64,000 nucleotides of DNA, taken from positions 806,001-870,000 of the forward strand of contig NZ_CP015579.1 in the NCBI RefSeq assembly GCF_002163585.1, written 5' to 3'. Below the pieces are notes generated by a model that ran no database searches, was not told where the DNA came from, and saw only the letters and a program-made list of their open reading frames with translations. Positions 1-64,000 of this stretch are shown here, piece by piece. A program made the position numbers and the translations under genes. Each line of letters opens with the position of its first letter. Position 1 is the stretch's first letter. The DNA comes from Tatumella citrea (GTDB lineage: Bacteria; Pseudomonadota; Gammaproteobacteria; Enterobacterales; Enterobacteriaceae).

Positions 1-930
1 TTCTGCAATCACCTGAGGATCGTTCGGGTCGAGAAAGACTTCTGTCTGGCGCTGGTATAAATCCTGTTCTTCGGCGGTACTGGCGGCAGGCAGAATTTTA
101 TCTGCGTCATACAGCAGAACCCCGAGGTAACGAATACGGCCAACGCAGGTCTCGGAGCAGACAGTGGGCATACCCGCTTCAATACGCGGATAACAGAAAA
201 TGCATTTTTCTGATTTCCCACTTTTCCAGTTGAAATAGATTTTTTTATACGGACAACCGCTGATGCACAGACGCCAGCCACGACAGCGATCCTGGTCAAT
301 CAGGACGATACCGTCTTCCTCACGTTTATAAATTGCCCCGCTCGGACAGGTGGCAACACAGGCCGGATTGAGGCAGTGCTCACAAAGCCTCGGCATATAC
401 ATCATAAATGTATGTTCAAACTCGCCGTAAATCTGCTTTTCTATCTGTGCAAAGTTCTGATCGGCAGAACGTTTTTCGAACTCACCACCCAGAATTTCTT
501 CCCAGTTGGGGCCGGAAGTGATCTTATCCATCCTCTGACCGCTGATAAGTGAACGCGGGCGGGCAGTAGGCTGATGTTTACCCTGCGGTGCGTTGTGCAG
601 ATGCTGGTAATCAAAGGTGAATGGTTCATAGTAATCATCTATTCCCGGGACGACCGGGTTAGCAAAAATTTTACTCAGTACTCCGACTTTATTGCCCAGA
701 CGAGGAGTAATGCGGCCATTTATTTTACGAATCCAGCCTCCCTGCCATTTTTCCTGATCCTCCCAGGCGGCGGGATAACCAATACCAGGTTTGCTTTCAA
801 CGTTATTGAACCAGGCATATTCCATACCTTCACGACTGGTCCAGACATTTTTACAGGTCACAGAACAGGTATGACAGCCAATACATTTATCAAGGTTGAG
901 CACCATGCCAACCTGGGAACGTATTTTCAT
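1..930 (-). CDS. narH: Respiratory nitrate reductase beta subunit NarH (partial)
   Basis: Iron-sulfur electron-transfer subunit of the membrane-bound nitrate reductase; it passes electrons from NarI heme to the NarG active site on the cytoplasmic side. The N-terminal 310 residues are present and the 3' end lies outside the left edge. Cysteine groups for the clusters are visible: CIGCHTCSVTCKNVW near residue 16, CEHCLNPACVATCP near residue 185, the RGWRLCISGCP group with the Trp that marks the 3Fe-4S cluster, and KCIFCYPRIEAGMPTVCSETC-type spacing after it. The ATG shares one base with the narG stop (TAATG), so translation is coupled. narJ and narI are expected beyond the edge. Identification is secure. 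Confidence 0.97.
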   Translation of the reverse strand, partial: MKIRSQVGMVLNLDKCIGCHTCSVTCKNVWTSREGMEYAWFNNVESKPGIGYPAAWEDQEKWQGGWIRKINGRITPRLGNKVGVLSKIFANPVVPGIDDYYEPFTFDYQHLHNAPQGKHQPTARPRSLISGQRMDKITSGPNWEEILGGEFEKRSADQNFAQIEKQIYGEFEHTFMMYMPRLCEHCLNPACVATCPSGAIYKREEDGIVLIDQDRCRGWRLCISGCPYKKIYFNWKSGKSEKCIFCYPRIEAGMPTVCSETCVGRIRYLGVLLYDADKILPAASTAEEQDLYQRQTEVFLDPNDPQVIAE

Positions 931-3900
931 TACTCCGCCTCCTGTGTCTGGTCGCGGCCTTCGTCATCCAGCCAACTGATATTTTTCATTTTTCGCACAA
1001 TGATAAATTCATCCCGGTTTGAACCGACGGTGCCGTAATAGTTGAATCCGTAACACTGATGAACATAACCACCAATCATATGGGTAGGTTTCGGACTGAT
1101 ACGGGTCACCGAGTTATGAATTCCTCCACGCATACCAGTGACTTCCGAACCTGGAATATTAGTTATTCGCTCCTGAGCGTGGTACATCATAGTCATCCCT
1201 GCCGGGACGCGCTGGCTGACAACTGCACGGGCTGTCAGTGCACCATTGCTGTTAAATGCTTCGATCCAGTCGTTATCACGGATGCCCATTTCCCGGGCGT
1301 CCTGCTCACTCATCCAGACAATCGGTCCGCCACGGGACAGTGTCAGCATTAGCAGATTCTCGCTGTAGGTGGAGTGAATGCCCCATTTCTGATGTGGCGT
1401 CAGAAAGTTAAGTGTTTTTTCCGGATAACCGTTGGACGGAATATGACTGAGTTGTTCAACGCTACGGGTATTAACCGGCGGCCGGTAGCTGACCAGGCTT
1501 TCACCGAATGCCCGCATCCACGGATGATCCTGATACAACTGTTGGCGGCCAGTCAGCGTTCGCCACGGGATCAGTTCATGGACGTTGGTATAGCAGGCGT
1601 TGTAGGAAACATGCTCATCCTCCAGCCCTGACCAGGTGGGGCTGGAGATGATTTTGCGCGGTTGTGCCTGAATATCCCGGAAACGGATTTTTTCATCCTG
1701 TTTTGGCATAGCAAGATGGGTATGATCCCGGCCGGTGATTTTGCCCAGTGCCTGCCAGGCTTTAACCGCAACCTGGCCGTTAGTTTCAGGTGCCAGAGCC
1801 AGGATCATTTCAGCGGCATCAATCGCGGAATTGAGCTGTGGCTGACCTTTGCCAGCCCCTTCATGACAACTATGGTTCAGCTGCCGCAGCAGTTCGACCT
1901 CTTTTTCGGTATTCCAGCTGATCCCTTTACCGCCATTCCCCAGTTTTTCAAGCAACGGGCCAACAGACATAAAGCGCTCACTGAGTGCCGGATAATCCCG
2001 TTCTACCACCTGAATATGCGGGGCGTTTTTGCCGGGTTGCAGCGGGCATTCACCTTTGTGCCACTGCTTCACCTCATAAGGCTGAGCAAGTTCAGCGGGT
2101 GAATCATGCTGGATAGGCAACAGCACCACATCACTTTCTACACCGAGATGTCCCGGGCAGAGTTCCGAAAATGTTTTGGCGATGCCTTTATAGATTTCCC
2201 AGTCACTACGAGATTCCCAGACCGGATCGACAGCAGCAGACAGCGGATGAATAAACGGATGCATGTCCGAGGTATTCATATCGTCTTTTTCATACCAGGT
2301 GGCGGTCGGCAGAACAATATCCGAAAACAGGCAGGTACTGGACATTCTGAAGTCGAGAGTGACCAGCAGATCGAGTTTGCCTTCGCGGGCCTTCGTTTGC
2401 CAGTCGACCTCTTCCGGAGACATCCCCGGCTCTGCCACCGTTTCACTGCCCTGGATACCGTGTTCAATCCCCAACAGATAGCGCAGCATATATTCATGCC
2501 CTTTGGCTGAGGAGCCGAGCAGGTTGGAACGCCAGACAAACAGGTTGCGTGGATGGTTGCAACCGCTGTCGGGTTGTTCACTGGCAAAGCGCAATTTTCC
2601 GTTTTGCAGAGCTTCCACAGTGTAATCGACCGGTGAGACCCCGGCAGTTTTGGCGCGTTGTGCAATATTCAGCGGATTGGTATTTAGTTGAGGGGAAGAG
2701 GGAAGCCAGCCCATCCGTTCGGCGCGCACGTTAAAATCGATGAGTTGACCACTAAACTCAGCGGGGTTAGCCAGCGGTGATAACAACTCTTTGACCGTCA
2801 GTTTTTCATAGCGCCACTGAGCCGAGTGATTGTAGAAAAATGAAGTACTGTTCATATGGCGTGGCGGACGGGCCCAGTCCAGCGCAAAGGCCAGCGGCTG
2901 CCAGCCGGTCTGTGGACGCAGTTTTTCCTGGCCAACATAATGTGCCCAGCCGCCACCGGTTTGTCCGACACAGCCACAAAAAATCAGCATATTCATCAGA
3001 CCACGGTAGTTCATATCCATGTGATACCAGTGGTTCATTCCCGCGCCGACAATAATCATCGAACGGCCATGCGTTTTATGAGCAGTATCGGCAAATTCTC
3101 TGGCAATACGGATAATCTGCTGGCGGGGGACACCACAAATCTGTTCAGCCCATGCCGGTGAGCAGGATTTCAGCTCGTCGTAGCTGGCTGCTGATTGCAC
3201 ATCGCCAAAACCTCTATCTACTCCGTAATTAGCCAGCGTCAGGTCATAGACGCTCACCACATTTACCTGGCGGCCATCGGTCAGTGTGATTTGACGTGTT
3301 GGCAGAGTATGAACCAGTACCGGGGACTGTTTCACATGGCGGAAATGGGGTGATTCCTGACCACCAAAATAAGGGAATGCAACACCGCACAAATCATCGT
3401 AACCCTCTGCCAGTGTCAGGCGTAGTTCCGTGTCATTGTCAGCAGCACGGGCTTCAAGATTCCATTTTCCTTGTTGCCCCCAGCGGAAACCGGCCGAACC
3501 ATTAGGAATAACCAGTTGCCCATGCTGATTAAAAGCGACTGTTTTCCAGTCCGGATTATTGGTTTCCCCCAGACTGTCAGGGAGATCGGCAGCCCGCAGC
3601 AGCCGTCCTGGCTGGTAATAGCCTTCGCTGGTTTGTTCCAGCAACACCAGCATTGGCATGTCGGTATAACGGCGACAATAATTCAGGAAATAGTCACTGG
3701 GATTGTTTATATGAAATTCTGTGAGGATCACATGGCCCATTGCCATCGCCAGTGCGGCATCAGTCCCTTGTTTTGGAGCCAGCCAGTGGTCACTAAGTTT
3801 GGCAACTTCAGCATAATCGGGGGTAATAGCCACCGTTTTGGTGCCTTTGTACCGGACTTCAGTGAAAAAATGGGCATCCGGGGTTCTGGTCTGCGGTACG

Positions 3901-4667
3901 TTTGAGCCCCAGGCAATAATATATGCCGAGTTATACCAGTCTGCAGATTCAGGCACATCGGTCTGCTCTCCCCACGTCATCGGCGAGGCGGGAGGCAGAT
4001 CACAATACCAGTCATAGAAACTCAGGCAGGTGCCTCCCATCAGTGACAAATAACGGGTACCTGCAGCATACGAGACCATCGACATCGCCGGAATCGGTGA
4101 AAACCCCGCTACCCTGTCAGGGCCATAATTTTTAACCGTCCAGATATTGGCGGCGGCAATCAGCTGGTTCAGTTCGTTCCAGTCAGATCTGACAAAGCCA
4201 CCACGACCGCGGGCTTGCTTATAACTGGCTGATTTTGTTTCATCGCTGACAATGCTGTCCCAGGCCTGTACCGGATCACTGTATTGCTGCAATGCTTCAC
4301 GCCACAGACGAATAAGCTGCTTGCGCACCAGCGGATATTTAAGCCGGTTGGCGCTATAGATATACCAGGAATAGCTGGCGCCACGCGGGCAACCACGAGG
4401 TTCATGGTTGGGCAGATCCGCGCGGGTACGTGGATAATCGGTCTGCTGGGTTTCCCAGGTGACCAGCCCATTTTTGACATAAATTTTCCAGCTACAGGAT
4501 CCGGTGCAATTTACCCCGTGGGTTGAACGGACAATTTTGTCATGCTGCCAACGCTGCCGGTAGCCGTCTTCCCAGTCACGGTTACTGTTCATTACCTGAC
4601 CATGATCCTGCGAAAACGTGCTCTCTTTTTGCTTAAAATAGCGGAGTTTATCCAGTAGTTTGCTCAT
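930..4667 (-). CDS. narG: Respiratory nitrate reductase alpha subunit NarG
   Basis: Catalytic Mo-bis-MGD subunit that reduces nitrate to nitrite in the cytoplasm with electrons from quinol via NarI and NarH. The 1245 residues are within two of the E. coli protein. The FS0 cluster ligands are His50, Cys54, Cys58 and Cys93 in STHGVNCTGSCSW and EPRGCPRG. The molybdenum aspartate lies in SFYDWYCDLPPASP near residue 223. The N-terminus MSKLLDKLRYFKQKES matches the family and is preceded by a GGAGAGC ribosome site. The gene lies 78 bases downstream of narK and overlaps narH, so narK-narG-narH is probably one transcript. No frame damage seen. Confidence 0.98.
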   Translation of the reverse strand: MSKLLDKLRYFKQKESTFSQDHGQVMNSNRDWEDGYRQRWQHDKIVRSTHGVNCTGSCSWKIYVKNGLVTWETQQTDYPRTRADLPNHEPRGCPRGASYSWYIYSANRLKYPLVRKQLIRLWREALQQYSDPVQAWDSIVSDETKSASYKQARGRGGFVRSDWNELNQLIAAANIWTVKNYGPDRVAGFSPIPAMSMVSYAAGTRYLSLMGGTCLSFYDWYCDLPPASPMTWGEQTDVPESADWYNSAYIIAWGSNVPQTRTPDAHFFTEVRYKGTKTVAITPDYAEVAKLSDHWLAPKQGTDAALAMAMGHVILTEFHINNPSDYFLNYCRRYTDMPMLVLLEQTSEGYYQPGRLLRAADLPDSLGETNNPDWKTVAFNQHGQLVIPNGSAGFRWGQQGKWNLEARAADNDTELRLTLAEGYDDLCGVAFPYFGGQESPHFRHVKQSPVLVHTLPTRQITLTDGRQVNVVSVYDLTLANYGVDRGFGDVQSAASYDELKSCSPAWAEQICGVPRQQIIRIAREFADTAHKTHGRSMIIVGAGMNHWYHMDMNYRGLMNMLIFCGCVGQTGGGWAHYVGQEKLRPQTGWQPLAFALDWARPPRHMNSTSFFYNHSAQWRYEKLTVKELLSPLANPAEFSGQLIDFNVRAERMGWLPSSPQLNTNPLNIAQRAKTAGVSPVDYTVEALQNGKLRFASEQPDSGCNHPRNLFVWRSNLLGSSAKGHEYMLRYLLGIEHGIQGSETVAEPGMSPEEVDWQTKAREGKLDLLVTLDFRMSSTCLFSDIVLPTATWYEKDDMNTSDMHPFIHPLSAAVDPVWESRSDWEIYKGIAKTFSELCPGHLGVESDVVLLPIQHDSPAELAQPYEVKQWHKGECPLQPGKNAPHIQVVERDYPALSERFMSVGPLLEKLGNGGKGISWNTEKEVELLRQLNHSCHEGAGKGQPQLNSAIDAAEMILALAPETNGQVAVKAWQALGKITGRDHTHLAMPKQDEKIRFRDIQAQPRKIISSPTWSGLEDEHVSYNACYTNVHELIPWRTLTGRQQLYQDHPWMRAFGESLVSYRPPVNTRSVEQLSHIPSNGYPEKTLNFLTPHQKWGIHSTYSENLLMLTLSRGGPIVWMSEQDAREMGIRDNDWIEAFNSNGALTARAVVSQRVPAGMTMMYHAQERITNIPGSEVTGMRGGIHNSVTRISPKPTHMIGGYVHQCYGFNYYGTVGSNRDEFIIVRKMKNISWLDDEGRDQTQEAE

Positions 4668-4745
4668 CTTGCTCTCCGTACAAAACCTGCTCTGTCGCTG
4701 TTATCGTGTCAGACGCTGCTTACTCTCAGACTGTGGCGTTCTGTG

Positions 4746-6134
4746 TTATTGGTTAGCTGATTTTTTGCGGCCGTAAACCAGCCCTGTTATCAGTAAACAG
4801 ACGATGTAAAAGACCAGGAAAAGCTTCATAGCACCCACGGGAGAACCGGTAAGTGCCAGTGAAGTGCCGAAAGCTTTCGGAATAAAGAAACCACCGAAGG
4901 CCCCGATAGCTGAGATAAAGCCGAGCGCAGAAGCCGTTTCTGTTACTGCAATCTGTCCTGCTTCGGCTTCGCTGGCACCTTCGGCCAGGGATTTATTAAT
5001 AGTTAACCGGCGGAAAATAACTGCAATCATCTGGAATGTTGAGCCACTACCCAGTCCGGCAGTCAGGAATAAACCCATAAATACGCAGTAGAACGCATCG
5101 AAATTACCTGAACCGGGGGTGCCGTCCGGCAGAGTGATAAACAGCAAACCGCAGAAAATAACCATAAACAGGTAATTGATCAGCGTTACCCGAACACCAC
5201 CAAATTTATCCGATATCATCCCGCCACAGGAGCGGGCCAAAGCACCAAGGAACGGGCCAAAAAAAGCCAGTTTCAGAATGTCGACTCCCGGGAACTGGGT
5301 TCTGGCCAGCATTGCAAAACCGGCTGAAAATCCGATAAACGAACCAAAAGTCGTCAGATACAACAGGCTGAGTAACCACATATGACCGCGTTTCAGTACC
5401 GGCAACTGCTGAGCCACGGACATTCGGGTTCCGGGAACATCGTTCATCCCGAACCAGGCGGCGAGGGTAGCTATAATCAGTAGTGGCACCCAAATCCAGG
5501 CGGCATTAGACAGCCAGAAAACCGAACCATCCGGCAATTGCGTACCCTGACCGGCCATCTGGCCGAACAGCGGTAGCACCAGTACCATCGGGGCCACCAG
5601 TTGCATTACACTCACCCCCAGATTCCCCAGGCCGCCGTTGATCCCCAAAGCACTGCCCTGGCGGGCTTTAGGAAAGAAAAAGCTGATATTTCCCATACTG
5701 GAAGCGAAATTCGCCCCGGCGAAACCACACATCAGGGAAATAATAATAAAGGTGTTGTATCCGGTAGTCGGATTCTGCACGGCAACGCCTAACCACAGGC
5801 AGGGAATAATCAGGATCAGGGTGGAAATCGCGGTCCATTTACGGCCACCCATTAATGGCACCATAAAAGAGTAAGGTACCCGCAAAATAGCGCCTGAGAG
5901 TGCCGGTAATGCCGTGAGCATAAATAGCTGGTCGGTAGTAAAATTAAATCCGGCTTTATTCAGATTAATCGACACTGCGCTGAATAACATCCAGACACAG
6001 AATGACAGTAATAATGCAAATACCGAAATCCACAGATTACGTTGCGCTATTTTTTTTCCGGAATTTTCCCAGAACTGCTGATTCTCGGGTTCCCATTGCG
6101 TCAAAAGCCCGGAATGATTATTGTTTAACGACAT
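4746..6134 (-). CDS. narK: Nitrate/nitrite transporter NarK
   Basis: Major-facilitator inner-membrane protein that imports nitrate, probably in exchange for nitrite. It has 462 residues and about twelve membrane helices. Family marks are visible: the RVPYSFMVPLMGGRKW stretch carrying the anion-binding arginine near residue 85-90, the first nitrate signature INGGLGNLGVSVMQL, the second signature GLGSGSTFQM, and the GMISDKFGG loop with a second conserved arginine upstream. In E. coli narK has its own promoter about 390 bases from narG. Here the gap to narG is only 78 bases with no terminator, so the arrangement resembles the narK-narGHJI operon of pseudomonads. NarU is the close paralogue and cannot be excluded by sequence alone. 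Confidence 0.95.
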   Translation of the reverse strand: MSLNNNHSGLLTQWEPENQQFWENSGKKIAQRNLWISVFALLLSFCVWMLFSAVSINLNKAGFNFTTDQLFMLTALPALSGAILRVPYSFMVPLMGGRKWTAISTLILIIPCLWLGVAVQNPTTGYNTFIIISLMCGFAGANFASSMGNISFFFPKARQGSALGINGGLGNLGVSVMQLVAPMVLVLPLFGQMAGQGTQLPDGSVFWLSNAAWIWVPLLIIATLAAWFGMNDVPGTRMSVAQQLPVLKRGHMWLLSLLYLTTFGSFIGFSAGFAMLARTQFPGVDILKLAFFGPFLGALARSCGGMISDKFGGVRVTLINYLFMVIFCGLLFITLPDGTPGSGNFDAFYCVFMGLFLTAGLGSGSTFQMIAVIFRRLTINKSLAEGASEAEAGQIAVTETASALGFISAIGAFGGFFIPKAFGTSLALTGSPVGAMKLFLVFYIVCLLITGLVYGRKKSANQ

Positions 6135-6163
6135 GGCCTGGTCCAGTGTTGTAGGTGGATAAC

Positions 6164-6182
6164 ATTACCTGCATCAGGTAAT
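6164..6182. promoter_or_regulatory. Perfect inverted repeat in the narK leader
   Basis: ATTACCTG-CAT-CAGGTAAT is an 8+3+8 perfect inverted repeat, ending 30 bases before the narK ATG. Its half resembles the NarL/NarP heptamer (TACYNMT) but the spacing is not the standard 7-2-7. It could be a NarL/NarP site, another operator, or an RNA hairpin over the narK leader. The binder is not known. Confidence 0.4.
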
Positions 6183-6217
6183 AAGAATTTAAAAGGTAGA
6201 GAAATTCAGAAGTAATA

Positions 6218-6230
6218 AATGATTATCATT
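6218..6230. promoter_or_regulatory. Fur-box-like palindrome upstream of narK
   Basis: AATGATTATCATT matches the core of the Fur consensus at 12 of 13 positions, and 12 of 19 over the full box. It lies about 85 bases upstream of narK. Iron control of an iron-sulfur nitrate reductase is plausible, but the match may be by chance in AT-rich DNA. Confidence 0.3.
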
Positions 6231-6523
6231 TGTGACTTCTGATATATTTTTAATTATCAGTTGCCGGTAATTGAATTTTACCCCGGGTTACCGTGCGGGC
6301 TGATTGATCCCGGACAGTGTTTTGTCGGGAACTATCATTGAATCACTCTGCTTATTTGTTGCTTTATTAAGTTTTAATTATCTCCGTTCACCCTGATAAT
6401 CCCGGCTCAGCATTCCGTAGAAAGATCAATCAGCCTGTGATGGTGATTAGCCACCATCGGGAAGCCGCCGGGAAACATAGCTAAGTCCGGAGTTCTCTGT
6501 AGAGAAAGCTGTTGTTGGCCCGG

Positions 6524-6907
6524 TTATTCATTTGCCTGCCAGCTTTCGGGCTGTGGGTTATCGCACTGTGCAATAACTCCGGTTGCCTGCAACTGCACTC
6601 TGCCATCGACGACCCGCACCGGGTAAGCCGCAACTGAAAATTTGCCATCTTCAAGGCACCAGCCATCCTTCAGTCTGAAGTGCTGTTTTTTTAACGGACT
6701 GGCGACCCACAACTCACCGTTATGTCCGGCAATAATGCCGCGGCTCAGAACGCTGGCCTGAAAGAACGGATCAATATTACTAATGGCAAACAGTGACTGA
6801 TCTTGTGTGGGACGAAATACTGCAATTTGCTGATTTTCCAGCAAGGCACAGATTCCTGTAGCAGGCAGAATATCTTCGACCCGGCAAATATCCGTCCAGT
6901 GGCTCAT
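6524..6907 (-). CDS. nirD: Nitrite reductase (NADH) small subunit NirD
   Basis: Small subunit of the cytoplasmic NADH-dependent nitrite reductase that converts nitrite to ammonium. It has a Rieske-like fold without cluster-binding cysteine and histidine pairs, as in other enteric NirD proteins. Conserved stretches are CALLENQQIAVFRP, FAISNIDPFFQASVLSRG and GELWVASPLKKQ. The protein is 127 residues, about 20 longer than in E. coli; the extra residues form a polar C-terminal tail after VQLQATG. Its ATG overlaps the nirB stop by four bases (ATGA), so the two subunits are translationally coupled. No nirC or cysG follows, unlike E. coli. Confidence 0.95.
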   Translation of the reverse strand: MSHWTDICRVEDILPATGICALLENQQIAVFRPTQDQSLFAISNIDPFFQASVLSRGIIAGHNGELWVASPLKKQHFRLKDGWCLEDGKFSVAAYPVRVVDGRVQLQATGVIAQCDNPQPESWQANE

Positions 6908-9447
6908 GACTGATCCTCCTCATATACCGGCGAAGTACGTTCTGTGAGGGTAGCCGGACGATGCTGGTGGCCTTCCGGTACCATTTGTATCAGCGGGTCA
7001 CGTTGGGTACTGTTGATGAAATGGCGGAAACGTGATTGAGTTTCGGGGTGCCGGACGGTTTGCTGCCATTCACACTGGTATTGCTCCCGAAGTAACTGCA
7101 ACTCATCCTCTGACTGTTGTGCAATTTCCAACTGGTCATCAATAATGACTCGCTTCAGATAACCAATACCGCCCTGCATATTGTCCAGCCATACCGAAGT
7201 ACGCTGTAATTTATCGGCGGTGCGCAGATAGAACATCATAAAGCGGTCGATATAACGAATCAGTGTCTGCTGGTCGAGGTCTGCTGCCAGCAGATCTGCG
7301 TGGCGAGGTTTCATCCCACCGTTACCACAGACATACAGGTTCCAGCCTTTTTCGCTGGCAATCACACCAATATCTTTGCTTTGGGCTTCGGCGCATTCAC
7401 GGGTACAACCGGAAACACCGAATTTCATTTTATGCGGGGTACGGATCCCTTTATAGCGGTTTTCCAGCAATACCCCGAGGCTGGTACTGTCACCGACACC
7501 GTAGCGGCACCAGCGACTTCCGACGCAGGTTTTTGCCATTCGCAGGGCCTTGGCATAGGCATGCCCTGTTTCAAAGCCAGCATCAATCAGCCTGCTCCAG
7601 ATAGCGGGTAAGTCATCTTTTTGTACCCCGAACAGGGCAATGCGCTGAGAGCCGGTAATTTTACTGTAAAGACTAAACTCAGTGGCAATCTCTCCCAGCA
7701 CCCGCAGTTGTTGCGGTGTAATTTCTCCACCGGCGGTACGCGGGATTACTGAATAGCTGCCGTCTTTCTGGATGTTGGCGAGGAAACTATCATTCGAATC
7801 CTGCAGCGGGACCAGTGCGGGTTGCAGGACATATTCGTTCCAGGCGGATGCCAGCAGGCTGGCCGCGACAGGTTTACAAATTTCGCAGCCATAACCTTTT
7901 CCGTATTTCTCCAGTAGCCCGGAAAAAGTTTTTATCTGTCCGACACGGATCAGGTGAAACAGCTCCTGACGCGAGTAGGGGAAGTGTTCACACAGGTGGT
8001 TATTCACTTCGATTCCCTGACGTTCCAGTTCACTGTTCAGAACCTGTGTCAGCAGAGGCAGGCATCCTCCGCAACCCGTGCCGGCATGAGTTGCGGCTTT
8101 TAGTGCCGCCACTGTATGGCACCCCTGATGAATGGCGTTAATGAGCGTGCCTTTACTGACATCAAAACAGGAACATATCTGAGCATTGTCAGGTAACTTA
8201 TCGACCCCGATAACCGGGGCCGCATTACTGGTTGTGGCCGGGAGAATCAGCTGTTCCGGGTTATCAGGCAGAGAGATATTGTTAAGCATTAGCTGCAGGA
8301 GATCACCGTAGCTGCTGGTATCTCCGACCAGCACTGCACCGAGCAGGCGGGCAGGGGACTGACTGACAATCAGGCGCTTGTAGACCTCCTTGCTCTCATC
8401 CAGATAAACATAGCTCTGGCAGCCGGGTGTCCGGCCATGAGCATCACCAATTCCTCCGACATCAACACCAAGTAGTTTTAATTTGGCACTCAGATCCGCG
8501 CCGCTGAAAGTCTCTGGCTGGCCGGAAAGTTGTGCGGCGGTGACTCGTGCCATTTTGTATCCCGGGGCAACCAATCCGTAAACATGTTGATTCCAGCTGG
8601 CACATTCACCGATGGCATAAATATCAGGATCACTGGTCTGGCAGCTATCATTGATGATAATGCCGCCTCGTTCGGCGATTTCCAGGCCACACTGGCGGGC
8701 AAGGGCATCCTGTGGACGGATGCCGGTAGAGAATACGATAAAGTCGGTTTCCAGTTGCGAACCGTCGGCAAAACAGAGTGTTTTGCGGGCTTGCTGGCCT
8801 TGCTGAATGATCTGCCGGGTATTTTTACCGGTATGAACTCTGACACCAAGACGTTCAATTTTTTTCCGTAACAGTTCACCGCCCTGACGATCGAGTTGTT
8901 CTGCCATCAGGACATCTGCAAACTCAACGACATGAGTCTCAATTCCGAGACTTTTCAGTGCCCCAGCCGCTTCCAGCCCCAGCAGACCGCCACCAATAAC
9001 AACTCCGCGCTGGCTGCGTAACGCACAGGCTTCAATCGCGTTTAAATCACCAATCGTCCGGTAAACAAAGCAATCGGCAGTATCACTGCCGTCAATCGGG
9101 GGGATCCATGGGCGGGAACCGGTAGCGATCACCAGTTTGTCATAAGCCACAATGCGCCCATGCCCCGAACTGACCTCTTTCCGTTGGCGGTCGATATTCA
9201 CTGCCCGTTCACTGGTAAACACCCGTACCTGATGTTTTTCATAGAAGCCTTCCCGCACCAGAGATAAATCCTCAGCGGTATGATGTGAGAAATATGAAGA
9301 GAGGTGGACGCGGTCATAGGCAACCCTGGGTTCTTCACAGAACACCGTAATCTCCAGGGTGTCGGCAGACTGTTTGTCGATAAGTTCTTCAATCAACCGG
9401 TGGCCGACCATACCGTTGCCGATTACACACAATCTGATATTACTCAT
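6904..9447 (-). CDS. nirB: Nitrite reductase (NADH) large subunit NirB
   Basis: Siroheme, iron-sulfur and FAD enzyme that reduces nitrite to ammonium with NADH in the cytoplasm, detoxifying the product of NarG. I chose the ATG giving MSNIRLCVIGNGMVGH because it yields 847 residues, the E. coli length, and has a GAGG ribosome site; the frame stays open 58 codons further upstream but those residues are not NirB-like. Visible parts are an N-terminal FAD/NAD oxidoreductase with GNGMVG and GGGLLGLEAAG, a BFD-type 2Fe-2S domain (CSCFDVSKG and GTGCGGC), a CEICKP pair, and the siroheme/4Fe-4S motif TCVGSRWCRYG plus SGCTRECAEAQ. Expression is probably FNR-driven (see the box at 9505). Confidence 0.97.
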   Translation of the reverse strand: MSNIRLCVIGNGMVGHRLIEELIDKQSADTLEITVFCEEPRVAYDRVHLSSYFSHHTAEDLSLVREGFYEKHQVRVFTSERAVNIDRQRKEVSSGHGRIVAYDKLVIATGSRPWIPPIDGSDTADCFVYRTIGDLNAIEACALRSQRGVVIGGGLLGLEAAGALKSLGIETHVVEFADVLMAEQLDRQGGELLRKKIERLGVRVHTGKNTRQIIQQGQQARKTLCFADGSQLETDFIVFSTGIRPQDALARQCGLEIAERGGIIINDSCQTSDPDIYAIGECASWNQHVYGLVAPGYKMARVTAAQLSGQPETFSGADLSAKLKLLGVDVGGIGDAHGRTPGCQSYVYLDESKEVYKRLIVSQSPARLLGAVLVGDTSSYGDLLQLMLNNISLPDNPEQLILPATTSNAAPVIGVDKLPDNAQICSCFDVSKGTLINAIHQGCHTVAALKAATHAGTGCGGCLPLLTQVLNSELERQGIEVNNHLCEHFPYSRQELFHLIRVGQIKTFSGLLEKYGKGYGCEICKPVAASLLASAWNEYVLQPALVPLQDSNDSFLANIQKDGSYSVIPRTAGGEITPQQLRVLGEIATEFSLYSKITGSQRIALFGVQKDDLPAIWSRLIDAGFETGHAYAKALRMAKTCVGSRWCRYGVGDSTSLGVLLENRYKGIRTPHKMKFGVSGCTRECAEAQSKDIGVIASEKGWNLYVCGNGGMKPRHADLLAADLDQQTLIRYIDRFMMFYLRTADKLQRTSVWLDNMQGGIGYLKRVIIDDQLEIAQQSEDELQLLREQYQCEWQQTVRHPETQSRFRHFINSTQRDPLIQMVPEGHQHRPATLTERTSPVYEEDQS

Positions 9448-9476
9448 TATGACCTCATCACCATCAGGGAGTATTG

Positions 9477-9482
9477 ACTCTA
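9477..9482 (-). promoter_or_regulatory. Candidate -10 element of the nirB promoter
   Basis: TAGAGT on the minus strand is a 4-of-6 match to TATAAT. It is placed so that the FNR box centre falls at about -41.5 from a start near 9470, the class II geometry of the E. coli nirB promoter. Confidence 0.5.
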
Positions 9483-9504
9483 CGACAAGGCAGGGCGGGA
9501 CATA

Positions 9505-9518
9505 TTGATGCACATCAA
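9505..9518. promoter_or_regulatory. FNR box upstream of nirB
   Basis: TTGAT-GCAC-ATCAA is a perfect match to the FNR consensus TTGAT-N4-ATCAA. It lies 58 bases upstream of the nirB ATG, with a -10-like element at the distance expected for FNR activation. Anaerobic induction of nirBD is therefore a strong inference. Confidence 0.88.
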
Positions 9519-9766
9519 ATGCATCTTTTGTTGTTTCAGAGGACCGGGGCTGAATGCAAAGCCAACTATGAGGAAATTTACCGCAAAAAAACAGGTTGAT
9601 ACGTGAAGCAAGGTGACGCACTTTGCGCAGAAGATTGTGCGAAAAACAGCGGGATTACGACAGTTATTACCCAAAACGGTAAGAGAATTCTGTATTATCT
9701 TGTGTCTCCTTGTCAGGGTGAATGTTGGCTGCTAGGGTTGATTCACAAGCAAAAACAAGGAAAACC

Positions 9767-10189
9767 ATGATGAAAAAGACATTAACTGCTGTAGCAATTT
9801 CTATGACTTTCTTCACAGCTCATGTATTTGCAGAAACAACCAGCCAGCAACTGCAGGAGCAGACGCAGCATCTGAAAAATAAAGCGTCTGAAACTTCTGA
9901 GAAAGCCACAGACCGTACTTCTGAAGCGGCAACTAAAGCCAAACACCGTATGCAGGAAAAAAATGAGCAGACGGTAAATAAACTCAAAGGTGACAACAGT
10001 ACCAGCACTTCGCTGAAGGAAAAATCTCAGAGTACCTGGAATAAGACCAAAGAAGGTACTCAGAAAGGCTGGAACAAAACCAAAGAGACCACCCACTCGG
10101 CAGTGAACAGCACCGAGGAAGGTGCCACTAAAGCGTGGAATAAAACCAAGGATGCTGCATCCAGCGCAAAAAAATCGATCACTGATTAA
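9767..10189 (+). CDS. Secreted amphipathic-helix (LEA-like) protein of unknown function
   Basis: I do not recognise a named family member. The 140-residue product begins with a clear signal peptide (MMKKTLTAVAISMTFFTAHVFA, cleavage likely after AFA-like VFA), so it is exported. The mature part is almost entirely charged and polar, rich in Lys, Glu, Thr, Ala and Ser, with no cysteine. It contains approximate repeats: STWNKTKEGTQ, GWNKTKETTHS and AWNKTKDAASS, each about 11-20 residues apart, preceded by ASETSEKATDRTSEAATKAK. This pattern resembles late-embryogenesis-abundant or apolipoprotein-like amphipathic helices linked to desiccation or osmotic stress. An AAGGA ribosome site precedes the ATG pair at 9767/9770. 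Proximity to trehalase fits stress physiology but proves nothing. Confidence 0.75.
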   Translation: MMKKTLTAVAISMTFFTAHVFAETTSQQLQEQTQHLKNKASETSEKATDRTSEAATKAKHRMQEKNEQTVNKLKGDNSTSTSLKEKSQSTWNKTKEGTQKGWNKTKETTHSAVNSTEEGATKAWNKTKDAASSAKKSITD

Positions 10190-10200
10190 TCTGCGCAGGT

Positions 10201-10259
10201 CCGGACCTCAGGGTCCGGCCAGTGGTTTGCCAAGCCCCGGCCTGAGTGCCGGGGTTTTT
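10201..10259 (+). terminator. Double-hairpin intrinsic terminator
   Basis: A first hairpin CCGGACC/GGTCCGG (10201-10218) is followed by CCCCGGC-CTGAGT-GCCGGGG (10235-10254) and five T residues. It terminates the LEA-like gene. Confidence 0.85.
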
Positions 10260-10313
10260 ATTGCCATTTTTTATCGCGGTATTTACGGGCTAAAAGCTTC
10301 AGATATTCCCCCG

Positions 10314-11972
10314 TTATGGCAGATAGCGACCGTAAGTGGGCATCAGGCAACGGGTGACACCGTTGGTCCAGCCGAATCCGTCCTGTAGCGGGTATTCACC
10401 ACCTCCACCGGGTCTTGCCCGTTGACCGCTGATATCATACTTTTCAACCAGCTTATGGTGCAGGGAATAGAAATGTGACACCGTTGTCAGCCAGTTAACC
10501 GCAATCTCTCTGGCTAGCCGGGTTTCACCATAGGCATTCAGTCCCTCAATAGCCATCCATTGCAATGGTGCCCAGCCATTAGGTTTATCCCACTGTTCGC
10601 CGCTGTCGACCATTGATGACAACAGTCCCCCGGAGGTCAACAGCAATTGGCGCAACTGAACGGCCATACGCCGGGCTTGTTCACGGCTGGCGAGCCCGGT
10701 AAACAGCGGTACCACGGCGGCAGCAGAGAAACTGCCGGCGATTTTACGGCGCCAGTCATAGTCACGATAGACGCCGGAAATATCGTCCCATAAATAATGG
10801 TTCATCGCTTTGCGTCGGGCATCGGCCTTTTTCTGCCAGCTGCGGGAGGTCAGCAACTCTCCTTCTTCTTCTGCCAGCCGGACAATCGTGGTTTCCAGCT
10901 TATAAAGGAAGGCATTCAGATCGACCGGGATATACTGGGTAGTCCGGATACTGGCTAAGCGTTTGGGATCTCTTAGCCAGCGGGAAGAGTAGTCCCAGCC
11001 TGAGGCCGCTCCGGCGCGTAAATCACGGTAAACCTCACTGGCCGGTCGGCCTGAAAGTTTGGCGGTGGCAATATCTTCGCGCCATGACTCATCACGTGGG
11101 GTATCCCGGTCATCCCAGTAGCGGTTCAGAAAACTGCCATCAGGCATTCTGACCACATGACGATGAGCCTGATCAGGCAACAGTGCCCCTGAACCATCCA
11201 TCCAGTACTGATATTCACGGATCAACTGCTGTAAATAGCGGGTACTGCCAGGCAAACCTGCCTGTTCAAACAGTTCAACCATCAGGGCAAAAACCGGCGG
11301 TTGTGAGCGACTCAGATAGTAGGTTCGGTTACCGTTAGGTATATGACCGTAAGTTTCTATCAGCCACGCAAAGTTGTCCGCCATATCCTGCAGCAGATCT
11401 TTCCTGTTACTTTCTGCCAGTCCAAGCATGGTGAAATAAGAATCCCAGTAGTAGACCTCGCCGAAGCGACCGCCCGGAACCACATAGGGTTTTGGCAGCG
11501 GCAACAGTGAAGAGAACGGCTGATGATTGCCTGGTTCACGCACCAATACCTGCCACAGGTCATCAATATGCTGACACAAAGGTTTACTGGTCTCTTCATG
11601 GTGGTAAACATCACCGGCAGGGGGTGGTGTAAAGTGTTGCCCGACAAATGCACGCAGATTGAAGTTACGATTTTCACGGCGCTGCCGGCGATACTCAATC
11701 AGGATATCCAGCGGATCACTGTTCGGTGAGCAGTCAGCGAAAGTTTTACTGTCTTCAAAGATCCGTGCTTTCTGAACATGCTCAAATAATTCAAGGTAAC
11801 GATCGGCCGGTGTCAGGGCATCGGCAGCCGGGAGGCCGTCAATAATTTCCGGTTCAGGCTCATAATCTTCCATGCCTTCCAGAATCAGTTCATGCGGATC
11901 ATAGTGATATCCGGTTTCGTCGCTGTTCTGAGCCGGTTGTTCCGGGAAACGGTTCAGGGATGAAGTATTGAT
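10314..11972 (-). CDS. treF: Cytoplasmic trehalase TreF (apparent ATC start)
   Basis: Hydrolyses cytoplasmic trehalase substrate trehalose to two glucose molecules, part of recovery from osmotic stress. Trehalase signatures are visible: [29 protein letters not shown] and [17 protein letters not shown]; there is no signal peptide. The first ATG in frame is at 11873 and would give 519 residues. However, 33 more codons upstream remain open and read [10 protein letters not shown]...[10 protein letters not shown], which aligns with the start of E. coli TreF (549 residues). They end at an ATC placed five bases after a perfect AGGAGG; a TAA closes the frame just before. I therefore extend the gene to the ATC, giving 552 residues. 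If ATC does not initiate, the ATG at 11873 would have GGAAGG only one base away, which is poor. Confidence 0.85.
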
Positions 11973-11983
11973 AACAACCTCCT
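11970..11983 (-). promoter_or_regulatory. AGGAGG ribosome site followed by an ATC codon
   Basis: On the minus strand AGGAGG (11978-11983), five bases, then ATC (11970-11972) in the treF frame. The in-frame TAA is at 11991-11993 and no ATG, GTG or TTG lies between. The nearby ATG-ATG pair is in another frame. This decides the treF start discussed above. Confidence 0.65.
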
Positions 11984-12083
11984 CATCATCTTAGCCAAAA
12001 GAAAATATTCATCTCAGAGACTAAGTATAGACACTGCTGTTTTTACCGAGGGTATTGCTGTGTAAAGCCGGGCGGGTAAAACG

Positions 12084-12116
12084 TTGCAAAATGCAAGCAC
12101 CGTGGGGGCACGGTGC
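12084..12116 (-). terminator. Hairpin after qorB
   Basis: GCACCGTG-GGGG-CACGGTGC (12097-12116 on the plus strand) lies 14 bases after the qorB stop. On the minus strand it is followed by TTGCATTTTGCAA, T-rich but not a clean T-run. It is a likely terminator. Confidence 0.5.
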
Positions 12117-12129
12117 CTGATAATGGGGA

Positions 12130-12981
12130 TTATTTCAGAGTATCAGTAATCGTCTGTCTGAAAGGTGTGGTGGCCCGGCCAATCAGTTGGCTGAGGGTTT
12201 TGCTGTTATCAAACAGTCCTCCCGCTGCAGCTCCTGCATCGGAATCAGCCAGCATGTCTGCCAGGCCAGCCGGTAATCCTGCCTGTTTTAGCGCTGCAGC
12301 AAATTCACTCTGTGGCAGATTTACGTAGTCAACTTTCTCGCCACTCTGGCGGGCGATTTCGTCGCTGAATTGTTGCAGGGTGTAGGCATCGTCGCCGGCA
12401 AGTTCATAGATTTTCCCTGCCTGATGGTCGGCAGTAATGACTTTAGCTGCGGCTTCTGCATAATCCTGGCGGGACGCTGAAGCAATTTTTCCTTCTCCGG
12501 TAGCACCGATAAAAGCATGGTGGGTGAGTGCCGGTCCAATGCTGGCTGCATAGTTTTCACTATACCAGCCGTTACGCAGCAGTGCGTAACCGATACCCGA
12601 TTTCGCCAGTCGTGCCTCGGTAGCCCGGTGTTCTGTTGCCAGACCGAGCGGTGAAGTATCGGCATGCAGCAGGCTGGTATAGGCAATAAATTTTATCCCT
12701 GCCCGGGCTGCCGCATCGATGACCGCTCCATGTTGTACATCACGCTTGCCAACTTCACTCGACGAAATCAGCAGCAGTTTCTCTGCACCCTGCAGAGCCG
12801 GGAGCAGGGTTTCCGGCCGGTTATAGTCGGCTTCCCGTAAAATAATGCCGGCTGGTAACTTATCAGCGGCACTGGCGGGATCCCGTACCAGTGCAATCAG
12901 CTGGCTGGCGGGCAGGGTCTTAAGCAGTTGCTGAATAACTTTACGGCCTAACTGGCCGGTAGCTCCGGTAATGGCGATCAT
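12130..12981 (-). CDS. qorB: NAD(P)H:quinone oxidoreductase QorB-like, atypical SDR
   Basis: NmrA-type short-chain dehydrogenase fold that in E. coli (QorB/YtfG) reduces quinones with NADPH. The chosen ATG gives MIAITGATGQLGRKV, the Rossmann GATGQLG motif at the extreme N-terminus, with AGGAGA upstream; the frame stays open 12 codons further but without such a site. Other conserved stretches are KLLLISSSEVG, FIAYTSLLHADTSPLGLA, LLRNGWYSENY and LADMLADSDAGAAAGGLFD. The 283 residues match the family length. It is divergent from an HxlR-family gene, the same pair as ytfG/ytfH of E. coli, and is probably controlled by it through palindromes in the gap. Confidence 0.9.
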   Translation of the reverse strand: MIAITGATGQLGRKVIQQLLKTLPASQLIALVRDPASAADKLPAGIILREADYNRPETLLPALQGAEKLLLISSSEVGKRDVQHGAVIDAAARAGIKFIAYTSLLHADTSPLGLATEHRATEARLAKSGIGYALLRNGWYSENYAASIGPALTHHAFIGATGEGKIASASRQDYAEAAAKVITADHQAGKIYELAGDDAYTLQQFSDEIARQSGEKVDYVNLPQSEFAAALKQAGLPAGLADMLADSDAGAAAGGLFDNSKTLSQLIGRATTPFRQTITDTLK

Positions 12982-13032
12982 AGTAAGTTCTCCTGAAAGA
13001 TATTCGGTGACAGTCATTACTATAAAAACTAA

Positions 13033-13055
13033 ACTTACTTTTAGTAAGTACTTAC
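13033..13055. promoter_or_regulatory. Candidate HxlR-type operator in the qorB/ytfH gap
   Basis: Three half-sites follow each other: ACTTAC (13033-13038), GTAAGT (13044-13049) and ACTTAC (13050-13055). The last two form the perfect palindrome GTAAGTACTTAC, and the first two form ACTTAC-TTTTA-GTAAGT. The element is central in the 93-base divergent gap, where an autoregulated MarR/HxlR operator is expected. Confidence 0.6.
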
Positions 13056-13074
13056 AAAAAGGTTAGTCTGAAAA

Positions 13075-13473
13075 ATGTCAGGAAATTTACATCAGAAATA
13101 TGTCCGTGGTGAATTGCTGAATGTGAACTGTTCATCGCGCCACATCCTGAAACGTCTTACCGGACGCTGGAGTGTGCTGGTATTGCTGGCACTGAAGCAG
13201 GATGTATTACGCTTTAGTGAGTTGCGCAGAAAAATTGGTGGGGTCAGTGAACGGATGCTCTCCCAGACTCTGCGTAATATGGAGCAGGACGGATTTATTG
13301 CCCGTAAAGCTTATGATGTGGTCCCGCCACATGTTGAATACTGGCTGACACCACTCGGTCATGAAGCAGAGCAGAAGCTTATCGGGCTGGCTGACTGGCT
13401 GGAAGATAATGTGCAACGCATACAACAAAACCGTGAAGATTTTGACCAGCGCAAAGAACAGCAGGAGCTTTGA
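13075..13473 (+). CDS. ytfH: HxlR-family winged-helix regulator (YtfH-like)
   Basis: A 132-residue DNA-binding protein of the HxlR/DUF24 type, dimeric regulators often responding to electrophiles or quinones. Family marks are the N-terminal NCSSRHILKRLTGRWSVLVLLAL, with a single cysteine of the kind that senses reactive species, then RFSELRRKIGGVSERMLSQTLRNMEQDGFIARK (recognition helix and wing) and PPHVEYWLTPLG. It is divergent from qorB with 93 bases between starts, which matches ytfH/ytfG. It probably represses both genes. The symbol is given by synteny and similarity from memory. Confidence 0.85.
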   Translation: MSGNLHQKYVRGELLNVNCSSRHILKRLTGRWSVLVLLALKQDVLRFSELRRKIGGVSERMLSQTLRNMEQDGFIARKAYDVVPPHVEYWLTPLGHEAEQKLIGLADWLEDNVQRIQQNREDFDQRKEQQEL

Positions 13474-13673
13474 GTCTTAGGTTGTCAGATGATTTTGTGG
13501 TGAGTGAAAAGATACATAAAATGCGATCACCCACTGACGGGTTAATAATATTTATCATTCTGTTTTTATTTAAAATTTCTTCCTTTTCTGGCTGAGTTTA
13601 CGCGCTGTTTTTGGTGTTAAGGTTATTTTTCGCTTGTGATAAAGATATATCATAGATAGATTATCATTCATTA

Positions 13674-13686
13674 AATGAGAATCATT
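13674..13686. promoter_or_regulatory. Fur box upstream of the siderophore reductase
   Basis: AATGAGAATCATT matches the Fur core at 12 of 13 positions. A second overlapping half-site, GATTATCATT, lies just upstream (about 13659-13668), giving the tandem 6-base-array look of a real Fur site. It is 59 bases before the ATG of an iron-acquisition gene. Confidence 0.7.
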
Positions 13687-13744
13687 CCATTATTCTGTGG
13701 ACACAGTACCACAGACTGACAACAGTTAAACTGAGAGAAATTCT

Positions 13745-14539
13745 ATGTCTGCATCATTATCATCAGGACGCGCATTGCCAAAGCGGGTAAGAAATGAATT
13801 ACGTTTTCGCAAACTGACCGTCAGTAGTAAAACACTGGTTGCCGATAATTTCTGGCGTATAGAGTTCACCAGCGAAGAACTGGACGGTTACAACTCTCCG
13901 GGCTTTGATGATCACAGTAAGATCTTTTTCCCTGACCCACAGACCGGCAAGCTGTTACTGCCACAGGTGACTGATGAAGGGATTGCCTGGCCTGACGGAG
14001 AACGCCCACTGTCACGTGATTATACTCCGCTGTTTTTTGACGGAAAAACCCGTCTGACGCTGGATTTCTTCCGCCATGAGCATGGTGTTGCCAGCCAGTG
14101 GGCTGAACAGGCTCAGCCAGGCGATCCTCTGGCTGTCGGCGGGCCACGTGGTTCGATAATTATTCCTGTCGATTATCGTGTTCAGGTTCTGGCCTTCGAC
14201 GAAAGCGGCCTGCCTGCAGTACAGCGCCGGTTAGCTGAAACTCAGGCTGAAAAGTTAATATTACTGGCATTCACCGATGAAGCATTGGTGAAAAATTATC
14301 TGCCAAATCTGCCGGCAAATGCAGAACTCACCTGTTTCGGTAGCGGGACGATGAACAGTGAAGGGATCCAACGTTGTCAGCAACAACTGGCGTCATTAAC
14401 GCTACCGGAAGACGATTATTTCATCTGGCTGACAGGGGAAGGAGAGGCGGTTAAAGTGCTCAACGATTACTTTATCGAACAACGCCACTGCCATTCAGGC
14501 CTGGTGCGTGGTGTGGCTTACTGGCACCACAAAGGGTAA
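13745..14539 (+). CDS. yqjH: Siderophore-interacting NADPH-dependent ferric reductase (YqjH/ViuB type)
   Basis: Cytoplasmic FAD enzyme that releases iron from imported ferric siderophores by NADPH-dependent reduction. The 264 residues show the SIP layout: FAD-binding barrel with the FAD motif RDYTPLFFD (RxYT) near residue 97, HGVASQWAEQAQPGDPLAVGGPRGS, and the C-terminal NAD(P)-binding half ending WLTGEGEAVKVLNDYF and VRGVAYWHHKG. A Fur box precedes it, so it should be induced by iron starvation. A PadR regulator follows 47 bases downstream on the same strand; in E. coli yqjH and its repressor yqjI are divergent instead. Confidence 0.9.
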   Translation: MSASLSSGRALPKRVRNELRFRKLTVSSKTLVADNFWRIEFTSEELDGYNSPGFDDHSKIFFPDPQTGKLLLPQVTDEGIAWPDGERPLSRDYTPLFFDGKTRLTLDFFRHEHGVASQWAEQAQPGDPLAVGGPRGSIIIPVDYRVQVLAFDESGLPAVQRRLAETQAEKLILLAFTDEALVKNYLPNLPANAELTCFGSGTMNSEGIQRCQQQLASLTLPEDDYFIWLTGEGEAVKVLNDYFIEQRHCHSGLVRGVAYWHHKG

Positions 14540-14545
14540 TATCAC

Positions 14546-14570
14546 CCCCCTGCCTGAAACCGGCAGGGGG
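14546..14570 (+). other. Intercistronic hairpin
   Basis: CCCCCTGCC-TGAAACC-GGCAGGGGG is a perfect nine-base-pair stem between the reductase and the PadR gene, followed by ATAAAGG rather than T residues. It is more likely an mRNA-stability or attenuation element than a terminator. Confidence 0.55.
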
Positions 14571-14586
14571 ATAAAGGAAAAGAACT

Positions 14587-15087
14587 ATGAATATTGCTAA
14601 ATCCGGTTTGCTGCAACGCCGCCGTCGCGAAAAGATTCTGGATGCCGCAGAAATCAGATTACTGGTGCTCAGTTTTCTGCAACAACAGCCAGCCCACGGC
14701 TATGAGCTGATTAAGTCGATTGAAACTCTGGCTCAGGGCGAGTATACCCCCAGCCCGGGTATTATCTACCCGGCACTGATGCTGCTGGAGGAGATGGATG
14801 CTATTGTGCCGCAAAATCCGGATGCAGGCCGTAAAAGCTATCAACTGACAGCTTACGGTCAGCAATTACTGGAGCAGGGAAGTGCGCAGTTGCTGGAAAT
14901 TTCCGAACGGCTGAAAATGCTGGCGGTGGTCGGAAAAAACCGTCGTATTCCGCAGATAGAAAGAGCGGTGCATAACCTTAAAATGGCGCTGAATACCCGG
15001 TTAGCGGAACCTGAGTTATCACAGGAAACCATTTACGCTCTTATCGATGCGCTGGACGATGCAGCAAAACGTATTGAGCGTAGCTGA
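14587..15087 (+). CDS. PadR-family regulator related to YqjI
   Basis: A 166-residue winged-helix repressor. The PadR core is clear: LLVLSFLQQQPAHGYELIKSIETLAQGEYTPSPGIIYPALMLLEEM, then SYQLTAYGQQLLE, with a helical C-terminal dimerisation part. E. coli YqjI has the same core and represses the adjacent ferric reductase yqjH in a nickel-responsive way through a His/Cys-rich N-terminal segment. That segment is missing here: the N-terminus is only MNIAKSGLLQRRRREK, basic and without His or Cys. It lies downstream of the reductase gene on the same strand, so it may be co-transcribed and feed back on the promoter at 13.7 kb. A different effector than nickel is likely. Confidence 0.85.
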   Translation: MNIAKSGLLQRRRREKILDAAEIRLLVLSFLQQQPAHGYELIKSIETLAQGEYTPSPGIIYPALMLLEEMDAIVPQNPDAGRKSYQLTAYGQQLLEQGSAQLLEISERLKMLAVVGKNRRIPQIERAVHNLKMALNTRLAEPELSQETIYALIDALDDAAKRIERS

Positions 15088-15094
15088 ACCAGGG

Positions 15095-15391
15095 TCAGAC
15101 TGGTGGCTGTTTATGATTATCAATGTGACCGAGATTTTTTTCAGGGAAACAGTAATCTCTGACCCGTTGTTTCAGTGTGACAGCATCCGGAAAACCCCCG
15201 TCCCGTTTCCTTTCCCATAGCAACTCACCATCAGCGTGAATTTCAAAGATACCACCACGGCCCGGTTGTAATGTCACCGCAGCCAGGTCATCAGCAAAGG
15301 TGCTGAGTAGTTCCTGGGCCATCCATGACGAACGCAACAACCACTGACACTGGCTGCAATAATGGATAGTGATTGTCGGGCGGTGGCTCAT
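15095..15391 (-). CDS. SelT/SelW/SelH (Rdx) family thioredoxin-like protein
   Basis: A 98-residue thioredoxin-like protein of the Rdx family. The CXXC motif CSQC sits at residues 12-15 in ITIHYCSQCQWLLRSSWMAQELL. The family's second motif is seen as GGIFEIHADGELLWERKRDGGFPDAVTLKQRVRD. Both redox positions are cysteine, not selenocysteine. Function in bacteria is undefined beyond an assumed thiol-redox role. It lies convergent to the PadR gene with a 7-base gap and 39 bases downstream of the AcuI-type gene start region, on the same strand as that gene's product coding sequence. Confidence 0.85.
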   Translation of the reverse strand: MSHRPTITIHYCSQCQWLLRSSWMAQELLSTFADDLAAVTLQPGRGGIFEIHADGELLWERKRDGGFPDAVTLKQRVRDYCFPEKNLGHIDNHKQPPV

Positions 15392-15430
15392 CGCAATTTT
15401 CCTGAATAGTTGATATTACAGATCTGGCTG

Positions 15431-16429
15431 TTAGTTGCCGGCAGAGGGCTGGCAGTTAACAATCAGTCTGCCACGAACCTGACCGTTAAGTAAGTCATCG
15501 GCGCCGCCAATAGCTGCCGCCAGCGGAATAATTCGAGCGATCTTCTCAAAGGTTGCAGGGTCATAAACCTCTGCCAGCCGTTGCCAGGCGTCGCGACGGA
15601 GCGCCATCGGGCACATAACACTGTCTACGCCTGTCAGGGTGACTCCGCGCAGAATAAAAGGAGCAACACTTGCCGGTAAATCGAGCCCCTGGGCCATACC
15701 GCAGGCTGCAACGACACCATTGCGGGCAGTAGCGGCTAAAACATTGCTTAACGTGTGACTACCGACCGTATCAATCGCCGCGATCCATTGTTCTTTCGCC
15801 AGTGGTTTTCCTGGCTGATTTAACGTATCCCGCGAAATTGTCCGTGATGCTCCGAGTGTACCGGTCAGCCAGGCTTCATCATCCTGACGACCAGTGCTGG
15901 CAACTACCTGATATCCGGCTAGCGCCAGTAACCAGACAGCAAAACTGCCAACTCCTCCACTGGCGCCGGTCACCAGCACTTCACCTTGTCCTGGCTTAAT
16001 GCCCTGTCTTTCGAGTGCCATCAGGCACAGCATGGCAGTCAGCCCGGCAGTACCGATAGCCATGGTACTCACCGGAGGCAGGGCATCAGGCACCGGAACC
16101 AGCCAGTCACCATTCACCGCGGCCTTTTCAGCAAGGCCACCCCAGTGATTCTCTCCTACGCCCCAACCGGTAAGAATTGCCAGATCTCCTGGTTTCCACT
16201 GCGGATGCTGGCTGCTGGTGACTTCACCGACAAAATCAATGCCAGGGACCATTGGAAATGTACGGACAATTGGTGCGCGGTTAACGATGGCCAATGCATC
16301 TTTATAATTCAGACTGGAATACAAAACGTTAAGTGATACCGTGGCGCCCGGTAACTGAGACTCCTGAAGCTGACTCAGCGTGGTGCGGTAACCTTGTTCA
16401 TCCTTTTCAATCAATATTGCCTGAAACAT
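15431..16429 (-). CDS. acuI: AcuI/YhdH-type NADPH quinone-oxidoreductase-like acryloyl-CoA reductase
   Basis: Medium-chain dehydrogenase/reductase without the catalytic or structural zinc cysteines. The AcuI/YhdH group reduces acryloyl-CoA to propionyl-CoA with NADPH, removing a toxic electrophile. Visible marks are YSSLNYKDALAI near residue 38, VPGIDFVGEV, LTGWGVGENHWGGLAE (diagnostic for this subgroup), the cofactor motif GASGGVGSFAVWLLALAGY, and the C-terminal GVDSVMCP. Length is 332 residues against about 324 for E. coli YhdH. It stands alone with no obvious operon partner apart from the SelW-like gene downstream. Confidence 0.88.
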   Translation of the reverse strand: MFQAILIEKDEQGYRTTLSQLQESQLPGATVSLNVLYSSLNYKDALAIVNRAPIVRTFPMVPGIDFVGEVTSSQHPQWKPGDLAILTGWGVGENHWGGLAEKAAVNGDWLVPVPDALPPVSTMAIGTAGLTAMLCLMALERQGIKPGQGEVLVTGASGGVGSFAVWLLALAGYQVVASTGRQDDEAWLTGTLGASRTISRDTLNQPGKPLAKEQWIAAIDTVGSHTLSNVLAATARNGVVAACGMAQGLDLPASVAPFILRGVTLTGVDSVMCPMALRRDAWQRLAEVYDPATFEKIARIIPLAAAIGGADDLLNGQVRGRLIVNCQPSAGN

Positions 16430-16607
16430 AGTGACTCCCGGATAAAGTGACGCGCGGCACTAAGGCGGTGCCGCAAAGCACAGGAAAGCATAATGCAGCA
16501 TATCAGTGCCGGTGGTTTATCACAAAGTAGTGTATGCAGGAAAAAAGGAGTTCAGCAGGCCGGAAAGGAAACCCTGCCATCCTGAGGGTGACAGGGGGGA
16601 ATTATGA

Positions 16608-16772
16608 CTATTTCTGTGTATCACTGTTCAGACAGACAGCCTGTGGTGGAATGCTGTTTTCCGTTTGTACCTGGCTGTGTTTTTTCCGGCGCTGCCACCA
16701 GTATCTGAGTGATTTGGCCAGCTGGATATAGCCGATAAACGGTTGCCGGGATCTGTTTTCATGAAATTCCAT
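16608..16772 (-). CDS. Small basic protein of 54 residues (candidate)
   Basis: This short frame opens with ATG preceded by a nearly ideal ribosome site, AGGAGGTGA six bases away. It encodes 54 residues, starting MEFHENRSRQPFIGYIQLAK and continuing with SLRYWWQRRKKHS, so it is strongly basic with an aromatic centre; there is no signal peptide or membrane helix. I do not recognise it. It is divergent from the MocR regulator gene, with tandem direct repeats between them (16826-16865) that would suit control by that regulator. The strong ribosome site is the main reason to believe it is translated. Confidence 0.55.
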   Translation of the reverse strand: MEFHENRSRQPFIGYIQLAKSLRYWWQRRKKHSQVQTENSIPPQAVCLNSDTQK

Positions 16773-16825
16773 CTGTCACCTCCTGTCTTGTCTGAATGTT
16801 CATTTTCAGGAGATTTACTAAAATA

Positions 16826-16865
16826 ATACAGATGCAAAAAACATATTTGTTTACCATACAGATGC
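16826..16865. promoter_or_regulatory. Direct repeats ATACAGATGC, candidate MocR operator
   Basis: Two exact copies of ATACAGATGC occur at 16826-16835 and 16856-16865, 30 bases apart start to start, about three helical turns. MocR/GabR regulators are known to bind direct repeats spaced by a few turns. The copies lie in the divergent gap between the small ORF and the MocR gene. Confidence 0.55.
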
Positions 16866-16947
16866 TCTAAAAGTGCCGCTGATGGTGATTTTGCCCATCA
16901 GTCTGTACTGGTTTATCTGTCTGTATGGTTATAACGGGGGATACAGT

Positions 16948-18360
16948 GTGACGCGTTACCAGCAACTTGCCAGCCTGCTCAGTGAAAGGATTATTCAAGG
17001 GTTATACCGCGAAGGGGAGAAATTACCGTCGGTACGTACTCTGAGCCAGGAACACGGTGTCAGTATCAGCACAGTTCAGCAAACCTATCAGTTACTGGAG
17101 CAGCAACGTCTGATCACCGCACAGCCCCGTTCGGGATATTTTGTCGCTCCACAGAAAGCTCCTCCTCCTGTCCCGGCTGCATCACGGCCGGTACAGCGCC
17201 CTGTGGAGGTGACGCAGTGGGACCAGGTTTATACTTTACTGGAGGCCAGCAAAGATCCTCAGATTGTCTCTTTTGGCGGCGGTTTCCCGGATGCCTCTCA
17301 ACCCAGCCTGCAACCTCTGTGGCGTGAACTTAACCGTTTAATTCGCCAGCAGCCGGTAGAAATTCTTAATTATGATGAACTGGCAGGTAATTGTGAGTTA
17401 CGTAGTGAAATTGCCAGACTGATGCTCGACAGCGGCTCTGTGGTGACCGGGGATGACCTGATTATTACCAGCGGTTGTCATAATGCTTTATCGCTGGCAT
17501 TGCTGGCGATATGCAAACCCGGAGATATTATTGCGGTTGAATCCCCGGCATATTACGGCACCATGCAACTGTTGCGTAGCCTGGGGTTGAAAGCGATAGA
17601 AATTCCGACGGATCCTCAAAGCGGGCTAAGTGTTGAGGCTCTCGAACTGGCCCTGGGGCAGTGGCCGATTAAAGGGGTGATTGTGGTGCCTAACTGTAAT
17701 AACCCTCTGGGTTTTATTATGCCGGAGCCACGCAAACGGGCAATTATTTCTCTCGCCCAGCAGCATGATATCGTCATCTTTGAAGATGATATTTATGGTG
17801 ATTTGGCGACTGACTACCCACGGCCGGCTACGATCCATTCACTGGATATTGATGGCAGAGTCATGCTGTGCAGTTCGTTTACCAAAACCATAGCACCGGG
17901 TCTGCGTATCGGCTGGATAGCCCCCGGGCGCTACTACGATCGGCTGTTACAGATGAAGTATGCGGTAAGTGGCACCAATGTCCCGGCCACTCAACTGGCT
18001 ACGCTGGCATTTATTCGCGGTGGTCATTACTACCCGCATGTTCGACGTATGCGCCAGATTTATCTGCGTAATATGGAGACTTACACAAACTGGTTGCTCG
18101 AATATTTCCCGGACGGTATTTGTGTTACCCGGCCGACGGGCGGTTTTATGTTATGGGTGGAGCTGCCGCCGCAGGTAGATATGGTTTGTGTCGCCAGCAA
18201 GTTATCGCAAATGAAAATTCAGGTCGCGCCTGGTTCTTTGTTCTCTGCATCAGGAAAGCATCGCAACTGTCTGAGAATAAACTGTGCTTTATCTCCTGAT
18301 GAAAAATATCGCAAAGTCATGGAAAGGCTCGGAGAAACTATTCGTCAGGCGATGGAATAA
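16948..18360 (+). CDS. MocR-family (GntR plus aminotransferase) transcriptional regulator
   Basis: Chimeric regulator with an N-terminal GntR winged helix and a C-terminal fold-type I aminotransferase-like domain that uses pyridoxal phosphate as ligand or sensor. I chose GTG at 16948, giving TRYQQLASLLSERIIQG directly at the GntR start, with GGGGGA six bases upstream; a longer frame from 16873 adds a non-conserved hydrophobic stretch. Visible parts: LPSVRTLSQEHGVSISTVQQTYQLLE (helix-turn-helix), ITSGCHNALSLAL, VVPNCNNPLGFIMP, and CSSFTKTIAPGLRIGW holding the PLP lysine. E. coli YdcR is a similar protein, but the target here is unknown; the divergent small ORF is the nearest candidate. Confidence 0.85.
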   Translation: MTRYQQLASLLSERIIQGLYREGEKLPSVRTLSQEHGVSISTVQQTYQLLEQQRLITAQPRSGYFVAPQKAPPPVPAASRPVQRPVEVTQWDQVYTLLEASKDPQIVSFGGGFPDASQPSLQPLWRELNRLIRQQPVEILNYDELAGNCELRSEIARLMLDSGSVVTGDDLIITSGCHNALSLALLAICKPGDIIAVESPAYYGTMQLLRSLGLKAIEIPTDPQSGLSVEALELALGQWPIKGVIVVPNCNNPLGFIMPEPRKRAIISLAQQHDIVIFEDDIYGDLATDYPRPATIHSLDIDGRVMLCSSFTKTIAPGLRIGWIAPGRYYDRLLQMKYAVSGTNVPATQLATLAFIRGGHYYPHVRRMRQIYLRNMETYTNWLLEYFPDGICVTRPTGGFMLWVELPPQVDMVCVASKLSQMKIQVAPGSLFSASGKHRNCLRINCALSPDEKYRKVMERLGETIRQAME

Positions 18361-18403
18361 GCGCTTTCCGTTGCCCGGCGATGGCCAGGCAGTTGATTCT
18401 CTG

Positions 18404-18448
18404 TTCACCCTGCAGTCGCATTAGTGACTAATCCGGCTGCAGGGTGAA
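18404..18448 (+). terminator. Nested palindrome after the MocR gene
   Basis: TTCACCCTGCAG (18404-18415) pairs perfectly with CTGCAGGGTGAA (18437-18448). The loop itself holds the palindrome ATTAGTGACTAAT (18420-18432). There is no T-run directly after it. It may terminate the MocR transcript or act as a regulatory cruciform. Confidence 0.5.
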
Positions 18449-18760
18449 TATAAAGTCACTAAATGTGTTTTCTCATTCCGTTGTTTTTTATAATTAACAT
18501 ATTTATCAGTGTGTTATATTACACTTTTATTAACCTTAACTGATTAATTATTGCTTGCCTGAGTATGGCAAAGGTGACATTATGAGCGCCGTTTATTTTT
18601 GCCATTAACTGCCCTGCGAGGATATTACGGTGAACATCAATTTCTGTTCTGCTCGTAATTTGATCATCAACCAGCACCCCTGTGCTGAGTACCAGGGTGC
18701 CTGCCGGAATACTCCGTTTTTCACCATGCGGTGAAGCCAGCCTGTGGCTGCTTGTTGGGC

Positions 18761-18898
18761 ATGAGTAAGAACAGAGACATTTCTGATTTTACTGATGTCT
18801 ATCATCCCGAACTGAACCAGGTTCACAGCCAGATATCTGACATTATTCGCCGGGGAATTTTCCCCATGCTGTGCCTTCGAGCACCCACTCATCCTTGA
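18761..18898 (+). CDS. Candidate 45-residue leader peptide upstream of speC
   Basis: An open frame of 45 codons begins MSKNRDISDFTDVYHPELNQ and ends FPMLCLRAPTHP before TGA, 18 bases ahead of speC. The ribosome site is weak (TTGGGC). A C-terminal proline before the stop is shared with known arrest peptides such as TnaC, and ornithine decarboxylase genes can be controlled by leader peptides (SpeFL for speF). A GGGGAA/TTCCCC hairpin lies inside the frame. It shows no similarity that I can see to SpeFL. The call is tentative. Confidence 0.3.
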   Translation: MSKNRDISDFTDVYHPELNQVHSQISDIIRRGIFPMLCLRAPTHP

Positions 18899-18916
18899 CC
18901 TTTGGGGATTTGTGCT

Positions 18917-21070
18917 ATGACACCAATGAAAATTGCGGCCAGTGCCGCGCTGATTCCGGTTATTTCTTCTGAGCGGCCGCTGGTGGCTCTGGAACATACT
19001 GATTTTACCGACGTGGCTGCGGTCGTACTGACTGTGGCCGATGCCAGCAAAGCGATGCTCTCTTTGCTCAGGCGCAGTGGCTTTAACTTGCCGGTATTTG
19101 TAGCCGGTCATCTGTCTTCTCAGGATGACACAGGAGTCATTACCGGTGAGTATCATCCTGATGCAGAAGGTAATGCTGCACTGGAACAGGCTGCCGGTGA
19201 GTATCAGGAAGCGCTACTGCCTCCTTTTTTCGACACGCTGACCCGTTATGTCGGAATGAACAACAGTACTTTTGCCTGTCCCGGTCATCAGGGCGGTGAG
19301 TTCTTCCGTAAACATCCGGCTGGTCGTCAGTTCTTTGACTTCTTTGGCGAGAATATTTTCCGTTCAGATATGTGTAATGCTGATGTCCGGCTGGGTGATC
19401 TGCTGATCCATGAGGGTTCGGCCAAAGATGCCCAAAAGTTTGCGGCAAAAGTATTTAATGCGGATAAAACCTACTTTGTGCTGAACGGGACTTCCAGCGC
19501 CAACAAAGTTGTGACCAATGCGTTACTGACCCCGGGCGATCTGGTGTTGTTTGATCGCAATAACCACAAGTCGAATCATCACGGTGCTTTAATTCAGGCA
19601 GGGGCAACGCCGGTCTATCTGGAAGCTGCCCGTAATCCGTTCGGTTTTATCGGTGGTATTGATGCGCACTGCTTTGATGAAGGTTATCTGCGTAAACAGC
19701 TACAGCAGGTTGCACCGGATCGGGCAAAAGAAGCTCGTCCTTTCCGTCTGGCAATTATCCAGTTGGGAACCTATGACGGTACCGTATATAACGCGCGTCA
19801 GGTCGTCGATAAAATTGGTCATCTGTGTGATTACATACTGTTTGATTCTGCCTGGCTGGGTTACGAACAGTTTATCCCGATGATGGCTGATTGCTCGCCG
19901 CTGCTGCTGGATCTGAAAGAGAATGATCCGGGGATCTTTGTGACTCAGTCAGTGCATAAACAACTGGCAGGATTCTCCCAGACCTCACAGATCCACAAGA
20001 AAGATAACCATATTCGCGGACAAAAGCGTTTCTGCCCGCATAAGCGGCTGAATAATGCCTTTATGTTGCACGCTTCTACCAGCCCGTTTTATCCGTTGTT
20101 TGCCGCCCTGGATGTGAATGCGAAAATTCATCAGGGGCAGGCGGGCCGTAAGCTGTGGCAGGAGTGTGTCACTCTGGGAATTGAGGCTCGTAAGGCGATT
20201 CTTTCACAGTGCCGGATGATCCGTCCGTTCCTGCCGGAAACTGTCGATGGCAAGCGCTGGGAAGATATCCCGACAGAGACTCTGGCCAGTGATCGCCGCT
20301 ACTTTAGTTTTGAGCCCGGAGCTCGCTGGCATGGTTTTGCCGGTTATGCACAGGGGCAGTATCTGGTGGATCCCTGCAAATTGTTGCTGACCACACCAGG
20401 CATAGATGCAGCAACCGGTGAGTACAGTAATTTTGGTATTCCCGCGACAATTCTCGCCCATTATCTGCGGGAAAACGGTATTGTGCCGGAAAAATGCGAT
20501 CTTAACTCAATTCTGTTCCTGATGACCCCGGCAGAAAGCGCCGATAAGATGGCAAAACTGGTGGCCAAACTGGCGCAGTTCGAACAGCATGTTGAAGAGG
20601 ATGCGTTGCTGGAAGAGGTTCTGCCAACCATTTATCGCAAATATGAACATCGCTACAAAGGTTACACCCTGCGTCAGCTATGCCAGGAAATGCACACACT
20701 GTATGTCAGTTATCAGGTGAAGGATCTGCAAAAAGCAATGTTCCGTCAGCAGAGCCTGCCACCGGTCAGGATGAATGCACAGCGGGCTCACCATCTGTAT
20801 CTGAGGGGCGAAGTGGAGCTGGTACCGCTGGCACAGGCTGAGGGCCGGATTGCTGCCGAGGGAGCCTTACCTTATCCGCCAGGTGTGCTCTGTGTGGTGC
20901 CGGGCGAACTTTGGGGTGGTGCGGTGCAGCGTTATTTTCTGGCACTGGAAGAGGGGATTAATCTGCTGCCAGGATTTTCTCCGGAGTTGCAGGGCGTTTA
21001 TATTCGTGAAGATGAAAAGGGTACTGAACGCCTTTACGGCTGGGTGTTGTTACCCGATGCGCTAGACTAA
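18917..21070 (+). CDS. speC: Ornithine decarboxylase SpeC
   Basis: PLP enzyme converting ornithine to putrescine and CO2 in the cytoplasm. The ATG at 18917 gives MTPMKIAASAALIP, aligning with the E. coli SpeC start, and 717 residues. Group III decarboxylase marks: an N-terminal wing domain (TDFTDVAAVVLTVADAS), NSTFACPGHQGGEFFRKHPAG, LNGTSSANKVVTNALL, and the PLP lysine in TQSVHKQLAGFSQTSQIHKKDNH. I call speC rather than speF from overall similarity and from synteny with mltC, although nupG, which separates them in E. coli, is absent. No antiporter gene (potE) follows, consistent with the biosynthetic enzyme. Confidence 0.93.
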   Translation: MTPMKIAASAALIPVISSERPLVALEHTDFTDVAAVVLTVADASKAMLSLLRRSGFNLPVFVAGHLSSQDDTGVITGEYHPDAEGNAALEQAAGEYQEALLPPFFDTLTRYVGMNNSTFACPGHQGGEFFRKHPAGRQFFDFFGENIFRSDMCNADVRLGDLLIHEGSAKDAQKFAAKVFNADKTYFVLNGTSSANKVVTNALLTPGDLVLFDRNNHKSNHHGALIQAGATPVYLEAARNPFGFIGGIDAHCFDEGYLRKQLQQVAPDRAKEARPFRLAIIQLGTYDGTVYNARQVVDKIGHLCDYILFDSAWLGYEQFIPMMADCSPLLLDLKENDPGIFVTQSVHKQLAGFSQTSQIHKKDNHIRGQKRFCPHKRLNNAFMLHASTSPFYPLFAALDVNAKIHQGQAGRKLWQECVTLGIEARKAILSQCRMIRPFLPETVDGKRWEDIPTETLASDRRYFSFEPGARWHGFAGYAQGQYLVDPCKLLLTTPGIDAATGEYSNFGIPATILAHYLRENGIVPEKCDLNSILFLMTPAESADKMAKLVAKLAQFEQHVEEDALLEEVLPTIYRKYEHRYKGYTLRQLCQEMHTLYVSYQVKDLQKAMFRQQSLPPVRMNAQRAHHLYLRGEVELVPLAQAEGRIAAEGALPYPPGVLCVVPGELWGGAVQRYFLALEEGINLLPGFSPELQGVYIREDEKGTERLYGWVLLPDALD

Positions 21071-21076
21071 AATACA

Positions 21077-21108
21077 GAACCCGATACCGGTAGCCCGGTA
21101 TCGGGTTC
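21077..21108. terminator. Bidirectional terminator speC/mltC
   Basis: GAACCCGATACCGG-TAGC-CCGGTATCGGGTTC is a perfect 14-base-pair stem between the convergent speC and mltC genes, with short T-rich stretches on either side. It probably serves both. Confidence 0.8.
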
Positions 21109-21112
21109 ATGT

Positions 21113-22189
21113 TTAATAGCGATAATAGCTGTGCTGAGCATTATTCACTTTGTACAGATAACGCCGTGATTCCATCGCCGGGTGGTTATTGACCAGGGTC
21201 TGGTAAACCTGATCCGGTGACATGCCATTGATAATGCTGAAGGCGCGATCTTTGTTCGATGAGAAGATACGCAACACGCTTCCGGCACCACCGTTATACG
21301 CAGTGATCACTGCATAACGCCGTGAGACCGGGTTAGAGATTCCTGCCAGATAGGTATTCTGCAGCAGTGACAGGTAGGCCGTACCGGCATCAATATTGTT
21401 GGCCGGATCCAGCAGATATCCGCGGCTTGGTTTGCCCCATTTACCCTTCATCCGGAATACGTCAACCCCTGCAGTATGCTGAACGACCTGCATCAGACCA
21501 AGTGCATCAGAGTTACTGACCGCATACGGGTTAAAACTGGACTCGGTTTGCATAATAGCCAGGATCAGTGAAGAGTCTACACCGTACTGTTCTGAGGCTT
21601 TGCGTACCAGCGGCAGATATTTATGCGCACGTTTATTCAGATGGTTTGGTACCATCGGAATGGTTACCGACCAGATAACATGCAGCCCGGACATCCGGCG
21701 CTGAAGTTTATATTTCAACAGATAGTCGGCAAAACTGGCTGCCCGGCCCTGCCAGCGAATGGCGTGACCAGTATTATCCAGTACCTCACCGTACAGCAAA
21801 GGCTCCTGGCTTAGCTTAATGTCATTGGCGTCTGAATAGAGATCCACATTACCGGGGTTTTCACCAATCAGTAAGGTGGTAATAATTGCCTGGCGCAGAC
21901 TGGCCATCGGGTCAGTACCGGCAATGGTCTCGATAGTAATATTACCGCTGTCAAAGTTGATATGACTGCGGGTGTAATAGTTATCGCTATATTTTACATA
22001 GTCTTTCGGCCCGGCAATCAGTACCTCATTAATGCCCCAGATATTCTCAATGTTATGGGCAAACTGCCCCATCAGAATGTCAAAGCCGTTGGTGTCTTTC
22101 ACCCAGGCTTCATTAAATGCCGGGGTCTTATGGCTGGAACAGGAGACCAGTAACGGAGCAATCAACAGTAGTGGGTACAGTTTTTTCAT
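21113..22189 (-). CDS. mltC: Membrane-bound lytic murein transglycosylase C
   Basis: Outer-membrane lipoprotein that cleaves peptidoglycan glycan strands to 1,6-anhydro products. The lipobox LLVSC places the lipidated cysteine at residue 17. The N-terminal half is the MltC-specific domain; the C-terminal half is the SLT goose-lysozyme-like domain with the catalytic glutamate in [27 protein letters not shown] and [13 protein letters not shown]. Length is 358 residues, as in the family. It is the last gene of a mutY-yggX-mltC run, 53 bases after yggX. Confidence 0.95.
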
Positions 22190-22242
22190 TTTATCTGTTT
22201 GGCTGATTGTGGGTAACGAACGTTTTCACGCAATACAGAATA

Positions 22243-22515
22243 TTACGGTGCCGGAGGAGTATAACCTTCAATATGGACATCTTTCCCCTCAAACAGAAAA
22301 TTTATCATTTCCTGTTCCAGCACTTTACGATCTTCAGGATTCATCATGCTGAGTTTTTTCTCGTTGATCAGCATGGTTTGCTTGGTCATCCACTCCTGCC
22401 AGGCTGGTTTAGAAATTTCCTGAAAAATACGTTTCCCCAGTTCACCCGGATATAACTGAAAATCTTGTCCTTCAGCTTCGCGTTGCAGGTAAGTACAAAA
22501 AATTGTGCGACTCAT
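22243..22515 (-). CDS. yggX: Probable Fe(2+)-trafficking protein YggX
   Basis: Small 90-residue cytoplasmic protein linked to iron handling and protection of iron-sulfur enzymes from oxidants. The start [20 protein letters not shown] contains the single conserved cysteine at residue 7, and [32 protein letters not shown] is the family core. Its ATG shares a base with the mutY stop (TAATG), so the two are co-translated. Pairing with the iron-sulfur repair enzyme MutY is the normal enteric arrangement. Confidence 0.95.
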
Positions 22516-23600
22516 TATTCTTCCTCGTTTGGCTTACGCGAGTGTAATACCAGTTGTTGCGGGTGTCTCAGCTCATTTAACAGACGCTCTACCGGAGCGG
22601 CCAGTCCGACCTCGGGAGCTCGCGCTAAGTTATACCAGAGACTGCTGCTTTCATCCATTAAAGAGCCGAAAGCCGGCTTGTTCAGATAACAGGGTACAAT
22701 ATCCAGATGAAAATGGCTGAAAGTATGACGAAATGCAGTCATTTGCTGCACTGAGCCACTGATCCCCCGTTCTGCCAGCCAGTCATGCATGGCTTGTTCG
22801 CTGTCAAACTGTGGGAAACAGTATAACCCTCCCCAGATTCCCACCGGAGGCCGCTGCTGTAACAGCACATTTTCACCCTGTTGCAGTAATAAAAACCAGG
22901 CAGTTTTTACTGGCTGGGCCTTTTTCGGTTTTTTCCCGGGATATTTTTCCCAGCTGTGATGAGCATAAGCGATACATCCACTGCTTAGCGGGCACAGCTC
23001 GCATTTGGGACGTGAACGGGTGCAGACCGTCGCTCCAAGATCCATCATTGCCTGGTTGAACTGGCTGACACCCTGCGCAGGGGTGACCTGCTCACTCAGC
23101 TGCCAGAGCCGTTTTTCTACATCGGTTTTTCCCGGCCAGCCATCGACCGCGTAGCAACGGGCTAGTACCCGTTTTACATTACCGTCGAGGATAGGGTAGT
23201 GCTGTCCCAGTGACAGCGAGAGGATGGCTCCGGCCGTCGAACGTCCGACCCCCGGTAAATCTGCGACATCTTCGAAGTTTTGTGGGAAAATCCCCCCGTG
23301 CTTTTCTGCCACCTGGCAGGCAGCCTTATGCAGATTACGGGCGCGGGCGTAGTAACCCAGGCCGGTCCACAGATGCAGCACCTCGTCAAGCGGCGCGGCA
23401 GCCAAATCAGTAACCGTCGGAAAGCGGGCCATAAAGCGTTCGAAGTAAGGGATCACCGTGGCAACCTGAGTCTGCTGTAGCATTACCTCAGACAACCACA
23501 CCTTATACGGGGTTTTTTGCTGTTGCCAGGGCAGGGTCTTACGCCCATATTTCTGGTACCAGTCGAGAGTGTATTGCGCAAAGTGCGATGATTGCATCAT
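22515..23600 (-). CDS. mutY: Adenine DNA glycosylase MutY
   Basis: Removes adenine mispaired with 8-oxoguanine. From the first of two adjacent ATGs the product has 361 residues; the frame is open 26 codons further but those residues are not family-like. Visible: helix-hairpin-helix [14 protein letters not shown], catalytic aspartate in [15 protein letters not shown], the 4Fe-4S loop C-x6-C-x2-C-x5-C ([17 protein letters not shown]), and the C-terminal NUDIX-like domain that recognises oxoG ([20 protein letters not shown]). It is divergent from trmB by about 150 bases. Confidence 0.96.
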
Positions 23601-23753
23601 GACCGCGAAAATTTCCACCAAAAGCTCACAAGAGGCAGGAATTCCAGCACAGACCTGCCAGACTGTAAACATGAACATTGCAAAGGCTTGCTTCCGGGGA
23701 CGAAGTTTGGATAATTCCCGTCTTTGTTAAAATATCAACCTACAGGCATTACT

Positions 23754-24473
23754 ATGATCAATGATGTCATCACGCCAGAGTTCGACGAGAACGGTCGTCC
23801 GTTACGGCGTATCCGCAGCTTTGTCCGTCGTCAGGGCCGACTGACCAATGGCCAGCAGCACGCGCTGGACAATTACTGGCCGGAGATGGGGGTTGAGTTT
23901 ACACCTGAACCGGTGAACTTTGCCGCACTGTTTGGCCGTGAAGCACCGGTGGTGTTAGAAATCGGTTTTGGAATGGGGGCTTCGCTGGTCACCATGGCTC
24001 AGCAAAATCCTCATCAGGACTTTTTTGGGATTGAAGTTCATGCGCCCGGCGTGGGTGCCTGTCTGGGAGCTGCCCATGAAGCCGGGCTGACCAACCTGCG
24101 GGTGATGTGCCACGATGCTATGGAAGTGCTGGAATCGATGATCCCGGATAATTCACTGCGTATGGTTCAGCTGTTTTTCCCTGATCCGTGGCATAAAGCC
24201 CGTCATAATAAACGTCGTATAGTTCAGGTACCTTTTGCTGAGCTGGTATTACGTAAGCTAAAACTCGGCGGTGATTTCCATATGGCTACCGACTGGGAAA
24301 ACTATGCGGAGCACATGCTGGAAGTGATGCAAAATATTCCTGGTTATCGTAACCATTCGGCCGAAGGTAACTTTGTACCGCGCCCGGAAAGCCGTCCGTT
24401 AACTAAGTTTGAACAACGTGGCCAGCGTCTGGGACACGGAGTTTGGGATTTGATGTTTGAGAGGATTAAATAA
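23754..24473 (+). CDS. trmB: tRNA (guanine-N7)-methyltransferase TrmB
   Basis: AdoMet-dependent enzyme that makes m7G46 in tRNA variable loops. The ATG giving [18 protein letters not shown] yields 239 residues, the E. coli length; the ten extra upstream codons are not conserved. Motifs: [14 protein letters not shown] (AdoMet-binding motif I), [12 protein letters not shown], and [18 protein letters not shown], the signature catalytic segment. It overlaps yggL by one base (TAATG). Confidence 0.96.
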
Positions 24474-24799
24474 TGGCAGTACAACGTAGTCGTCGTTTAC
24501 GTAAGAAAATGCACCTGGCAGAATTTCAGGAACTTGGTTTTTCTGTTAGCTGGACCTTTGCCGCAGGTACCTCAGAGCAGGATATTGATGCCACTCTGGA
24601 TGCTTTTGTCGATGAAGTGATTGAGCCAAATGGCCTGGCTTATGACGGTAGCGGCTATCTGCAATGGGAAGGACTCGTCTGTCTGCAGCAAACCGGAAAA
24701 TGTACCGATGAGCACCGCCAGTTAGTACGTGAGTGGCTGGAAGCACGTAAATTGTCTGATGTAAAAGTCACGGAACTGTTTGACGTCTGGTGGGACTAA
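24473..24799 (+). CDS. yggL: DUF469 family protein YggL
   Basis: A 108-residue cytoplasmic protein of the DUF469/YggL family. In E. coli YggL has been reported to associate with the 50S ribosomal subunit; the precise role is unclear. The N-terminus is highly basic ([22 protein letters not shown]), followed by FVDEVIEPNGLAYDGSGYLQWEGLVC and a C-terminal LFDVWWD, all typical. It is translationally coupled to trmB, and a weak CAGGT/ACCTG hairpin follows. Confidence 0.92.
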   Translation: MAVQRSRRLRKKMHLAEFQELGFSVSWTFAAGTSEQDIDATLDAFVDEVIEPNGLAYDGSGYLQWEGLVCLQQTGKCTDEHRQLVREWLEARKLSDVKVTELFDVWWD

Positions 24800-24888
24800 G
24801 TCTCTGCAGGTGAGTTACCTGTTGTTATCAGTCAGTGAACCAGTGCCCGACAGCAAATAATGCATTGCCGGGACAGAAAGGAGTATGC

Positions 24889-25602
24889 ATGTTACGTGAA
24901 GTTATCGCTGTCGGGGTTTTGCTGGCTACCACCCCGGCGTGGGCAGATTATCAGTGCCCGGTAAAACCTCAGGATGATATTGCTGTCACGGCACAGCAGG
25001 TGGCTGTCAGTGGCAGTAATGGTAATCTGACTATTTCTCCGCAGGGAGAGATGACGTTTAACGGCCAACCGGTGCATGCCAGCCAGGCATTGCGTCAGCA
25101 GGCGATTGCCTATCAGTCTGCATTACGCAGTGATTTACCGTGGATTGACCAGGGTGCCCTTCAGCGGCTGGAAACCAGCCGTAATGCGCTGGATAAAGTG
25201 ATTGTCGAGAAACTGGGTCCCGACAGTCATGTTCGGACACGGCTGGCGACACTGGATACTGGCCTGAAAGCACAGATGAACCGCGTGATTGAACATCGTG
25301 ATGATGGACTATATTTCCATCATGCGGCGATTGATCAGGTTCGGGCTGATGGTGAAAAACTGGTGCAAAACGCGATGGGCGGAATACTCCAGGACAGCCT
25401 GAATGAACTGGGGAGTTCCAAATCATCCGGCGATAACCCTCTGCAGGCATTAATGGGTAACCTGGGTGGGCTACAACAGTCTATCCGTAGCGAAGCCAGT
25501 AAGCAGGAAAAGGATTTTCAGGCGTTTGGTCATCAGGTTTGCGGGAAGGTTGAAGCACTGGAACAACAACGCACAGCCATCTGGCAACAGCTTAGTAAGT
25601 AA
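24889..25602 (+). CDS. yggN: Periplasmic DUF2884 protein YggN
   Basis: A 237-residue exported protein of unknown function. I use the ATG at 24889 because an AAAGGAG ribosome site precedes it and it opens a signal peptide (MLREVIAVGVLLATTPAWA, cleavage before DYQC). The mature part has two cysteines (DYQCPVK and HQVCGKVEA) that could pair, and long polar helices. E. coli YggN has the same position next to yggL. Nothing in the sequence shows an active site. Confidence 0.88.
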   Translation: MLREVIAVGVLLATTPAWADYQCPVKPQDDIAVTAQQVAVSGSNGNLTISPQGEMTFNGQPVHASQALRQQAIAYQSALRSDLPWIDQGALQRLETSRNALDKVIVEKLGPDSHVRTRLATLDTGLKAQMNRVIEHRDDGLYFHHAAIDQVRADGEKLVQNAMGGILQDSLNELGSSKSSGDNPLQALMGNLGGLQQSIRSEASKQEKDFQAFGHQVCGKVEALEQQRTAIWQQLSK

Positions 25603-25614
25603 TCTCTTCAGTAT

Positions 25615-25643
25615 CAGCAGTATCAGGTCCTCTGATACTGCTG
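25615..25643. terminator. Bidirectional hairpin yggN/hemW
   Basis: CAGCAGTATCAG-GTCCT-CTGATACTGCTG is a perfect 12-base-pair stem between the convergent yggN and hemW genes. T-runs are weak, but position and symmetry favour a shared terminator. Confidence 0.7.
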
Positions 25644-25657
25644 AATATCTCAGTCAG

Positions 25658-26797
25658 TTATTCCTGTTCCAGAAAAAATTCCAGCAAACTGTTAAGGAAC
25701 AGCCGGCCTTTCTCTGTGACCTGCCAACTGGCTGCCGTCTCCTGTAAATAACCGGCTGCGATTGCCTGGTCCAGAGCAGGACGAATATGTTGCTCATTCA
25801 GCCCGGTAAAGCGGCTAAATTCATCCCGAGGGCAGGGCTCGGATAAGCGGAAGCGGTTCATAAAATATTCAAACGGCTTTTCATCATCAGGCACGCTGTA
25901 GCGTTTATCCAGGTATTCACCGCGCATAAACCCCTTTGGATGGCGGGTTTTCACCGTTCTGATAATTTCACCGTCAGCCCGGGTAAGTTTGCCGTGGGAA
26001 CCACAACCAATTCCCAGATAGTCGCCAAACCGCCAGTAGTTCAGATTGTGCTGACATTGCAGGCCGGGACGGGCATAGGCAGAGGTTTCGTATTGCTGAT
26101 AACCCGCATCGGTAAGCAACTGATGCCCCTGCTCAAAGATATCCCACAATGCATCATCATCTGGCAATACTGGTGGCCGTGAGGCAAACAACGTATTAGG
26201 TTCAATGGTCAGTTGATACCATGAAAGATGCGGTGGAGATAACGCAATCGCCTGTCGTAAATCGTCTAAGGCTTCTTCCAGCGACTGATCAGGCAGACCG
26301 TGCATCAAATCGAGGTTAAAGCTGCGCAGCCCCAGCCCGGCGGCCAGCTCTGCCGCCCGTTTTGCTTCTTCCGGCCCATGGATACGTCCCAGGCGTTGTA
26401 GCTTGGCAGGGCTGAAACTCTGTACTCCGATAGAAATACGGTTAACCCCGGCCTGCTGATAGCCGCTAAAACGATCAGCTTCTACGGTGCCAGGGTTAGC
26501 TTCCATCGTTATTTCGGCATCTGCGGCCAGCGGTAAACGCTGACGAACACCGTTCAGTAAGACATGCATTGCTTCGCTGCTGAGCAGACTGGGGGTGCCG
26601 CCGCCGATAAAAATTGTCGAGACTTCACGCCCTGAAGTCAGGGGGAGGTCACACTCCAGGTCGGCCAGCAAATGTTCCACATATTCCATATGCGGAACAT
26701 CGCCTTTCAGTGCGTGAGAGTTGAAATCACAATACGGGCACTTCTGTACACACCAGGGAATATGAATATACAGACTCAGTGGTGGCAGATTACCCAT
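25658..26797 (-). CDS. hemW: Heme chaperone HemW (radical SAM, HemN-like)
   Basis: Radical-SAM family protein that binds heme and delivers it to membrane respiratory enzymes; it is not coproporphyrinogen oxidase despite the similarity. The ATG at 26797 gives [19 protein letters not shown], the normal family start, 379 residues, and overlaps the end of rdgB by eight bases. The radical-SAM triad CVQKCPYC is at about residues 16-23, lacking the fourth cysteine typical of Hem[32 protein letters not shown] and [12 protein letters not shown] are conserved. It is the last gene of a yggS-yggT-rdgB-hemW operon and its role suits the nitrate-reductase heme needs of this genome. Confidence 0.95.
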
Positions 26798-27383
26798 TAC
26801 GTAAGGCATCCAGTAGCAGTTTCAGTGCCTGCCCGCGGTGTGAAATTGCCAGTTTTTCGGCTTTGGTCATTCCTGCTGCCGTGGTGTTCAGCGCCGGCAG
26901 GTAAAAAATGGGATCATAACCAAAGCCGCCAGTTCCGTGGCTTTCACGGGCAATGACTCCAGGCCACTGTCCGTGGAACACCAGTGGGGTCGGGTCATCG
27001 GCATGGCGCAGGTAGACCAGCACGCAGTGGAATGCGGCCTGACGCTTATCATCAGGAACCTCCTGCATAGCTGCCAGCAGTTTATCCAGATTCTGCTGGT
27101 CAGTAGCCTCAACCCCCGCATAACGGGCAGAGTAGATGCCGGGAGCACCACCCAACACATCAACGGCCAGTCCGGAATCGTCAGCAATCGCCGGTAAACC
27201 AGTGACGCGTGCTGCATGGCGGGCTTTTATCAGCGCATTTTCGATAAAGGTCAGGCCGGTTTCTTCCACAGAATCGACGCCCAGTTCGGTCTGAGCCACA
27301 ATATCGAAACCAAATTCTGCCAGAGGTTCGGCCAGTTCACGGACTTTACCGGGGTTACCGGTTGCCAGTACAACTTTTTGCAT
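26790..27383 (-). CDS. rdgB: dITP/XTP pyrophosphatase RdgB
   Basis: House-cleaning Ham1-type enzyme hydrolysing non-canonical purine nucleoside triphosphates to monophosphates. Starting at [17 protein letters not shown] gives 197 residues, the E. coli length, with GGA six bases upstream; an alternative ATG two codons earlier is less well placed. Conserved: [51 protein letters not shown] and [15 protein letters not shown]. It overlaps hemW by eight bases. Confidence 0.96.
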
Positions 27384-27403
27384 AATCATTCCAACGTTCA
27401 GAG

Positions 27404-27958
27404 TTACAGCAGATACCAGAGTCCCGGAAACAGATCCATTCCGAGAAAATTCAGTGCATAAAGAATCAGAACCACCACCATGGCAGAAAAGTCGATACCG
27501 CCCATGGCTGGCAGAATACGGCGAACAGGTGCCATTAACGGCTCTGTCAGTTGTACCAGCACATAATCTATCGGGCTGCGGCCCTGACTTACCCAGCTCA
27601 TCAGTGAACGGATCAGAATCACCCAGAACACCAGATTACCGGCGGCTTTCAACAACGACAGCACCCCAATCAGCACATTGCTCAGGCCAATCACAAAGCC
27701 GCCTGACTGAATCAGCATCAGTAACGGGAATTTGATAATGGTCAGCACCAGGGCCAGCACTAAAGACGCAGTGTCAATCGGACCAATTGCGGGGATAATA
27801 CGGCGTAACGGACGGATCACCGGTTGAGTCAGCTTGACGATAAATTGTGCCAGCGGATTGTAGAAATCACAGCGGGCCCACTGCATCCAGATACGTAGCA
27901 GCAGAACCATGACGTAAAGATCGATAACCGTTTTGACCAGAAAAGTCAGAGTGTACAT
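27404..27958 (-). CDS. yggT: YggT family membrane protein
   Basis: A 184-residue inner-membrane protein with two copies of the YggT repeat: [44 protein letters not shown] and later [31 protein letters not shown]. About four to five membrane helices are visible. In plastids relatives take part in cofactor assembly or division; the bacterial role is unclear, perhaps osmotic. E. coli has yggU between yggT and rdgB, but only 20 bases separate them here, so yggU is missing. Confidence 0.93.
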
Positions 27959-27970
27959 GAGTGTCCTCAG

Positions 27971-28678
27971 TTATTGGGGTGAAGAGGGCGGATACTGGCG
28001 GGCGCCAAAAATGGCTGAGCCAATGCGAACCATCGTACTGCCGGCTTCAATGGCGGCGTCCATATCATCGCTCATTCCCAGCGATAACGTATCAATCCCG
28101 CTGTATTCCGCCTGTAATGCGTGAAATGCAGCAGCCATCTGTCGGCATACCGCCAGTTGTGATTGATAATTTTCTGATGGCGCAGGAATTGCCATCAGAC
28201 CACGTAATTTCAGCTGTGGTAATTCAGCAATCTGTCGTGCAAGGTCGGGGATTTCACTGACACTGATCCCTGATTTGCTGGATTCATCGCTGATATTTAC
28301 CTGGATAAGCACATTCAGTGGCCCACGTTGTGGTGGACGCTGATCGTTGAGCCGTTGTGCCAGCTTCTGTCGGTCGAGGGTATGGCACCAGTCAAAGTTT
28401 TCGGCCACCAGACGGCTTTTATTGGATTGCAACGGCCCGATAAAGTGCCATTCCAGCCCGGTTAAGTCTCCGGTCTGAGCCACTTTATCCACGCCTTCCT
28501 GTACATAATTTTCACCAAAACAACGCTGCCCGGCCTGCCAGGCTTCGCGAATGTCGCTCACAGGTTTAGTTTTACTTACTGCCAGCAGCGTAATTTGCTG
28601 TGGATCTCTGCCGCAACTTTCGGCGGCAGTACTAATACGCTGACGAATATTCTGTAAATTATGCTGAATGGAAGTCAT
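27971..28678 (-). CDS. yggS: PLP homeostasis protein YggS
   Basis: Cytoplasmic PLP-binding TIM-barrel protein (PROSC family) that buffers pyridoxal phosphate; no catalysis is known. MTSIQHNLQNIRQRI is the conserved start and a GTG one codon upstream is disregarded. The PLP lysine is in LLAVSKTKPVSDI near residue 36; FGENYVQEGVDK, WHFIGPLQSNKSR, ISDESSKSGI and LSLGMSDDMDAAIEAGSTMVRIGSAIFG are family signatures. 235 residues. Its start codon is only 14 bases from the divergent yggR start. Confidence 0.95.
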   Translation of the reverse strand: MTSIQHNLQNIRQRISTAAESCGRDPQQITLLAVSKTKPVSDIREAWQAGQRCFGENYVQEGVDKVAQTGDLTGLEWHFIGPLQSNKSRLVAENFDWCHTLDRQKLAQRLNDQRPPQRGPLNVLIQVNISDESSKSGISVSEIPDLARQIAELPQLKLRGLMAIPAPSENYQSQLAVCRQMAAAFHALQAEYSGIDTLSLGMSDDMDAAIEAGSTMVRIGSAIFGARQYPPSSPQ

Positions 28679-28692
28679 CACCGGGCTGTTTT

Positions 28693-29769
28693 ATGGAGTT
28701 AGATGAAATTGTTGCGCTTAGTGTAAAGCATAATGCCTCTGATCTGCACCTCTGCTGTGGACATTTACCCTGGTGGCGTTGTCAGGGGCAACTGACAACG
28801 CCACCAGGACTGGCTCCGGTGAGCGACGAGACCCTGCATCAGTTTTGTGATGACTGGCTGTCGGATGAGCAACAGCAACAGCTGCTCAGCCACGGCCACT
28901 GTGACACCGCAGTGACAACGGTGTCAGGTATCCGCCTGAGAGCCTGTATTTTCCGCCGTAATGGTGGAATGTCGCTGGCATTACGTATTTTGCGTCAGCA
29001 GATCCCCTCCATGGAGAGCCTGGGGATACCTGCTATCTGCCATCGTCTGACCGGTGAAAATACAGGGCTGATACTATTCACCGGAGCGACCGGTTGCGGA
29101 AAATCGACTTCGCTGGCGGCCATGATTAATACAATCAGCCGACAAAGGGCGCTGCATATTATTACCCTGGAGGACCCTGTTGAATACATTTACGACAGTC
29201 AGCGCTCTTTGATTCAGCAACGCGAAGCAGGAAGGGATTTCTCCTGTTTCAGTCAGGGGCTGGTGGCAGCGTTACGCCAGGACCCGGATATTATCATGCT
29301 GGGTGAATTGCGTGATCCTCAGACAATCCGGCTGGCTCTGACTGCTGCAGAAACCGGCCATCTGGTGCTGGCAACCCTGCATACCAGAACGGCAGCACAG
29401 GCCGTTGAACGGCTGGTCGATAGTTTTCCGCCCGGCGAGAAGGCATTTGTCAGCGCCCGGCTGGCTGCATGCCTGACGGCAGTGATTGCTCAGCGACTGG
29501 TGGATGATGATAAGCAGGCCGGTCAGCAGCGGGCAGAGTTTGAAGTTCTGGTGAATACCCCGGCAGTTGCCAGTGTTATCCGTGAAGGTAAGACTCATCT
29601 GCTGGCGGGAATAATACAGACCAGCTCGGCTGATGGCATGCAGTGTTTTCCTCCCTCAGCAGCGAGAGAAGCAGGGAAGCCAACACAGGACAGACGTATT
29701 GTCAGCGACGCTGTATCAGCTGTTCAGAACAGTATCTGGCCGGGAAGTGTTAAGGGACAGCAGAGATGA
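28693..29769 (+). CDS. yggR: PilT-like ATPase YggR
   Basis: Hexameric secretion ATPase of the PilT retraction-motor type. Walker A GATGCGKST is at residues 131-139, the Asp box in ITLEDPVEYIYDSQ, Walker B in PDIIMLGELRD and the His box in GHLVLATLHTRTAAQAVERL, so it should be an active ATPase. No pilin or pilus assembly genes are in the window, so its partner is unknown. The 358 residues exceed E. coli YggR by about 30; the extra is a C-terminal tail after DGMQCFPPSAAREAG. The 3' end overlaps the convergent inhibitor gene by 20 bases. No ribosome site is visible in the 14-base gap to yggS. Confidence 0.9.
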   Translation: MELDEIVALSVKHNASDLHLCCGHLPWWRCQGQLTTPPGLAPVSDETLHQFCDDWLSDEQQQQLLSHGHCDTAVTTVSGIRLRACIFRRNGGMSLALRILRQQIPSMESLGIPAICHRLTGENTGLILFTGATGCGKSTSLAAMINTISRQRALHIITLEDPVEYIYDSQRSLIQQREAGRDFSCFSQGLVAALRQDPDIIMLGELRDPQTIRLALTAAETGHLVLATLHTRTAAQAVERLVDSFPPGEKAFVSARLAACLTAVIAQRLVDDDKQAGQQRAEFEVLVNTPAVASVIREGKTHLLAGIIQTSSADGMQCFPPSAAREAGKPTQDRRIVSDAVSAVQNSIWPGSVKGQQR

Positions 29770-30124
29770 CCACCCGGATACTCTTCTCTAGCCAGTCGGC
29801 GCTGTCAAACGTCCGGCCATAAATCATTTTCAGGGTTGAGGTGCCGGCTTTGCGGCCAATCAGATAAAATGTCTGCTGGCCTGAACACCCCACCATGCCC
29901 GATTTGCAATCGGGAGACTGGCGATAACTGCCAGGAATCAGCAGTAAACCGGAAGGTAACTGACTTACCATCCACTGATAGCCGGTGGTCGGACTGGCAT
30001 CCAGGGTCAGAAGAATCGGTTTGCCTGCCACGCCGTTGAGCTGAGCAGGTGTTTCTGCCGCGACAGCCGCAACACTCATACAGCTTAGTGCAACAGCCAG
30101 ACAGCTAATAAATCTGTTCATCAA
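29750..30124 (-). CDS. Chagasin-type (I42) cysteine protease inhibitor, exported
   Basis: A 124-residue exported protein with a signal peptide (MMNRFISCLAVALSCMSVAAVAA). The mature part shows the inhibitor I42 loops: SPTTGYQW (family NPTTGY) near residue 44, CSGQQTFYLIGRKAGTSTL (GxGG-type loop changed) and YGRTFDS (position of the YxRPW loop, partly degenerate). Chagasin family proteins block papain-like cysteine proteases. Two cysteines (PDCKSGMVGC) could form a disulfide in the periplasm. It sits between yggR and yqgF, where E. coli has no such gene. The inhibitory activity is inferred from the fold only, as two of three loops deviate. Confidence 0.75.
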   Translation of the reverse strand: MMNRFISCLAVALSCMSVAAVAAETPAQLNGVAGKPILLTLDASPTTGYQWMVSQLPSGLLLIPGSYRQSPDCKSGMVGCSGQQTFYLIGRKAGTSTLKMIYGRTFDSADWLEKSIRVVISAVP

Positions 30125-30241
30125 TAAATCTCCTTTTTATGCTGTTCGAAGCTATTATCTTAGCACTAATTACTGTAATGTTGGGCTGAATAACGACAAA
30201 ATGTTGTCAGCCGCTGGGGTGTAAATGTTCAGGGCAGGGGA

Positions 30242-30658
30242 TTAATGGTTGTCGAACCAGCTTTCCAGAATGATCACCGCTGAACCGGAATCGACCTTAC
30301 CCTTGGTCAGTGCACGATAACCACCCGTTTCAAACAGACCTGCACGCGCTTCAACAGTACTCAGGCGTTCATCCTGTAATTCAACCACAACACCAAATCT
30401 GCCATGCAGTCGGTTGGCAAATTTACGGGCACGGGCAGTCAGAGGTTGCTCTGTTCCATCCATATTCAGTGGCAGACCAACCACCACTAAGTCGGGTTGC
30501 CACTCTTTCAGCAGCTTTTCAATCACATTCCAGTCAGGGACTCCGTCCTGTGCTTTGATTGCTGTCAGAGGTCTGGCGGTACCGGTCAGTTGCTGGCCGA
30601 TAGCCACTCCGATACTACGGGTCCCGAAATCGAATCCGAGTAAGGTTTTTACTGACAT
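30242..30658 (-). CDS. yqgF: Holliday-junction resolvase-like protein YqgF (RuvX)
   Basis: RNase H-fold nuclease of the YqgF family, implicated in processing pre-16S rRNA 5' ends. 138 residues. The catalytic aspartate motif [17 protein letters not shown] is at the N-terminus, with [26 protein letters not shown] and the acidic DERLSTVEA, then [14 protein letters not shown]. The ATG shares one base with the yqgE stop (TGATG), giving tight coupling. Last gene of the gshB-yqgE-yqgF group. Confidence 0.96.
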
Positions 30659-31221
30659 CAGGCATGCCCCGCTTCGCTGCTCATCTGACTGATATCGATA
30701 CCGATATGTTTCGCTGCATTACGCCAGCGTTCAGCTGCCGGAGTATGGAACAGAATTTTTTCACTGGCCGGAATAGTCAGCCATGCGTTTTCCAGAATTT
30801 CGTTTTCCAGCTGCAATTTCTCCCAGCTGCAATATCCCAGTGCAACAATGATATTCTCTGGTTGCTGTTCAGTACCCAGCGACTCAAGAACATCTTTTGA
30901 AGTAGTCAGTACGGTATGTTCTGAAATGGTGATGCTGGAAGAAAAATTGTGTTGCGGTGAGTGCAGGATAAAACCGCGATCTTCTGCCACCGGTCCGCCG
31001 TTATACACCGGGTTTTCTAAGGTATGTGCAGCATCATTTTGTTGTGGCGTAATGTCTAGTTTGCTCAGCACACCCTCAATAGTCAGGTTTTCCATGGGCT
31101 TGTTCACAATCAGGCCCATTGCTCCTTCATCGTTGTGCTCACAAACATAGATTACAGACCGTTTGAATACCGGGTCCTGTAATGAGGGCATCGCGATCAG
31201 AAAATGGTGCTGTAAATTCAT
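30658..31221 (-). CDS. yqgE: YqgE/AlgH family protein
   Basis: A 187-residue cytoplasmic protein of the UPF0301/AlgH family with no known enzymatic role; the AlgH name comes from pseudomonad alginate regulation. Conserved stretches: [30 protein letters not shown] start, [32 protein letters not shown] and [16 protein letters not shown]. It is 72 bases after gshB and overlaps yqgF by one base. Confidence 0.94.
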
Positions 31222-31293
31222 ACTGACTCTGTAAGTTTATTTTGAAAAAATATCCGGCAACCCCAGGGCTGCCGGGCAATACTCAGGCGGTGG

Positions 31294-32241
31294 TTACTTG
31301 CCCAGGCGCTTCTCAATCGCGTCCATCAGCATTCCGGTGATGGAGATTGGGAACGCGGCCTCAATTTCACGAACACAGGTCGGGCTGGTGACATTAATTT
31401 CGGTAAGGCGGTCACCAATAATATCCAGTCCGACAAAAATCAGACCTTTTTGTTTCAGAACCGGCGCAACCTTACGGGCAATTTCCCAGTCACTTTCGCT
31501 TAACGGGCGGGCTTCGCCACGTCCACCAGCTGCCAGGTTACCCCGGGTTTCGCCTGATTTCGGGATCCTCGCCAGGCAGTAAGGCACTGGTTCACCGTCG
31601 ACAACCAGCACACGCTTATCACCTTCTTTGATCGCTGGCAGGTAGTTCTGAGCCATGCAGAAGGTAGTATTATCATGAGTCAGTGCCTCACAGATTACCG
31701 AAAAATTCGGGTCATCCTGCTTTACACGGAAAATCGAGGTTCCACCCATACCATCCAGCGGTTTCATAATGATATCGCCGTGTTCCTGCCAGAACTCACG
31801 TAGTTTTTGCTGACTACGGGTCACCAGAGTATCCGGGGTTAAATCAGCAAACCATGCAGTGAACAGTTTTTCGTTACAGTCACGCAGGCTTTGAGGTTTA
31901 TTAACCACCAGAGTGCCCAGCTCTTCGGCACGCTCCAGAATGTAAGTGGCATAAATAAATTCGGTATCAAACGGCGGATCTTTGCGCATCAGAATCACAT
32001 TCAGGTCAGCCAGCGGGATCTCCTGCTCGCTGCCGAACTGATACCAGCCATCGTAGTTTTGCTCAACGGTGAGCAAGCGGGTACGAGCGCTGGCCACTCC
32101 GCCACGCAGGTACAGATCATTCATTTCCATATAATGGATTTCATAACCCCGGCGCTGTGCTTCCAGCAGCATTGCAAAACTGGTGTCTTTCTTAATATTG
32201 ATGTCCGCAATAGGATCCATCACTATGCCAAGCTTAATCAT
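31294..32241 (-). CDS. gshB: Glutathione synthetase
   Basis: ATP-grasp ligase joining glycine to gamma-glutamylcysteine to make glutathione. 315 residues, the E. coli length. Motifs: MIKLGIVMDPIADINIKKDTSFAMLLEAQ start, VNKPQSLRDCNEKLF, KPLDGMGGTSIFRVKQDD (ATP-grasp loop), LPAIKEGDKRVLVVDGEPVPYCLARIP, GGRGEARPLSE and the Mg-binding GLDIIGDRLTEINVTSPTC. Ribosome site GAGGAGA is close to the ATG. Confidence 0.97.
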   Translation of the reverse strand: MIKLGIVMDPIADINIKKDTSFAMLLEAQRRGYEIHYMEMNDLYLRGGVASARTRLLTVEQNYDGWYQFGSEQEIPLADLNVILMRKDPPFDTEFIYATYILERAEELGTLVVNKPQSLRDCNEKLFTAWFADLTPDTLVTRSQQKLREFWQEHGDIIMKPLDGMGGTSIFRVKQDDPNFSVICEALTHDNTTFCMAQNYLPAIKEGDKRVLVVDGEPVPYCLARIPKSGETRGNLAAGGRGEARPLSESDWEIARKVAPVLKQKGLIFVGLDIIGDRLTEINVTSPTCVREIEAAFPISITGMLMDAIEKRLGK

Positions 32242-32342
32242 TCTTATCTCCTCGGAAGGCAGTAATGACTACCTTATCATTAACGGATTTTACCGGTTCA
32301 GGATCTTTGGGGCTTTACCGCAGGTGCCGGTGTCAGGGCAGA

Positions 32343-33074
32343 TTACCCTAAATCACCAAATCTTACCTGCAGTGCCGTCAGCACAGTCAGGGCGGCTGTT
32401 TCGGTACGTAACACTCGCGGGCCCAGCAGGATATCAGTGAATCCCTGGCTGGCAGCCATGTCGATTTCATCGGCGCTCAGCCCGCCTTCCGGGCCAATCA
32501 GCATCCGGATCCGGCTGACCGGCAGCGGCAAGGTATTAATGCTTGCTGAAGCCCGTGGATGCAGATTCAGTTTCAGTCCCTGCTCCTGCTCAGCACACCA
32601 TTCATTCAGCGACATGACAGGGCGGATTTCCGGGACCACATTTCTGCCTGACTGCTCACAGGCCGCTATAGCAATTTTTTGCCACTGCTGGCGCTTTTTC
32701 TCCAGTCTTTCTGCATCGAGTTTGACTCCGCAGCGTTCCGAAATCAGTGGCGTGATTAGATTTACCCCCAGCTCTATCGATTTCTGGATGGTAAACTCCA
32801 TTTTTTCTCCGCGAGACATCACCTGGCCAAGGTGAAGATATAACGGTGATTCGCGATCATCGGTGATACCCTCAGCGACCTGAACAGTAACGCTTTTTTT
32901 ATCAGCGCGCACAATGGTGGCACTAAATATCTGATTACTGCCATCGAACAGTTCCAGTGACTGTCCGGTGGTCATTCTTAGTACCCGGCCAACATGGTTC
33001 GCTGCTTCTTCGCTAAGCTGAAATTCACTGTTATTTGCTATTATTTCCGGGTGAAAAATGCGGGGTATGCGCAT
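32343..33074 (-). CDS. rsmE: 16S rRNA m3U1498 methyltransferase RsmE
   Basis: SPOUT-class AdoMet methyltransferase modifying U1498 of 16S rRNA. 243 residues. N-terminal PUA-like part ([32 protein letters not shown]) and C-terminal trefoil-knot part with [16 protein letters not shown] and [17 protein letters not shown]. It belongs to the rsmE-gshB-yqgE-yqgF group. In E. coli endA lies just upstream; here that interval is only 185 bases. Confidence 0.96.
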
Positions 33075-33155
33075 GAAAAATCTGCCAGTTCCGGGCTGGT
33101 ATCTTATGGCCAGCCATCAGTTAGTGAATGAATCAGCAGTGTCCCTGCCTGTGAT

Positions 33156-33185
33156 AAGAACGTCAACCGCTACACGTTCTTTTTT
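33156..33185 (+). terminator. Plus-strand intrinsic terminator between rsmE and sprT
   Basis: AAGAACGT-(10 bases)-ACGTTCTT followed by a run of T residues to 33185 reads as a rho-independent terminator on the plus strand, whereas all neighbouring genes are on the minus strand. It would end an unannotated plus-strand transcript. Confidence 0.55.
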
Positions 33186-33259
33186 AATCAGTCAGCGTTT
33201 GCTGCTGTAGTTGCATTATGCCACAGACGACGCGGGGGCGGGCAATATTGCCGGAGACC

Positions 33260-33766
33260 TCAGGCCTGAAACTCACCACGGGTGAGTTCGCTGCCACAGT
33301 GGGTACAACTGTAGCGGGTTTCGCCACGTATTACCCGGTTATGGCGTCGAACCGTTAGCTGATGCTGTCGGCAGTGACAGGCATAGGCAAAAGTCTTTTG
33401 CAGGGTATCGGTACTGAAATGATGAGTGCGACTGGCACTGACTCCCAGCACGGTTTCCATCATCCATTTCCACTCTTTACCGTGCGGAGCAACCCGGCCA
33501 AACTCTTTCCAGACCAGCAGGTGGGCCAGTTCATGCGGCACCACTTCATCAATAAAGGGTTGCTTATTTTCCAGCAACAGCACCGGATTAAGGCGAATTT
33601 CCCATTGTTGCAGCCAGGCTGTACCAGCAGTCGTTCCCCGTTGCTGATAGAGGACAGACGGTTCAGGATATGACTGTTTCAGGCTTTCATTCGCGCGCTG
33701 TAAATGTTCGCGCAGCGAACGCATAACAGCTTGCTGAAGGGCGATGGGCAGACGAGGTGTTTTCAT
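33260..33766 (-). CDS. sprT: SprT family zinc-metalloprotease-like protein
   Basis: SprT-like protein with an HExxH zinc motif ([12 protein letters not shown]) and downstream H in [11 protein letters not shown], followed by a C-terminal zinc ribbon (CHCRQHQLT and CTHCGSEL). The bacterial role is poorly defined; eukaryotic relatives (Spartan) digest DNA-protein crosslinks. I start at [15 protein letters not shown], the conserved E. coli start, 168 residues; the frame extends 13 codons further to a TTG but those residues are not conserved. galP lies upstream on the same strand, separated by a terminator. Confidence 0.92.
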
Positions 33767-33818
33767 AGCGGCAGCATAAAGCCAGTCAGGGCAGATTACA
33801 ATCAACGGTGATTACCGC

Positions 33819-33848
33819 AAAAAAAACAGGCAACGTTTCCGTTGCCTG
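33819..33848 (-). terminator. Intrinsic terminator of galP
   Basis: CAGGCAACG-TTTC-CGTTGCCTG (33827-33848) with eight A residues before it on the plus strand, i.e. eight T residues after the hairpin on the minus strand, 23 bases beyond the galP stop. Confidence 0.93.
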
Positions 33849-33870
33849 TCGGGTTCCGCGGGATAAAGAA

Positions 33871-35268
33871 TTAATTCTTATCACCGATATTGCGTAATTT
33901 TTTACCCTGCATCAGGTTGCGTTCAATGTGTTCCAGAGAAACACCTTTGGTTTCAGGTATCAGAACCAGAGTCAGGATAATAAATACTATGTTCAGTGCA
34001 GCGTACAGACCGAAAGTACCTGCGTTACCCAGAGAGTTCAGCAGAGTCAGGAAGGTCGCGCCGACAATCATATTGGCAATCCAGTTGGTGGCCGTAGAAA
34101 CGGTGATACCAAAATCACGACCTTTCAGCGGCTGGATCTCTGAACACAGTACCCAAATCAGCGGACCGGCGCTCATTGCGAAACCAATGATGAAGATCAG
34201 CAGCATGGCGATAGCGAAATATTGCTGACCCAGCGAATGCATACCGATATGCAGCATGGTTCCCAGAATACCCATACCTGCGGCCATTACGATAAAGCCC
34301 AGAATCAGCGTAGGTTTACGGCCCCAACGGTCAACCAGTCCGATTGCAATAAAGGTTGCCAGGACGTTGATACCACCGACAATTACTGTTCCCCACATCT
34401 GCTGGGTGGTGTTGGTAAACCCGGCGATTTCGAAGATTTTTGGCGCGTAGTACATAATTACGTTCATCCCGGTAAACTGCTGCATAACCTGCAACAGAAC
34501 ACCCAGATAGACCGCACGACGGAAGTTAGGGTTAGAAGTAAACAGTGCCCAGCCAGTTTGTTTAATCTTCAGACTTTCACGGATTTCATCCAGCTCACGT
34601 TTCGCTTGTTCACTGGTATCACGCAGACGGTCCAGAACCCGCTGTGCATCCTGGAAGTTACCTTTTGCTGCCAGCCAACGCGGGCTGTTAGGCAGGAAGA
34701 TAACCCCGATCAGCAGTAACAGGGCAGGAATAGTAATAACCCCCAGCATCCAGCGCCATTCACCGGCGTAGCTGAAGGCAGTATCTGACAGGTAAGCACC
34801 CAGAATCCCGATAGTAATCATCAGCTGATACAGTGAAATCATACTGCCGCGGATTTTTTCCGGGGCAATCTCGGACAGATACAGAGGTGCAGTATAAGAA
34901 GCGATACCAACAGCCAGACCCAACAGTACACGGGCGGCAATCAGCACTTCAGGGTTGCTGGCAAAGGCGGAGCAGAGTGACCCTGCAACAAACAGGATAG
35001 CTCCGGCCATCAGGCTTTTTTTACGCCCCAGTTGTGAGGACATCCAGCCACTGCCGACGGCACCTACTGCCGCACCAAACATCATTGAGCTGACGATCCA
35101 TTCCTGCTGGTGAGCAGTCACATTAAAATCTTTTGCGATGAAAGGCAGGGCGCCGGCAATGACACCGATATCCAGACCAAACAGTAATCCCGCCAGTGCC
35201 GCAAGGAAGCAGACAAAAAATGTCATCATCTTGTTCGACGTTCTGCTTTTATTAGTATTGCCAGGCAT
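33871..35268 (-). CDS. galP: Galactose:proton symporter GalP
   Basis: Major-facilitator sugar porter importing galactose, glucose and related hexoses with a proton. 465 residues, twelve membrane helices. Sugar-porter marks: [18 protein letters not shown] in helix 1, [72 protein letters not shown] and [17 protein letters not shown] is seven bases before the ATG. Control by GalR/GalS and CRP is indicated by two operators and a CRP site in the leader. Confidence 0.96.
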
Positions 35269-35330
35269 TTTAGCCTCCGCTGTTAACTATCATTCTTGTT
35301 GTAATGTTAAAAAAATCCTTTCAGTTTATC

Positions 35331-35346
35331 AGTGAGCCAGATCACA
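35331..35346. promoter_or_regulatory. CRP site upstream of galP
   Basis: On the minus strand TGTGA-TCTGGC-TCACT matches the consensus TGTGA-N6-TCACA at 9 of 10 defined positions. It lies about 63-78 bases upstream of the galP ATG and next to a GalR operator. Confidence 0.75.
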
Positions 35347-35349
35347 TTG

Positions 35350-35365
35350 ATGTAATCGGTTACAC
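35350..35365. promoter_or_regulatory. GalR/GalS operator 1 of galP
   Basis: On the minus strand GTGTAACCGATTACAT, matching the E. coli gal external operator at about 14 of 16 positions and built on the palindrome TGTAAtCGgTTACA with the central CG of LacI-family sites. Confidence 0.78.
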
Positions 35366-35551
35366 ATGATAACCCTCTGAAAGAAATATTTAATTCGAAA
35401 AAAAACCATTTAGCGCCAGCCGGAGGGTTAAATTATGTTTCCGGCAGGGGGTCAGATTATATCCCCGCACTGACGACTCAAAGCAACCCATTTTTAACGA
35501 TTGAATTAATTTGTTATACCCTGAAAAATCTGAGAAATAATTTTCAGAGAG

Positions 35552-35567
35552 TTGTAATCGTTACCAC
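35552..35567. promoter_or_regulatory. GalR/GalS operator 2 of galP
   Basis: On the minus strand GTGGTAACGATTACAA, about 13 of 16 positions as in the E. coli gal internal operator. It lies 202 bases from operator 1, allowing a repression loop. Confidence 0.65.
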
Positions 35568-35686
35568 TTGAGCCGGATCACATAACTAAGCACGTTTTTC
35601 ACAAAAGACCGGGAGAATAAATCTGGTTTCACAGCATGCTCTGTTAAGCAGCGCTAACCATTTAGGCAGGGGGAGCGAAGGGAATA

Positions 35687-35709
35687 ACAGGGCAGCAAAG
35701 CTGCCCTGT
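35687..35709 (-). terminator. Hairpin after metK
   Basis: ACAGGGCAGC-AAA-GCTGCCCTGT, a perfect ten-base-pair stem nine bases after the metK stop. The following T-run on the minus strand is poor, yet position suggests termination. Confidence 0.65.
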
Positions 35710-35717
35710 AGCAACAA

Positions 35718-36869
35718 TTACAGTCCGGCAGCTTCGCGCAGCGCGGCAGCTTTGTCGGTTTTTTCCCATGGGAAATGCTCACGGCCAAAGTGGCCATAGG
35801 CAGCAGTCTCACGGTAGATTGGGTGCAACAGATCCAGCATCTGAATCAGACCATATGGACGCAGATCGAAGAACTCACGTACCAGCAGGGTCAGTGTTTC
35901 AGTAGGTACTTTCTCGGTGCCGAAAGTTTCAACCATGATAGAGGTTGGTTCAGCGATACCGATAGCGTAAGACACCTGGATTTCACAACGGTCAGCCAGA
36001 CCGGCAGCAACGATGTTTTTAGCAACATAACGTGCCGCGTAAGCTGCTGAACGGTCAACTTTAGATGGATCTTTACCAGAGAATGCACCGCCACCATGAC
36101 GAGCCATGCCGCCGTAGGTATCAACGATGATTTTACGTCCGGTTAAACCACAGTCACCCATAGGTCCGCCGATAACAAAACGGCCAGTCGGGTTAATGAA
36201 GTATTTGGTTGAGCTGTTCAGCCATTCTGCAGGCAGTACCGGCTTGATAATGGTTTCCATAACTGCTTCCTGCAGTTCTTTCTGACCAATATCTTCTGAG
36301 TGCTGGGTTGACAGAACAACCGCATCGATACCAACGATTTTACCGTCGTCATACTGGAAAGTGACCTGGCTTTTAGCATCCGGACGCAGCCATGGCAGAG
36401 AGCCATCTTTGCGTACTTCAGACTGGCGCTGTACCAGACGGTGCGCATAAGTCAGTGGTGCAGGCATCAGAACATCAGTTTCGTTGGTCGCATAACCAAA
36501 CATCAGTCCCTGGTCTCCGGCACCCTGTTCCAGAGGATCTGCACGGTCAACACCCTGATTAATATCCGGCGATTGTTTACCGATAGCGCTTAATACTGCG
36601 CAGGAGTTCGCGTCAAAGCCCATATCTGAGTGGATATAGCCGATATCACGGACCGTTTTACGGGCGATGTCTTCGATGTCGACCCATGCGCTGGTAGTCA
36701 CTTCACCACCTACCAGTACCATTCCGGTTTTCACATAGGTTTCACAAGCTACGCGTGCTTTCGGATCTTGTTCAAGAATGGCATCCAGCACTGCATCAGA
36801 GATCTGATCAGCAATTTTATCGGGATGCCCTTCTGATACGGACTCGGATGTAAATAGGTGTTTTGCCAT
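35718..36869 (-). CDS. metK: S-adenosylmethionine synthase MetK
   Basis: Makes S-adenosylmethionine from methionine and ATP. 383 residues. Motifs: [23 protein letters not shown] at the N-terminus, [36 protein letters not shown] and the P-loop-like [31 protein letters not shown] precedes the ATG. A possible MetJ operator is far upstream at 37019-37042. AdoMet from this enzyme feeds polyamine synthesis and the methyltransferases of the window. Confidence 0.98.
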
Positions 36870-37018
36870 TTGTTCCTTACCTTACTCTCTGGTTTCAATT
36901 CAATCGCCTGGCGAACATCAATCATGCTCACTTTCGCTTCTTCAGACAACGCTGTGAGCGGTACAAGGTGTGCTTAAAAGCACAGACTGGAAAGACACTG
37001 CCTGGTTCTTAATCATTT

Positions 37019-37042
37019 AGATGGAAAACCATCCGGACGTCC
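37019..37042 (-). promoter_or_regulatory. Possible MetJ operator of metK
   Basis: On the minus strand three adjacent octamers, GGACGTCC, GGATGGTT and TTCCATCT, match the met box AGACGTCT at 6, 4 and 4 of 8 positions. Tandem imperfect met boxes are the rule for MetJ, but the second and third are weak. It lies about 150 bases upstream of the metK ATG. Confidence 0.35.
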
Positions 37043-37316
37043 ATTTTAGGGCAGTCTCCGCCCCGAATTCCAGACTTTTTTTCAGATTAAGCCATTGCGA
37101 AATGTAAAAGAGTGGAACACTGTACCCGTTTGCGCCAATAATTCTTTGCTTTTTCAGGCTCTGAACGGTATAAACAGCCGCTGCTGCCCGGGATGGTAGC
37201 AGGTGTTTCGTAGCGCAGAAAAAGCGCTGCTGTAGTGTTGGAATTACTGTGATTCTGACCTTCACCCTCAGTACGTTTTCCGTATGCTTCTGGCATATGT
37301 GGAGGTGATAAAACTA

Positions 37317-37469
37317 ATGAAGGCGCCTTACTCATTATCTTTTGGTTCTCAGCCTGGTCCTGTTGTGCCGGGTGCCCTGTCTGTTGTCTTCGTATATTCC
37401 TGTCCAAAAAACTTTTCCCGACGAAGTTACCTTTGCTGCGGTAATTTTTCCGACACCTGCGCCGGTTAA
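37317..37469 (+). CDS. Candidate 50-residue small protein upstream of speA
   Basis: A 50-codon frame beginning MKAPYSLSFGSQPGPVVPGA and ending SYLCCGNFSDTCAG lies on the speA strand, 212 bases before speA. GGAGGTGAT precedes the ATG by about eleven bases, slightly far. Its position is like that of yqgB in E. coli, but the sequences do not resemble each other by eye. It could be a leader peptide for speA or a chance frame. Confidence 0.3.
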   Translation: MKAPYSLSFGSQPGPVVPGALSVVFVYSCPKNFSRRSYLCCGNFSDTCAG

Positions 37470-37681
37470 GGTATGCACTTCAGGTTCGGTATTACTGCGT
37501 CGTGTCGCCTGTGGAACTGTTCCACAGACCGATTTGGCTCCCGGTGATTTACCCTGAGGTTGCCACGCTTGCCAGGAGAGTGTGCTATACCTGGTGACAG
37601 AAGCAGGCACTTCGGTCAGGAGAAAATTCTCCATGCAAGAAAACAGCTGTTTCACTTTTCAATCTAAGATAGAGGTTCGCG

Positions 37682-39658
37682 ATGTCTGACGACATGAAGA
37701 CTATTAAGGGTTCGTCAGCAGGCGAACATGGGGTACTGCGTTCAATGCAGGAAGTTGCAGTGAATGATCAGGAAGCCAGCCGGATGTTAAAGACTTATAA
37801 CATCGCGTGGTGGGGCAATAACTATTATGACGTAAACGAACTCGGTCATATCAGTGTCTGTCCGAATCCTGATAAACCTGAGGTCCGTGTTGACCTGGCA
37901 AAACTGGTTAAGGAACGTGAGGCTCAGGGCCAGCGTTTACCGGCGCTGTTCTGCTTCCCGCAAATCCTGCAACACCGTTTGCGTTCAATTAACGCTGCGT
38001 TTAAGCGTGCGCGTGAATCCTTCGGTTATACCGGTGATTACTTCCTGGTATATCCCATTAAGGTGAACCAGCATAAGCGGGTTATCGAATCACTGATTAA
38101 TTCCGGAGAACCGCTGGGTCTGGAAGCGGGTTCCAAAGCTGAACTGATGGCAGTACTGGCGCATGCCGGGCAGACCCGTTCAGTCATTGTCTGTAATGGT
38201 TATAAAGACCGTGAATATATTCGCCTGGCACTGATTGGTGAAAAACTGGGTCACAAAGTATATCTGGTTATCGAAAAGATGACTGAGGTAAGGCTGGTTC
38301 TGGAAGAAGCTGAACGCCTGAATGTTACTCCGCGTCTGGGGATCCGCGCCCGTCTGGCATCTCAGGGCTCAGGAAAATGGCAGTCGAGTGGTGGTGAAAA
38401 ATCGAAATTTGGTCTGTCAGCGACCCAGGTATTACAGCTGGTGGACATAATGCGTAATGCCGGTCGTCTGGATAGCCTGCAACTGCTGCACTTCCATCTG
38501 GGTTCTCAGATGGCGAATATCCGCGATATTTCGACCGGGGTTCGTGAGTCTGCCCGTTTCTATGTGGAACTGGCAAAACTGGGCGTCAACATCAAATGCT
38601 TCGATGTGGGTGGTGGTCTGGGTGTGGATTATGAAGGCACCCGTTCCCAGTCTGACTGTTCAGTGAACTACGGGCTGAATGAATATGCCAATAACGTGAT
38701 TTGGGCGATTGGTGGTGCCTGTGACGAGCATGGTCTGGAACATCCTACGGTAATTACTGAATCCGGACGTGCGGTGACTGCTCACCATACTGTTCTGGTA
38801 TCGAATATTATCGGTGTGGAACGTAACGAATTTACCACCCCTCAGGCACCGGCAGAAGATGCCCCACGGCCAATCGTTAGTATGTGGGACACCTGGCAGG
38901 AAATGCATGAGCCGAATGTACGTCGCTCGCTGCGTGAATGGCTGCATGACAGCCAGATGGACCTGTCAGATATCCATACCGGTTACTCCGCAGGGACCTA
39001 TGATCTGAATCAGCGTGCCTGGGCAGAACAGCTCTATCTGAGCATCTGTCACTACACCCGTCAGCACCTGGACCCGAGCAACCGTGCCCACCGGCCAATC
39101 ATCGATGAATTACAGGAGCGGATGGCAGACAAAATCTATGTAAACTTCTCGCTGTTCCAGTCGATGCCGGATGCCTGGGGGATTGATCAGTTATTCCCGG
39201 TACTGCCGCTGGAAGGACTGAACAAATCGCCTGAACGCCGTGCGGTGCTGCTGGATATTACCTGTGATTCAGACGGTACTATCGACCATTATGTGGATGG
39301 CGATGGTATTGCGACCACCATGCCGATGCCGGAGTATGATGCGGATAACCCGCCGATGCTGGGCTTCTTTATGGTCGGCGCTTACCAGGAAATTCTTGGT
39401 AACATGCATAACCTGTTCGGTGATACAGAAGCGGTGAACGTTTATGCTTTTGATGACGGTTCAGTAGATGTGGAATTGTCAGATGAAGGGGATACTGTCG
39501 CGGATATGCTGCAGTATGTTCAGCTGGATCCACAGGAATTGCTGGAGCTGTTCCATAAGCAAGTCACTGCCAGTGTGATCGACGAAGATCTGCGTGACCA
39601 GTTCCTGTCCGAATTTGAAAGTGGTTTGTACGGTTACACTTATCTGGAAGATGAGTAA
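37682..39658 (+). CDS. speA: Biosynthetic arginine decarboxylase SpeA
   Basis: PLP-dependent fold-type III enzyme converting arginine to agmatine, first step of the SpeA-SpeB route to putrescine. 658 residues as in E. coli. The PLP lysine is Lys127 in [12 protein letters not shown]; other marks are [61 protein letters not shown] and [10 protein letters not shown]. The gene is divergent from metK and followed by speB after a strong terminator, so speB probably has its own promoter or partial read-through. Confidence 0.98.
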
Positions 39659-39698
39659 GCCAAAGGCGCTGCGTCAGGCGATGTTTGAACGCATGATT

Positions 39699-39727
39699 AG
39701 TCATTGCAGTCATTGCAGTCATTGCAG
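39699..39727 (+). repeat. Three tandem copies of a 9-base unit
   Basis: AGTCATTGC is repeated exactly three times (39699-39725) followed by AG, just after the speA stop. Such a repeat can change copy number by slippage. No function is evident. Confidence 0.85.
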
Positions 39728-39749
39728 CGAAATACCATAATTATCTATC

Positions 39750-39791
39750 ACCCTTGTGCGTCGGGTTTAACGACACACAAGGGTTTTTTTT
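39750..39791 (+). terminator. Intrinsic terminator between speA and speB
   Basis: CCCTTGTG pairs with CACAAGGG, extended inside by GTCG/CGAC with one mismatch and a GGTTTAA loop, followed by eight T residues. It separates speA from speB. Confidence 0.9.
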
Positions 39792-39862
39792 CGTCACGAT
39801 CAGGCCGGAATACTACTGTTTTTCAGTAGATTACCGGTTCACGGAAATATAGAGGAACAAAT

Positions 39863-40783
39863 ATGTACCATACCCTGGGTAATGAATATGACAACTCTCT
39901 GGTGTCTAATGCCTTTGGTTTTATGCGGTTTCCGCTGAATTTTCAGCCTTATGACAGTGATGCTGAATGGGTGATCACCGGGGTACCTTTTGATGCAGCC
40001 ACTTCCGGCCGTCCCGGCAGTCGCCTGGGGCCGGGAGCCATCCGTCAGATATCGACTAATCTGGCCTGGGAAGGGTGTCGCTGGCCGTGGGACTTTGATC
40101 TTCGCCAGAGCCTGAAGGTGATCGACTGTGGTGACCTGGTGTATGCCTTTGGCGATTCGCAGGATATGTCGACTAAACTGCAGGCCCACGCGGAAAAGCT
40201 GCTGGCTAACGGCAAGCGGATGCTGACGTTTGGTGGCGACCACTATATTTCTTTGCCACTATTACGGGCACATGCCAAACATTTTGGCAAAATGGCACTG
40301 GTGCATTTTGATGCCCACACCGATACTTATTCGAACGGCCCGACCTTCGACCACGGCACGATGTTTTACCACGCGCCTAATGAAGGGCTGATCGATCCGA
40401 ATCATTCGGTGCAGATTGGTATCCGGACGGAATACGACAAACAACTGGGATTCAATGTGCTGGACGCAGGTCGTGTCAATGACCTGTCAGTAGACAGTAT
40501 CCTGGCTGAGATTAAACAGACGGTGGGTGACCTGCCGGTTTATCTGACATTCGATATTGACTGTCTGGACCCGGCACATGCTCCAGGTACCGGGACACCG
40601 GTTATTGGTGGTCTGACATCAGATAAAGCCGCTAAACTGGTTCGTGGGTTACAGGGGCTGAACATTGTGGGTATGGATCTGGTGGAAGTTGCACCGGGTT
40701 ATGATCACGCTGACATCACCTCTCTGGCTGCTGCGTCACTGGCGCTGGATATGTTGCACGTACAGGCAGCGAACAAAGCGTAA
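39863..40783 (+). CDS. speB: Agmatinase SpeB
   Basis: Manganese ureohydrolase converting agmatine to putrescine and urea. 306 residues. Metal-binding motifs: [31 protein letters not shown] and [22 protein letters not shown]. The start [20 protein letters not shown] is typical, with GAGGAA upstream. It completes the arginine route to putrescine begun by SpeA. Confidence 0.97.
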
Positions 40784-40844
40784 CTGACTTGTGTTCGTCT
40801 GTTGAAAAATAATATAACGAACACTTAACGGGAAGGAGAGTCAC

Positions 40845-41252
40845 ATGGGTTTACTGGATGAGCTGGTAGGATCACTGACAGGCGGTCAGCAAAATAATCT
40901 GGGCCAGTTACAGGCTGTCTGGAGCTGGGTCCAGGAACAGGGTGGAATTGAAGTGCTGATCCAGAAATTTCAGCAGGGTGGACTGGGCGAAGTCCTGTCT
41001 TCATGGCTGAGCAATGGCTTTAACCAGCCGGTCAGCAGTGGTGATATTCAGTCTGCCTTCAGCAACGATGATCTGCAGTCACTGGCCGATAAACTGGGTA
41101 CCGATGTTGACGGCGCTTCCGGCACCTTATCTCAGTTGCTGCCACAGCTGGTTGATAAAATCTCTCCACAGGGTGAAGTTCATCCTGAAGCCACTGGCAA
41201 CAACAGCCAGCTGGATCTGGGATCGCTGGTGGAAAGTATTTTCAAAGGCTAA
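40845..41252 (+). CDS. YidB-like DUF937 protein
   Basis: A 135-residue small soluble protein of the DUF937/YidB family, function unknown. The start MGLLDELVGSLTGGQQNN, then GGIEVLIQKFQQGGLGEVLSSWLSNGFNQPVSSGDIQSAF and LSQLLPQLVDKISPQGEV are the family pattern. In E. coli yidB is elsewhere on the chromosome, so its place next to speB is a local rearrangement. AAGGAG precedes the ATG and a clear terminator follows. Confidence 0.85.
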   Translation: MGLLDELVGSLTGGQQNNLGQLQAVWSWVQEQGGIEVLIQKFQQGGLGEVLSSWLSNGFNQPVSSGDIQSAFSNDDLQSLADKLGTDVDGASGTLSQLLPQLVDKISPQGEVHPEATGNNSQLDLGSLVESIFKG

Positions 41253-41273
41253 TTAACAGTCTGTGTGAACCAG

Positions 41274-41304
41274 GCCGGTACTCTGCAAAGAGACCGGCTT
41301 TTTT
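41274..41304 (+). terminator. Intrinsic terminator of the YidB-like gene
   Basis: GCCGGT-(A)CTCT-GCAA-AGAG-ACCGGC followed by six T residues. Its loop and stem resemble the terminator at 50764 on the far side of the accessory cassette. Confidence 0.9.
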
Positions 41305-41471
41305 ACTGCCGTTCCGGGGTTAAGACCAGGAAATCTGCCGTCCGGGGCGCTGCCCGCCGTACCCGGGCTTGCGTTAAATTGAATGTTCGATGGTATATAT
41401 GCGACAATTGTCCGGCCTCAGAGAGGCTTTGCCAGCCCCACATACTCCAATGACTGAGTAAAATAATTTAA

Positions 41472-42212
41472 ATGATAAGAAAAAGTCCGATTCAGGTTAT
41501 CGATAAAGCCGTGACATTGCTGCGAATTATCTCAGATTTAAAGCAGGGGGCTTCAGCTTTAGAGCTGGCGAAATTATCGGGGCTGGATCGTACAACTGTT
41601 CACCGAATTCTTAAAAGCCTGATTGTCTGGGACCTGGTAATCCATGAAGATGGCATGTTTAAAAGCGGCCCTGAGAGCTTATTTTACTCCACCAGATATC
41701 TAAACCGGCTGAATATCCGTCGTGTTGCATTGCCGTTTATGGTGGAGATACAGAAATTACTGACTGATAAGCAGGCGGTGATTTCATTGTCTATTCCGGT
41801 GCGCGAACATGTGGTCCTGATTGAACGGATCTGGACCCAGTTAACACCACTCAATGTGTTAATGGATCTTTCCGACCAGTATCCGATTGATAAAATCCCC
41901 AGCGGATTAGCTATGCTGGCGACCTATAATCCCCTGGTTTGCCGTGAGATTCTGGATGAACAGCGCTGTGCGGAAATTGAGCCCCGTCTGACAGAAATTC
42001 GTGCTGCTAAGGGGTTCTGTATCGGTGCGAATGAACAACAACTCGGCTTAAACTCAATCGCCTACCCGGTGCTCAACCCCCGCAGTGAAGGAATTGGGGC
42101 GCTGGTCATTGCCGGGCTGGATACCGAAAAAGAGTTATCGTTAAATTCTCCTCTGGCGGGCCATTTGAAACGGGCCTGTGAAAATATTTCTGGTCAGCTC
42201 AACTATTTATAA
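41472..42212 (+). CDS. IclR-family transcriptional regulator
   Basis: A 246-residue regulator with an N-terminal winged helix (VIDKAVTLLRIISDLKQGASALELAKLSGLDRTTVHRILKSL) and a C-terminal IclR ligand-binding domain (DKIPSGLAMLATYNP, RAAKGFCIGANEQQLGLNSIAYPVLN). IclR proteins usually control nearby catabolic genes and respond to an aromatic or small-acid ligand. It points toward the ligase gene, their 3' ends overlapping by six bases, and is the only regulator in the cassette, so it is the likely controller of both divergent operons. No clear ribosome site precedes its ATG. Confidence 0.9.
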   Translation: MIRKSPIQVIDKAVTLLRIISDLKQGASALELAKLSGLDRTTVHRILKSLIVWDLVIHEDGMFKSGPESLFYSTRYLNRLNIRRVALPFMVEIQKLLTDKQAVISLSIPVREHVVLIERIWTQLTPLNVLMDLSDQYPIDKIPSGLAMLATYNPLVCREILDEQRCAEIEPRLTEIRAAKGFCIGANEQQLGLNSIAYPVLNPRSEGIGALVIAGLDTEKELSLNSPLAGHLKRACENISGQLNYL

Positions 42213-43697
42213 CTGCTCAATTTTTTTCATCACCTCGGCTGACTTTATTTTCCCATAGTGCGAACGTGGAAGAGAGTCGAGAATATAAAAAGTCTTCGGT
42301 ACCTTAAAACGGGACAGCTGGCTTTTACAGAATTCGGTGAGATCATCGGTGCTCATTGCAGTCGCAGGATCAGAAAGTACTATCGCCGCACAGATTTTTT
42401 CTCCCCATTCCGGATCCGGCTGGCCAAATACATGCACTTCAGAAATGCCGGGATGTAAAAGGATGCACTGTTCAACCTCTGCGGGAAGTACCGATTTTCC
42501 GCCACTGCGGATGATTTCTTTTATTCTGCCAACAATACGGATATAGCCTTGTTCTGTATATACCCCTAAATCCCCGGTTTTAAGCCAGCCATCCTGTAAG
42601 GTTTGCAAAGTCAGGGCTTCATTTCTCCAGTAACCTGCCATAAGGTGCATGCCGCCGATGATAATTTCGCCGATACCCGCCAGGTCAGGGCCAGCTATTT
42701 TTATGGCAGCCCCGAATACCGGATAGCCAGTCAGTCCTGAAAGTTCGCTGCCGGATTGGCGGATTTCTACAGGGAGCGTGGCATAACGTAAATAGCTACT
42801 CCACGGCGCTTCGGTCATGCCATATAACAGAGCCAGCCGTCCGTTGAACACCCGTAATGCCTGGTCCAGCACCTCACCGGGAATTGCTGATGCACCGATA
42901 TCAATACAGCCAAGAGCGGGAAGATCCTCCAATGGCTGATCTGGTAACAGACTAAGCAGTCTTGCCAACTGAGTGGGGACGAGTGAAGAGTATCTGGCTT
43001 CATGATATTGCAGCAATGAGATATATGACTCAGCCCTGAAACGTTGTTCTAATATGACGGTTCCTCCGGCCAGAATATGGGCAAGCACCACCACCGCAGC
43101 AATTGGCCACAATGGGCGGACGTTCAGAAATTTATCGCCGGGCACAATCTGCCTGGCGAGGATCATATTGGAAATAACACTGACAAATGAGGCATGAGTA
43201 TGCATTACAGCTTTAGGCTGCCCTGTGGACCCTCCGGTGTAATTTAAAGATAACAATTGTTGCGGGTGAATATCCGCTATCTGATAAGGAGTGGCCGGAC
43301 CTGAAGTGAAGAGTGAGACCGGAATACAGCGGATACCTTGCTGGCTCAGGGATAAAGCAACTTCACGACAGTTTTGCTGGTAAGCCAGTACCATGGCGCC
43401 AGAATCATTAATCTGCGACTGCAATTCCCGCACAGACAGGGCATTATCCAACGGGACTCTCACCCGACCGCTGGCCATCAAGGCGTAGTCAAGTATCAGT
43501 GATTCTGCATCCGTGTCACCTAACAGAGCGACTTTACTCCCGGCGGGTATCGACTGTTGGTCCAGGAACTTCGCAACCAGATGGAACTTATCAACAATTG
43601 CTGAAAAGGTGAGGGATATATGATTTCGGGGATCAATAATTGCAATGTTATCGGCATATTTATGCCGGGCGTTAAGAAACAGATGGTAAATATTCAT
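42207..43697 (-). CDS. AMP-dependent acyl-CoA synthetase/ligase
   Basis: ANL-superfamily enzyme that activates a carboxylic acid to an acyl-AMP and then acyl-CoA. 496 residues from the ATG at 43697. Core motifs: phosphate loop LNYTGGSTGQPKAVMHTH (PKA where most have PKG), YGMTEAPW, the hinge region DGWLKTGDLGVYTEQGYIRIVGRIKEIIRSGGKSVLPAEVEQ, and the catalytic lysine in RSHYGKIKSAE near the C-terminus. All key residues are present, so it should be active; the substrate is unknown. It begins one base after the alcohol dehydrogenase stop and is co-transcribed with it. Confidence 0.88.
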   Translation of the reverse strand: MNIYHLFLNARHKYADNIAIIDPRNHISLTFSAIVDKFHLVAKFLDQQSIPAGSKVALLGDTDAESLILDYALMASGRVRVPLDNALSVRELQSQINDSGAMVLAYQQNCREVALSLSQQGIRCIPVSLFTSGPATPYQIADIHPQQLLSLNYTGGSTGQPKAVMHTHASFVSVISNMILARQIVPGDKFLNVRPLWPIAAVVVLAHILAGGTVILEQRFRAESYISLLQYHEARYSSLVPTQLARLLSLLPDQPLEDLPALGCIDIGASAIPGEVLDQALRVFNGRLALLYGMTEAPWSSYLRYATLPVEIRQSGSELSGLTGYPVFGAAIKIAGPDLAGIGEIIIGGMHLMAGYWRNEALTLQTLQDGWLKTGDLGVYTEQGYIRIVGRIKEIIRSGGKSVLPAEVEQCILLHPGISEVHVFGQPDPEWGEKICAAIVLSDPATAMSTDDLTEFCKSQLSRFKVPKTFYILDSLPRSHYGKIKSAEVMKKIEQL

Positions 43698-43698
43698 A

Positions 43699-44724
43699 TT
43701 ATTTCCATCCCTGCAGAACAATACGGCCGGTGATATCGGAGGTTTCTAAGAGCTGATGGGCAGCAGCCACATCATTGAATTCCATCACCTGATGGATGAT
43801 GGGCTTGATAATGCCACGGCTTATCAGCGCCAACGACTGGTTGACTTCCGCCAGGGTGGCACTGCCAGAGCCCTGCAGGCTTAAACGCCTGCCAATCAGT
43901 AACCCGGGAGAGATATTAATATCATGCGGATTGATATTTCCGAGCAGAATAACCCGCCCGCCGTGGGTCATCCCCCTCAATGTTTCCGGTAAACTAACGG
44001 CCGTATTATCCAGAGCAACCTGTACTCCTTGCTTCTCTGTCAGTTTCCAGACCTCTGCAGCATATTGATTATCAGGGCTGACAATGACCTGGTCGGCACC
44101 TAATGATGATAAGAAGCCGGCTTTATTCGGATCTCTTGTCACGGCAATCACGGTGGCACCGAAAGCTTTCGCCAGCAGGATCTGATGGCTGCCTAATCCG
44201 CCACTGGCTCCGTTGATCAGTACTGTTTCTCCGGCTTTTAGTTGTGACAGATTAATCGCTCTCAGACTGGTCGCTATCGGGCAACTGGCAAGTGCCGCAT
44301 CTTTGAACGAAATATTGTCGGGCAGCAGCACAGTAGAAACTGCGGGAACTGAGATGAACTCTGCGTAGGAACCTTCGGTATCGACAGAGGGGGCACCCAA
44401 TGCTTTGCAGAGGTCATGCCGACCAGCCAGACAGAACGGGCATTTACCGCAAAAACGCCGCTGGTAGATAACGACACGATCGCCTGGTTTACGGTTATCT
44501 ACTTCACTACCTGCCCGTCTGATAATCCCGGAGGCTTCATGACCCAGTACTACTCCTTTACGGGCGTGTGGTAAACGCCCCTGACGATGCAGAATATCAT
44601 GGTGGCAGATCCCGGAAGCCTGGATTTCAATCAGTACATGGCCGGCAGGTACTTCGGGTAATGCGGTGTCACGGATAACCAGTTGTGACGGTAAGCCAAA
44701 ATCTTTGAGTATGATCGCTTTCAT
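43699..44724 (-). CDS. Zinc-dependent alcohol dehydrogenase (MDR family)
   Basis: Medium-chain dehydrogenase of 341 residues. The catalytic zinc ligands are in SGICHHD and GHEASGII, and the structural zinc is bound by CGKCPFCLAGRHDLC; the cofactor motif is NGASGGLGSHQILLAKAFGA. It interconverts an alcohol and an aldehyde or ketone using NAD(P). It is the first gene of the two-gene minus-strand operon with the CoA ligase and is divergent from the crotonase operon across a 127-base gap. The substrate cannot be told from sequence. Confidence 0.88.
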   Translation of the reverse strand: MKAIILKDFGLPSQLVIRDTALPEVPAGHVLIEIQASGICHHDILHRQGRLPHARKGVVLGHEASGIIRRAGSEVDNRKPGDRVVIYQRRFCGKCPFCLAGRHDLCKALGAPSVDTEGSYAEFISVPAVSTVLLPDNISFKDAALASCPIATSLRAINLSQLKAGETVLINGASGGLGSHQILLAKAFGATVIAVTRDPNKAGFLSSLGADQVIVSPDNQYAAEVWKLTEKQGVQVALDNTAVSLPETLRGMTHGGRVILLGNINPHDINISPGLLIGRRLSLQGSGSATLAEVNQSLALISRGIIKPIIHQVMEFNDVAAAHQLLETSDITGRIVLQGWK

Positions 44725-44851
44725 AGTTATCTCATAAATTACTAAGCTAATGACAAATTCATATAGAGAACAATGTGTGCGTATTGTGCACGTTGCGGTA
44801 TTCTAATCCCTCAGCCGGAATTTACAAGGTACATTTGGGGGAGCGTTTAGA
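44725..44851. promoter_or_regulatory. Divergent control region of the catabolic cassette
   Basis: The 127 bases between the two divergent operons must hold both promoters. The segment 44773-44797 contains GTGC-GTATTGT-GCAC and the half-repeat GCGTATT/GCGGTATT, a possible IclR-family operator. No unambiguous -35/-10 pair was found. Confidence 0.4.
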
Positions 44852-45568
44852 ATGACAATCAGTCATCAGTTAACGGCAGAAGGTATTTTACTGATAGGGT
44901 TAAACCGCCCGGAAAAATTAAATGCACTGGACGAACAATCTAAAATCAGACTCGGTGAGGTCTGGGATTATGCGCGTACCGAAGATAATGTCAGAACTAT
45001 TGTTATTTATGGGGAAGGGGAGCGTGCATTCTGTGCCGGATCTGATCTAAAAGAGGCACAGGAAAAAGGCCGCACGGTGACTACCGATATTTTAGCCCGA
45101 TCACTACCCGGAGTATTACAGCCTTTAAATAAACCAGTAATTGCTGCATTACATGGTTATACCCTGGGTCTGGGGATCAGCCTGGCAATCCACTGCGATT
45201 ACCGCATTGCACATCCGGATACCCGGTTCAGTTTTCCCGAAATTCATCACGGTATGCTTTCTGGGTTTAGCGCAATTACCCTGCCATTGCTGGTCGGTGA
45301 AAGTCGTGCTCTGGACCTGATGCTGACCGGCAGAAAGTTTACTGCACAACAATCACTGGACTGGGGGCTGGTTAATGCTCTCTCTGAACAGCCGCGGGAG
45401 AGTGCTATAGAGCTGGCCAGACAGCTTTCTACAGATAAAGTGGCACAAGCTGCAGGATGGACAAAACACCTTATTTTATCAGAGCGGCGGCGGCAGTTAG
45501 ATCTTTATTTCTCAGAAATAGACAAGGCCAGATTATTAGTCACTAAACAATCAGTGTCGCATGAATAA
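44852..45568 (+). CDS. Enoyl-CoA hydratase/isomerase (crotonase) family protein
   Basis: A 238-residue crotonase-fold protein. The oxyanion-hole segments are RAFCAGSDLKEAQEKG and ALHGYTLGLGISLAIHCDYRIA. Of the two catalytic glutamates of classical hydratases, the second is kept (SFPEIHHGM) but the first is replaced by serine (GLGIS instead of GGGCE). The same replacement occurs in hydroxycinnamoyl-CoA hydratase-lyase, so the reaction may not be simple hydration. First gene of an operon with the permease, flavoprotein, amidohydrolase and porin. GGGGGAG lies ten bases before the ATG. Confidence 0.87.
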   Translation: MTISHQLTAEGILLIGLNRPEKLNALDEQSKIRLGEVWDYARTEDNVRTIVIYGEGERAFCAGSDLKEAQEKGRTVTTDILARSLPGVLQPLNKPVIAALHGYTLGLGISLAIHCDYRIAHPDTRFSFPEIHHGMLSGFSAITLPLLVGESRALDLMLTGRKFTAQQSLDWGLVNALSEQPRESAIELARQLSTDKVAQAAGWTKHLILSERRRQLDLYFSEIDKARLLVTKQSVSHE

Positions 45569-45585
45569 ATTGTGTGAGAATAATA

Positions 45586-46890
45586 ATGAGTGATCAATTA
45601 AATACCCTCAATGAAAATGAAGTTTTTGGTAAGGTCGCCTGGCGGTTAATGCCTTTTCTCTGCCTGTGCTTTGTTATTTGCTGGCTGGAGAGAGTGAATA
45701 TCAGTTTTGCGCATTTGCAATTCAAAAGTGATCTAAATATTAATGATGCCTCTTTTGGGTTGATTGTGGGTGCATTATCTCTGGGGTGTCTGGTATTTGA
45801 TATTCCAGGTACCTTAATGCTGGAGAAATATGGTGCTAAAAAAACTATTACCCGGGTGATGATCCTTTGGGGAATCGCTACCATCGGCACGGCATTTGCC
45901 AGAACTACCGGACAGTTTTACTTTTTCAGATTTTTGCTGGGTGCTGCCGAAGCCGGGTTTTTCCCCGGGGTTATTCTCTATCTGACCTATTGGTTTCCAA
46001 CTGCCTGGCGAGCCAGAGTCTCGTCGCGGTTTATTATTGCTATAGGGATTTGTGGAATTGTTGGCGGCCCGCTGGCCAGTTGGGTAATGACACATCTGAA
46101 TGATGTCGCCGGTTTCAGAGGCTGGCAGTGGTTGTTTATTTTCACCGGCATCCTGCCGTTATTTATTGGGGTGCTGGCCTGGTTCTGGTTGGATGATAAA
46201 CCTGAACATGCCCGTTGGTTAACTGCTGCGGAAAAATCGCTGGTGCTGGCCACACTGACCAGAGATCAGCAGCAAGATAAGCCGAACAAAAAAGACAATC
46301 TGCTGAAAGCAGTCAAAGATTTCCGCGTGTGGATTATTATTGTCAGCTATGTATTGACTATTATTTGCACCGGCAATGTCGTGAATTTTTGGGCTCCATC
46401 GATTATTAAAGAATCCGGCAATATCAGTCTGGGGTCGGTTGGCATGTTGTCATCAGTGCCGTGGATTGTTGGTGTGATTGTCATGCTGCTGGTTTCCAGG
46501 CTGTCAGACCGTTATCAGGAACGGCGCTGGTTTTTTGCCGGGGGTGTCATCGCCATTATTACCGCATTAATTATTCTGCCGTGGGTATTACATAATGCCG
46601 GCTATACGGTGGCAACGTTGGTACTGATGAGTTCGGGCTATCTGGTGGCAACGGCTATTTACTGGACCATTCCCTCACAATATTTTTCTGAAAGTTCAAG
46701 AGCGGGTTGTATTGCACTGGTCAGCCTGTTTGGTCAGTTAGGGCAAATTCTGGTGCCGTCTTTTATCGGATACCTGAAAACCAATACCGGCAGTATTACT
46801 TCGGCGCTGCATTATGTGACGATTTTTATCATCCTCGGACTGATTATGCTACTGGCTGGTATTCCCGGGAAAGTATTGTTAAAAAAATAA
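45586..46890 (+). CDS. MFS transporter, anion:cation symporter family
   Basis: A 434-residue inner-membrane permease with twelve predicted helices. The N-terminal LMPFLCLCFVICWLERVNISFAHLQ and the GAAEAGFFPGVILYLTYWFP motif mark the ACS family, which imports organic anions such as sugar acids and aromatic acids with protons. GTG 12 bases upstream is a less likely start than this ATG. It follows the crotonase gene by 17 bases and precedes the flavoprotein by 17 bases, so its substrate is probably the compound degraded by the cassette. Confidence 0.88.
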   Translation: MSDQLNTLNENEVFGKVAWRLMPFLCLCFVICWLERVNISFAHLQFKSDLNINDASFGLIVGALSLGCLVFDIPGTLMLEKYGAKKTITRVMILWGIATIGTAFARTTGQFYFFRFLLGAAEAGFFPGVILYLTYWFPTAWRARVSSRFIIAIGICGIVGGPLASWVMTHLNDVAGFRGWQWLFIFTGILPLFIGVLAWFWLDDKPEHARWLTAAEKSLVLATLTRDQQQDKPNKKDNLLKAVKDFRVWIIIVSYVLTIICTGNVVNFWAPSIIKESGNISLGSVGMLSSVPWIVGVIVMLLVSRLSDRYQERRWFFAGGVIAIITALIILPWVLHNAGYTVATLVLMSSGYLVATAIYWTIPSQYFSESSRAGCIALVSLFGQLGQILVPSFIGYLKTNTGSITSALHYVTIFIILGLIMLLAGIPGKVLLKK

Positions 46891-46907
46891 TCTAATGAAG
46901 GCAGAAT

Positions 46908-48092
46908 ATGCGTGATTATATTGAATTAGCCTGCGAACTGGCGGCGAAAATTGCTCCGGGTGCTGCGGAACGTGATGCCAGCCGTACGCTTCCGTTCGGA
47001 CAAATGGCGATGATTCGTGACTCTACTCTGGGGGCGGCTCGTCTGCCGGCGCAATTTGGCGGCGGTGATATCTCTTTTACCACGGTGTCAGCCATCTTTA
47101 TTATTCTGGCAAAAGCTGACCCTTGCGTGGCTCAGGCCCTGTTTCCTCATTTTGCCACGGTTGAGCATTTGCGGCTGATCGCTACAGCAGAACAGCAATC
47201 CATCTATTTTGAAAAAATAGCCAACAAGTCATTGAGCTCCGGGGCAATTGCGGAGCGCGGCGGGAAAATTCGTGGCGAAATCAGCACCAGGCTGAGCTAC
47301 AGCGATGGCAGGTATCTGCTCAATGGCAATAAATTCTACAGCACCGGCTGTCTGTTCGCAGATTTCATCAAAGTACAGGCGGTAGGGGAATCCGGTGAGG
47401 CGGTCTATGTACTGGTGCCCAAAGATGCCCCCGGTCTGACACTGCTGGATGACTGGGATGGCATGGGGCAGCGGACAACTGCCAGTGGAACAACACAGCT
47501 GAACAATGTTGAAGTCCTCCCCGACTGGATTATCCCGTTGCATCACTGGGTCAGTAAACGAAATTATGTAGGGGCTGTGGCCCAACTGATTCATTGTTCG
47601 GTGGATATCGGTATCGGTCTGGCCGCTCTGGACGATGCCGTTTCCTGGATTGGTACCGGGGTCCGGCCGGTAAAAGAGAGTGGGGTGAACAGGGCCGCGG
47701 ACGATCCTTATATTCTGCACACCATTGGCGAATTATCTGCGCAAATTCATGCGGCGGAAGCACTGGTAGAAAGCGCTGCACGAAAAGTTGACCTGGCTTC
47801 TCAGGCTCAGTTAACCGGCCAGTACAGTGACGAGCAAACCGAACGCTTATTGTCAGCAGCTTCAATCGCGGTAGCAGAAGCCAAAATTTTGTCGACTAAA
47901 GCTGCATTGCAGGTCTGCGAACGTTTATACGATATCGGCGGAGCGGCGACTACCCAGAGATCGTTGAATTTTGACCGGCACTGGAGAAATGCCAGAACTC
48001 ATACCACCCATGATTCGCTGGATTACAAATATAAAGCGATAGGCAATTATCTGGTGAATGATATTTCTCCCCCAATTTCATTTCTGTACTGA
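46908..48092 (+). CDS. SfnB-like acyl-CoA-dehydrogenase-fold flavoprotein
   Basis: A 394-residue protein with the acyl-CoA dehydrogenase fold but of the SfnB/DszC subgroup, FMN- or FAD-dependent oxidoreductases and monooxygenases that do not act on acyl-CoA. Diagnostic segments: AERGGKIRGEISTRL, LNGNKFYSTGCLFADF, DDWDGMGQRTTASGTTQLNNV and the C-terminal DRHWRNARTHTTHDSLDYKYKAIGNYLVN. SfnB is known from sulfur acquisition in pseudomonads; no flavin reductase or sulfur gene is near here. The reaction is unknown. In the operon it lies between permease and amidohydrolase genes. Confidence 0.82.
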   Translation: MRDYIELACELAAKIAPGAAERDASRTLPFGQMAMIRDSTLGAARLPAQFGGGDISFTTVSAIFIILAKADPCVAQALFPHFATVEHLRLIATAEQQSIYFEKIANKSLSSGAIAERGGKIRGEISTRLSYSDGRYLLNGNKFYSTGCLFADFIKVQAVGESGEAVYVLVPKDAPGLTLLDDWDGMGQRTTASGTTQLNNVEVLPDWIIPLHHWVSKRNYVGAVAQLIHCSVDIGIGLAALDDAVSWIGTGVRPVKESGVNRAADDPYILHTIGELSAQIHAAEALVESAARKVDLASQAQLTGQYSDEQTERLLSAASIAVAEAKILSTKAALQVCERLYDIGGAATTQRSLNFDRHWRNARTHTTHDSLDYKYKAIGNYLVNDISPPISFLY

Positions 48093-48105
48093 GAAAGGGC
48101 TATTT

Positions 48106-49362
48106 ATGAATATTATCGCCGAATGGCCCGAACTGGATGATGATATCCAAACCTTGTTACCTGAGATTATAAACCTCAGGCATCATCTCCATCAGTATCC
48201 GGAATTATCCAACAGGGAATTTGCTACCAGCAAGTTTATTGCCGGACAACTGAGTAGCTACGGTATTCCTGTTCAGACAGGCATTGCCGGCACCGGAATA
48301 GTGGCATTGATAACCTGTGAACGACCGGGGATATGTCGTGCATTTCGGGCCGAACTGGATGCGCTGCCTTTAACCGAACAGACGCAACTGCCATATGCCT
48401 CGAAGGTACGTGCTTTTTACCCTAAAACCGGTGGTGGTGAGGAGGAAACGGGTGTAATGCATGCCTGCGGGCATGATGTACATATGGCTATGGTTCTGGG
48501 GTTCGCCCGGTTGGTGGCCGCTCACCCCCGGCGTTTTACCGGCAGTTTTAAATTTATTTTTCAGCCAGCTGAAGAAGGCGCACCGGACGGAGAAAATGGC
48601 GGGGCGCGTCAAATGATCAGAGAGGGAGTGCTTGATGTCCCGGTTCCGGATGTATGCATTGGACTGCATGTTACGGCGGGGCCGCTGGGTGAATATCGTT
48701 TGGGGCAGTATCGTACCACTGCTTCAGCAGATACTTTCCGGTTGGAGGTTACCGGCAAGTCAACCCATGCGGCTTTCCCATGGACCGGAATTGATCCGGT
48801 CCCCATTGCAGCTCAGATTATTTCTGCCTGGCAAACCATTCCAACCCGCCAGGTGAATCTGAGTCAGTCAATGCCACCGGTAATTACGGTTGGCCGGATA
48901 TATGGTGGACAGCGGCATAATATTCTGGCGGACAGTGTGGTTTTGGAAGGTACGGTACGTACGGTGGATAATCAACAGCGTGATTTCGTACTGCAGCGAA
49001 TGTCTTCGGTCAGTGAGGGAATTGCTACAGCGGTCGGGGCATCGGTAAAAATGTCTCTCTCTTCCAATAATTATATTGCCGGAAAAAATGAACCCTCACT
49101 GGTAGAAAGTGTAGTTCCGCAGCTTTCACTAATCAGCCAACATAAAGTAACGGTTGATGGCGGAACTTATGGTACTGATGACTTTGCTGAATATGCCCAA
49201 CGAGTACCCGGACTATTTATCAGAATGGGAGCAACACCGCCTGAACTGGTGGATTCTGGCGAATACATCTGGCCTACTCATTCAAATAAATTTATTGCTG
49301 ATGACCGCGCTATAGCTTTGGGGATTAAAACGTTCTCTGTACTGTCACTTCACCTTAAATAA
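48106..49362 (+). CDS. M20 family amidohydrolase
   Basis: Zinc- or manganese-dependent hydrolase of the M20D type (hippurate, indole-acetyl-amino-acid and N-acyl-amino-acid hydrolases). The ATG at 48106 gives MNIIAEWPELDDDIQTLLPEI and 418 residues with GAAAGGG upstream. Metal ligands are in MHACGHDVHMAMVLG, followed by FIFQPAEEGAPDGENGGARQM, with GKSTHAAFPWTGIDP in the lid domain and WPTHSNKF at the C-terminus. No signal peptide, so it acts in the cytoplasm. The likely job is to free a carboxylic acid from an amide conjugate for the CoA ligase. Confidence 0.88.
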   Translation: MNIIAEWPELDDDIQTLLPEIINLRHHLHQYPELSNREFATSKFIAGQLSSYGIPVQTGIAGTGIVALITCERPGICRAFRAELDALPLTEQTQLPYASKVRAFYPKTGGGEEETGVMHACGHDVHMAMVLGFARLVAAHPRRFTGSFKFIFQPAEEGAPDGENGGARQMIREGVLDVPVPDVCIGLHVTAGPLGEYRLGQYRTTASADTFRLEVTGKSTHAAFPWTGIDPVPIAAQIISAWQTIPTRQVNLSQSMPPVITVGRIYGGQRHNILADSVVLEGTVRTVDNQQRDFVLQRMSSVSEGIATAVGASVKMSLSSNNYIAGKNEPSLVESVVPQLSLISQHKVTVDGGTYGTDDFAEYAQRVPGLFIRMGATPPELVDSGEYIWPTHSNKFIADDRAIALGIKTFSVLSLHLK

Positions 49363-49388
49363 TAATAACTAGTTAAAGGTTAAATATA

Positions 49389-50714
49389 ATGAATAGGAAA
49401 ATACCATTACTGGTGGTGTTGGCTGTTCCGCACGCCGTTTTTGCCAGTGATTTTATTGATGATAGCAAACTTAATATTAATTTTACCAATATGTATATTA
49501 ATAATAAGTATGATACACCGGTGGCAAACAGTAATACCGGTAGATACTCCTCAAGAAATGAAGAATGGGCACAGGGTTATAATATTTTCTACCAGTCCGG
49601 CTATACTTCAGGGCTGATAGGACTGGGTCTGGATGCTGATGTGAATGGTGGGATTAAGCTCTCTGGTAATTCTGACCATCATACCGGTGGTACTATGATC
49701 CCGACCGGGGGCAGCAATGGTGCCGGGGTTCGCAGTTGGGGGCGCTTAGGTGGAGCGGTTAAACTACGGATTTCAAAAACTGAAGTCAGATATGGCAATG
49801 ACCTGCAATTTAAACTTCCGGTAGTGATCTCTAATAATGCACGGGTAACTCCACAGTATTTCCAGGGATTAAGTATTACTTCAAAAGATATCAGGCGAGC
49901 GGAGATTAATGCCGGTTATCTGACCAGAGTTGTCGGTCGATGGTCTACGGATCGTACCGGGCTTGCTATTGCCGGCGGAACCAAAGCATCTGACGGGTTT
50001 TATTTTGGCGGTCTGGATTATCATTTTACCCCGGGTGTGACCGGTCAATATTATATTTCTCAGCTGGAAGACTATTACACGCAGAATTATCTCGGCGCTA
50101 AGTGGCGAATACCTGTAACGCACGACAGTTCATTTGAAACGGAGGCTCGTTATTTTAACAGCCGTTCTGCAGGGCGTAACGGAGAAACCGGATATAAAGC
50201 CAGCGGTTATACCAAAAACAATGACGGAAAAATAAATAATAATACCTGGTCGTTGTCAGAAACTTACCGTCTTGGATATCACAGCCTGTTGGCCGGATAC
50301 CAGCAGGTTTCTGCCGACAGTCTGATGCCTACCCTTAATCAGGCCAGTCTTAAAGGGAAAGAGGCCAGCGGGGTCAACTATTATTTATATACCGACCGGA
50401 TGTTTTATAACTTCACCCGGGCGGGTGAAAGAACCCGCTATGTACAATATTCGTACTATTTCTCTGGTGTTAATATACCCGGGCTTACTTTTAAAATTGC
50501 CTATCTGAAGGGGGATAATATTAAACAGCGCAATATGGAATCTGCCAAAGAGTTTGAGCGGGATATTAGCCTGGCCTATGTCTTCCCGTCAGGTACGTTT
50601 AAAGGCCTGGGGCTGGAGTGGCGTAACGGGTTGTCTAAAACTAACAATATCTATGACAACACTAAAGGTAATAACCGTAACTGGTTAATTATGACTTATA
50701 ACCTGAAGTTTTGA
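49389..50714 (+). CDS. OprD-family outer membrane porin
   Basis: A 441-residue beta-barrel protein with signal peptide (MNRKIPLLVVLAVPHAVFA, cleavage before SDF). The mature protein begins DFIDDSKLNINFTNMYINN, contains alternating strands such as GYNIFYQSGYTSGLIGLGLDADVNGGIKL and SSFETEARYFNSRSAGRN, and ends with the outer-membrane signature phenylalanine (MTYNLKF). OprD proteins are substrate-specific channels for basic amino acids or small carboxylates. As last gene of the operon it probably admits the substrate of the cassette. Base composition looks more AT-rich than its neighbours. Confidence 0.88.
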   Translation: MNRKIPLLVVLAVPHAVFASDFIDDSKLNINFTNMYINNKYDTPVANSNTGRYSSRNEEWAQGYNIFYQSGYTSGLIGLGLDADVNGGIKLSGNSDHHTGGTMIPTGGSNGAGVRSWGRLGGAVKLRISKTEVRYGNDLQFKLPVVISNNARVTPQYFQGLSITSKDIRRAEINAGYLTRVVGRWSTDRTGLAIAGGTKASDGFYFGGLDYHFTPGVTGQYYISQLEDYYTQNYLGAKWRIPVTHDSSFETEARYFNSRSAGRNGETGYKASGYTKNNDGKINNNTWSLSETYRLGYHSLLAGYQQVSADSLMPTLNQASLKGKEASGVNYYLYTDRMFYNFTRAGERTRYVQYSYYFSGVNIPGLTFKIAYLKGDNIKQRNMESAKEFERDISLAYVFPSGTFKGLGLEWRNGLSKTNNIYDNTKGNNRNWLIMTYNLKF

Positions 50715-51247
50715 TCAATGAGCGCCACGATTAAAATGGAATTTTTCTTACCATGAGAAATTGCCGGCCTTCTGCAAAAAGGCCGGTTTTTTTATTGCTC
50801 TGTGCTAACTATCTGCAGGCGATCAGTACTGCTACACATTGCCTGCCGGTGGAACCGTGATCCCACTGGCGGATAGCTATAGCTGCACAGACAGAGTTAT
50901 CTGAAAACAGCACCGCCATTCATTCTCCTTCACCCGTCGCCGGCAGACGGTTGTTTGCCCGCGGATAGCTTCAGAGCTATTCAGCGTAATATTCCCTGCC
51001 AACTGGTAACTATCCGGTGTGAAGCGGGTTTAAACGGAAAATATTCCGTGATCATTACTTCAGGCGGTAGATCTGTCGCCGAAGTCTCTTTAGTCGCACA
51101 ATTCGCCGCCTGCGGCATATACTTTTGCCCTGTTTTTCATGTACATTTAGGGAGTAAAGTATTTCTGCCTTGCCTGATAATTGTTGATTTTCAATGAAAT
51201 AGCCAATTTCACTCAGGGAAGGCTTCTTGCCGATCTGGAGTTAAAAC
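50715..51247. other. Gap between the cassette and tktA
   Basis: 533 bases. It begins with the porin terminator and ends with the tktA leader (ribosome site CTGGAGTTAAA). An 80-codon frame at 50955-51197 exists but has no ribosome site and no recognisable composition, so I do not call it. No clear repeat or remnant gene was found. Confidence 0.55.
50764..50793 (+). terminator. Intrinsic terminator of the porin operon
   Basis: CCGGCCTT-CTGCAAA-AAGGCCGG followed by seven T residues, 50 bases after the oprD-like stop. Confidence 0.93.
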
Positions 51248-53239
51248 ATGCCCTCACATAAAGAACTCGCCAACGCGATTCGCGCTCTCAGTATGGATGC
51301 CGTTCAGAAAGCCAATTCCGGCCATCCAGGTGCCCCTATGGGTATGGCGGATATTGCCGAAGTGTTATGGCGCGATTACCTGAACCATAACCCGCAGAAC
51401 CCGTCATGGAGTGATCGCGACCGCTTTGTGCTGTCTAACGGCCACGGCTCAATGCTGATTTACAGCCTGCTGCACCTGACAGGTTACGACCTGCCGATTC
51501 AGGAACTGGCCAACTTCCGTCAGCTGCACTCACGTACCCCGGGTCACCCGGAATACGGCTACACCCCGGGCGTGGAAACCACCACCGGACCTCTGGGACA
51601 GGGGATTGCCAATGCAGTCGGTTTCGCGATTGCTGAACGTACCCTGGCTGCACAGTTTAACCGCCCTGGCCATGACATCGTCGATCACCACACTTACGTG
51701 TTTATGGGCGACGGCTGCATGATGGAAGGGATTTCTCACGAAGTCTGCTCACTGGCAGGTACCCTGAAACTCGGCAAACTGATGGCGTTCTACGATGACA
51801 ACGGTATCTCTATCGATGGTCACGTTGACGGCTGGTTTACTGATGACACCGGACTGCGCTTTGAAGCCTATGGCTGGCACGTAATCCGCGGAATCGACGG
51901 TCACGACAGTGAAGCCGTGCGTCAAGCGATTGAAGAAGCCCGCAGCGTAACAGACAAGCCGTCACTGCTGATGTGTAAAACCGTGATTGGTTTCGGCTCA
52001 CCGAACAAAGCCGGAACTCATGATGCCCACGGCGCGGCTCTGGGTAATGACGAAATTGCACTGACCCGTAAACAGCTGGGCTGGAACTACCCTCCGTTTG
52101 AAATCCCTGCTGATATTTATGCAGCCTGGGATGCCAAGGCTGCCGGCCAGGAAAAAGAGCAGGCGTGGAACCAGAAATTTGCGGCTTACCGCGAAGCCTT
52201 CCCTGAACTGGCAAAAGAGTACCAGCGTCGTACCACCGGCCAGCTGCCGGCAAACTGGCAGGCCGAATCTCAGAAATATGTTGAGCAGCTGCAGGCAAAT
52301 CCGGCAAATATCGCCAGCCGTAAAGCCTCACAGAATGCCATTGAAGCTTTCGGCAAACTGCTGCCGGAATATCTGGGCGGCTCAGCTGACCTGGCACCAA
52401 GTAACCTGACCATGTGGTCCGGCTCCAAACCGCTTAACGAAGACCCGGCCGGTAACTACATCCATTACGGTGTCCGTGAATTCGGTATGACCGCGATTGC
52501 CAACGGTCTGGCCCTGCACGGTGGTTTCCTGCCGTACACCGCGACCTTCCTGATGTTTGTCGAATATGCCCGTAATGCGGCGCGTATGGCAGCACTGATG
52601 AAAATCCGCCAGATCATGGTGTATACCCATGACTCTATCGGTCTGGGTGAAGACGGCCCGACTCACCAGCCGGTTGAACAGCTGGCCAGTCTGCGTACCA
52701 CGCCTAACATGAGCACCTGGCGTCCGTGTGACCAGGTGGAATCTGCAGTGGCCTGGAAATATGCGATTGAACGTCAGGACGGCCCGAGTGCGCTGATTTT
52801 CTCCCGTCAGAACCTGATCCAGCAGCCGCGCAGTGCTGAGCAGCTGGCGAACGTGGCCCGTGGCGGTTATATCCTGAAAGACAGCGACGGCCAGCCGGAA
52901 CTGATCCTGATTGCCACCGGTTCAGAGGTTTCTCTGGCGGTGGACGCGGCGGACAAACTGACTGCTGAAGGACGTAAAGTGCGTGTGGTTTCTATGCCAT
53001 CCACCGATGCCTTCGACAAACAGGATGCGGCTTACCGTGAATCTGTACTGCCTGCGGCCGTCAGCGCCCGTGTGGCAGTGGAAGCAGGCATTGCCGACTA
53101 CTGGTTCAAATACACAGGCCTGAAAGGTGCGATTGTAGGGATGACCACTTTCGGTGAGTCTGCCCCGGCAGATCTGCTGTTTAAAGAGTTCGGCTTTACC
53201 GTGGATAACGTGGTAGCGAAAGCAAAAGCCATCCTGTAA
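51248..53239 (+). CDS. tktA: Transketolase TktA
   Basis: Thiamine-diphosphate enzyme of the non-oxidative pentose phosphate pathway. 663 residues, E. coli length. Motifs: [48 protein letters not shown], the ThDP motif [14 protein letters not shown] with ending [13 protein letters not shown], and the transketolase segment [24 protein letters not shown]. The codon usage is strongly biased toward preferred codons, as expected for a highly expressed gene. With rpiA, epd and fbaA in this window it belongs to central sugar metabolism. The paralogue TktB is unlikely by synteny with epd. Confidence 0.97.
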
Positions 53240-53267
53240 CAGCATTTTGAGTCAGCTGTTAATCTCT

Positions 53268-53300
53268 CAGCATGGCAGATTCCTGTCATGCTGTTTTTTT
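53268..53300 (+). terminator. Intrinsic terminator of tktA
   Basis: CAGCATG-G-CAG-ATTC-CTG-T-CATGCTG with one mismatch, followed by seven T residues, 29 bases after the tktA stop. Confidence 0.92.
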
Positions 53301-53432
53301 AACTGCAGCCGGAACCGGCTAACTGTTTTATTTATGCACAATCATTGGTTAAAAATGTGAAGCTGATCGAAATATTAAGATCACAGTTGATCTCAGTCAT
53401 TCCCGTGTGACCAGGCATGATTTATTCTCAGC

Positions 53433-53446
53433 TGAAGCGTTTCAGT
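53433..53446 (-). promoter_or_regulatory. Cra (FruR) site upstream of epd
   Basis: On the minus strand ACTGAAACGCTTCA agrees with the Cra consensus RSTGAAWCSNTHHW at every position. It lies 114-127 bases before the epd ATG. In E. coli Cra represses epd-pgk-fbaA. Confidence 0.8.
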
Positions 53447-53559
53447 TGGGCTTCTTCAATGGCACCATCAATGATTGTTGTGCTGTTGTAATCAGACTGA
53501 CAGAGGCTGTGACGGTAACAGAAAGTACCGTGGCGGCGGTTTAAGGTAATGGTAGTGAA

Positions 53560-54579
53560 ATGACCATCAGAATTGCTATTAATGGTTTTGGACGTATTGG
53601 CCGGGGTGTGCTGCGGGCGCTATATGAAAGCGGACGTCATACCGAAATTTCGGTCATCGCAATCAATGAGCTGGCTGACAGTGAAGGGATTGCCCATTTA
53701 CTGAAATACGACACCAGCCATGGTCGCTTTGCTTATGAGGTCCGGCTGGAAGATGAGTTACTGAAAGTAGGCCGGGACACCATCCGTCTGCTGCATGAAC
53801 CATTGATTAAAGATTTACCGTGGTCTGAGCTGGATATCGATATTGTGCTGGACTGTACCGGTAAATATGGCAGCCGTGCTGATGGAGAAGCACACCTGGC
53901 GGCGGGTGCTAAAAAGGTATTGTTCTCTCATCCCGGAGGCAATGACCTGGATGCTACCGTGGTCTACGGAGTTAATCATCAGGCGCTACGGGAAGATGAC
54001 CGGATAGTGTCTAATGCTTCCTGTACCACTAACTGTATTATTCCTGTGATTAAATTGCTGGATGATGCTTTTAGTATCGTGTCGGGAACGGTTACTACTA
54101 TTCACTCATCGATGCACGATCAACAGGTTCTGGACGCATACCATGATGATTTGCGCCGGACACGTGCCGCGAGCCAGTCCATTATTCCGGTCGATACCAA
54201 ACTGGCGGCGGGGATTACACGGATACTTCCGAAATTTTCGGATCGGTTTGAAGCGATAGCCGTTCGGGTGCCCGTGATTAACGTGACGGCGATTGATTTG
54301 AGCGTCACGCTGGAAACGGCAGTCTCTGCCGCAGAAGTTAATGCAGTGTTGCAAAACGCTGCCCACGGGGTATTTCGTGGTATAGTCGACTACACGGAAT
54401 TACCGTTAGTTTCTGTTGATTTTAACCATGATCCGCACAGCGCCATCGTGGATGGTACTCAGACCCGGGTCAGTGGTCAGCACCTGGTGAAAACCCTGGT
54501 ATGGTGCGATAACGAATGGGGCTTTGCTAACCGTATGCTGGATACTACGTTAGCAATGTCTGCAGGTAATTTCAGGTAA
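53560..54579 (+). CDS. epd: D-erythrose-4-phosphate dehydrogenase Epd
   Basis: GAPDH-like NAD enzyme oxidising erythrose 4-phosphate to 4-phosphoerythronate, first step toward pyridoxal phosphate. 339 residues. NAD-binding [18 protein letters not shown] at the N-terminus, catalytic cysteine in [13 protein letters not shown], and [14 protein letters not shown] at the C-terminus. It is 50 bases upstream of pgk in the order epd-pgk-fbaA. Short of a search, GapA is excluded by context and by Epd-typical [24 protein letters not shown]. Confidence 0.96.
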
Positions 54580-54629
54580 GGCGCGCTTGCGCCTGGCAAA
54601 ACATATGAGAGTTAACGAGAGGATTCACC

Positions 54630-55793
54630 ATGTCTGTAATTAAAATGACCGATCTGGATCTTGCGGGTAAACGTGTACTGATTCGTGCCGATCTTAATGT
54701 GCCGGTAAAAGAAGGGAAAGTAACGTCAGATGCCCGTATTCGTGCATCATTACCAACGATTGAATCGGCACTGAAGCAGGGTGCAAAAGTGATGGTGACC
54801 TCGCATCTGGGTCGTCCGACGGAAGGTGAGTACAACGAAGAATTCTCCCTGTTGCCGGTGGTGAACTACCTGAAAGATAAACTGAGTGGTACCAGCGTGA
54901 AACTGGCAAAAGACTACCTGGATGGTGTCGATGTACAGGCCGGTGAGCTGGTGGTGCTGGAAAACGTCCGTTTCAACAAGGGCGAGAAGAAAGACGACGA
55001 AACCCTGTCGAAAAAATACGCGGCACTGTGTGATGTATTTGTGATGGATGCTTTTGGTACCGCACACCGTGCTCAGGCATCTACTCACGGCGTCGGCAAA
55101 TTTGCGCCAATCGCCTGCGCCGGTCCACTGCTGTCTGCAGAACTGGAAGCCCTGGGTAAAGCAATGAGCAACCCGGCTCGTCCGATGGTTGCTGTGGTGG
55201 GTGGTTCGAAAGTTTCTACCAAGTTTGATGTGCTGCAGTCTCTGGTCAATATTGCCGATACGGTGATTGTGGGTGGTGGTATCGCCAATACCTTCGTGGC
55301 TATCGATAACAACGTCGGTAAATCACTGTACGAACCAGAATTTGTCGACGCTGCGAGAAAACTGCGCGATCAGTATGGTATTCCGGTTCCTGTCGACTCC
55401 CGTGTAGGTACAGAGTTTTCTGAAACTGCACCTGCTACCGTGAAAAAAGTGTCTGAAGTTCAGGACAACGAAGAGATCATGGATTTCGGTGATGAAACAG
55501 CGCAGGCTATGGCGAAGATTCTTAAAGAAGCCAAAACAATTCTGTGGAATGGTCCGGTAGGGGTATTTGAATTCCCTAACTTCCGTAAAGGTACCGAGAT
55601 CGTTGCAAATGCGATTGCTGACAGCGAAGCATTCTCTGTTGCCGGTGGTGGCGATACTCTGGCCGCGATTGACCTGTTCGGGATTGAGAACAAAATCTCT
55701 TACATCTCCACTGGTGGCGGCGCTTTCCTGGAATTTGTTGAAGGCAAAAAACTTCCGGCAGTTGCTATGCTGGAAGAGCGCGCAAAACAGTAA
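54630..55793 (+). CDS. pgk: Phosphoglycerate kinase
   Basis: Transfers phosphate from 1,3-bisphosphoglycerate to ADP in glycolysis. 387 residues. Motifs: [64 protein letters not shown], the nucleotide-binding [14 protein letters not shown] and [14 protein letters not shown]. Codon use is highly biased. Second gene of epd-pgk-fbaA. Confidence 0.98.
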
Positions 55794-55879
55794 TTCAGCA
55801 GCAGGTGTGGCCGGATGGCTGCACCGATTTTGCCCGATTGACGGGCTTCCGTTTACGGCCAACGAAACAGGACAATGTT

Positions 55880-56959
55880 ATGTCTAAAATTTTTGATTTC
55901 GTAAAACCTGGTGTAGTTACTGGTGAAGATGTACAGAAAATCTTCAAAGTAGCCAAAGAAAATCACTTTGCTCTGCCAGCAGTTAACTGCGTAGGCAGTG
56001 ACTCCATCAATGCGGTACTGGAAGCTGCAGCGAAAGCCAAAGCGCCGGTCATTATTCAGTTCTCTAACGGCGGTGCTGCTTTTGTTGCCGGTAAAGGCTA
56101 TAAAACTGACAAGCCTCAGGGCGCGTCAATCATGGGAGCCATTGCCGGTGCGCATCACGTGCATCTGATGGCAGAAGCCTATGGTGTGCCGGTAATCCTG
56201 CATACTGACCACTGCGCGAAGAAATTACTGCCGTGGATCGACGGGCTGCTGGATGCAGGTGAAGCGCACTTTGCAAAAACCGGTAAACCACTGTTCTCTT
56301 CTCACATGATTGACCTGTCAGAAGAACCGTTGGAAGAAAATATCGAGATCAGCGGTAAATACCTGGCCCGAATGGCTAAAATGGGTATGACGCTGGAAAT
56401 CGAACTGGGTTGTACTGGTGGTGAAGAAGATGGTGTAGATAACTCACACCTGGATAACTCCGCACTTTATACCCAGCCTGAAGATGTTGATTATGCATAC
56501 ACCAAACTGAATGCTATCAGCCCGAACTTCACCATTGCGGCATCCTTCGGTAACGTTCATGGTGTTTACAAACCAGGTAACGTTCAGCTGACTCCAAAAA
56601 TTCTGCGTAACTCTCAGGATTATGTGAGCGAGAAACACGGCCTGCCACATAACTCTCTGAATTTCGTATTCCACGGTGGTTCTGGTTCTTCTGCGGAAGA
56701 GATTAAAGAATCTATCGGTTACGGTGTGATTAAAATGAACATCGATACTGATACACAGTGGGCCAACTGGCACGGTATCCTGGAATTCTACAAAAAGAAC
56801 GAAGGCTACCTGCAGTCACAGCTGGGCAACCCGGAAGGCGATGATAAGCCAAACAAAAAATACTATGACCCTCGCGTCTGGTTACGTGCGGCTCAGAGTT
56901 CAATGGTTGTTCGTCTGGAACAAGCTTTTAAAGAACTTAACGCTATCGACCGCCTGTAA
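55880..56959 (+). CDS. fbaA: Class II fructose-bisphosphate aldolase
   Basis: Zinc aldolase that splits fructose 1,6-bisphosphate. The ATG at 55880 gives MSKIFDFVKPGVVTGEDVQ and 359 residues, the E. coli length; the open frame upstream is not coding. Zinc and active-site motifs: VILHTDHCAKKLLPWIDGL, ELGCTGGEEDGVDNS, FGNVHGVYKPGNV and FVFHGGSGSSAEEI. It lies 86 bases after pgk and ends with a strong terminator. Confidence 0.98.
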   Translation: MSKIFDFVKPGVVTGEDVQKIFKVAKENHFALPAVNCVGSDSINAVLEAAAKAKAPVIIQFSNGGAAFVAGKGYKTDKPQGASIMGAIAGAHHVHLMAEAYGVPVILHTDHCAKKLLPWIDGLLDAGEAHFAKTGKPLFSSHMIDLSEEPLEENIEISGKYLARMAKMGMTLEIELGCTGGEEDGVDNSHLDNSALYTQPEDVDYAYTKLNAISPNFTIAASFGNVHGVYKPGNVQLTPKILRNSQDYVSEKHGLPHNSLNFVFHGGSGSSAEEIKESIGYGVIKMNIDTDTQWANWHGILEFYKKNEGYLQSQLGNPEGDDKPNKKYYDPRVWLRAAQSSMVVRLEQAFKELNAIDRL

Positions 56960-56979
56960 CCACTAAGGTTGTCAGAGAA

Positions 56980-57006
56980 AGCCTGCCGCCTGGCAGGCTT
57001 TTTTTT
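56980..57006 (+). terminator. Intrinsic terminator of fbaA
   Basis: AGCCTGCC-GCCT-GGCAGGCT followed by a run of T residues ending at 57006. Confidence 0.94.
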
Positions 57007-57030
57007 GCCTTTGAGCCGCGCTCAAATCCT

Positions 57031-57076
57031 GCCTGACTGCCTGACTGCCTGACTGCCTGACTGCCTGACTGCCTGA
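57031..57076 (+). repeat. Octamer tandem repeat GCCTGACT, five full copies plus six bases
   Basis: Exact copies at 57031, 57039, 57047, 57055 and 57063 followed by GCCTGA. It lies between the fbaA terminator and the next promoter, outside any gene. The perfect identity suggests recent slippage expansion. Confidence 0.93.
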
Positions 57077-57147
57077 TACCCCGTTAAGCGATATACAGCA
57101 TTATCAGGATCATTAATCTTATTTTATACCGAGTGATATAAAATTAA

Positions 57148-57176
57148 TTGACACCAGGAAGCTCTGGCCTTAAATT
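57148..57176 (+). promoter_or_regulatory. Sigma-70 promoter of the EthD/dehydrogenase operon
   Basis: TTGACA (57148-57153, 6 of 6), a 17-base spacer, then TAAATT (57171-57176, 4 of 6). Spacing is optimal. The predicted start near 57183 falls inside an operator palindrome. Confidence 0.72.
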
Positions 57177-57178
57177 TG

Positions 57179-57190
57179 TACCGATCGGTA
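57179..57190. promoter_or_regulatory. TetR-type operator palindrome at the transcription start
   Basis: TACCGATCGGTA is a perfect 12-base palindrome of the ACCGATCGGT kind bound by several TetR-family repressors. It lies just past the -10 element, the position expected for a repressor. The cognate regulator is not adjacent. Confidence 0.55.
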
Positions 57191-57303
57191 ATTAAATCGC
57201 TAAGGCAGTTGCTACCAGCCCCCGAAACGATCACAGCAAAATAAACCCTGCAATATTCACCGGCCTGTCGCCGGTACATTCACTCTGCTTTTCGGAAATT
57301 ACT

Positions 57304-57621
57304 ATGCACAATTTATCATCACAGGTTATCGTCTATGTTACTTACCAGGGCACTGCCGACAGCCGTTTTGATCGTCTTTACTACACTGAGCACCATCTGC
57401 CGCTGGTCATGCAGGCATGGCAGCAGTACGGTCTGGAGAGTGTCAGTGCTTTCTTTCCGACACATTCACAGAACGGCACTCTGGCAATTTGCGAATGCAT
57501 TTTTCGTGATGAACAGGCTGTTCAGCAGGCATTTAATGCCGAGGATGTGCTCGGCGTAATGCAGGACGTCCCGAAGTTTACCGATCTTATTCCTGCCCGC
57601 ATTCGCGGCGTATCTTTGTAA
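57304..57621 (+). CDS. EthD-family protein
   Basis: A 105-residue protein of the EthD ferredoxin-like dimeric barrel family. The family pattern is an N-terminal strand VIVYVTYQ, then DRLYYTEHHLPLVMQAW (the YYxxHxPL motif) and a C-terminal FTDLIPARIRGVSL. EthD was found with ether-degrading P450 systems, and many relatives degrade or isomerise small organic molecules; the function here is unknown. It is followed 16 bases later by a dehydrogenase gene and probably co-transcribed from the promoter at 57148. Confidence 0.82.
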   Translation: MHNLSSQVIVYVTYQGTADSRFDRLYYTEHHLPLVMQAWQQYGLESVSAFFPTHSQNGTLAICECIFRDEQAVQQAFNAEDVLGVMQDVPKFTDLIPARIRGVSL

Positions 57622-57637
57622 TCAGAAGGAGTGTGTG

Positions 57638-58504
57638 ATGGAGTATGGCTTAATTGGATTAGGGGCTATGGGCCGTGGAATTGCTGGCCGGTTACTGGCG
57701 GCAGGGCACACTGTGAAATGCTGGACCCGTTCCGGCAATGTTATGCCGGGGATTATAGCGGTGAAAACTCCGGCAGAAGTATTCCAGACTGATGCTGTAC
57801 TGACGATGCTGTCTGATGATGCAGCAATTCGCGAAGTGGTCTTTGCCAGTGATTTCTTCAGCCTGTGTCGGCCAGGGGTAATTCATGTCGTCAGTTCCAC
57901 ACTGTCTGTGGCTATGTCAGAACAACTGACAGACTACCATCGTGAGGCTGGAATCGGCTTTATTGCGGCCCCGGTACTGGGCCGCCCGGATGTTGCTGCC
58001 CGGGGGGAACTGAATATCCTTGCGGCTGGTGATCCGGATTTAATTGCCAGGGCTGAGCCGCTGTTTCAGGCAATCGGCAGAAAAGTATGGTCTCTGGGGG
58101 ATCATCCTCCTGCCGCTCATGCTGCCAAAATTGCCTGTAACATGATGATTGCGATGTCTATTGAAGCAATGGCAGAGGCAGTCGCTCTGACTGATGTAAA
58201 CGGAGTACCCCGTAGTGACTTCTTTGAACTGATTCTGGGCACTCTGTTTGGAGGGAGATCTTACCAGGTTTATTCTCAGCTGATTGCCGAAGGCGAATAT
58301 GTACCCGGCTTTAAAGCTAATCTTGGATTGAAAGATCTCAATCTCGCCACTGAAGCTGCGACACAACTGGCAGCGCCATTACCTATGTTGTCAGCAGTCC
58401 ATCAGCAAATGTCACGCGCTATTGAGGCTGGGGGCGGGGAGCGAGACTGGTCCATTATGGCAGACTACACGTTGCGTTCCAGTCAGCCTAAAAAACCTGG
58501 ATAA
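57638..58504 (+). CDS. Beta-hydroxyacid dehydrogenase (3-hydroxyisobutyrate dehydrogenase family)
   Basis: NAD(P)-dependent oxidoreductase of the 6-phosphogluconate-dehydrogenase-like group, 288 residues. N-terminal cofactor loop MEYGLIGLGAMGRGIAGRLL, substrate segment VSSTLSVAMS, and the catalytic lysine in HAAKIACNMMIAMSIEAMAEAVAL near residue 168. FIAAPVLGRPDVAARGELNILAAGDP resembles glyoxylate/succinic-semialdehyde reductases and imine reductases. A GTG lies one codon upstream, but AAGGAG fits the ATG better. It forms a two-gene insertion with the EthD gene between fbaA and mscS, absent in E. coli; a small aldehyde or imine is a possible substrate. Confidence 0.85.
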   Translation: MEYGLIGLGAMGRGIAGRLLAAGHTVKCWTRSGNVMPGIIAVKTPAEVFQTDAVLTMLSDDAAIREVVFASDFFSLCRPGVIHVVSSTLSVAMSEQLTDYHREAGIGFIAAPVLGRPDVAARGELNILAAGDPDLIARAEPLFQAIGRKVWSLGDHPPAAHAAKIACNMMIAMSIEAMAEAVALTDVNGVPRSDFFELILGTLFGGRSYQVYSQLIAEGEYVPGFKANLGLKDLNLATEAATQLAAPLPMLSAVHQQMSRAIEAGGGERDWSIMADYTLRSSQPKKPG

Positions 58505-58684
58505 TTCCGCCATTTAGACTGAGAAATCTCAATAACCGATAAGGTCAGGTAATAATTTCCTAAAATTGGCTGCTCATTCGCTGGCAGATTTGGCAATCTG
58601 CCATTTATTGTTTACCCTTTGCGCTGAGTGGCTGAGAGATCAGCTTCTGTGGTTTCATTCGGGAATTTATTACAGGATTATTCG

Positions 58685-59554
58685 ATGCAAGACTTAAACG
58701 TCGTTGACAGCATTCACAATGCCGGCAGTTGGCTGGCACGTAATCAGGAACTGTTACTGAGCTATGCGGTAAACGTTGCCGCGGCGCTGGCTATTTTGTT
58801 TGTTGGTTTTATTATTGCCCGGGTATTATCTAATGGCTTTAACAAACTCCTGCTGGCGCGCAGTATTGACCAAACCGTCGCCGACTTTTTATCGGTGCTG
58901 GTGCGCTATGTCATCATTGCCTTCACGCTGATTGCCGCACTGAGCCGCGTCGGAGTTCAGACCGCTTCGGTGATTGCGGTATTGGGTGCCGTAGGTTTAG
59001 CCGTGGGTCTGGCATTGCAGGGATCCCTGTCAAACTTTGCAGCAGGTGTACTGCTGGTGACTTTCCGTCCGTTCCGCGTGGGTGAATTTGTGGATATCGG
59101 CGGGGCCTCCGGTACCGTGGTGAGTGTGCAAATTTTCTCAACTACGCTGCGTACCTCCGACGGCAACATTGTAGTGGTGCCTAACGGTGGAATTATCTCG
59201 AGCAAAATCATCAACTATAATCGTGAACCTCTAAGCCGTAGCCATTTCATTATTGGTGTATCGTACGATGCGGATATTGATCAGGTCTTTACGGTATTAC
59301 GTCAGGTGGTCGAAGCTGAACAGCGTGTCATTAAAGACAAACCGATCGTGGTGGCGCTGAATGAAATGGGCGCATCAACACTGAATGTGATTGTCCGTTG
59401 CTGGACCACTTATAACGATCAGACTCAGACTTACTGGGATCTGATGGCTGCCTTTAAACGGGCGCTGGATGCCAACAGTATTGGTATTCCTTATCCGCAG
59501 ATGGATGTGCATATCATCAATCCTCCGGCGGCAAGGGCTGAAGAAAAAGCGTAA
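58685..59554 (+). CDS. mscS: Small-conductance mechanosensitive channel MscS
   Basis: Heptameric inner-membrane channel that opens on hypo-osmotic shock. The ATG giving [20 protein letters not shown] yields 289 residues, close to the 286 of E. coli; earlier in-frame codons are not conserved. Three membrane helices; the pore helix is the Gly/Ala-rich [24 protein letters not shown], followed by [19 protein letters not shown] and the cytosolic cage. A perfect hairpin (CCTGCCAGTG/CACTGGCAGG, 59564-59590) follows. Confidence 0.95.
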
Positions 59555-59563
59555 ACATCTCTG

Positions 59564-59590
59564 CCTGCCAGTGTAAATATCACTGGCAGG
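59564..59590 (+). terminator. Hairpin after mscS
   Basis: CCTGCCAGTG-TAAATAT-CACTGGCAGG, a perfect ten-base-pair stem ten bases after the mscS stop; followed by CCCCGATTTT, so the T-run is delayed. Confidence 0.65.
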
Positions 59591-59701
59591 CCCCGATTTT
59601 CCCCGCCTGATTAATTTTCCTAATTACTGATAAGTTCTTTCCATTTCACTTTCTGCTGAAAAATCGCCAGACTCTGCGCATTGATTGCCGGAGAACACTC
59701 T

Positions 59702-60331
59702 ATGTTATTCTATTTACAAGGAATTACCCTTGGGGCGGCGCTTATCCTGCCGTTGGGGCCACAAAATACACTGATTCTGAATCAGGGAATATTACGCCGC
59801 TATGCCCTGATGGCGGCCAGCTTTTGTATTCTGAGTGATGTGGTGCTGATTTGCGCGGGGGTATTTGGCGGCAGTGCCGTTCTGCAACACTCACCGCTGG
59901 CGCTGCAGTTTATCACCTGGGCGGGTTGTGCCTTTCTGTTGTGGTATGGATGGGGAACCTTACGCCAGGCCTTGCGTCCGGCAGTGGCAGGGAATGATTC
60001 GCAATCTGTTCAGCAACAGCGGTTTAAAATCCTGCTGACCTTAATTGCGGTTACCTGGCTTAATCCTCATGTCTACCTGGACACCTTTGTGGTGCTCGGT
60101 AGCCTGGGAAGCCAGGTTCCGGCAGAGTCCCGGGTGTGGTTTGTTCTGGGGGCTGTAACAGCATCGGTGGTCTGGTTTTATGCTCTGGCATTGCTGGCCA
60201 GCGGGTTGTCTCCGTGGCTTAAGCAGGGGCGTACCCAGCAGGTGATTAATCTGCTGGTCGCCGCCATGATGTTTTATCTGGCCATCAGACTGGGTAGCGA
60301 AGGCGTCGCTATGCTGCGTGGCGCATTGTAA
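59702..60331 (+). CDS. argO: Arginine exporter ArgO
   Basis: LysE-family inner-membrane exporter of arginine (and canavanine). 209 residues with about six helices from [29 protein letters not shown], the LysE signature, and [22 protein letters not shown] precedes the ATG. In E. coli argO is activated by ArgP with arginine, and argP lies nearby here too (61.2-62.1 kb). Confidence 0.95.
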
Positions 60332-60430
60332 AACTGTGTCTGACGACGAACTTTCAGACGGCAGCCCACTCCAATTTGCCAGTATTGCCTGTAATCTCAG
60401 GCGATAAATTGCAGACAGGGAACCCTTACC

Positions 60431-61168
60431 GTGAAATTATTTCAGATCGTTATCCCTGCCATTCTGGCGGGAAGTTTAACCTCACTAGCGGCGCTGGCCG
60501 GAGAAGTACCGGACTCACCGCATATCTCCACCTCCGGTCATGCTTCGGTTCAGGCAAAGCCGGATATGGCGACCCTCAGCATTGTGGTACAGCTGACAGC
60601 GCAACAGGCTGCTGATGCTAAAAAACAGGTGGATGCACGGGTCGCAAAATATTTTGATTTTCTGCACAGCCAGGGGATTGAGAATAAAGATATCGATGCA
60701 GCCAATATCAGTACCCAGCCGCAATATGATTACAGCAAGCAGGGGAAACCTCAGCTAACGGGTTATCAGGCGACCCGCCAGGTGACGGTTACAGTGAGGA
60801 ATATTGATAAACTCAATGATCTGCTGGATGGTGCACTGAAAGGTGGTCTGAATGAAATCCGTTCAGTCACTCCCGGGGTAGCGGATGCTGCCCGTTATCA
60901 ACAGCAGGCCCGGCAGGAAGCGATTAAAGATGCGATTAGTCAGGCTCAGGTTCTGGCCGCCGGTTTCCATGCAGAACTGGGGCCAGTCTGGAGCATTCAG
61001 TATCATACAGAGAATGCCCGTCCACAGCCGGTGATGCGGATGTATGCTCTGGCAAAAGCCAGCGCAGATACCACCCCGCAGGAAACCTATCAACAGCAGA
61101 GCATTAATTTTGATGACGAGCTGAACGTGGTATTTGAACTGAAACCACAACCTGCAGCGACGAACTAA
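60431..61168 (+). CDS. yggE: SIMPL domain protein YggE, exported
   Basis: A 245-residue periplasmic SIMPL/DUF541 protein; E. coli YggE lowers oxidative stress by an unknown route. Start codon is GTG with AGGGAA upstream. Signal peptide KLFQIVIPAILAGSLTSLAALAG, mature start EVPDSPHISTSGHASVQAKPDMATLSIVVQ (SIMPL signature), DAANISTQPQYDYS and RQVTVTVRNIDKLNDLLDGALKGG. It is convergent with argP, 17 bases apart. Confidence 0.93.
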   Translation: MKLFQIVIPAILAGSLTSLAALAGEVPDSPHISTSGHASVQAKPDMATLSIVVQLTAQQAADAKKQVDARVAKYFDFLHSQGIENKDIDAANISTQPQYDYSKQGKPQLTGYQATRQVTVTVRNIDKLNDLLDGALKGGLNEIRSVTPGVADAARYQQQARQEAIKDAISQAQVLAAGFHAELGPVWSIQYHTENARPQPVMRMYALAKASADTTPQETYQQQSINFDDELNVVFELKPQPAATN

Positions 61169-61185
61169 CGTCGCGGGCAGGGGGG

Positions 61186-62121
61186 TTAGCGAGCCTGGCC
61201 GGTGGGAGAATTGTCACTGGCCGGGAAATCGTCCTGTCGTAATACTCCGTGGCCATGTTCCAGTAGCGCGTCAGTTACCCGTCGCATTAACCGGCTTTCA
61301 GGGGCAAAACGGTGCCAGTACAGCATCCGCCGTTGATAAAGCCCGGGGGTTAAATCAACCAGCTCGCCGCGGGCTAATTCACCACCAATCTGCAGATGTG
61401 GGATCATACAACAGACTGAACCTTGTCTGGCCAACTGAACAAAGGCTTCGGACGAATTGACGATATGACAGGGAACACTGCCCGGTGGTAAATCGAAATA
61501 TTGCTGCAGGAAAGCCTGATGCATATCATCCAGGTGGTCGAACGCGACCGCCGGAGCTTTCAGCAGTGCAGAACGGGTGACTCCGTTTGGGAAATAGCGT
61601 TTGGCGAATTCCGGCGACGCAACAAACAGATAATCGAGTGCACCGAGCTGATCGACAAGACAGCTGGGCAGGGCCTGAGGCTGGATACTGACGGCACCTA
61701 CTACTTCACCCCGCCGTAAGCGTTCCTGAGTGCGGCTTTCATCTTCTACCTGTAAGTTCAGACGTACCGGTGAGTCTGCCAGCACATCTTTCAGGGCGGG
61801 TAACAGCCAGGTTGCCAGACTGTCGGCGTTGACCGCAATTGACAGCAACAGCGGTGTACTGCCTCCGGTTTCATCGGCCAGCCACTGTTCTTCCAGCATT
61901 TCAACCTGATGCAGTAACGCCAGTAACTTCTGGCCCTGTTCGGTCGGGCGTGGCGGTACAGTGCGCACCAGTAACGGTTGGCCAAACAGATTCTCAAGCT
62001 GTTTAATTCGCTGCGATACTGCAGACTGGGTAATACAAAGTTTTTGTGCGGCACGTTCAAAGCCGCGCTCGCGAATAACTGCATCCAGGGCCTGAAGGGT
62101 TCGGTAATCCGGGCGTTTCAT
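61186..62121 (-). CDS. argP: LysR-type regulator ArgP
   Basis: LysR-family regulator (also IciA) that activates argO with arginine and controls lysine and dapB genes. ATG giving [19 protein letters not shown], the E. coli start; the frame is open 41 codons upstream but is not conserved. Helix-turn-helix [24 protein letters not shown] at residues 19-42. 311 residues, 14 longer than E. coli, because of a C-terminal tail [15 protein letters not shown]. Divergent from rpiA as in E. coli. Confidence 0.96.
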
Positions 62122-62311
62122 AGTTTTGCTCTCTGCTTCAGGGGGGACGTATCCTGCATTATAGTGTTTGCTTTGTGCTGTAAGCCGCATTGTCAGAAAA
62201 AATTTGCGGTTCGCAATAGAATCCACGCAATCCGGCAGCAACATTAATTTTTTTTCCTGCTGCTTGTTTTATACTACGCCAACGAACAGAGCGCACAGGT
62301 TTAAACATATC

Positions 62312-62977
62312 ATGAGCCGGGATGAACTTAAAAAAGCGGTAGGCTGGGCAGCACTGAAGTATGTTCAGCCGGGAACAGTGGTCGGTGTAGGTACCGGCAC
62401 CACTGCAGCCCATTTTATCGATGCATTAGCGACAATAAAACATGACATCGAAGGAGCGGTTTCCAGCTCCGAAGCCTCGACAGAAAAATTACTTAGCTAT
62501 GGAATTCAGGTTTTTGACCTGAATACTATCGATCGTTTGTCGGTGTATGTTGATGGTGCAGATGAAATTAACCCGCAGATGCAAATGATCAAAGGTGGCG
62601 GGGCCGCACTGACCCGTGAAAAAATTGTCGCCGCAGTGGCGGATAAATTTATCTGTATTGCTGATGACACTAAACAGGTCGATGTACTGGGACGTTTTCC
62701 CCTGCCGGTTGAAGTCATTCCGATGGCAAGATCTTATGTAGCCCGTCAGTTAGTCAAAATGGGGGGACTGCCGGAGTATCGTCAGAATGTGCTGACTGAT
62801 AACGGTAATATTATTCTCGATGTTCATAATCTGAGTATCGTAAATCCACGCGAACTGGAAATTATGATTAATGCACTGCCGGGTGTAGTAACAGTAGGAC
62901 TGTTTGCTGCCAGGGGGGCTGATGTGGCGTTGATTGGTACCGATAACGGCGTGATTACACTGACTAAAGACGACTGA
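62312..62977 (+). CDS. rpiA: Ribose-5-phosphate isomerase A
   Basis: Interconverts ribose 5-phosphate and ribulose 5-phosphate. The ATG at 62312 gives [19 protein letters not shown] and 221 residues; the open frame upstream is not conserved. Motifs: [53 protein letters not shown], and [13 protein letters not shown]. The stop codon lies inside the loop of its terminator. Confidence 0.97.
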
Positions 62978-62993
62978 GTGTCGTCTTTTTTTT
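62966..62993 (+). terminator. Intrinsic terminator of rpiA overlapping its stop
   Basis: AAAGACGAC-TGAGT-GTCGTCTTT followed by more T residues. The TGA stop is in the loop, so the stem includes the last codons. Confidence 0.93.
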
Positions 62994-63213
62994 ATCGCTG
63001 ATTTTAGTGATTTATATCACAGTTTAGTCAACCCTTGATAAAATCTGCTTTCCGGCAGGGTGGAGAATCTGATTTTCCCCGCAATCTGCTGAAGCCCACT
63101 GTCGGGCATGCTGCCAGGGCAATCGGTTTCTGTTGCCCGCAGCGTAATATTTGTTATGTTGACAGAAGAAATTCTTATATTCCTCTCATTATCGTTAACC
63201 ATAAGGTCGGGCA

Positions 63214-64000
63214 ATGGCAAAGGTATCACTCGAGAAAGATAAAATTAAGTTCCTGCTGGTGGAAGGTGTCCATCAGACAGCACTGGATAATTTACGCGCA
63301 GCAGGTTACACCAACATCGAATTCCACAAAGGAGCGCTGGATACTGAAGCCCTGAAAGAGTCGATTCGTGATGCGCACTTTATCGGTATCCGTTCCCGTT
63401 CCCAGTTAACCGAAGAAGTTTTCGCTGCGGCCGAAAAACTGGTCGCTGTCGGCTGCTTCTGTATCGGAACCAACCAGGTTGATCTGGATGCTGCCGGTAA
63501 ACGTGGTATTCCGGTATTTAATGCACCGTTCTCAAACACTCGTTCTGTGGCAGAACTGGTGATTGGTGAACTGCTGCTGTTGCTGCGTGGAATTCCTGAA
63601 GCCAATGCCAAAGCTCACCGTGGTATCTGGAATAAAAATGCCAAAGGTTCCTTCGAAGCCCGTGGTAAAAAACTGGGGATCGTGGGTTACGGTCATATCG
63701 GCATGCAGCTGGGAGTGTTGGCGGAAAGCCTGGGTATGCATGTGTTCTTCTATGATGTGGAAGACAAACTGCCGTTAGGTAATGCCACTCAGGTGAAAGG
63801 ATTGCACGACCTGCTGGCAATGAGCGATGTGGTCACTCTGCATGTTCCTGAAACACCGAACACCCAAAATATGATTGGTGCTGAAGAACTGGCCGCGATG
63901 AAAAAAGGCGGATTGTTGATCAATGCCTCACGCGGAACTGTTATCGATATCCCGGCGTTGTGTGAAGCTCTGGCCAGCAAACATGTCGGTGGGGCTGCCA
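63214..64000 (+). CDS. serA: D-3-phosphoglycerate dehydrogenase SerA (partial)
   Basis: First enzyme of serine biosynthesis, NAD-dependent. The N-terminal 262 residues are present and the gene runs off the right edge. Start MAKVSLEKDKIKFLLVEGVHQ is the E. coli start. Visible: FIGIRSRSQLTEEVFAAAEKL, FNAPFSNTRSVAELVIGELL, the NAD motif GIVGYGHIGMQLGVLAESLG, and GGLLINASRGTVIDIPALCEAL. Convergent or upstream genes in E. coli (ygfA, ssrS) lie beyond the edge. Confidence 0.98.
   Translation, partial: MAKVSLEKDKIKFLLVEGVHQTALDNLRAAGYTNIEFHKGALDTEALKESIRDAHFIGIRSRSQLTEEVFAAAEKLVAVGCFCIGTNQVDLDAAGKRGIPVFNAPFSNTRSVAELVIGELLLLLRGIPEANAKAHRGIWNKNAKGSFEARGKKLGIVGYGHIGMQLGVLAESLGMHVFFYDVEDKLPLGNATQVKGLHDLLAMSDVVTLHVPETPNTQNMIGAEELAAMKKGGLLINASRGTVIDIPALCEALASKHVGGAA

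Follow-up and report, generated by a model that had tools for sequence, protein, structure and literature searches.

A mobile and apparently horizontally acquired gene module, found as a unit in Pseudomonas, in acetic acid bacteria and in one enteric, is present in the 64,000-nucleotide stretch of Tatumella citrea DNA analysed here (the window). We give an even chance to this being a catabolic module, regulated by IclR, that handles a small carboxylic acid by the pathway proposed below; most likely it lets the cell import a small carboxylate, plausibly one containing sulfur, and degrade it via CoA. The features on which this reading is built are the following.

41305..50970, no strand: inserted segment with the eight genes, about 9666 bp
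41472..42212, plus: IclR-family regulator (Pfam HTH_IclR and IclR_C over cut-off)
42207..43697, minus: AMP-forming acyl-CoA ligase (Pfam AMP-binding)
43699..44724, minus: MDR zinc dehydrogenase, possibly an enoyl-CoA reductase of the AibC/acryloyl-CoA reductase type
44757..44791, no strand: putative IclR operator, two 15-bp boxes of the GTTC-N7-GAAC type, 20 bp start to start
44852..45568, plus: short crotonase-superfamily enzyme, Ser110/Glu130 replacing the classical Glu/Glu pair
45586..46890, plus: MFS permease, organic-anion type (MFS_1, 168.3 bits)
46908..48092, plus: SfnB-like flavoprotein with a predicted DszC/MsuC-type monooxygenase fold
48106..49362, plus: M20 amidohydrolase (TIGR01891, 282.5 bits, over the cut-off of 153.75)
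49389..50714, plus: OprD-family outer-membrane porin (Pfam OprD, 352.7 bits; signal-peptide-like start)
50763..50787, plus: terminator-like hairpin 3' of OprD, 9-pair stem and T run

The insertion and its counterparts in other genomes

In the ORF list, all eight cassette genes are intact between 41472 and 50714. Window positions 39000-41304 and 50971-53994 have counterparts at 90-92% in a sister species (G603), where 49 bp separate the two stretches, and the insert is missing from all four congeners examined (G603, G606, G605 and G098); the eight-gene block came in as a single piece. This clean insertion and the same gene order in other genomes bear out the sequence-only reading, which had described the eight genes as one unit, and its gene families were correct by Pfam and NCBIfam, its catabolic composition with an IclR link likewise agreeing with the gene set. 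The strands it had assigned hold for the remaining genes, but IclR sits on the plus strand and not with the ligase and the dehydrogenase, so that the layout suggests three transcription units, namely IclR, dehydrogenase-ligase, and crotonase to OprD. The IclR and ligase genes converge at 42207-42212, and the dehydrogenase and crotonase genes diverge across 44725-44851. Nor is speB the direct left neighbor; a small ORF, which we take to be YidB-like, lies there at 40845-41252. The earlier remark that E. coli has no such genes between speB and tktA agrees with a near-identity search, in which the insert had no match in E. coli genomes; plasmids likewise gave none.

In 15 genomes of Pseudomonas and four of acetic acid bacteria, the genes for the ligase, MDR dehydrogenase, crotonase, permease and SfnB-like protein are arranged in the order seen here; 17 of these 19 cassettes also contain IclR and 13 contain M20. 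The gene-order comparison suggested earlier thus finds the core genes together in 19 further genomes, and the possibility that the homologues never co-occur elsewhere does not hold. In fact, the SfnB-like gene is accompanied by the other cassette genes, with order and orientation kept, in 12 of the 80 loci retained, which indicates a grouping beyond chance. It is accordingly extremely improbable that the genes are chance neighbors used separately, even though the accessory genes differ by lineage and congruence between the gene trees is partial. In the trees of the ligase, the crotonase and the SfnB-like protein Tatumella falls with Pseudomonas, in those of the dehydrogenase (0.97) and the permease (0.856) it falls with acetic acid bacteria, and it is basal in the IclR tree. 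Against the explanation by chance neighbors stand the order kept in the 19 genomes, whose flanks are common only within a few Pseudomonas groups (e.g. L008/L112, L014/L015/L114 and L010/L111) and in no fetched locus between lineages, the single clean insertion, and a common operator-like pair. Genes for a nitroreductase or an old yellow enzyme (near L013, L015 and L129) and sulfur-like genes (near L010, L012 and L018) were too scattered for use.

A smaller module is found in Burkholderia stagnalis (loci L124 and L131). It resembles the cassette in five core genes (ligase, dehydrogenase, crotonase, permease and IclR; 39-49% identity) and in the divergent dehydrogenase/crotonase arrangement, but places IclR after the permease and has extras of its own, namely RidA, a general porin and a PaaY/CaiE-like protein; the SfnB-like protein, M20 and OprD had no match in it. 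The core is therefore able to exist without oxygenation and, as M20 is also missing from several relatives, the conjugate hydrolase is accessory and outside the core.

Enzyme families and candidate substrates

The similarity of the flavoprotein to SfnB, proposed earlier, stands, but its score against TIGR04022 is below the level for membership, at 411.8 bits against a curated cut-off of 430.9. Its sequence matches in the PDB are TdsC, DszC, 8cda and MsuC, and with an AF2 model (pLDDT 90) ranks 1-27 of the fold search (TdsC, DszC, MsuC, 8cda) reached TMq 0.85-0.93, while among the best 50 of 520 matches butyryl-CoA and other acyl-CoA dehydrogenases reached 0.76-0.81 and 5gj7, titled putative acyl-CoA dehydrogenase, 0.82; as modeled, the fold is nearer to DszC/MsuC monooxygenases than to acyl-CoA dehydrogenases. 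Both His365 and His368 are present in all 20 cassette SfnB-like proteins, and His368 aligns with DszC His391, to which PMC11134501 ascribes a role in hydroperoxide formation. A fold of the DszC type need not mean a sulfur substrate, because the structure of TdsC was determined with indole and the listed matches include nitrososynthases. Luciferase-like monooxygenase and ABC-transporter genes lie nearby at all five loci of 45-51% relatives examined (identified by Pfam for L019 and L026, by record annotation for the Sodalis plasmid, and for L021 and L024 by inspection of the N-terminus), and rhodanese at three of the five, which is consistent with organosulfur use. No plasmid match of the SfnB-like protein exceeded 46%, and no crotonase match at E<=1e-30 was found in seven genomes with other SfnB relatives. 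Among the papers listed for "SfnB" the letters mostly stand for unrelated things; two concern desulfurization in Gordonia (PMC11852219, PMC9861168).

The crotonase lacks the first classical catalytic glutamate, having Ser110 there and Glu130 at the second position, and is not a classical enoyl-CoA hydratase by this measure; across 22 homologues the first position is Ser in 20 and Thr in two, and the second is Glu in all. A Ser/Glu pair is the pattern of hydroxycinnamoyl-CoA hydratase-lyase. With a model of pLDDT 84, isomerases, hydratases and DmdD matched about equally in the fold search. The sequence-only reading had drawn an analogy with methylthiopropionate use. In a route of this kind, like that of DmdB, DmdC and DmdD, the SfnB-like protein would act as the acyl-CoA dehydrogenase. 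A ligase, an ACAD-fold protein and a crotonase are indeed all in the cassette, and DmdD holds rank 21 among the crotonase fold matches listed; the analogy is nonetheless weak, because the flavoprotein is nearest, in sequence and fold, to the S-monooxygenase branch and not to a DmdC-type dehydrogenase, and because the crotonase has serine in place of its first glutamate. We regard this route as very unlikely.

The MDR dehydrogenase has the structural-zinc cysteines in 21 of 21 sequences, and its closest solved chain is 5k1s, which we take to be the enoyl-CoA reductase AibC (229.6 bits against 154.8 for the runner-up). In NCBIfam it scores best with PRK13771 (247.7 bits; putative alcohol dehydrogenase) and NF041172 (217.9 bits; acryloyl-CoA reductase), below cut-off in each case; judged from these scores, it is possibly an AibC-type enoyl-CoA reductase. 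In PMC5004256 AibC is called a dimethylacrylyl-CoA reductase. The match raises the alternative that this enzyme reduces a 3-methyl-branched unsaturated acid, for instance dimethylacrylate or an acid of the isoprenoid type, in line with which the mevalonyl-CoA hydratase SidH is first among solved structures matching the crotonase sequence. The lead of SidH is slim (105.2 against 101.3 bits), it is only rank 32 among the fold matches listed, and the monooxygenase would go unexplained, so that this alternative appears quite improbable.

The closest solved relatives of the ligase, at 196 bits, are 8weu, named fatty-acyl-CoA synthase, and 8wev, feruloyl-CoA synthetase, and its R194, W197 and P198 are identical in 22 of 22 homologues. 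A hydroxycinnamate or plant amide conjugate, from which M20 would split the aromatic amide, the ligase would form cinnamoyl-CoA, and the crotonase as hydratase-lyase would release an aldehyde for the dehydrogenase, could draw on the 8wev match, on the Ser/Glu pair, and on below-cut-off scores of the permease with HpaX (256.2 bits; cut-off 615.4) and of the regulator with the PcaR/PcaU/PobR subfamily, its best NCBIfam match (66.6 bits). However, the ligase match reflects overall similarity and not specificity residues, aldehyde dehydrogenase and ring-cleavage genes are absent among the cassette ORFs, the DszC-type monooxygenase is left without an obvious role, and acetic acid bacteria, which seldom live on aromatics, account for four of the 20 cassettes. 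We consider this substrate rather unlikely. Ideas of siderophore-acyl, jasmonate and ergothioneine substrates were dropped, evidence being wanting, and nothing relevant came from literature on the S-(2-succino)cysteine pathway.

Regulation, uptake and the proposed pathway

An operator-like box pair recurs in the divergent promoter across cassettes, the 20-bp spacing being the best among 12-39 in 21 intergenic regions, and this conserved two-box DNA is a candidate site for IclR. With a consensus derived from the same sequences later scored with it, 44757-44791 is the sole pair with at least 13 of 16 in the window, and the observed score was reached by 0 of 2000 shuffles in six of the eight regions tested; the pair of B. 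stagnalis is weak (12 of 16; 26 of 2000 shuffles).

The permease scores 336.9 bits with the D-galactonate transporter subfamily TIGR00893 (cut-off 395). The outer-membrane channel differs by lineage, being OprD in Tatumella and a TonB-dependent receptor in relatives; this receptor has weak matches to solved receptors (68.7 bits at best, in the N-terminal part) and to two T. citrea receptors (50.2 and 48.2 bits), and consequently gives no clue to the substrate. OprD relatives on two Pseudomonas plasmids had no informative neighbors. The amidohydrolase gene has an RBS-like stretch, AGAAAGGG, directly upstream of its start, and its product belongs to M20D (TIGR01891), six motif residues, presumably metal ligands, each being present in 14 of 14 sequences. 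Comparison of its N-terminus with 13 orthologues revealed no signal peptide in Tatumella, and M20 appears to be exported in Pseudomonas and cytoplasmic in Tatumella. No M20 match at E<=1e-50 was found in the whole genomes of two of eight Pseudomonas and four of four acetic acid bacteria. The earlier suggestion of a conjugated acid depends on this lineage-variable enzyme and is not established.

We hypothesize that IclR would act on the two-box operator in the dehydrogenase/crotonase promoter, and that the acid, or its N-acyl-amino-acid conjugate, would pass the outer membrane through OprD (the TonB-dependent receptor in relatives) and be carried over the inner membrane by the MFS permease, M20 releasing the acid inside the cytoplasm in Tatumella. 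The ligase would form a CoA thioester, and the DszC/MsuC-type enzyme, to judge from its sequence and model, would carry out an FMNH2-dependent oxygenation of the substrate, most plausibly at sulfur, with a flavin reductase encoded elsewhere; flavin reductase, thiolase and sulfur-specific genes are all absent from the cassette, and three flavin-reductase-domain genes are located elsewhere in the T. citrea genome. The crotonase would then hydrate, isomerize or eliminate, and the MDR enzyme would reduce or oxidize the resulting CoA intermediate, whose product would enter general beta-oxidation. We infer the order of steps, the direction of the MDR reaction, the part of sulfur and the substrate class. 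A narrower organosulfur-acid route, which we think fairly improbable, would have the DszC-type enzyme oxygenate a CoA-bound thioether, the single-glutamate crotonase eliminate the oxidized sulfur group, and the AibC/acryloyl-CoA-reductase-like enzyme saturate the remaining enoyl-CoA.

The cassette combines the CoA-dependent breakdown of an acid with oxygenation of the DszC type, two chemistries normally found apart. Since Pseudomonas, acetic acid bacteria and one enteric all carry it as a unit, it probably serves a specific compound met by all, for which plants and fruit would be our guess from habitat. Naming this compound would assign function to enzymes so far known by family only, and the swapped outer-membrane channel together with the apparent change of M20 compartment makes a useful case of module evolution.

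Comparison with known systems

As had been stated earlier, no characterized pathway with this gene set is described in the literature searched, which covered few subscription papers. The methylthiopropionate pathway, DmdB-DmdC-DmdD, shares with the cassette a ligase, an ACAD-fold flavoprotein and a crotonase, but the cassette has an additional MDR enzyme and M20, and its crotonase active site differs. Fcs-Ech-Vdh, the hydroxycinnamate pathway, is similar in its ligase and in a crotonase with the Ser/Glu pair, whereas the cassette has a monooxygenase and an MDR enzyme in addition and no Vdh-type aldehyde dehydrogenase among cluster ORFs of at least 150 aa. AibC and the acryloyl-CoA reductases provide the closest solved relative of the MDR enzyme and one of its two best NCBIfam models, within a different pathway context. 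Likewise, SfnB (TIGR04022) and DszC/TdsC/MsuC resemble the flavoprotein in fold, in the His365/His368 motif and in a family score near the cut-off, but the cassette gene sits with a CoA ligase, a crotonase and IclR instead of in a sulfonate/sulfone operon.

Gene layout and insertion in Tatumella

The eight genes that a sequence-only reading had assigned to an IclR-controlled catabolic cassette for a conjugated acid are all intact and belong to the families it named, according to Pfam and NCBIfam profile searches. The divergent organization on two strands also stands, but IclR, which had been placed on the same strand as the ligase and the MDR zinc dehydrogenase (ADH), lies apart from them on the forward strand. 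By layout, three transcription units are distinguished, next to a small ORF which we take to be YidB-like:

40845-41252: small ORF, 135 aa, between speB and the insertion
41472-50714: the cassette, comprising the three units below
(+) strand: IclR alone
(-) strand: ADH-ligase
(+) strand: crotonase-MFS permease-SfnB-like protein-M20 amidohydrolase-OprD

The cassette is one insertion in T. citrea. The genome of the nearest sister species, G603, aligns to the window at 90-92%; the alignment breaks off at position 41304 and resumes at 50971, the two parts being separated by 49 bp in G603, and the same site is likewise empty, with no cassette, in G606, G605 and G098; the junction comparison covered these four Tatumella genomes, and speB is also present in a further one, G604. 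The stretch 40845-41252 is present in the sister-species alignments as well. Among six Tatumella genomes, SfnB-like matches at E<=1e-50 were found in T. citrea and G603, the orthologue being restricted to T. citrea and the three matches of G603 being distant paralogues, to be compared with the second T. citrea locus described below. At E<=1e-100, matches occur in 4 of 198 sampled family genomes, namely T. citrea and three genomes carrying pairs at 44-47% identity, whose loci hold no further cassette gene at E<=1e-8. Similar GGCCGG-type terminator-like hairpins were noticed at both insert ends (41272-41305 and 50763-50793), possibly representing a recombination site.

Related cassettes and their core

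In the gene-order comparison proposed in the sequence-only reading, the core genes recur together in 19 further loci of Pseudomonas and acetic acid bacteria. When the best 80 loci from a search with the SfnB-like protein were taken, the remaining core genes were present in 12 (eight Pseudomonas and four acetic acid bacteria); within the genus of P. cichorii, a sample of 398 genomes yielded 12 with an orthologue at E<=1e-130, five already seen and seven new, the latter completing the set. Ligase, ADH, crotonase, MFS, SfnB-like protein and a TonB-dependent receptor were each matched in 19/19 loci, IclR in 17 (exceptions L012 and L112), M20 in 13 of the 15 Pseudomonas loci and none of the four from acetic acid bacteria, and OprD in 0/19. 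At whole-genome scale, M20 was found at E<=1e-50 in six of the 12 genomes with best-80 cassettes. The L012 ligase and L018 ADH give short matches, a sign of possible truncation or frameshift in these two copies. Flanks outside the cassette are common to some Pseudomonas loci, none being common between lineages. By eye, a pair of sulfatase-like ORFs and an additional large outer-membrane-receptor-like ORF were seen near the cassette of Acetobacter persici (L018, 13477-17421), and a nitroreductase-family gene, likewise identified by eye, adjoins that of L013 (1040-1675).

Smaller forms also exist. Five cassette genes (ligase, ADH, crotonase, MFS and IclR) have counterparts 39-49% identical in a Burkholderia stagnalis record, which shows no match to the SfnB-like protein, M20 or OprD; adjoining them are a general porin and RidA-family and PaaY/CaiE-like genes (L124, 9045-10058). 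In a Burkholderia family scan of 398 genomes, a single one held this module, with a sequence so close to the named record that it is probably the same species. Apart from the locus of the query itself, an Acetobacteraceae scan of 249 genomes turned up one in which crotonase, ligase, a RidA-like ORF and MFS form a looser group. It follows that the core comprises ligase, MDR enzyme, crotonase, permease and regulator; the oxygenase, the conjugate hydrolase and the outer-membrane channel differ from one form to another. At L129, where the looser group lies, the RidA-like ORF was identified by eye, and a nitroreductase-family gene (346-1035, Pfam) adjoins the group.

The gene trees are only partly congruent. 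In those of ligase, crotonase and SfnB-like protein, Tatumella groups with Pseudomonas; in those of ADH and MFS, with acetic acid bacteria; it is basal in the IclR tree and falls among Pseudomonas in that of M20. Exchange within the cassette or weak tree resolution is therefore possible.

A candidate operator

Across 21 intergenic regions that separate ADH from crotonase, GTTC-N7-GAAC boxes recur in pairs 20 bp apart, with a mean best pair score of 13.4/16 at this spacing versus 10.6 at the runner-up of 28 spacings tried. Box 1 scored at least 6/8 in 21/21 regions and box 2 in 19 (exceptions L017 and L018). In dinucleotide shuffles at spacing 20, the observed score was reached 0/2000 times in six of eight regions tested, 2/2000 for L011 and 26/2000 for B. 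stagnalis. Pairs at spacings of 22-25 showed no excess over shuffles, which has no bearing on the 20-bp pair. The pair at 44757-44791 is the sole one scoring at least 13 in the 64 kb. All these scores and shuffle counts are biased in favour of the pair, because the boxes were derived from the very sequences scored. We infer that IclR would bind it.

Enzymes and the proposed substrate

The gene composition is consistent with a small acid being imported and degraded in a CoA-dependent manner. The M20 protein scores above its family cut-off, with motif residues intact in 14/14. No signal peptide was seen at the N-terminus of the T. citrea protein (start 48106); a hydrophobic, export-signal-like N-terminus is present in 9 of 13 Pseudomonas orthologues as called (L008, L012-L015, L112, L115-L117), the other four being called with later starts; for one of these, L010, the reading frame extends further and then begins with a signal-like sequence.

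For the SfnB-like protein, the nearest solved proteins are TdsC, DszC, 8cda and MsuC, to which its AF2 model (pLDDT 90) aligns with TMq 0.85-0.93; values were 0.76-0.81 for acyl-CoA dehydrogenases among the matches listed and 0.82 for 5gj7, titled putative acyl-CoA dehydrogenase. A histidine at the DszC His391 position is conserved in 20/20 cassette proteins. Relatives at 45-51% identity have luciferase-like monooxygenases and ABC genes nearby in 5/5 loci examined and rhodanese in three. This oxygenase branch and these neighbours suggest a sulfur compound as the target, but B. stagnalis has the core without the oxygenase. Elsewhere in T. citrea (L119, G000:C1:375064-381190, outside the window), four further SfnB-like genes are clustered with luciferase-like monooxygenases and an NlpA-type lipoprotein, probably an organosulfur-use cluster.

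In the crotonase, the first catalytic glutamate is replaced (Ser110 here; 20 Ser and two Thr among 22 sequences), Glu130 is kept in 22/22, and the C-terminus is short, with the Burkholderia and L129 forms as exceptions; a fold search did not separate hydratase from isomerase.

In agreement with the sequence-only reading, no described pathway with this gene set was found in the literature searched, mainly non-subscription papers. Among individual enzymes, the ligase is nearest to 8weu and 8wev, and the MDR enzyme, by a wide margin, to 5k1s, which we take to be AibC. AibC is described as a dimethylacrylyl-CoA reductase (PMC5004256).
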